In this document: piece after piece, positions 1 through 23,114 of the stretch
Layout: every line of letters begins with the position of its first letter
Position numbering within the stretch: the stretch's first letter is position 1
Position numbers and translations under genes: made by a program
Virus record (IMG/VR): IMGVR_UViG_3300020470_004551
Location: 1 to 23,114 of that record
DNA from: a virus
Length of the DNA: 23,114 nucleotides
Strand: one strand, 5' to 3'
Notes under the pieces: generated by a model
The model's input: the letters and a program-made list of their open reading frames with translations, nothing else
Told to the model about the DNA's origin: nothing
Databases searched by the model: none

Positions 1-38
1 AATCAAAAAAGTCATAGGTAAAAAAACGAAAAAAATTG
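1..38 (+). repeat. Block also present inverted at 18214-18241
   Basis: The 11-mer AAAGTCATAGG (8-18) and the 12-mer CGAAAAAAATTG (27-38) recur in the same order, as reverse complement, at 18231-18241 and 18214-18225. In both places the block lies immediately upstream of a gene. At the second site it is coding, inside the end of a 48-aa ORF. Here the same codons would give Q-K-S-H-R and then a stop, so this may be the tail of a paralogous small gene cut by the window edge. A shared regulatory sequence is the alternative. Confidence 0.5.
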
Positions 39-710
39 AGTATAAAAAATTTGAAAAAACAGAAACAAAAAAACTATACATTATTTGATAAGTATAAAGT
101 AATAAAAATTGAAAACTTTATCGCAAATAATTTTATTAAAAATTTTCATTATCTTGATTCATATCCAACAGAAATAAAAAATAGAAAATTTGGATTATAT
201 GAAAATGAAAAATTAATAGGAGTATGTTCATTTGGTGCTTGTGTATCTTGGAGATTTACATTTAATTCCATAAATAAAATATCTCCTAATAATTTTATTG
301 AATTAAACAGATTAGTTTTACTAAAAAAAGAAAAAAATTTATTATCGTGGTTTGTTTCTAAATGTTTGAAAAATTTAAAAGAAAAAATTATCGTAGCTTA
401 TGCAGATACTAAATATCATTCAGGGTATATATATCAAGCATTAAATTTTTATTATTTAGGATTGACTAAAAAAACTAAAGTAAAATTTTTAAATTCTTCG
501 TACCGACATAGAGATAAACAAGCTGACTATGGAGAAAGTAAATTTAATAATGAAAAACATAGATACATTTATTTCAATGGATCAAAAAGTTTTAATAAAT
601 TTTGTAGAAAAAACTTAAACTATGAAATTTTGAAATATCCAAAAAACAAAAATTACAAATCTATAAATTATGAATTAAAAAATTATGAAGTACAAGGATT
701 GTTAATTTGA
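36..710 (+). CDS. Mom-like GNAT-fold DNA adenine-modification protein
   Basis: The product is 224 aa, close to the usual size of phage Mu Mom-type proteins, which modify adenine in phage DNA and protect it from restriction. The segment at residues 37-44 (FHYLDSYP), the strand-like FGLYENEKLIGVCSFG (52-67), ELNRLVLL (89-96), the signature YADTKYHSGYIYQALNFYYLG (within 121-142) and YRHRDKQ (156-162) fit the Mom/GNAT family order. It abuts the methyltransferase gene (TGA then ATG with no gap), which supports a DNA-modification role. The start is uncertain: TTG at 36 has no Shine-Dalgarno, and the in-frame TTG at 51 has a weak one. The family assignment is from memory of motifs; the exact modification is unknown. 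Confidence 0.7.
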   Translation: MSIKNLKKQKQKNYTLFDKYKVIKIENFIANNFIKNFHYLDSYPTEIKNRKFGLYENEKLIGVCSFGACVSWRFTFNSINKISPNNFIELNRLVLLKKEKNLLSWFVSKCLKNLKEKIIVAYADTKYHSGYIYQALNFYYLGLTKKTKVKFLNSSYRHRDKQADYGESKFNNEKHRYIYFNGSKSFNKFCRKNLNYEILKYPKNKNYKSINYELKNYEVQGLLI

Positions 711-1701
711 ATGACAAAACTAAGAGTATTTTCAATGTTTACAGGAATAGGAGGATTTGAAATAGGAATTAAAAATTCAAATATCGAGCATGAGTTAATT
801 GGTTACTCAGAAATTGATCCTTATGCAATAAAGATATTTGAAAAACATTTTCCAAATATCAAGAATTATGGAGATGCAACTAACATTCGAGGGAATGAAA
901 TCAAAGACTTTGACATCCTTTTTGGAGGATTTCCTTGCCAAACATTCTCAGTTGCTGGAAAACAAAAAGGATTTGACGATACAAGAGGAACACTCTTTTT
1001 TGATATCGCAAGGATTCTATCCATTAAAAAACCTAAATATTTGGTGCTTGAAAACGTTAAAGGTTTGCTATCTCATGAATCAGGAGATACGTTTTCAAGA
1101 ATACTTACCATACTCTCCAAATTGGAGTATAGAGTTGAATGGAAGATACTTAATAGCAAAAATTTCGGAGTACCACAAAACAGAGAGAGGATTTTTATTA
1201 CAGGATATTTTAGAGGAGAAAGTGGATCGAAAATACTTCGTGTCTAAAACAATTATGAAAAAATTAGTTGATAAAAATTTTAAAAATGATTTCCAAATTA
1301 TAGATAGATTAGGAAATATACAAAAAAGAAAAATATCAGGAGCATTAAGCGTTGGAGGTCATGGATCAGGTAATCATTCAGATATGGATTTAATTGTAAC
1401 TCCTGTTTTATCTCCTGATCGAATAAATAAAAAACAAAATGGAAGAAGATTTAAAGATCCAGGAGATGATTCTTATACTCTAACTGCACAAGATAAACAT
1501 GGAGTTATGATTGAAAATCAAATTAGAAGATTAACTCCTACAGAATGTGAAAGACTGCAAGGCTTTCCTGATTCGTGGACTGAAGGAATGTCAGATAGCC
1601 AAAGATATAAAACTTTAGGAAATGCAGTTACTACAAATGTAGTTACAGCTTTAGTAAATGAAATGTTTAAAGGAAGTGAATATGAAAAAAGAAGAATATG
1701 A
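711..1701 (+). pseudogene. C5-cytosine DNA methyltransferase, frameshifted
   Basis: Two overlapping frames together encode a Dcm/M.HhaI-type enzyme of about 330 residues, a normal length for the family. Frame one (711-1247) has the SAM-binding motif FTGIGGFEIGI (10-20), the catalytic GGFPCQTFSVAG with Cys76, ENVKG (114-118) and FGVPQNRERIFITGY (152-166). Frame two supplies LQDILEEKVDRKYFVS and the C-terminal motifs RRLTPTECERLQGFP and QRYKTLGNAVTTNVV, ending at 1701. The frames cross near 1190-1240. Both readings of 1198-1208 look authentic, which suggests a small deletion between short repeats that removed the usual residues between motif VIII and the next segment. It could also be an assembly error. 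No classic -1 slippery heptamer is seen. It follows the Mom-like gene directly, so it was or is part of a DNA-protection pair. Confidence 0.8.
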
Positions 1702-1819
1702 AATTTATAAAAAAATACCAAATGAAGATAAGTTTATTTATATGATGAAACGATTTGATGAAATTTTAGACAATCAAAAAATTATATTAAAAAATTTAGA
1801 AAGTAATACTAATGAGTGA
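1682..1819 (+). CDS. Small hypothetical protein (45 aa)
   Basis: An ATG at 1682, preceded by AAGGAAG, opens a 45-residue frame that starts inside the end of the methyltransferase and ends inside the start of the next gene. The product is charged and helical (MKKEEYEIYKK at the N-terminus) with no TM segment and no recognisable domain. The support is tight coupling on both sides, a plausible Shine-Dalgarno and the absence of any other gene in the gap. Function unknown. Confidence 0.6.
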   Translation: MKKEEYEIYKKIPNEDKFIYMMKRFDEILDNQKIILKNLESNTNE

Positions 1820-2039
1820 AGATAAAAATTTTGAAAAATTACAAAAAAAATTAGTTGAAGCCATAGTCAAGTTTCAGCAGCAACAAGAGTTATACAAAGA
1901 AGCTATGTTGAAAATACAAGTTATGAATCAAAACTTTGAAGAATTTAAAGATTTTTTTGAAGAATATATGGAGGGAATGGATCACGAAATTAATAAAATA
2001 AAAGACGAAATTTACATAAGGAGTAATTACAATGGTTAA
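1812..2039 (+). CDS. Hypothetical coiled-coil protein (75 aa)
   Basis: This is a 75-residue, almost wholly helical protein with heptad-like spacing over roughly residues 5-66 (for example FEKLQKKLVEAIVKFQQQQ) and many Glu, Lys and Gln residues. There is no signal peptide or TM. Its ATG lies within the stop of the previous small gene, and its last codons overlap the next gene by 8 nt, so translation is coupled through the cluster. Small coiled-coil proteins in this position may be scaffolding or regulatory factors, but no family is recognised. Confidence 0.75.
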   Translation: MSEDKNFEKLQKKLVEAIVKFQQQQELYKEAMLKIQVMNQNFEEFKDFFEEYMEGMDHEINKIKDEIYIRSNYNG

Positions 2040-2514
2040 TGAATTAGTCAATGAAAATCCTGAAGATTATGAAGTAGAATCTCCAACAGGATTCCGAGAT
2101 GATTGGGATGAAGCACCAGGAACTATAAAAAAACTTACAAATCCATCTGAACTAACAGGTGAGGGATTTAATGGTCCTGAGCAAATTTCCAATGCTTTGA
2201 CACTTACACAAAGTGTAGAAAAAAACTTTTATGCTGGAAACCTAACAAATCAAGCTCAGTATGGAGTAAAACTTTTTTTTATAAAAGAGTTTGAGAGAAA
2301 AAAAATGTTAGGGATTCCTCTTGATCCTAAAATGTTTGGTTTGTATGCAACTTTAGACACTATGGGAGCAAAAATGTCTTTGCTGGAGATACAAACTTCA
2401 AATTCTATTAATGCAAGGCATCAAGATAGCCTTGTAGATGCTTTAACAAATGGAGTTAGAAGATTATTCAATAAATTCAAAAAGAATCCTGAAGAAGAAA
2501 ATCTCCAAAGATAA
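2032..2514 (+). CDS. Hypothetical soluble protein (160 aa)
   Basis: The start has a clear Shine-Dalgarno (AAGGAG about 9 nt upstream). The protein is soluble, with an acidic N-terminal third (residues 1-30), a predicted helical middle and a basic C-terminus (RRLFNKFKKN). No signal peptide, TM or known motif is seen. It sits in the operon that ends with the motor ATPase and overlaps the next gene by one base (TAATG). A role in packaging or assembly is suggested only by position. Confidence 0.8.
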   Translation: MVNELVNENPEDYEVESPTGFRDDWDEAPGTIKKLTNPSELTGEGFNGPEQISNALTLTQSVEKNFYAGNLTNQAQYGVKLFFIKEFERKKMLGIPLDPKMFGLYATLDTMGAKMSLLEIQTSNSINARHQDSLVDALTNGVRRLFNKFKKNPEEENLQR

Positions 2515-2678
2515 TGGCATTACCTAAGCACAAAAAAAGATTATCAGCTTCATTATGGAGAAAGAGAGCAAATAAAAGAAAATTTATGTTTCAGAAATGG
2601 AGAAAACTTAATGAATTGGGAGAAGTTTCTGAAGGTATGCAGAAGCAAATAAATATATTTATGGTAAGGAAATATTAA
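2514..2678 (+). CDS. Small basic protein (54 aa)
   Basis: This 54-residue ORF starts with the TAATG overlap at the end of the 160-aa gene and ends in another TAATG overlap with the next gene. The N-terminal half is very rich in Lys and Arg (KHKKRL, WRKRANKRKF), which would suit nucleic-acid binding. The C-terminus is short and ends VRKY. It has no TM. Exact overlaps on both sides and its basic composition make it a likely real gene. A DNA- or RNA-associated packaging factor is an inference. Confidence 0.7.
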   Translation: MALPKHKKRLSASLWRKRANKRKFMFQKWRKLNELGEVSEGMQKQINIFMVRKY

Positions 2679-3166
2679 TGGGAATTTTAGATAGTGTTAA
2701 GAAAAAAAATAACTACACAAGTTTAATCAAATTCAATCACGATAAAACAGTAAACATAAAAAAAGCTGAAGTTGTTAGAAGTATTATCGTTGATGAAAAA
2801 GAAGGATTTTTGGCTAGAAACTCGGCTTTTACTGAATTTTATCAAGATAAACTATTTGGCTTTATAAAACAGAAGCCTGAGAAAATAAAAGGATGCTTTA
2901 TAGTAAGAGAACATTCAGCTGATCCTTTAGAGTTTAGAGAAGATTCAATCTATGGAGCAGACGTTACAGCAGATGATATTGTCTATCACGAGGACGAAAA
3001 TGTAGCTATTTCATCTTCAGATGTCGAGTTATCTAATGCTACAGGACCTGACCACATTCAGAAGGCATTAAGCATAGTTTTGATAGGAGAAACAATAGCA
3101 GTTATGGTATTAGCATTTGCAGTTGGATTACCGAAATTTATAACAAATTTAGCTGGAGGAGGATAA
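2678..3166 (+). CDS. C-terminally membrane-anchored protein (162 aa)
   Basis: The first 125 or so residues are soluble and mixed alpha/beta in appearance, with an acidic stretch near 95-115. A single hydrophobic helix at about residues 131-150 is followed by a short tail ending in three glycines. With no N-terminal signal, the expected topology is a cytoplasmic domain anchored by its tail. The Gly-rich end resembles that of the 191-aa protein encoded just before the ATPase. No family is recognised. A membrane-bound assembly factor or minor virion protein is plausible. Confidence 0.75.
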   Translation: MGILDSVKKKNNYTSLIKFNHDKTVNIKKAEVVRSIIVDEKEGFLARNSAFTEFYQDKLFGFIKQKPEKIKGCFIVREHSADPLEFREDSIYGADVTADDIVYHEDENVAISSSDVELSNATGPDHIQKALSIVLIGETIAVMVLAFAVGLPKFITNLAGGG

Positions 3167-3169
3167 ATA

Positions 3170-3283
3170 ATGAATGAAAAAAAAGAAATAGAAAAAGAAA
3201 AATTTAGTTTTGGTGCTTATGAATTATTTATTTCATTTCTAGTTGGCTTTATAGCTGCTTTGATATTGGATAAGTTTATATAG
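3170..3283 (+). CDS. Small single-TM protein (37 aa)
   Basis: The ATG at 3170 opens a 37-residue frame. It has a highly charged N-terminus (MNEKKEIEKEK) followed by one TM helix at about residues 18-35 (ELFISFLVGFIAALIL). The gene sits 3 nt after the previous stop. Short single-TM proteins with a charged end resemble minor coat proteins of filamentous phages in size and shape, but no sequence match is claimed. Confidence 0.65.
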   Translation: MNEKKEIEKEKFSFGAYELFISFLVGFIAALILDKFI

Positions 3284-3303
3284 ATCCAGGAAATTTATTA
3301 GAA

Positions 3304-3384
3304 ATGGGAGAAGAAAAAATATCAAATTTATTAATAATATTAGGAGGTTATATTGCATGGGAAATAGTAGGAAAAATAATTTAA
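3304..3384 (+). CDS. Tiny single-TM protein (26 aa)
   Basis: A 26-residue frame begins at the ATG at 3304 and is almost entirely one membrane helix (ISNLLIILGGYIAWEIVGKII). A GATCCAGGA sequence lies 13-21 nt upstream. It overlaps the start of the next gene by 28 nt. The size and hydrophobicity are similar to minor end-coat proteins of filamentous phages, but the ORF is so short that it could be chance. Confidence 0.45.
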   Translation: MGEEKISNLLIILGGYIAWEIVGKII

Positions 3385-3566
3385 ATTGTGATTCAAAACA
3401 GTTGTTTCCATTTAAATATTTAGCATTAGAGGAATTAGAAAATTATAGAAAAAAAATTTTATTTTCAAATATGAATATTTATTATTGTGAAGAACACTTT
3501 GGATATCATTTAGGTCATAAAAAAAGAATGTCTAAAGAGAGGATTTTAAAAAATTATGAAGCATGA
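3357..3566 (+). CDS. Small Cys/His-rich protein (69 aa)
   Basis: The start has a strong AGGAGG about 10 nt upstream, inside the preceding tiny gene. The 69-residue product has Cys at about residue 11 and the cluster YYCEEHFGYHLGHKK near 42-56. The C-x2-H...H-x2-H spacing suggests a zinc-binding site. Many basic residues at the C-terminus would suit nucleic-acid contact. It overlaps the next gene by 11 nt. The zinc-finger call is based only on Cys/His placement. Confidence 0.7.
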   Translation: MGNSRKNNLNCDSKQLFPFKYLALEELENYRKKILFSNMNIYYCEEHFGYHLGHKKRMSKERILKNYEA

Positions 3567-4131
3567 ACTTAAACTTTTAGACTTATATAAATTACCTGAG
3601 AAAATAATCAGCTTGATATCATTTTTGGGATTATTTTCATTTGGGGTTTATGTTTATATGTTTTCAACTATTGGAGGATTTTTTTTATTAGTCTTATCTG
3701 TTCTACCTAGTTGCATAATTTTTTATAAAAATGCTAAAAAAAGAATATCTAAGGTTTACAGAATTGAAAGGAATAATAAGGTAACAAGATTTATTACTGA
3801 GTATTGGGAAAAAGAAGAAGTTGATAAATTAGATCAGAGATTTTTTTGGATGGTAAATGGTAAATATACTCCTGTTCTACAATTTTCAAATAAAAAAGAT
3901 AGAAATTACCAGCCTGTATTTCCATTTGATAAACCTGATCCTCCTGTAAGATCAGGAAACCTTCAAAGATCATTAGTACAAAAAGCTACTGAAATTTTGA
4001 TGACACCAAAAAAAGATGAAAAATTTGAAGCATTAAAAACAGGAGGTTTGATGTTATTGGCTGGAGGAGGAGCAATTTTAATTCTAGCTATGATGGGTAA
4101 TATACAAGGAGGAGGAGGAGCAGCTGGATAA
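3556..4131 (+). CDS. Three-TM protein coupled to motor ATPase (191 aa)
   Basis: Two adjacent hydrophobic helices lie at about residues 17-37 and 38-57. A cytoplasmic-looking basic and polar domain (60-158) follows, including a Pro-rich patch (FPFDKPDPPVRSG), then a third TM at 164-181 and a Gly/Ala tail. The gene overlaps the ATPase by one base (TAATG), indicating matched translation. The ATPase lacks a TM of its own, whereas inovirus pI/Zot proteins carry one. This protein is therefore a good candidate for the membrane anchor of the motor; that pairing is an inference. Confidence 0.75.
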   Translation: MKHELKLLDLYKLPEKIISLISFLGLFSFGVYVYMFSTIGGFFLLVLSVLPSCIIFYKNAKKRISKVYRIERNNKVTRFITEYWEKEEVDKLDQRFFWMVNGKYTPVLQFSNKKDRNYQPVFPFDKPDPPVRSGNLQRSLVQKATEILMTPKKDEKFEALKTGGLMLLAGGGAILILAMMGNIQGGGGAAG

Positions 4132-5006
4132 TGGGATATCATGATGAGTTTTATTATAAAGATAGCTGTTTAATAGGGCTTCTTGCTGGTAGAGGAGTTG
4201 GCAAAACTTTGACTATGAGTATGTTGGCACATGAAGAATTGGTTACAGCAGTAAATGAAGGCTATGATGACTTCAAAATATACCATAATGGCTTTCTTGA
4301 TCCTAAATGGAAAGGATGGCAAATTCCAGGAGAAAAAGAATCTAGGCTAGTTGAATATGATTTTCAAGAAATTATTGAAGGAATGATGTATGGAGAATCA
4401 AAGATTCAAAATGGCTTGATGTGTATAGATGAGATAGCTTCAATTCAAGATTCAGCTTATGGACCTATGGGATTTGGCAGAGTAAATTTTTCACACTTTA
4501 TTATTATGATGAGAAAAATCGGATTGACTATTTTATTTGCTGGTCAAACTGAAGAAATCGATAAACGATTAAAAATGCAAACTGACATAGTAGGCTATCC
4601 TGTAGTTGCAAAGAAAATGCGAGGTAAGGAAGTTGGAATTAAATGGGTATATCAGAATGAAAATTATACAAAACCAGGTAAAGTGAGAAGAATATTTTAT
4701 CCAAATATGCACAAATTTTGGGGAGCATACGATACTAGAAAAATCATACGATCTGAACAGGTAAATAAATCTGATGTATTGAATAAAAAACAGGAAGATA
4801 TTGAAGATGATATTGCAGACATTATTCAAGATATTGTAAAAACTGAAAAAACAACTTCAATACCAATTTTCAAGATAAAGCAATATATGAAAAAAGAGCT
4901 TAATATAAATTGGGAATTGAAACAACTCGAAGCTAGTTTAAAATATTATGGAAAACCTTTATCTAAAGACAAATCTGTTTATGATTTTCGTAAAAACTTT
5001 GGATAA
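4131..5006 (+). CDS. Zot/FtsK-HerA-like packaging or extrusion ATPase
   Basis: This 291-residue P-loop ATPase has Walker A AGRGVGKT (19-26), Walker B GLMCIDE (95-101) and a sensor-like ILFAGQT (134-140, Gln139), in the order and spacing of Zot/pI and other FtsK-HerA viral genome-handling ATPases. The C-terminal 70 or so residues are helical and end in a winged-helix-like segment that may contact DNA or partner proteins. No TM helix is seen, unlike inovirus pI. It is the last gene of the first operon, coupled to a three-TM protein. Motors of this family drive virion extrusion or genome packaging at the inner membrane. The superfamily call is firm; Zot versus tectivirus-type ATPase is not settled. 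Confidence 0.82.
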   Translation: MGYHDEFYYKDSCLIGLLAGRGVGKTLTMSMLAHEELVTAVNEGYDDFKIYHNGFLDPKWKGWQIPGEKESRLVEYDFQEIIEGMMYGESKIQNGLMCIDEIASIQDSAYGPMGFGRVNFSHFIIMMRKIGLTILFAGQTEEIDKRLKMQTDIVGYPVVAKKMRGKEVGIKWVYQNENYTKPGKVRRIFYPNMHKFWGAYDTRKIIRSEQVNKSDVLNKKQEDIEDDIADIIQDIVKTEKTTSIPIFKIKQYMKKELNINWELKQLEASLKYYGKPLSKDKSVYDFRKNFG

Positions 5007-5025
5007 GGTTACGATTTCTAGCTAT

Positions 5026-5054
5026 TTGCATAAATTTTTCTAATAGTTTATATA
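5026..5054 (+). promoter_or_regulatory. Candidate promoter of the coat-gene module
   Basis: TTGCAT at 5026-5031 and TATATA at 5049-5054 are separated by 17 bp, a sigma70-like arrangement. Transcription would start near 5061 and give a leader of roughly 37 nt before the ATG at 5098. The 91-bp gap after the tightly packed operon, the change in gene type and the AT-rich character support a promoter here. The leader has only a weak Shine-Dalgarno. The match to consensus is partial, and runs of T and A make chance matches common. Confidence 0.4.
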
Positions 5055-5097
5055 TATTATTGTCAAGGTAAAGAATCTAGGGAACATATATATATTT

Positions 5098-5574
5098 ATG
5101 TTTGGAAGAAGTTTATTTGCTTTAATGATCGTAGGAATGGGATTCTTTATTTTGACGATAATGCTTGGTCCTATATCAAAACAAGTTAATGAACTTAGAA
5201 CAGATGCTCAAACAGATACAGGATTAGCTTGTACTACAGGAGCAGCAGAAACGAGTTGTACTGTTACTTTGAGTAATAAGTCAGCTTATGAGCCTTCTGC
5301 TCCAAATTGGGTAGTTACAGAAACTTCTCCAGGTTCATCTGATAAGACATCTTCTTCTATACTAGATTCAAACCTTGAAAGTGTTACCATTTCTAGTCTG
5401 TCTAATAACACTTCTTATGTATTTACTGTTGAATATTTCAAGGTTAATGCTGAGGTACAATCAGCCACAAATTTAGATTCTGTTTTAAAGAGATGGAATT
5501 TGCTTTTAGTTGTTGGCTTGATGGCAGTCTTGGTCGTAGGAGTGGGATTTAGTTACAACTATGCAAGAGCATAG
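5098..5574 (+). CDS. Two-TM virion-type protein with Fn3-like ectodomain
   Basis: The 158-residue protein has a TM helix at about 5-25 and another at 134-152, which bracket a Ser/Thr-rich extracytoplasmic domain. That domain has two Cys (in LACTTGAAETSCTV) and ends in VTISSLSNNTSYVFTVEYF, a pattern typical of the last strands of a fibronectin type III fold. It is the first gene after the candidate promoter and directly precedes two small two-TM proteins. A minor coat or membrane spike role is inferred from context. No close family is recognised. Confidence 0.7.
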   Translation: MFGRSLFALMIVGMGFFILTIMLGPISKQVNELRTDAQTDTGLACTTGAAETSCTVTLSNKSAYEPSAPNWVVTETSPGSSDKTSSSILDSNLESVTISSLSNNTSYVFTVEYFKVNAEVQSATNLDSVLKRWNLLLVVGLMAVLVVGVGFSYNYARA

Positions 5575-5598
5575 TTTAAATTTGTAAATAGAGTATTT

Positions 5599-5823
5599 AT
5601 GGAATTTAGAAAATTAGCTTCAATAGTATTGGCTATAGTTTCACTTTTAGCATTTCTAAGCATTATGCCTATAATCATCAATTCAGCAACTACTTCTTCA
5701 GCAGATACACTTGCTACAGGAGATCAAGCTACTGCATCAATGATAAAACTACTTCCTCTACTTGCATCAATATCAGGTGTTGGAGTTAGTTTACTTATAG
5801 TTATGAAAATTAGAAAAAGTTAA
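5599..5823 (+). CDS. Two-TM small protein, candidate major coat protein A
   Basis: This 74-residue protein has two hydrophobic helices (about 8-28 and 48-69), a short Ser/Thr/Ala/Asp loop between them and a basic end (MKIRKS). The layout matches the neighbour at 5892: acidic or neutral loop, second helix beginning IKLLPLLASISG here and IKLIPLVASVGG there. The two are therefore diverged paralogues. Small two-helix hydrophobic proteins form the shells of spindle-shaped viruses and, with one helix, of filamentous phages. No N-terminal signal peptide is needed for such insertion. The coat role is inferred. Confidence 0.65.
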   Translation: MEFRKLASIVLAIVSLLAFLSIMPIIINSATTSSADTLATGDQATASMIKLLPLLASISGVGVSLLIVMKIRKS

Positions 5824-5891
5824 TATCATTGTCTTAGCTAAACATTTTCGAAGATGATTCTATAACTCGCAGAGAAAGAAGTAAACTCGTA

Positions 5892-6113
5892 ATGGAAGTT
5901 TCAAAAATTACAGCAATTATACTTAGTGTCGTTGTGCTAGTTGCTTTCCTCGCTGTGCTACCTACAATTATCACATCTACTACAGCAGCTGCTACAGCAG
6001 CTTCGACTGACTACTCAGACGTAGAAGCGATAATTAAGTTAATTCCTTTGGTAGCATCAGTAGGTGGTATCGCTGTGGCAGGTCTGATAGCGTTTCAAGC
6101 TGCAAAGGGATAA
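5892..6113 (+). CDS. Two-TM small protein, candidate major coat protein B
   Basis: The product is 73 residues, with TM helices at about 6-26 and 48-69, an Ala/Thr-rich loop (TSTTAAATAASTDYSD) and a Lys near the end. It aligns along its length with the 74-aa product upstream. Its DNA uses more C- and G-ending codons (GTC, GTG, CTC, CTA) than the surrounding genes, which is compatible with selection for high expression. A perfect 14-bp hairpin follows 19 nt after the stop, as often found after abundant coat-protein genes. This is the best single major-coat candidate in the window; the role is inferred. Confidence 0.65.
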   Translation: MEVSKITAIILSVVVLVAFLAVLPTIITSTTAAATAASTDYSDVEAIIKLIPLVASVGGIAVAGLIAFQAAKG

Positions 6114-6132
6114 TTTAAAAAAATTACCTCTC

Positions 6133-6170
6133 GTTTATAGGAGCAGTATTCGTTCTCTGCTCCTATAAAC
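6133..6170 (+). terminator. Perfect 14-bp hairpin after coat candidates
   Basis: GTTTATAGGAGCAG (6133-6146) and CTGCTCCTATAAAC (6157-6170) are perfect inverted repeats around a 10-nt loop. The plus-strand tract that follows is A-rich rather than U-rich, so this is not a textbook plus-strand terminator. It may be a partial terminator, an RNA-stabilising end for the coat mRNA, or a terminator for antisense transcription, because the minus-strand side reads into a T-run. Filamentous phages also place a terminator after their major coat gene. Confidence 0.55.
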
Positions 6171-6213
6171 ACAAACTAAAAAAATATATAGATCCAGGAA
6201 AAAAGGAGAAAAA

Positions 6214-6657
6214 ATGAGTTTTATAAATTCAAGAATGGATGATGAAATAAAAGAACATGGAAAGATCAATTTAGAAGGTTATTTAGATGCAGTAGGAGAT
6301 GAAGATGACGTTGAATTAATTTTAGATGATCCTTATGATAATGATCTGCATAATCTGATGTACAACGAAGATTATTTCAAGGTTTATCATAAAGACGCTA
6401 AAGACTTTATGGGAGATGATGCCTTTGACGTTATTAGAGCAGTTCAGGAATATGAACAGGATAATTTTGGAGAAGTGAATACAGACTTAGGAGATGCTCC
6501 AGCAGTAGCTAATATGTATGCCTACATTAGAGGAGAAGAATTGATGGATGACATCATACAAGATTACAGACGAGATCGTATAAACGATAGAAAAAGAAGC
6601 GATAGAAATAATAACAAAATGTTTGATTCAGGAAACGATTTCAAATTTAGAAAATAA
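6214..6657 (+). CDS. Acidic protein, constant-variable-constant paralogue 1
   Basis: The 147-residue product is acidic, with a basic C-terminal tail (DRKRSDRNNNKMF...FKFRK). Its first 17 residues and last 86 or so are identical to the next gene, while residues about 18-62 differ. There is no TM or signal. A strong AAGGAG lies 7 nt before the ATG, within a leader segment that is nearly identical to the one before 22189. The large acidic body plus basic tail would suit a DNA-associated or scaffold protein. No family is recognised. Confidence 0.8.
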   Translation: MSFINSRMDDEIKEHGKINLEGYLDAVGDEDDVELILDDPYDNDLHNLMYNEDYFKVYHKDAKDFMGDDAFDVIRAVQEYEQDNFGEVNTDLGDAPAVANMYAYIRGEELMDDIIQDYRRDRINDRKRSDRNNNKMFDSGNDFKFRK

Positions 6658-6667
6658 AGGAGATTAA
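6400..6667 (+). repeat. 268-bp exact direct repeat, copy 1
   Basis: This segment encodes the C-terminal part of the 147-aa protein plus the following stop and Shine-Dalgarno. By base-by-base comparison it is identical to 6850-7117. The two genes also share an identical 51-bp start (6214-6264 and 6670-6720). Identity at silent positions means recent duplication or ongoing gene conversion, while the intervening 135 or so bases have diverged strongly. Confidence 0.95.
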
Positions 6668-6669
6668 AA

Positions 6670-7107
6670 ATGAGTTTTATAAATTCAAGAATGGATGATG
6701 AAATAAAAGAACATGGAAAGGCACAATTAGAAGGTATTTTATATGGAGAAGATGATGATGACGTTGAATATAAGCTAGATAATTATTGGGATGAAGATTT
6801 ACGGAACATGATGTACGAAGATTATTTCATTATAGGTACACAAAGAGCAAAAGACTTTATGGGAGATGATGCCTTTGACGTTATTAGAGCAGTTCAGGAA
6901 TATGAACAGGATAATTTTGGAGAAGTGAATACAGACTTAGGAGATGCTCCAGCAGTAGCTAATATGTATGCCTACATTAGAGGAGAAGAATTGATGGATG
7001 ACATCATACAAGATTACAGACGAGATCGTATAAACGATAGAAAAAGAAGCGATAGAAATAATAACAAAATGTTTGATTCAGGAAACGATTTCAAATTTAG
7101 AAAATAA
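6670..7107 (+). CDS. Acidic protein, constant-variable-constant paralogue 2
   Basis: This 145-residue tandem paralogue of the gene at 6214 starts 12 nt after that gene stops, with its own AGGAG. Residues 1-17 and about 60-145 match exactly. The central part (residues 18-59, LEGILYGEDDDDVEYKLDNY onwards) retains only a skeleton of the same pattern: LEG, a run of acidic residues, then MMYEDYF against LMYNEDYF. Constant ends with a diversified core suggest that both copies do the same job with different partners, or that the core is under diversifying selection. Confidence 0.8.
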   Translation: MSFINSRMDDEIKEHGKAQLEGILYGEDDDDVEYKLDNYWDEDLRNMMYEDYFIIGTQRAKDFMGDDAFDVIRAVQEYEQDNFGEVNTDLGDAPAVANMYAYIRGEELMDDIIQDYRRDRINDRKRSDRNNNKMFDSGNDFKFRK

Positions 7108-7117
7108 AGGAGATTAA
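6850..7117 (+). repeat. 268-bp exact direct repeat, copy 2
   Basis: This is the second copy of 6400-6667, offset by 450 bp, with no mismatch found. Identity stops two bases before the next ATG, so the repeated unit includes the ribosome binding site of the downstream gene. Confidence 0.95.
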
Positions 7118-7118
7118 T

Positions 7119-7244
7119 ATGCCTTCAGGGAAAGGGAGTTATGGAAGTAAAAGAGGTAGACCTAAAAAGGAAACTTCTTATGAAAAATGGCTCGGAGTTT
7201 ATAATAAAAAATCATCAAATAAAGGAAGGAAATTTAAGAAATAA
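7119..7244 (+). CDS. Small AT-hook protein (41 aa)
   Basis: A 41-residue frame starts at the ATG at 7119, after AGGAGATTAAT. The N-terminus, MPSGKGSYGSKRGRPKK, contains the core K-R-G-R-P-K-K, a classical AT-hook that binds the minor groove of AT-rich DNA. The rest is basic and ends GRKFKK. It ends in a one-base overlap with the next gene. In such an AT-rich element, a DNA-coating or condensing role is plausible. Small Gly/Lys-rich MPSGKG-type proteins are common in phages, but their function is generally unknown. Confidence 0.7.
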   Translation: MPSGKGSYGSKRGRPKKETSYEKWLGVYNKKSSNKGRKFKK

Positions 7245-7462
7245 TGCAGTTTACAGGGGATGGCTCACTAAGATCAACTAAATATTCTCAAGAGATAAAA
7301 GACTTGAAATCAGAATTGAGAAAACTTGAGAGAGAGAATGTAGATCGTAATCAGCTAATAGCTATGAAAAACAGAATAGATCAACTCAAGAAAGCTGATA
7401 AAGATTTTCAGGCTAATTATTCAGTTAAGAAAAAAGCATCAGATTTCTTATTTGGGAGATAA
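7244..7462 (+). CDS. Coiled-coil protein (72 aa)
   Basis: The 72-residue product has a strong predicted coiled coil over about residues 16-52 (IKDLKSELRKLEREN, then IAMKNRIDQLKK) and a basic-aromatic end (KKKASDFLFGR). There is no TM or signal. The start overlaps the stop of the AT-hook gene by one base. It belongs to a run of three small charged proteins between the acidic paralogues and the large membrane proteins, suggesting internal virion or scaffold components. Confidence 0.7.
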   Translation: MQFTGDGSLRSTKYSQEIKDLKSELRKLERENVDRNQLIAMKNRIDQLKKADKDFQANYSVKKKASDFLFGR

Positions 7463-7465
7463 ATT

Positions 7466-7681
7466 ATGGCAAATAAAACTTTAGATTATTGGTTTAAAGC
7501 ACCTAGTAAAAATACATCAAAAAAAACAACTAAAAAGAAGGCTGTAAAAAAAGGACCTTCTGTAGTTAAGCAATTTGAAAAAGTAGAAGATTCTAATGAT
7601 GATCTAAACCTTGAATTAAAAAAATTAAAGAGGATGATAAAAACTTCAAAATCATCTCCTAGAAAGTATAAAAGGAGTTAG
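7466..7681 (+). CDS. Lysine-rich histone-like small protein (71 aa)
   Basis: The first half is a Lys/Thr/Ser tract (KNTSKKTTKKKAVKKG) resembling histone H1-type tails. The second half is a short amphipathic helix (DDLNLELKKLKRMIKT) and a basic end (SSPRKYKRS). The gene follows 3 nt after the previous one, with GGGAG upstream. The composition suggests DNA binding or charge neutralisation of packaged DNA. No specific family is recognised. Confidence 0.7.
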   Translation: MANKTLDYWFKAPSKNTSKKTTKKKAVKKGPSVVKQFEKVEDSNDDLNLELKKLKRMIKTSKSSPRKYKRS

Positions 7682-7683
7682 CT

Positions 7684-7854
7684 ATTTCATTTCCATTTCT
7701 CATATTAGCTGGAGTATCTTGCCTTATATTAGCTGGAGATATTCAAACAGATGCAGCAACTAAAAATATACCTCTAGCAATTATGCTTACTTATGCCTTA
7801 TCAGGTTTATTTTTCTTTTATGGAATTGTCAGGGTTTTTAGGATGGTTAGATGA
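7684..7854 (+). CDS. Two-TM small protein with probable ATT start (56 aa)
   Basis: An open frame contains two clear membrane helices (ISFPFLILAGVSCLILAG and then IMLTYALSGLFFFYGIV) joined by a polar loop and ending in VRVFRMVR. It ends in a 4-nt ATGA overlap with the next gene. No ATG, GTG or TTG precedes the first helix. A consensus AAAGGAG (7671-7677) is followed, 6 nt later, by ATT at 7684. Non-standard ATT initiation is therefore the simplest reading. The gene is missed if only standard starts are allowed. Function unknown; membrane morphogenesis is likely from context. Confidence 0.6.
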   Translation: MSFPFLILAGVSCLILAGDIQTDAATKNIPLAIMLTYALSGLFFFYGIVRVFRMVR

Positions 7855-9014
7855 TTAGATTATTTTTAAAACTAATAGGAACAAAAAAAAAATATTTTTC
7901 ATATGCTCTAGCAATTAGCTTTGTAGCAATTACTCTATCTTCAAGCAATCCTTTATATGCTCAACAGCCTACTCCTGTTCCTACTCCAACTCCTATTCCT
8001 GTAACCTCTTTACCTCCTGTAAGCATAAAGGAAGCCATTGGGTTCAATAATATTGCTACATCAAGAGCAGATGACTTTTTAGTATTGGTTAGATACGATT
8101 TAGATATTGGTACAGGACCTGATGAATTTTGGTGCAAAGAAGAATTTTTAATCAATGATACAGGATGTGATTTAAATCCTCCGAATCCTGATTATCCATT
8201 CTCACTAAGAGAAGGATATTTATATATAGAATATCTTGATTCAACAGGTACTATTCATAGACAAAATAGAAAAATTCCTAGAATTGATGCTGGATTAATG
8301 GGAATATATGCTGAAGCACCAGCTTCAAGTTCATTTGGCTTCAATCAATCGCTACTTCCTGGAAAAGTTTGTTTAAGATATTCTTCTGATTATTTTGATC
8401 CTAATGGAAATGGATCATGGAATTGTAGGCAAGTATCAAACATAACAGGAGGTACTACTGCTTTAGCAAATGAGATATCTTCAGATTCAGGAATATTATA
8501 TAACCTCGAAAATCAAATCGGATTACCTCTAAACACTTTGGTATCTGAAAGAGGTATGGTTACTCCAACAGGTCAAACTTATCTTGAAGAAGCATTACAA
8601 GGAATAGTTGAAGTAGCTGTAAATTCTGATGGAAAAACAGTTTTTCAATTAGGTTCAACTCAAACAAATAAAGGATATACTCCAACAGGTTATAACATTC
8701 CTTTACAAGATAATATTTTAGCTACTGCTACTGCTTCAGGAGTAACAGATAACATGAGATTTGTTTCTTCAGAATATTTAGGCTTTGATTCTTCTATGTT
8801 TTTTGGAGGATTAGTTTTTATTATTCTTTCTTTGTTTGTTGGAGGAATAGTTATAAGTACAACTAACAATGCTTTATTATCCATACTTTCTGCATCTATG
8901 ATGATGCTTCCTGGAATTTTCATTGGAGCAGTTTCAATAGGATTTATATTTACTGCTCTATCAGTATTTATTGTATTGGGTTCATGGTATTGGCTAAGGA
9001 GGAGTCCTGAATAA
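7851..9014 (+). CDS. Secreted-ectodomain membrane protein (387 aa)
   Basis: A Sec signal peptide covers residues 1-37 (basic start, hydrophobic core, LYA before QQP). It is followed by a Pro/Thr linker (39-55) and an ectodomain with Cys residues in WCKEEFLINDTGC and again near VCLRYSS and WNCRQ, allowing two disulphides. Three TM helices lie at about 317-381, with a basic end. The shape resembles filamentous-phage adsorption proteins (signal, ectodomain, C-terminal anchor), but with three anchoring helices. It starts the chain 387/189/483, whose genes overlap by 1-4 nt. Receptor binding or virion-end function is inferred. Confidence 0.7.
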   Translation: MIRLFLKLIGTKKKYFSYALAISFVAITLSSSNPLYAQQPTPVPTPTPIPVTSLPPVSIKEAIGFNNIATSRADDFLVLVRYDLDIGTGPDEFWCKEEFLINDTGCDLNPPNPDYPFSLREGYLYIEYLDSTGTIHRQNRKIPRIDAGLMGIYAEAPASSSFGFNQSLLPGKVCLRYSSDYFDPNGNGSWNCRQVSNITGGTTALANEISSDSGILYNLENQIGLPLNTLVSERGMVTPTGQTYLEEALQGIVEVAVNSDGKTVFQLGSTQTNKGYTPTGYNIPLQDNILATATASGVTDNMRFVSSEYLGFDSSMFFGGLVFIILSLFVGGIVISTTNNALLSILSASMMMLPGIFIGAVSIGFIFTALSVFIVLGSWYWLRRSPE

Positions 9015-9583
9015 TGAGTGGAAGATTAATCGGTAGCCTTTTTTTACCATATCTTATGGTTTCAATATTGGGTACTATATCGCAAGATCAATTTACTTCT
9101 TCTGTAACTACAGGAGAGTTGATGGTAAATGAAATTTATGATGCTAGATTAAGTGAAGCTGATGCTGCTGGTACAGCTTCATATACAGGAGGAAATACTG
9201 TAAATAAATTAACTACAGGATTTACTTTCTTAACTGATGCAACAGGTACTATTTTAGGCTTTACAAAAAACTTATTCAAAATCATAACTTTAAATTATTC
9301 GTGGTGGAGTGGATGTAAGAAATCAACAGATGAAGATCCAGGATTTAACTCTGTTGGAAATCAGCTTACTGCTGGTACAGGAAATTGTTATATAGATTCT
9401 CAAGGAGTGCAATATAAAGATGCTCCGATAGCCTATGTTTTTGTAAGATATTTACTTCTAATAATGGCATTACCTGGAATTTATGTTCTCTCATATAAAT
9501 CAGCTGAGTTGATGGCAAGATTTGTTTCAAGTATTGGAAGTTCTATAGGAGGATTGGCAAGTTTTATTCCAGGATTAAGATGA
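9014..9583 (+). CDS. Membrane protein between two surface proteins (189 aa)
   Basis: There is an N-terminal hydrophobic helix (5-22), then a Thr/Gly/Ala-rich region with an amphipathic stretch (TGFTFLTDATGTILGFTKNLF). A segment with Cys in WWSGCKKS and GNCYIDS follows, then a TM at about 141-159 and a C-terminal amphipathic helix rich in Ser and Gly. The gene overlaps both neighbours (1 nt and 4 nt). It may be the counterpart of the small TM partner of the adsorption protein in filamentous phages. This is positional reasoning only. Confidence 0.65.
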   Translation: MSGRLIGSLFLPYLMVSILGTISQDQFTSSVTTGELMVNEIYDARLSEADAAGTASYTGGNTVNKLTTGFTFLTDATGTILGFTKNLFKIITLNYSWWSGCKKSTDEDPGFNSVGNQLTAGTGNCYIDSQGVQYKDAPIAYVFVRYLLLIMALPGIYVLSYKSAELMARFVSSIGSSIGGLASFIPGLR

Positions 9584-11031
9584 TGATGTTAAAGCTAAGA
9601 GATAAACCTAAAAAAATTTCAAATGGATTCATAGGAATCATGCTATTTCTATTGGCATTTACACTTTATTTTTCTCAAGGTACTATTTGCAAATTGGAAG
9701 CTGCTACGTTGTCAGATTATTGTTATAAATTTGATATTTCAGTTCAAAATAATACAGGATCAAACAAGTCTTATTATCCTGTATTACTTGAAGGAGTAAA
9801 CATGAATGATTGGCAATCTAATAATTATATTGATGAATTTGGATGGTCAATTTTTCCTTATCAGGCTTCATTAGTTGATGAATATCAAGTTTTACTTCAG
9901 GATGTAGATGCTCTATCTTCTAATCAATGGTATATTTTTCCTTCATTATCTGCATCAGGTACAAACAATTTAAATGTACTTTTAGGTGCTACAGATATTC
10001 AAAGAAATCAAGGAATATTTTTTACAGGCTTAGACTACTTGAAAGTTGATAACCATAATGATTTCAATCAATCCAATTTTGAAATTAATGTTGAATTTAA
10101 TGACGTTGTACAAAATGAAATGTCATCAGATGTTTACACAATTTTAGAAAAATATGATGAATCAGCATATCAAGGATTTAAGCTAGAAATTGTAAATAAT
10201 TCTGCTGTTACAGGTACAGGAGATATTTATATTAGAGGTTATTCTGATACATCTTCTATTCAATCACATTCTTTTATTCCTTCAGGGAATGAGCAAATAG
10301 AATTTAAACTACAAAGTGGAAGCCTGGATCTATCAGTTGATGGTACTTCAGCTTCTACAGTTACAGGAGCAACTCTTACTTCAAATACTGAAGATTTATA
10401 CATGGGAGCTACATACAATACAACTTTATCTAAATATTTAGATAATACAGTTATTAGAGTTGTAGATATGGTATTTAGTGGAGATTTAGTAGCTTACTAT
10501 GGATTTAATCCATCAGATATAACAGAAACTTCATCAGCTAATCCCTATTATGATGGTACAGTTTCAGATATTTCATTTAGTACAAATACTCATAATGCAA
10601 ATTATTTTTTCAATAGAGATCAAAGTAATATAAATATAGTTGCTTCGAGAATCCTTCCAGCAACTGCTTCAGGATCAACAATTTTTACTGCTGAAACTAC
10701 TGATATTATCGGTAGATTTTATGGAAGTGGGAATCCTAATAACCTTGCAACAACTAATCAAAATATGATTGGTTTATCATTTTTAGTTCCTGATGCTGAT
10801 TTAGGGATGCCTGATACAGTATGGTATTCATTTTGGCTTTCAGCTTTTGGAATTGCTCTTGGTATAGGAATTTTTTGGATTTTTAATAATACTCCTATAG
10901 CCATATTAGGTGCATCATTTCCTTTAGTTCTTGGAAGTATGCAAGGTTTAATAAATTCATGGTTTCTCATACTGTGGTTTATTTTTTTCATAAGTATATA
11001 TTCAACGTATCAATGGTACGAAAGAAGTTAG
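9580..11031 (+). CDS. Secreted protein with LamG-like domain and TM anchor
   Basis: In the 483-residue product a signal helix lies at about 17-36. A beta-rich ectodomain follows that looks like a DUF2341/LamG concanavalin-type sandwich: QGFKLEIVNNSA, IEFKLQSGSLDLSVDG, LYMGATYN and LVAYYGFNPSD are typical strands. Three TM helices lie at about 416-435, 440-455 and 459-477, with a short polar end (YQWYERS). The start is one of three consecutive ATGs (9580, 9583, 9586). LamG-like folds bind glycans or proteins, so a host-surface contact role is reasonable. The domain call rests on strand patterns and is not certain. Confidence 0.7.
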   Translation: MMMLKLRDKPKKISNGFIGIMLFLLAFTLYFSQGTICKLEAATLSDYCYKFDISVQNNTGSNKSYYPVLLEGVNMNDWQSNNYIDEFGWSIFPYQASLVDEYQVLLQDVDALSSNQWYIFPSLSASGTNNLNVLLGATDIQRNQGIFFTGLDYLKVDNHNDFNQSNFEINVEFNDVVQNEMSSDVYTILEKYDESAYQGFKLEIVNNSAVTGTGDIYIRGYSDTSSIQSHSFIPSGNEQIEFKLQSGSLDLSVDGTSASTVTGATLTSNTEDLYMGATYNTTLSKYLDNTVIRVVDMVFSGDLVAYYGFNPSDITETSSANPYYDGTVSDISFSTNTHNANYFFNRDQSNINIVASRILPATASGSTIFTAETTDIIGRFYGSGNPNNLATTNQNMIGLSFLVPDADLGMPDTVWYSFWLSAFGIALGIGIFWIFNNTPIAILGASFPLVLGSMQGLINSWFLILWFIFFISIYSTYQWYERS

Positions 11032-11039
11032 GAGAAAAA

Positions 11040-11150
11040 ATGGAAGAACAAAAACAATATAATCAACATCTTATTGGATTAGTCGTTATAGCTGTAATAT
11101 TTGCTATAGGATTTTTCATTGGATTAAGTGCTTGTAAATTATTTTTTTAA
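11040..11150 (+). CDS. Small single-TM protein (36 aa)
   Basis: The start chosen is the ATG at 11040, with TTAGGAG 5-11 nt upstream; a longer upstream frame lacks a binding site. The 36-residue product has a charged N-terminus (MEEQKQYNQH) and one TM helix (about 12-34) with a Cys near the end. It lies between the LamG-like protein and the fibre gene. The shape resembles minor coat or holin-like micro-proteins; none is recognised. Confidence 0.65.
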   Translation: MEEQKQYNQHLIGLVVIAVIFAIGFFIGLSACKLFF

Positions 11151-11163
11151 AAGGAGGAAATTA

Positions 11164-12789
11164 ATGAATAACATAAAAGAAAAAATAAAGAATATTTACA
11201 TTCCCTTTAATCATGGATCATTTGCATTATTTATATCAATATTAGCATTGTCATTCGTGATTGCGAGTTCAAACAGTCCTTGCCTACAGGCTCAATCTAC
11301 TTGTGCTATAGGTAGCGACAATACTTTCTCAGGGAATATAAGTCTTAAGGGAGGTACTGCTAATAGTGGTACTTTAGATGCTTCAGGTATGACATCAGAT
11401 AGAACATATACATTACCTGATGCTTCAGGAACATTAGCCTTAGAAGGAGCAAGTTTATCAGCATCTAAAGTTATGGCAACAGACGTTTCAGGAAATGAAA
11501 CTACAACTGATGTTTATCCTTTATCTTTGACTATAAATAGTGCATTAAAAACAGATGGCTCAGGAAATGTTACTGCAAGTAATCTTGATCCTGAAACTGA
11601 TCTAACAATCGGTACAGGAACAGCAAATCAAGTCTTATCTGTAAACTCAGGAGGAACAGCATTAACTTTTACATCAATAACAGGAGTTCCAACACTAACA
11701 GGAAATCAAGCTGTAGTAACTGATGGTGCTGGAGCATTAACTGTAGCAAATTTAACAGCTGATAAATTTGTTATTTCTGATTCAAATGGATCGCTAACAA
11801 CTACAGATATTATTCCTCTTAGTTTTGGAACAAATAAACCAATAGTTAGTGATGCTGCTGGAAACTTAACTGATGTAACTTTGACTGCTGATACTCCTAT
11901 GAAAACTGATGCAAATGGGAACACTTCAGCTAGTGATTTAGTGCCTGAAGATGATCTAACTGTTGGAAGTGGTACTCCTGGACAAATGTTGGCTGTAAAT
12001 AGTGGAGGTACAGCTTTAGAGTTTGTTGATGCTGAAGGAGGTGGTCAATGGACATTAGTAGCTAGTGGAAATTCTAAAGGTGCTACAGGTTCAACAAGTG
12101 GAGGAACGGCTAGTAATGATATTTTATTTTGTTGGGGTGGGGCTAACTCAACTGACGGTGTAGACGGTTCATATTTTAGAATGACTAATAACAAAAGATA
12201 TAAAATAGTTTTCGCTCCTCGAAACACAGGATCAGGCTCAAGTGCTAGTACAGGGTATAGTGGGAACGCTATCCAATGGTTAGGCAATAATGTAGACTGC
12301 TCTAGTGGGGCTGTAAATACAAGCAATACAGGTGCAACTAGTGTTTATGAATATAGTGTACCGTCTTGGTGGTATTATTGGAATAAAAATCCTACTTACA
12401 ACGGTTATAGCTATAGTAATGGGGATAGTGATTGCAAGGTTTTAGATAATCAAACTATTCAAACTAATTATATGCCTGTTTCTTGGCAAGGAGAAATTAT
12501 TTATACTGAAATGCACAATTATTGGAATGGTGGAGTATACGGCGTTAAGGGTAATTGGAATATAAATTTTAATATTATGAATTCTCAAAGTCCTTACAAT
12601 TCAGAGCCTAATGCCTACAGTCAAGGTATATGTATGAATACAACAGGCACAACACAAGGTGGTTATGTAGATAGTTTAGACGATATGTACGGTTTATTAC
12701 TAAAAGATTATCGTCCTTATACTTGGGGTGGACAAGATACATGGGTAAAATATTGGCTTTACGAAGATAATTACTATAGTTCAAACTAG
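11164..12789 (+). CDS. Secreted trimeric fibre-like receptor-binding protein
   Basis: The start at ATG 11164 has AAAGGAGG 5-12 nt upstream. The 541-residue product has a signal peptide (1-43, LQA before QS). A fibre-type shaft of short Ser/Thr/Gly/Asp repeats follows, including a DRTYTLPDASGTLAL motif and two related blocks (MKTDANGNTSASDL, LKTDGSGNVTASNL). The last 245 or so residues (from W296) form a Trp/Tyr/Asn/Cys-rich domain likely to bind the receptor. Such TYTLPDASGTL shafts are common in phage and marine viral tail fibres. Presence of a Sec signal is unusual for a tailed-phage fibre and points to periplasmic assembly. DNA from about 12060 has more G and other codons than the shaft. 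Confidence 0.75.
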   Translation: MNNIKEKIKNIYIPFNHGSFALFISILALSFVIASSNSPCLQAQSTCAIGSDNTFSGNISLKGGTANSGTLDASGMTSDRTYTLPDASGTLALEGASLSASKVMATDVSGNETTTDVYPLSLTINSALKTDGSGNVTASNLDPETDLTIGTGTANQVLSVNSGGTALTFTSITGVPTLTGNQAVVTDGAGALTVANLTADKFVISDSNGSLTTTDIIPLSFGTNKPIVSDAAGNLTDVTLTADTPMKTDANGNTSASDLVPEDDLTVGSGTPGQMLAVNSGGTALEFVDAEGGGQWTLVASGNSKGATGSTSGGTASNDILFCWGGANSTDGVDGSYFRMTNNKRYKIVFAPRNTGSGSSASTGYSGNAIQWLGNNVDCSSGAVNTSNTGATSVYEYSVPSWWYYWNKNPTYNGYSYSNGDSDCKVLDNQTIQTNYMPVSWQGEIIYTEMHNYWNGGVYGVKGNWNINFNIMNSQSPYNSEPNAYSQGICMNTTGTTQGGYVDSLDDMYGLLLKDYRPYTWGGQDTWVKYWLYEDNYYSSN

Positions 12790-12822
12790 ACATAAAAAGT
12801 TACATGAGAGAAACAAAGAAAA

Positions 12823-12978
12823 ATGGCAATAAATAGAAATAGCGATTTATTAGAGGTGCTTCGAATGATAAATCTATATGATGGGTACACTTTGTTTGTT
12901 AGGAGTGTCTTATATCGCATCTATTTTATAGGTAAATTAAAGATTTGGAGAAAAAAGGAGGTTTTTTGTGGTTACTGA
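12823..12978 (+). CDS. Possible small ORF after the fibre gene (51 aa)
   Basis: An ATG at 12823 opens a 51-residue frame that overlaps the start of the next gene by 11 nt. Its only binding-site candidate is a weak GAGAG. The product is basic and moderately hydrophobic (LFVRSVLYRIYFIGKLKIWRKK). It may be a fibre accessory protein exchanged with the fibre tip, a remnant of an older fibre tip, or chance. Base use here resembles that of the fibre C-terminus. Confidence 0.3.
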   Translation: MAINRNSDLLEVLRMINLYDGYTLFVRSVLYRIYFIGKLKIWRKKEVFCGY

Positions 12979-15900
12979 TCCTTTAATGGAAGAAGAAAGA
13001 AATAGAGAAAGAAAACAATCTCAAATTAAAAAAACTGAAAATAATTTCATTCCCTATGATCCAAATACTGATGAAGAAAGATCATCAGGAGAATCTTTTA
13101 ATTCAGGCTTAACTCCTCCTCCAGCTGTTCCTCCTAAAATTGATCCTCCAAAACTTGATCCGATAGATTATCAAATTGAGAAACCATCTGATCCAACTGC
13201 TGAAGTTTCTCCAGCTGCAAGTTATCAATTAAATCCTGTTGAGATAGAGGAGTTCAGAGAAGAAGAAAGATTGAAACCTCCTCCAATAGAAGAAGGTAAA
13301 AATCCATTCTATATAAATGAAGCTGAAGCGATTATAAATCCTAGAGAATTTGAAGCATTAGAAAGTAGAACAGAAGAATTTTCTAAAGATGCCGATTTAT
13401 TAAACAGACAAATTACAGAGTTTAATAATACTTATGATGAATTTGCATCAGACATAGATCAAGATATACAAAAACTAGATTCAGAATTTCAAGAAATAGA
13501 AAGTTTTTATAATTCTTATACTCCTCAAGAAAGAGAATACGATCAGTTTTGGGATGAATACAATAAAAGATTTGATGCTCTTGAAAAAATGGAGGAAGAT
13601 GTTGATAAAAAAGTTGAGATGTTTAATTCATTTTATGATGCTAATGCTCCATTTCTTGACGATAGAGAAGCATCAGTTAAAAAAAGATCAAGATACATTG
13701 AAAGAGATTGGGATGCAATAGGAGATGAATTTTTCTTACCTCCTGAAATTTCTTCAGGAGATATCTATGATAGAGATTTACCTCAAGAAACATTTTTTTT
13801 AGAGAAACCAGGAGATATATTTGATAGAGATTTACCTCAAGAAAAATTTATAACTAGAGAAGATATCCAATTTACAGAAAGATCACTCGAAGTACCTGAA
13901 GAAAGAATACTAGAAGAAAAAGATATTCAATATACTGATAAATCATTAGAAAATCCTGAGAGTTTTTTTAAGCCTGAAATAACTAGAGAAGATATCCAAT
14001 TTACAGATAGATCACTCGAAGTACCTGAAGAAAGAATACTAGAAGAAAAAGATATTCAATTTGGAGATATAAATTTAGAAGAAAATTATCAAAATAGATT
14101 TAGATCAAGAGAAATTCAGAAGCCACAATTAGACACCTCATTAGAAGTACCTGAATCTGTATATGAAGAAAAATCTTTTATTGATAAGGCTAAAGAATTT
14201 GAAGTTGGCTCTATTATTGGTAAAGGCGATTCTCCTGGATCTCCAACTGTTGAAACAGTAGGCAAGGGAGGTAAATTTGTAGGAGGAATAGCATGGACCT
14301 TATCAGGTGCAGAATATCTAGTCGATCAGGCTAAAAACGTAAGAAATTTAAATGTTTTTGATCCATCTGCTATTAGAGATGATGATAAAGAAATTTCAGA
14401 TGTTGATGATTATATTGTTTCTTTATTAGGTCAAGCTGAATATGTAGGTAATATAATTCCAATTCCAAAATATGAAGATGTTGATGGAGATGGAGAAAAA
14501 GACTTGATATGGGAGAAAGTCCAAAGAGATGATCCTACTGCTTATGGTTCTAAAAGAATGGCTGATGAAAGAAGATACAATCTTCCATTTGGAGATATTA
14601 TTTTTTCCTCAGAAGAAAATCGAGAAATTTTAGAAAGAACAGAAGGAATGTCAGCTAATCCTTTTAAGGATGGAGGAAATGATCCTAATTTTTCTCCTGA
14701 AAGATTTGGAGCATTAGCTAAAGATAGATTTAGACCTATTGACTTAGCTTTAACTTTGGCTCAAATAAGGATTTTAGGAAGTTTATTAAAAGGTGCTACA
14801 AGAGTTGGAATTGGATCAGTAAATAAATCTTCTCAAATGATATCTTCAGGAAGAAATTTAGTAAGAAATAATATACCTGATTCAATGCTTTCAGCTAATC
14901 AAATTGTTGATAAAGCATATTATAAATCTTATAAAGGATCACAAGATATAACGAGAAAAATTGATGATATTCAAGCAGATATTGAAAAAGTATTAGATGG
15001 TCAAAGAATCGGCTCATGGAAAACAAAAAAGCCTTCTCCTGAATTAGTAAAAAAATTAGAAGATTTACAATTAGAAATTGCCAACTCTACAAGAAAAAAT
15101 AATATTGCAAGTTTTAGAGATAGAATAAATCAAAAAATTAGAAGTGGTAGAGCAACAAAAAAAGAAAGAGAAGTTGGAAAAATACTTAAAGAAAAAGCAG
15201 ATAAAAGTACGGATGTAGTTATTGCAGAAGCCAAACCTATAGAAAAAAGATTTAGGCTAACTGACAAAGAAGGTCCTTATGGTAAAGAGTTACAAGAATA
15301 TGTACAAGATGTTGATGATTTAGCACAACTAAAGAAAAACTTAAATTACGTTGAAAAAAGATTCCCTAATTTAGCTGGTACTCCTCAAGCTGAAAATTTA
15401 GCTAAAGGATTAAAAGGAGGTAGAGTAACAGGAAGATTATTTGATGAAAAAGGTACATTGGGAGCAGCTAAATTGAATCCTGATGTTTTATATAACAAAA
15501 ATGTAATGGCTGAGATTGAAGCCAACATTATAAAGGCTCAGGAGTTAATTGAAAATAAAGGAAGATTACCTGATGGAAGATATGGTCAAGAATTACTAAG
15601 AGATACTGTAGTTTCAGCAGATTCACAATATAGAACACTTTATAAACTAGATGATCTTTTTGATAATCAAGGAAAATATAATTTTGATAAAGCAGATGAA
15701 TGGCTTAAAACTACATGGAATCCAGGAAGCAGATATAGAGCATTAGTTGATGATGCTTATGGTAAAGGAAAATCTCAAATAGCTAAAGATTCTCCAAATC
15801 CTTTTTTCAAAATTCAATCAGTTAAATTTACTTCCGATAATCAAGGTGGAGGAGGTCAAATGCCTGATGGAAGTATAAAATCAGGTAGAGGAGGATTACA

Positions 15901-16753
15901 AGGCGATACTCCAGCTGGTAAAAGGCTAGGAGAAGTATCAACTCAAAAAGGTAATCAAGGTCAAAGTCCTAAAGGACCAAAATCAGATGTTCCAAATATG
16001 GCTACTCCTAAAACTCCTGATTTACCTGATCCAAATCGATCTCCTGATGCTCCTCAAAGTCCTGATACTCCTCTAAGTTTTGATGCTCCTCAAAGTCCTG
16101 ATGCTCCTCAAAGTCCTGATGCTCCTCAAAGTCCTGATGCTCCTAAATCTCGTGATGCTACAGCTAGAAGTAGAGATGCTTCTGCTAAAAGTAGAGATGC
16201 TTCTTCAAGAAGTAAACGTGATGAAGGCAAGAAAAAAGATGAAGGAGAGAGTAAAAGTAAACGTGATGAAGGCAAGAAAAAAAGAGATGGAGAATCAAGA
16301 AGAAGTGGTAAGAAAAAGAAAGTTGATGATCTAACAATAAAAAGAAAAACTAAAGGAAAAAAACAGAAACCAAAAAGGAAAGTCAGAAAAAAAAGAGTTA
16401 GATTAGGAGATTCAGATTCTACTACTACTCCTAATATTGATGTTCAATCAAAGATTGCTGCTCCTAAAAGATTTGCTTCAAAAATTCAATGGAAAGAAAA
16501 TAATAAATATTATCAATTCAATTTTAATAACAAAAAAATTACAAGAACAGATAAGCCTATTGGATCAGGGGTAAAAAAAGGAAATACTCCAGCAGAAACA
16601 GTAAAAATAATTGAAACTCAAATGAGAAAGCCGAGATATCAGAAAGCTGTATTAGGAAGAATAGAAATAAGATTACAATCTCCAAATACAGTAGCCTTAA
16701 AAAATTTACCAAATTACAAAACAATTACTAAAGTAAGCAATTTTAGAAGATAG
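12968..16753 (+). CDS. Giant multidomain, repeat-rich DNA-binding-like virion protein
   Basis: The start is GTG at 12968, with AGGAGG 7 nt upstream. The 1261-residue product has an acidic Pro-rich N-terminus (1-110) and a coiled-coil-like region (about 120-230). An acidic repeat region (about 260-400) contains EDIQFT and SLEVPEERILEEKDIQ. A short hydrophobic patch lies near 435-455, and a Ca-binding-like loop DVDGDGEKD near 503. A long helical region is followed by SPDAPQ hexapeptide repeats (1026-1062), an extremely Lys/Arg-rich tract (about 1065-1150) and a small C-terminal domain ending in NFRR. There is no signal peptide, so the protein is cytoplasmic. The basic tract suggests genome binding; a nucleocapsid or internal core role is inferred. 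Confidence 0.75.
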   Translation: MVTDPLMEEERNRERKQSQIKKTENNFIPYDPNTDEERSSGESFNSGLTPPPAVPPKIDPPKLDPIDYQIEKPSDPTAEVSPAASYQLNPVEIEEFREEERLKPPPIEEGKNPFYINEAEAIINPREFEALESRTEEFSKDADLLNRQITEFNNTYDEFASDIDQDIQKLDSEFQEIESFYNSYTPQEREYDQFWDEYNKRFDALEKMEEDVDKKVEMFNSFYDANAPFLDDREASVKKRSRYIERDWDAIGDEFFLPPEISSGDIYDRDLPQETFFLEKPGDIFDRDLPQEKFITREDIQFTERSLEVPEERILEEKDIQYTDKSLENPESFFKPEITREDIQFTDRSLEVPEERILEEKDIQFGDINLEENYQNRFRSREIQKPQLDTSLEVPESVYEEKSFIDKAKEFEVGSIIGKGDSPGSPTVETVGKGGKFVGGIAWTLSGAEYLVDQAKNVRNLNVFDPSAIRDDDKEISDVDDYIVSLLGQAEYVGNIIPIPKYEDVDGDGEKDLIWEKVQRDDPTAYGSKRMADERRYNLPFGDIIFSSEENREILERTEGMSANPFKDGGNDPNFSPERFGALAKDRFRPIDLALTLAQIRILGSLLKGATRVGIGSVNKSSQMISSGRNLVRNNIPDSMLSANQIVDKAYYKSYKGSQDITRKIDDIQADIEKVLDGQRIGSWKTKKPSPELVKKLEDLQLEIANSTRKNNIASFRDRINQKIRSGRATKKEREVGKILKEKADKSTDVVIAEAKPIEKRFRLTDKEGPYGKELQEYVQDVDDLAQLKKNLNYVEKRFPNLAGTPQAENLAKGLKGGRVTGRLFDEKGTLGAAKLNPDVLYNKNVMAEIEANIIKAQELIENKGRLPDGRYGQELLRDTVVSADSQYRTLYKLDDLFDNQGKYNFDKADEWLKTTWNPGSRYRALVDDAYGKGKSQIAKDSPNPFFKIQSVKFTSDNQGGGGQMPDGSIKSGRGGLQGDTPAGKRLGEVSTQKGNQGQSPKGPKSDVPNMATPKTPDLPDPNRSPDAPQSPDTPLSFDAPQSPDAPQSPDAPQSPDAPKSRDATARSRDASAKSRDASSRSKRDEGKKKDEGESKSKRDEGKKKRDGESRRSGKKKKVDDLTIKRKTKGKKQKPKRKVRKKRVRLGDSDSTTTPNIDVQSKIAAPKRFASKIQWKENNKYYQFNFNNKKITRTDKPIGSGVKKGNTPAETVKIIETQMRKPRYQKAVLGRIEIRLQSPNTVALKNLPNYKTITKVSNFRR
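13851..14060 (+). repeat. 129-bp period tandem repeat within the giant gene
   Basis: Two 81-bp blocks (13851-13931 and 13980-14060) differ at a single base and sit 129 bp apart, encoding a 43-residue period with TREDIQFT and SLEVPEERILEEKDIQ. A shorter related pair (GDIYDRDLPQE, GDIFDRDLPQE) precedes them. Near identity at silent positions indicates recent duplication. Confidence 0.9.
16046..16153 (+). repeat. 18-bp tandem repeats encoding SPDAPQ
   Basis: About six 18-bp units begin at 16046, 16064, 16082, 16100, 16118 and 16136, based on GATGCTCCTCAAAGTCCT, with the second and last degenerate. They encode a Pro-rich flexible linker before the basic DNA-binding-like tract. An 84-residue reading in another frame over this stretch is a by-product of the repeats. 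Confidence 0.9.
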
Positions 16754-16781
16754 TTTCTATAATAATAAAAAGGAGATAATT

Positions 16782-17360
16782 ATGAATTATGAAGAAACAT
16801 ACATAAATAATAAATTAGATAGAAAAATAGTTTCTTTGATAAAAGAAAATATTAAAGATCATTTAGAAGTAAATCCAAATGATAATGAAGATTTTTTGGT
16901 AGAAAGAGATGTTCCTATTGAAGTTTATCAAGAAAGTATTTTTAATTATTATCCTACACAAAATGATATAGATCAGTTATTAGGTCCTGATGATAGTGCA
17001 GAATATGAAGCAAACTTACGTTATATAATTGATGCAAATATAGAACATGATTTTACATCAGGAGAACAAGACGATTGGTATTATGAAGGTTTAGATGTTG
17101 GAGAAAACATAGCTTTATATATGGGTAATCGATCTCCTATATTAGTTCAAGATGCAATTTCAGAATATAAAAAAGATGAAGAAATAGTTAAGACTGTAAA
17201 AATGAAAGATGGTAGAGAAATAAATTTTGTAAATCCATTTTCAGAATTTAAAGATAAAAATAGTAAAACAAAATCTATAAATCAAATGTCAGATAAAGAA
17301 TTAAAACAGTTTAGGAAAAAATTAAATAAAGGAAATAATTATCAAGGATTTAGGAGATAG
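16782..17360 (+). CDS. Acidic hypothetical protein with basic tail (192 aa)
   Basis: AAGGAG precedes the ATG by 8 nt. The protein is strongly acidic over about residues 1-130 and basic at the end (KQFRKKLNKGNNYQGFRR). The overall layout recalls the acidic paralogues at 6214-7107: an acidic body, a segment with ...NIALYMGN..VQDAISEY comparable to ...DVIRAVQEYEQ, and an aromatic-basic tail. Remote relation is possible but not demonstrated. It ends the plus-strand late region together with a tiny membrane ORF. Confidence 0.75.
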   Translation: MNYEETYINNKLDRKIVSLIKENIKDHLEVNPNDNEDFLVERDVPIEVYQESIFNYYPTQNDIDQLLGPDDSAEYEANLRYIIDANIEHDFTSGEQDDWYYEGLDVGENIALYMGNRSPILVQDAISEYKKDEEIVKTVKMKDGREINFVNPFSEFKDKNSKTKSINQMSDKELKQFRKKLNKGNNYQGFRR

Positions 17361-17363
17361 AAA

Positions 17364-17456
17364 ATTTTTACTACAGAATTTCAAGAAATAATTATAAGTC
17401 TTTTAGTTATTGGAGCAGTTTTACTATTTAAACTTAATGGAAGCCTTTTTTCGTAA
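17364..17456 (+). CDS. Tiny single-TM protein with probable ATT start (30 aa)
   Basis: Directly after the 192-aa gene, a frame encodes a polar start (FTTEFQE) and one membrane helix (IIISLLVIGAVLLFKL), then a stop at 17454. No ATG, GTG or TTG is available. TAGGAG (17351-17356) is followed 7 nt later by ATT at 17364, the same configuration as the gene at 7684. Its last codons overlap the first 51-bp repeat. Confidence 0.45.
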   Translation: MFTTEFQEIIISLLVIGAVLLFKLNGSLFS

Positions 17457-17500
17457 TACCTTGTAATTACCTGTATAAAAAGGTAACAAAAAAGGTAACA
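17450..17500 (+). repeat. 51-bp direct repeat, copy 1 (candidate integrase arm site)
   Basis: This block matches 17622-17672 at 49 of 51 positions. It contains two 12-bp AAAAAGGTAACA-type units in tandem, and TACCTT and TTACCT boxes in the opposite orientation. It lies in the intergenic space between convergent late genes and the lysogeny module, about 1 kb from the integrase gene. Confidence 0.85.
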
Positions 17501-17560
17501 GTTTGTTAATTTGAGTTCAAATTTTGTCTATTTGAATACATATCAGCTGTATTTTATTTA

Positions 17561-17607
17561 TATAAAATTTTATACTTAGATCAAACTGAAATTATACTTG
17601 TTTCAGT
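17561..17607. promoter_or_regulatory. Palindrome and stem between the 51-bp repeats
   Basis: TATAAAATTTTATA (17561-17574) is a perfect 14-bp palindrome. ACTGAAA (17585-17591) and TTTCAGT (17601-17607) form a 7-bp stem with a 9-nt loop, followed by an A-run and then a T-run. The stem may be a bidirectional terminator between convergent transcripts. The palindrome may be the core of a recombination or replication site framed by the direct repeats. Confidence 0.4.
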
Positions 17608-17621
17608 ATAAAAAATTTTTA

Positions 17622-17672
17622 TTCGTAATACCTTGTAATCACTTGTATAAAAAGGTAACAAAAAAGGTAACA
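17622..17672 (+). repeat. 51-bp direct repeat, copy 2 (candidate integrase arm site)
   Basis: This is the second copy of 17450-17500, offset by 172 bp and with two mismatches (TAATCACTTG against TAATTACCTG). The AGGTAACA pair is unchanged, so those boxes are the conserved and probably bound element. It ends 7 bp before the stop of the minus-strand gene at 17680. Confidence 0.85.
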
Positions 17673-17679
17673 CTAATTT

Positions 17680-18204
17680 TTATATAAATTTTGATCCACG
17701 ATTATATTTTTCGAAAGTTGATTTGGTATTTCCCATATCTAATTTCTCAAACTTTTTTCTTTTAATTTTAGAATTATTAATAAAATCTTTACCTAACTTT
17801 TTTTCTAAAACTGAATCATATCTAACTGACCATTTTTTATAATTATCTTTTATCTCTTTATCAGATAATCTTCGTAAAGCTGTTCCCTTCTTAGATCCAG
17901 GAATAACCAAATCAGGATCAATCCTGTTAGCTAACCAAAAATTTATATTCTCTCCATAGTATAATTTCTTTGCATAAGGAGATGCTTCTAATTTTTTGAA
18001 GTCCTCTTTAGACATATCTTCATACTTTATTGCGTATATATTGCCATTTAAAGCCTTTGCTTGATGTGATGCTCTATCTATCACTATAGGTACTAACAAG
18101 CCTTGCCTATCAGCTACTTTTATTTTTTCAAGATTTGCTATTTTTAAATTGTGCAATTCTTTACCTGTATAAAATGAATTTTTATCTACTATATTTTTAG
18201 CCAT
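17680..18204 (-). CDS. Hypothetical protein downstream of a small coupled ORF (174 aa)
   Basis: The start chosen is the ATG at 18204, with GGAG 7 nt upstream; an in-frame TTG four codons earlier is less likely. The 174-residue product (MAKNIVDKNSFYTG...) is soluble and mixed in charge, with a Lys-rich C-terminal third (KIKRKKFEKL). The segment LLVPIVIDRASHQAKALNG followed by NINFWLANRIDPDLV looks globular but matches no family I know. It overlaps the small ORF at 18189-18335 and sits beside the 51-bp repeats and integrase, so a role in lysogeny or recombination is possible. Confidence 0.75.
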   Translation of the reverse strand: MAKNIVDKNSFYTGKELHNLKIANLEKIKVADRQGLLVPIVIDRASHQAKALNGNIYAIKYEDMSKEDFKKLEASPYAKKLYYGENINFWLANRIDPDLVIPGSKKGTALRRLSDKEIKDNYKKWSVRYDSVLEKKLGKDFINNSKIKRKKFEKLDMGNTKSTFEKYNRGSKFI

Positions 18205-18335
18205 TTTTTTCTCCAATTTTTTTCGTTTAACCTATGACTTTGTTGAAGCATTATTAACGAACATAGATACTCTATTTTTGCTTCAAAATTTAATTGATTG
18301 CTTAATTTGTGGTAATATCCCCAATCTTTAGGCAT
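18189..18335 (-). CDS. Small protein coupled to the 174-aa gene (48 aa)
   Basis: A TAGGAG lies 6-11 nt upstream of the ATG at 18335. The 48-residue product starts MPKDWGYYHKLSNQ and ends in a basic, Trp-containing segment (LNEKNWRKKWLKI). Its last 16 nt overlap the next gene, implying coupled translation. The segment coding for QQSHR and the following residues is the DNA block that recurs inverted at the left edge of the window, which suggests a paralogous small gene there. Function unknown; the size and helical look would suit a DNA-binding or anti-repressor peptide. Confidence 0.6.
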   Translation of the reverse strand: MPKDWGYYHKLSNQLNFEAKIEYLCSLIMLQQSHRLNEKNWRKKWLKI

Positions 18336-18380
18336 TTTTATCTCCTAATAATTTCAATGTCTTAGCTAAATAATAATAAA

Positions 18381-18414
18381 AACTCCTCCAATAAGCAATT
18401 TTATGGGAGGAGTT
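18381..18414 (-). terminator. Rho-independent terminator of the integrase operon
   Basis: Read on the minus strand, AACTCCTCC (18414-18406) pairs with GGAGGAGTT (18389-18381) around a 16-nt loop, followed by TTTTTATTATTATTT. It is placed 80 bp beyond the integrase stop. The 48-aa and 174-aa genes downstream therefore need their own promoter or read-through. Confidence 0.7.
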
Positions 18415-18493
18415 AGTTTAGCGAGGTAGATCGCTTGAGAGTTTAGCAGTCGTTGTGTTAGTAGCTTTTACAATCTAGCAGCAACTATTATTA

Positions 18494-19693
18494 CTATAAA
18501 ATATTATTATTTATAACGTAGTCATCCATAAAATTCATAGCTTCTCTTTTTTGATCTAAAGTATCTTCATAATAAATCATAGTAGACTTAAGATTACTAT
18601 GACCTAATATTCTTGATAGGTCCTGTATAGCCATTCCTGATTGAGCAGATCGTGTAGCAAATGTTCTTCTAAAATTATGACTTTGTACCACACACTCATC
18701 CTTTTTTCCATTATCAATCCAAAATTGTGGAAAGTCTTTTTGGTTAAAAATCCTTCCATATAGATAACTCATAACTCCAGCATCAACATAATTTTTTTTA
18801 GTTCTTGAATAAGCATCTTTTTTTCTAAATACTGATCTAGGAAAAATTAATTGATCTTTAGTAATATTTCTTGATAATGATTTTTCTTCATAATCTCTTA
18901 TGTTTGGTAATAAACTTCTAAGTATAGGAAGATTTCTTCTAGCAAATTTTTGATTCCCTTTCATAATATTGCTAACTCCAAATCTCGTAACAGTATTTCT
19001 AACTTTTATGATGTTATTATCAAAATCAAAATCTCTCCAATGCAAAGCAGATATTTCCTCGCATCTCATTCCTTGAAATGCTCCTAACTTCCCATGTAAA
19101 GTCAATGCTGGATAATGCTTATCAGTTTCATTCCAAATGAGGTTAAGTTCATCAGGAGAAAAAACATATCCTCTTTTTTCTGCTATTAAATCAGGAGTGA
19201 TTTTTTTATTCCAAAATTTATTCAAGTAATTATCAAAATTTCCAGGAAGAATATCATTTTTTAAACCATAATTAAATATTTGCATCATAACTAATTTTTT
19301 ATCTGCTATCGTGTTTTCAGCATATTCTTTTAAATGATTAGATAATTCAATAAAAAATCCTGTTCCAATTTTATACAAAGGGATTTGACCAAATTTTTCT
19401 TCAATTTTAGAAAAAACAGATTTTTCTTTTCTAAATGTGTTTTTTCTAACTTCATTTAAAAATTCTCTATTTTGAAAATATTTTTCAGCTAACATAGACA
19501 ATGTCATACTTTTATTTGCAAAGTGAGAATCACTTTCTATAATCTCTCGAATTTCTTTTAATTTCTCTACAGCTTGATCTTTAGTCTTTGCTCTTTTAGA
19601 AATAAATTTATTAGTTTTAGGGTTCTTGATTCTAGCAATATAACCTTGACTTCCATTTTTAGTTATAGTGCCTTGTTTGTGTGTTTTAGCCAT
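18494..19693 (-). CDS. int: Tyrosine recombinase / phage integrase
   Basis: The 399-residue protein has the full integrase layout. An N-terminal AP2-like DNA-binding segment (GSQGYIARIKNPKTNKF, 15-30) is followed by a SAM-like core-binding domain (about 65-160) and a catalytic domain with Arg210 (GAFQGMRCEE), a Lys candidate at 245-249, His339 and Arg342 (HNFRRTF), His365 (LGHSNLKS) and the nucleophile Tyr374. Nothing essential is missing. Its ATG overlaps the repressor stop by one base, so integrase is made from the repressor transcript. It should insert the element at a host attachment site. The AGGTAACA repeats at 17450-17672 are candidate arm sites. Confidence 0.92.
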   Translation of the reverse strand: MAKTHKQGTITKNGSQGYIARIKNPKTNKFISKRAKTKDQAVEKLKEIREIIESDSHFANKSMTLSMLAEKYFQNREFLNEVRKNTFRKEKSVFSKIEEKFGQIPLYKIGTGFFIELSNHLKEYAENTIADKKLVMMQIFNYGLKNDILPGNFDNYLNKFWNKKITPDLIAEKRGYVFSPDELNLIWNETDKHYPALTLHGKLGAFQGMRCEEISALHWRDFDFDNNIIKVRNTVTRFGVSNIMKGNQKFARRNLPILRSLLPNIRDYEEKSLSRNITKDQLIFPRSVFRKKDAYSRTKKNYVDAGVMSYLYGRIFNQKDFPQFWIDNGKKDECVVQSHNFRRTFATRSAQSGMAIQDLSRILGHSNLKSTMIYYEDTLDQKREAMNFMDDYVINNNIL

Positions 19694-20481
19694 TATACTG
19701 CTCCTTCATGATTCTCTGTAGGAATTGGCAAGAAATCAAATGCTTGGCTTGATCCATGATAATCAAGCGATCTAATTACTTGAATAGCCATTCCTAAAAA
19801 TTTTTCTTTTTTTAATGGTTTTGGTACTACTGAAATATCAATACCATGTTGCCTATTATTTGAATAAAAAAACTGATCGCTTTCTCTAGTAATTCTTACA
19901 ACTGAAGTACCTTTAGATTTAAAAGTTTTTCTAACTCTACCATGTTCTATAAGTCCTATTCCCTCAGCAATCTCTAAATCAGGATCAATCAATAATCTAT
20001 CGTTTGGTACTATTGTTGGATACATACTATTTGTTTGTACCTGTAGCACAAATAAATTCCTGTTATTAATTCTTTGTTTACTCCAAAAAATATGATCCAT
20101 AGCATTAGCATAAGTTACTGTACTACTATGATCTCTTTGAGCAAATACAGGAATTTCAGATGGTTTAATTTGCCTTAGCTGGTTTGCTAAAGAAAAAATT
20201 GTTGCTTCTACTTCTTTAGCCTGTTCATCATAACTTTTTTCTCCTGTATTTATTGGATAAACTGAATCAAGAAAAAAAGATGATTTTACTGCAAATACAG
20301 TAGAATATTTATGCACGATATCTAAGTTTGGAGTTATCAAGCCTTTTTCATATTTTTGAATGGTTTGAAATGAAACTCCTATCAATTCTCCAAGTTCTTT
20401 TTGAGTGTAATTATTTTCTACTCTTAAAGTCTTAAATTTTTGACCTATTATTAATTTTTCTGAATTATTTAGTGATGTCAT
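19693..20481 (-). CDS. HTH-S24 phage repressor (cI/LexA-like)
   Basis: The start chosen is the ATG at 20481, preceded by AGAAAGAGAG; the frame extends 10 codons further but without a good site. In the 262-residue product an XRE-type helix-turn-helix lies at about 15-62 (YTQKELGELIGVSFQTIQKYEKG). The C-terminal S24 domain includes TNSMYPTI with Ser152 as likely nucleophile and a Lys near 185 (RVRKTF) as likely partner. This is the lysogeny repressor, inducible by self-cleavage if the dyad is active. An 18-bp perfect palindrome 28 nt upstream is a probable autoregulatory operator. It is transcribed with the integrase. Confidence 0.88.
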   Translation of the reverse strand: MTSLNNSEKLIIGQKFKTLRVENNYTQKELGELIGVSFQTIQKYEKGLITPNLDIVHKYSTVFAVKSSFFLDSVYPINTGEKSYDEQAKEVEATIFSLANQLRQIKPSEIPVFAQRDHSSTVTYANAMDHIFWSKQRINNRNLFVLQVQTNSMYPTIVPNDRLLIDPDLEIAEGIGLIEHGRVRKTFKSKGTSVVRITRESDQFFYSNNRQHGIDISVVPKPLKKEKFLGMAIQVIRSLDYHGSSQAFDFLPIPTENHEGAV

Positions 20482-20508
20482 ATTTGCTCTCTTTCTTAAC
20501 TGACAAAA

Positions 20509-20526
20509 CATCCAAAATTTTGGATG
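20509..20526. promoter_or_regulatory. 18-bp palindromic operator near the repressor start
   Basis: CATCCAAAATTTTGGATG is a perfect palindrome between the repressor gene and the upstream 55-aa gene. Its size and position suit a repressor dimer. A half-site AATTTTGGAT also occurs at 21970-21979, overlapping the candidate early promoter. A small terminator stem with an AATT loop is a less likely alternative, as no U-run follows. Confidence 0.65.
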
Positions 20527-20552
20527 CTTTATCAGAATTATTTATTTTATAA

Positions 20553-20720
20553 TTATTTATTTTCAACGTATTTTTCTGTTAATTTTTTTAGGTTAAAGTA
20601 ACTTTCTAAAATAGATTTATAATAGTCAATTTGATCTTCTATTTCTTCCTCTTTTTCTACATATTGCCAACAATGTATAACCTCTTTAGTTTCTTTTAGC
20701 CTAATCACTAATTCGAACAT
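20553..20720 (-). CDS. Small hypothetical protein (55 aa)
   Basis: The start is the ATG at 20720, with GGAGAGGAG 7-15 nt upstream; a longer frame lacks a site. The product MFELVIRLKETKEVIHCWQY... is acidic and helical over residues 22-48, with no TM. Its start overlaps the end of the 146-aa gene by 20 nt. Short proteins beginning with a strand pair and Trp-Gln-Tyr are found beside phage accessory genes, but no function is known to me. Confidence 0.65.
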   Translation of the reverse strand: MFELVIRLKETKEVIHCWQYVEKEEEIEDQIDYYKSILESYFNLKKLTEKYVENK

Positions 20721-21141
20721 TAAATTTCTCCTCTCCAAAATGAATACCATCATCATTTCTTATATGAATTTTCTCAGGTGCTATCTGATAGGCTTTCCTA
20801 AGAATATTCCATACAAGAGCATCATAAGGCTTTCTGTTAGTTTTACAGAAATAAAATGCTCCTAAATTATCATAATCATCATCAGTTTCATAATCATATT
20901 TTTCTCTTTTTATTTGCTCAAAAATAAATGTTTCATGATCTAAATCATTTTCATTATCTCCATTGAAAGAAATAAAATTTAGATTTTTATCTGAATACTC
21001 AAATACTATTTCTTTCTGAGAAAATTTTATCTCTAATTCTTCTTCAAAAAATTTAATCATTTTTTTTGTATGATTTGCTAATTTTTTAAATTCTGTATCT
21101 GTAAAATCTTCCTTTAGATTCCAACTGTTTGTATATCCCAT
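20701..21141 (-). CDS. Conserved phage protein of the MGYT family (146 aa)
   Basis: The protein begins MGYTNSWNL and contains ISFNGDNENDLDHETF, then FCKTNRKPYDALVWNILRKA and a final acidic segment. This is the arrangement of a widespread phage and plasmid hypothetical family that usually starts MGYTHYW and carries FNG...ETF and F-C-K-T-x-R-K-P-Y-D motifs. Function is unknown in the family. The ATG is preceded by AGAAAGAAGGAAAATT, the same leader as the next upstream gene. It belongs to the leftward accessory group with the repressor. Confidence 0.75.
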   Translation of the reverse strand: MGYTNSWNLKEDFTDTEFKKLANHTKKMIKFFEEELEIKFSQKEIVFEYSDKNLNFISFNGDNENDLDHETFIFEQIKREKYDYETDDDYDNLGAFYFCKTNRKPYDALVWNILRKAYQIAPEKIHIRNDDGIHFGEEKFNVRISD

Positions 21142-21159
21142 AATTTTCCTTCTTTCTGC

Positions 21160-21798
21160 TTATCTGATTCTGTAAACATCAATATTTGAATTGTATTCTG
21201 CTCCATAATGAACATCTCCAACTTCAGAATTATTTACAAATTCTGCTAACTCAGGATTTTCACATTCTTCGAGTTCAATTCTTGCATCTTCTATAGCTTG
21301 GGATTCAGTTCTGAAAAAACTATTTTCTGATCCTGTAGGCTGAAATTTATTATCAAATCTTAAACCTGTAAAAAATCTTTGATCGTGAAAGAAAAATAAT
21401 TTAGAAATTCCATCATCTTCCCATAGCATTTCATCATTTTCAGCATCTTCAATTAATTTCCATTTAGAACATACATCACAACTGAATCTTAGATATCCAT
21501 CTCTGTAAAAAGATATATCCCTAAATTCTCCATCTTTTATATTTGTTTTATCTCCACAAACTACACAAGTTAATTTATCCAAAATATCCAAATAAAAATC
21601 TTGTTGATCTTCTGAGTTTGCTGAACATATCAAACAATCTTTAACTGATGATTCTATGCCTAATTCATCTACATCTTGATCGTATTCAACTTCAAGCAAA
21701 TGTGATCCACAAGGATTACCTTCATAATTGTAATTGAAACTGGTTCTGCTACAAGTTTCCTCAGATAATACTAAATCTATAATTTTCTGTTCTTCCAT
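21160..21798 (-). CDS. Hypothetical acidic protein with zinc-knuckle cysteines (212 aa)
   Basis: Three C-x2-C pairs are present: CLIC (about 55), CVVC (about 78) and CDVC (about 107). The last two are spaced like a four-Cys zinc ribbon (CVVCGDKTN ... FSCDVCSKW). The rest is strongly acidic with no TM. A 20-bp identical leader (AGAAAGAAGGAAAATTATGG) precedes this gene and the 146-aa gene. It is the first gene of the leftward operon, next to the divergent control region. A nucleic-acid or protein-binding regulator is plausible; no family is recognised. Confidence 0.7.
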   Translation of the reverse strand: MEEQKIIDLVLSEETCSRTSFNYNYEGNPCGSHLLEVEYDQDVDELGIESSVKDCLICSANSEDQQDFYLDILDKLTCVVCGDKTNIKDGEFRDISFYRDGYLRFSCDVCSKWKLIEDAENDEMLWEDDGISKLFFFHDQRFFTGLRFDNKFQPTGSENSFFRTESQAIEDARIELEECENPELAEFVNNSEVGDVHYGAEYNSNIDVYRIR

Positions 21799-21821
21799 AA
21801 TTTTCCTTCTTTCTACTTATT

Positions 21822-21894
21822 ATTATATAAGCGTTTATATATTTATTTTTATTTATACAAGGTATTTTTTATAAATACAAGCGATAATTCGCTT
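21822..21894. promoter_or_regulatory. AAGCG operator cluster and leftward promoter region
   Basis: AAGCGATAATTCGCTT (21879-21894) has 6-bp perfect arms, and the same TATAAGCG / CGCTTATA element recurs at 21826-21833 and 21890-21897. On the minus strand a TATAAT-like sequence sits at 21822-21827, about 25 nt upstream of the 212-aa start. These look like binding sites that control the leftward accessory operon. The bound protein is not identified. Confidence 0.45.
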
Positions 21895-21946
21895 ATAAAG
21901 TGTATAAAATAAGCAATTTTTCCCAAAAAATTTCCCTTTAAGTTGC

Positions 21947-21974
21947 TTGACATATATATTTTTTGAAATAATTT
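21947..21974 (+). promoter_or_regulatory. Candidate rightward early promoter
   Basis: A consensus -35 TTGACA (21947-21952) is followed 16 bp later by a weak -10 TAATTT (21969-21974). The AATTTTGGAT half-operator overlaps the -10, so the repressor could block it. Transcription would start near 21982 and produce a leader of about 200 nt that includes three hairpins. Confidence 0.45.
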
Positions 21975-21993
21975 TGGATTAATGCTAATGCAG

Positions 21994-22174
21994 TTTCTAA
22001 GATTCTTCTTTACATTAATGGATTTAGAAAAATCGCTTAGAAATAGTGTTAGGATAGCTTAGTTAGTATCAACTCACACCTGTTTTATTTTCTAACTAAG
22101 TGAAGCAACTATGGAGAGGACCTTCAGCTTTCCCTCAGTTGAATAAAAAAAGGTTCTCTCCTGGATCCAGGAGA
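21994..22174 (+). ncRNA. Structured 5' leader with three or four hairpins
   Basis: The 390-bp gap 21799-22188 has no convincing gene. On the plus strand it holds TTTCTAA/TTAGAAA (21994-22000 with 22024-22030) and CTTAGTTAG/CTAACTAAG (22058-22066 with 22092-22100). A compound stem follows: GGAGAGGACC (22113-22122) pairs with GGTTCTCTCC (22152-22161), enclosing TTCAGCT/AGTTGAA (22123-22129 with 22137-22143). Then comes the palindrome TCTCCTGGATCCAGGAGA (22157-22174), directly before the Shine-Dalgarno (22176-22181). The last two structures share 22157-22161 and exclude each other, as in an RNA switch. A replication origin is the alternative reading. Confidence 0.5.
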
Positions 22175-22188
22175 AAAGGAGAAAAAAA

Positions 22189-22380
22189 ATGGATACTGAT
22201 TATCAAGATAGTTTGCTTCTAAGAACAGTAGTAGACAAACTCGAAAGAGCAGAATTGCAGCGAGATACATATTTGATAGATCGTGATAAATATCATGAGC
22301 AAACTATAAAAGGTATTGCTACTGCTTTAGAAGAAATTAAAAAATTACAAATTCAAATATTAGAAAGATTGGATAAATAG
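22189..22380 (+). CDS. Early coiled-coil protein (63 aa)
   Basis: AAGGAG lies 7 nt before the ATG, at the end of the structured leader. The 63-residue product is helical, with a coiled coil over about residues 8-60 (LLRTVVDKLERAELQRD, then ALEEIKKLQIQILERL). No TM and no recognised family. As the first rightward gene opposite the repressor operon, it may be an early regulator or partner of the HTH protein that follows 1 nt later. Confidence 0.75.
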   Translation: MDTDYQDSLLLRTVVDKLERAELQRDTYLIDRDKYHEQTIKGIATALEEIKKLQIQILERLDK

Positions 22381-22381
22381 A

Positions 22382-22582
22382 ATGACATCAAATTTCAATT
22401 TGTTTGAAGAAGATAAAATGTATAAATCTTCTGAAGTGAAAGAAAAAATGGGATATTCAGATTACCTATGGGATAAAGAAAAAGAAAATATCCCATGTAT
22501 AAATGTTGGATCAGAAAAAAGAGCTTTTTATTACTACAATGGCAAAGATCTTAATTTTTACCTAAGAATGAGAGTGGTTTAA
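22382..22582 (+). CDS. Xis/MerR-like HTH DNA-binding protein (66 aa)
   Basis: From residue 13 the pattern MYKSSEVKEKMGYSDYLWDKEKE ... IPCINVGSEKRAFYYYNGKDLNFYL follows the HTH-17 layout: a start strand and a helix entering S-S-E-V, a recognition helix after G-Y-S, then a wing and K-D-L. Such proteins act as excisionases or small regulators. The position opposite the repressor and the presence of an integrase favour an excisionase or Cro-like role. Start is the ATG at 22382; the internal ATG at 22418 is an alternative. Confidence 0.65.
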   Translation: MTSNFNLFEEDKMYKSSEVKEKMGYSDYLWDKEKENIPCINVGSEKRAFYYYNGKDLNFYLRMRVV

Positions 22583-22616
22583 ATTATGGATCAAATGCTG
22601 GATTCTTTTTTTTGAT

Positions 22617-22702
22617 AAGAGTATTCTTTCCTGAAATCATCTCTATATATATTTTAATATATATAAAATTTTAGGAAGGATGAGATACTCTTAGTTTTTT
22701 TT
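22617..22702 (+). terminator. Strong rho-independent terminator of the early operon
   Basis: AAGAGTAT (22617-22624) pairs with ATACTCTT (22685-22692). Inside it, TCTTTCCTGAAA (22625-22636) pairs over 12 positions, with two G-U pairs, with TTTTAGGAAGGA, and an AT-only stem forms the tip. Eight T follow at 22695-22702. It is placed right after the HTH gene. Confidence 0.85.
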
Positions 22703-22717
22703 AAATTAAGTATGTAG

Positions 22718-22735
22718 TTAAAAGATATCTTTTAA
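22718..22735. promoter_or_regulatory. 18-bp palindrome upstream of the second early unit
   Basis: TTAAAAGATATCTTTTAA is a perfect palindrome between the terminator and the next gene. The segment to 22811 is AT-rich and contains TATATATTAATAG, which could be part of a promoter. The palindrome may be an operator for the recombinase unit, or a resolution site. Otherwise nothing is seen in 22583-22811. Confidence 0.45.
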
Positions 22736-22811
22736 GGAGAATTAAATATTAATCATAATTAATTTAAAAATATATATATTAATAGTCTTAACGTAAAAGG
22801 GAGAAAAATAT

Positions 22812-23015
22812 TTGGGTAGATCAACAAACTTTAAAAAATTAGAAAAATTACAAGAAGATTTACTAATAATCAAAGAATGTATCTATAACTTAAAAAAATT
22901 AAGAAATGTTGGAATCGTAGAAGCTAAAAAAAATATTTTAATCAAACAAAAAAATGACATTTTAAAGGAAATTTACCAAATAGAAGGAGAATTTAGGATA
23001 ATTGGAAAAAATTAA
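22812..23015 (+). CDS. Coiled-coil protein coupled to serine recombinase (67 aa)
   Basis: The start is TTG at 22812, with GGGAG 8 nt upstream; no ATG fits. The 67-residue helical product has heptad-like spacing (FKKLEKLQEDLLIIKECIYNLKKL) and a second helix rich in Ile and Lys. It overlaps the following recombinase start by 14 nt and shares its AAGGAG context, so the two are probably made together. A partner or regulator of the recombinase is inferred. Confidence 0.65.
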   Translation: MGRSTNFKKLEKLQEDLLIIKECIYNLKKLRNVGIVEAKKNILIKQKNDILKEIYQIEGEFRIIGKN

Positions 23016-23114
23016 AGCTGGAATATTCATGAGAGTATCTACTAAAGATCAAAATACTGAAAATCAGAAACAAACATTATTAGATTTAACTAAAAATAGA
23101 GGTTTTGAATTGAC
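23002..23114 (+). CDS. Serine recombinase, N-terminal fragment (cut by window)
   Basis: From the TTG at 23002 (or ATG 23029) the frame reads ...AGIFMRVSTKDQNTENQ followed by LLDLTKNRGFEL and runs off the window. R-V-S-T-K-D-Q-N-T-E-N-Q is the signature around the catalytic serine of resolvase/invertase-type serine recombinases. The C-terminal part is missing, so small resolvase, invertase or large integrase cannot be told apart. AAGGAG lies about 13 nt before the TTG. The element thus carries recombinases of two unrelated classes. Confidence 0.8.
   Translation, partial: MEKIKAGIFMRVSTKDQNTENQKQTLLDLTKNRGFEL

Follow-up and report, generated by a model that had tools for sequence, protein, structure and literature searches.

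Two adjacent genes of a 23-kb virus encode acidic proteins that we interpret, with a probability of about 0.5, as tandem, diversifying, Ocr-like proteins (i.e., DNA-mimic and anti-restriction) in an exchangeable cassette locus. The genes, here called A and B, lie in a 23,114-bp virus record ("the window", the whole stretch of DNA that was analysed). Their features are as follows.

6214-6657 (+): gene A, 147 aa, acidic (pI 4.3), Ocr-like fold predicted; H46 and N51 kept, IIG motif lacking
6670-7107 (+): gene B, 145 aa, acidic (pI 4.3), Ocr-like fold predicted; IIGT kept, H and N lacking
6210-6264 (+): 5' identical block, copy A, letter-identical to 6666-6720
6666-6720 (+): 5' identical block, copy B, letter-identical to 6210-6264
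6265-6399 (+): divergent centre of A, 135 bp
6721-6849 (+): divergent centre of B, 129 bp
6400-6667 (+): 3' identical block, copy A, including the stop codon and the next Shine-Dalgarno sequence
6850-7117 (+): 3' identical block, copy B, whose last bases (TTTAGAAAATAAAGGAGATTAA) also occur in the relative described below

The initial annotation had described tandem paralogues with identical ends and a diversified centre, and exact coordinates bear this out, including all of the lengths that it gave (51 bp, 268 bp and ~135 bp). The identity of A and B extends over 55 bp at the 5' end, 51 of them coding, and over 268 bp at the 3' end. The 43 substitutions all fall in the 43 aligned codons of the centre, as do both indels (two 1-codon deletions in B), leaving a central amino acid identity of 51%; there is no difference in the other 102 codons. 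Under an even distribution of differences over the gene, all 43 would fall in the centre with a probability of ~10^-23. It should be noted that the copy number (two or more) and the pairing of the centres are as given by the metagenome assembly.

Predicted fold, charge and protein family

AlphaFold2 models of A (pLDDT 86.5) and B (pLDDT 86.6) are all-helical; they were built on one 38-sequence alignment and are therefore not independent. Among the solved structures listed as matches, the best for both models are all T7 Ocr entries, six for A (Z 6.0-6.3; next 2.7) and seven for B (Z 5.7-6.0; next 3.9), with values under 8 in every case, and a Z of ~6 in a helical protein can reflect a common arrangement. 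The models align ~103 of the 106 Ocr residues (rmsd mostly 3.6-5.0). By Foldseek alone the Ocr match is weak (E 4-6.5, TM ~0.3).

Strong acidity with a pI of ~4, as expected of an Ocr-like DNA mimic, was found in both proteins. The net charge is -19 for A and -17 for B, and the bodies without the C-terminal tail (see below) carry -24 and -22 (pI 4.1), compared with -28 for T7 Ocr and a median of -15.5 for the protein family (family pI 4.3). The centres, which correspond to helices 2-3 and the loop before the long helix in the predicted fold, keep their charge despite their divergence (-12 in A, -10 in B).

Assignment of A and B to the Ocr family by sequence is unsupported. The Pfam ocr profile (PF08684) matched T7 Ocr itself at 1e-64 but did not match A, B or their relatives, profile-profile comparison of the family with Ocr (hhalign) gave P 0.24-0.25, and the single T7 Ocr sequence against the family gave P 0.047, aligning the DLH motif. 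The likeness to T7 Ocr (gp0.3; PF08684) lies in the predicted all-helical fold, the size, the pI (4.1-4.3) and the strong negative charge. A and B differ from Ocr in their tandem arrangement, their basic C-terminal tail and their place in a structural operon (Ocr is encoded in the early region), and sequence homology is not detectable.

Ocr imitates a stretch of bent B-DNA 20-24 bp long (PMC11341690) and inhibits both R-M and BREX (PMC9122126). We lean toward the view, based on the models, that A and B would work in the same way. The virus presumably meets restriction, because a Mom-like DNA modification protein and a cytosine methyltransferase are among its gene products.

In profile searches, A and B matched phrog_12228/phrog_10208 (E 1e-12 to 1e-13; over the conserved core, 3.5e-13 for A and 1.4e-13 for B), both of which are without assigned function. 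Related hypothetical proteins occur in Lactococcus 949-like and Enterococcus phages and, within IMG/VR, on at least 136 contigs. They have the motifs DLHxxxxN, DYFIIG, EYExxNFGE, TDL and NMxxYIxGEE in common with A and B. However, these relatives belong to tailed phages, are single-copy in all loci examined and have no basic tail, whereas A and B are in tandem and have a tailed C-terminus. Searches of PADLOC and of PDB sequences yielded nothing useful.

Given the same recombination history, the acidic protein could instead be another kind of phage accessory (e.g., a binder of the host-takeover or anti-CRISPR type), with a helical, acidic build that only resembles Ocr. The failure to find sequence homology to Ocr fits such a protein, as does the largely non-acidic nature of the residues conserved across relatives (N, Y, G, NFG, TDL), which suggests a specific site. 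Ocr is nevertheless the sole fold to stand out with A as well as with B, and it matches in size and charge, so we regard this alternative as possible but somewhat unlikely.

Recombination and change in the centre

Where A and B encode the same amino acid, the codons differ at 4 of 21 positions in the centre and at 0 of 96 outside it (Fisher p=0.0008). Selection on amino acids cannot confine synonymous change to the centre and is therefore insufficient by itself, which rules out a recent duplication followed only by selection on the centre. As judged from the sequences, recombination is required, either homogenising the ends (gene conversion) or bringing in a divergent centre. As far as it calls for recombination, the initial proposal (cassette exchange or gene conversion) is thus supported.

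The accompanying proposal of selection on the centre holds only in part. Calculated block by block, as had been suggested, the centre has a dS of 0.50 and a dN of 0.43 (dN/dS 0.87), and the ends are without any difference (dS 0). The ratio is elevated relative to that of the backbone genes compared between the window and its only close relative (dN/dS 0.05-0.8, mostly 0.1-0.2; dS mostly 0.4-0.9), but it does not exceed 1. The centre would thus be evolving under a relaxed or diversifying regime (dN/dS ~0.9, not demonstrably above 1), and strong positive selection is unsupported by a value of 0.87. The central dS resembles that of the split between the two genomes. Codons at residues shared by A and B matched in 17 of 21 cases against a random expectation of 13.5 (P 0.06), which is no clear difference.

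Comparison with 31 non-redundant relatives reveals that each copy departs from the family at a conserved motif. In DLHxxxxN, the histidine is conserved in 26 of 31 relatives and the asparagine in all 31; A keeps both, and B has arginine in place of the histidine and a deletion of the asparagine. At the I-I-G positions (26, 24 and 30 of the 31 relatives, respectively), B keeps IIGT and A has K-V-Y. The 12 bases between the two motifs (GAAGATTATTTC) are identical in A and B. Because A has lost the IIG that nearly all relatives keep, this gene could be decaying. More generally, one or both copies may have become redundant after duplication, with gene conversion overwriting the ends while the centres drift neutrally. 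The loss of nearly universal motifs (IIG in A, H and N in B) and a central dN/dS near 1 are what such decay would leave. However, both frames are open, the charge of the centre is preserved, and each copy has a strong Shine-Dalgarno sequence and is predicted to fold confidently, and we consider neutral decay unlikely.

Another scenario is that two divergent alleles of one gene did not diverge in place but were joined, either in a recombination event or because a strain mixture was mis-assembled. This would be in keeping with the mobile nature of the cassette and with the origin of IMG/VR contigs as metagenome assemblies, and the shared ends could be crossover zones. The difficulty lies in the A-to-B junction (3' end, Shine-Dalgarno sequence, second start), whose upstream context differs from that of A. 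Simple mis-joining or collapse of two single-copy strains cannot produce this junction, because its formation requires DNA with a 3' end lying next to a 5' start. In addition, no single-copy allele was found in IMG/VR. Overall, we think this scenario quite unlikely. The comparison with related elements that had been suggested initially turned up no further central cassette between these flanks in IMG/VR; a search there for other copies of the cassette, by protein and by exact DNA pattern, matched only the relative of the window.

Diversification by a retroelement or by site-specific switching, to which a variable block between constant ends might point, is highly improbable and was rejected: the rest of the window holds no copy of the centre that could serve as template repeat, and no reverse transcriptase was seen among the annotated or scanned proteins (although the window may be incomplete), and the changes include many at non-adenine positions and two indels.

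The cassette locus and its genomic setting

The only close relative, IMGVR_UViG_3300017781_005396 (23,125 bp), is probably a circular and complete genome because it has a 44-bp terminal repeat. Its backbone is 75-87% identical to the window along most of the length, and 94% identical over part of the methyltransferase. At the position of A and B it has unrelated genes (87 and 153 aa), preceded by the same coat-like gene and followed by the same genes, and the only sequence shared with the window at this locus is the last bases, TTTAGAAAATAAAGGAGATTAA. In addition, the relative has a 134-aa gene that the window lacks, and the window has a 192-aa gene that is missing from the relative. The cassette exchange suggested initially therefore stands at the level of whole genes, the relative having different genes between the same borders, and comparison of the two genomes indicates that the A/B locus is a swappable cassette locus. 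The following features mark its borders, along with a second cassette of the same build.

6133-6170 (+): RNA hairpin with a 14-bp stem and no T-run, between the coat-like gene and gene A
6202-6209 (+): AAAGGAGA, Shine-Dalgarno sequence and left cassette junction
7106-7113 (+): AAAGGAGA, right cassette junction
16769-17360 (+): second cassette, with AAAGGAGA and the 192-aa gene, whose acidic product ends in GFRR; not present in the relative

The extended Shine-Dalgarno sequence AAAGGAGA has five occurrences in the window. It lies upstream of 5 of the 11 genes that are not conserved in the relative and of 0 of the 24 that are (p=0.0014). The cassette proteins of 192 aa (window) and 153 aa (relative) had no phage match by tblastn. 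We infer that genes may be gained, lost and duplicated at borders defined by Shine-Dalgarno sequences, much as T4 amplifies tifA via short homologies.

The hairpin before the locus is very stable and conserved, with a folding energy of -21.8 kcal/mol (z -8.3) in the window and -21.5 (z -4.5) in the relative (L005:3462-3499), and is perhaps an mRNA stabiliser. A and B follow directly after it, among structural-type genes and not in an early region. The structural-type operon (window 2678-11031) encodes many small membrane proteins, two-helix coat-like proteins, membrane-anchored surface proteins and a P-loop ATPase without recognisable family. From its genes, the virus looks like a member of a membrane-containing, non-tailed lineage, of which only two members were found in IMG/VR. 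No host was indicated by an ATPase search of species genomes, and matches to the integrase (<26% identity among the matches listed) and the methyltransferase (<60%) were too scattered to name one.

The Mom-like gene occupies window 36-710 (Pfam Mom 6e-27), and at about the same position the relative has a serine resolvase gene. In both viruses, the cytosine methyltransferase is encoded in two overlapping frames, with the split at the same position (window 711-1701; L008:9162-10074). Under the same match, the annotation of a Streptococcus phage record (MM1 1998) gives an alpha and a beta subunit. Given the shared split and this annotation, a real split enzyme or a programmed frameshift appears more likely than a sequencing error. 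Two 55-bp near-identical, non-coding direct repeats (window 17446-17500 and 17618-17672), also present in the relative, are possibly an integrase attachment site or a replication origin. A 1261-aa protein has internal repeats (window 13850-14080 and 16014-16175), including an 18-bp tandem repeat that encodes SPDAPQ units.

Basic tails and the proposed role of the tandem genes

A and B both end in RRDRINDRKRSDRNNNKMFDSGNDFKFRK, a tail that their tailed-phage relatives lack (these mostly end at an acidic helix). Likewise, the 134-aa protein of the relative (phrog_10415) has an extra KIKMPKSKSTKKYRS that is absent from 16 aligned relatives. Both of these recruits from tailed-phage families carry the basic-aromatic end as an added tail, unlike their relatives. 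The C-terminal pattern [FY][KR]{1,2}[KRS] occurs in 6 of 31 window proteins, against 0.23 expected, and ends of this type (KFRK, KFKK, KYKRS, KYRS, NFRR and GFRR) are seen in unrelated proteins (window 6214-7681 and 12968-17360; L005:3534-5281). Overlap with the next Shine-Dalgarno sequence may explain part of them (KYKRS, GFRR and the KYRS of the relative), but it does not explain KFRK, KFKK and NFRR.

One possibility is that the basic tail is a putative virion-loading tag for counter-defence proteins. The arrangement recalls the internal proteins of T4, where a common segment likewise sits on diverse bodies; there the capsid targeting sequence is N-terminal, on packaged internal proteins, whereas here it is a C-terminal tail that unrelated proteins have in common. 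The T4 internal proteins (IPI*) combine a capsid targeting sequence as constant segment with diverse counter-restriction bodies (PMC3012670). By this analogy we offer, as a doubtful proposal, that the lineage might load counter-defence proteins (the Ocr-like A and B, and phrog_10415 of the relative) via an acquired tail with the end K-F/Y-K/R-K/S, exchange them as Shine-Dalgarno-bounded cassettes of the structural operon, and diversify the mimic in tandem to escape sensing. In that case, this virus lineage, which looks non-tailed, would have a candidate loading tag in the shared tail.

As for the origin of A and B as tandem Ocr-like proteins, the gene may have been recruited from the tailed-phage pool and then duplicated in tandem; Shine-Dalgarno sequences (AAAGGAGA) may have recombined with one another in this step. 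Thereafter, homologous recombination would have erased any differences at the ends, and the centres would have diverged without losing their charge. A comparable tandem amplification of a counter-defence gene is that of T4 tifA under toxIN selection, for which recombination uses short homologies of 2-10 bp (PMC9391042). The tifA case comes from experimental evolution and has identical copies, whereas A and B are natural and diverged.

The two proteins would occupy the sites at which host restriction or BREX-type enzymes bind DNA, and a divergent pair could act on a wider range of targets, or could evade or dilute recognition by inhibitor sensors such as PARIS. PARIS is triggered by Ocr, and a point mutation in T7 escapes it while the inhibition of EcoKI stays (PMC9122126). 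If our reading is correct, a large and so far unannotated phage protein family of at least 136 IMG/VR members gains a testable Ocr-like DNA-mimic function, and A and B would represent a natural case of a counter-defence gene that was duplicated in tandem and is diverging block by block. Such duplication and divergence in blocks is what one would expect where the host senses these inhibitors, as happens to Ocr with PARIS.
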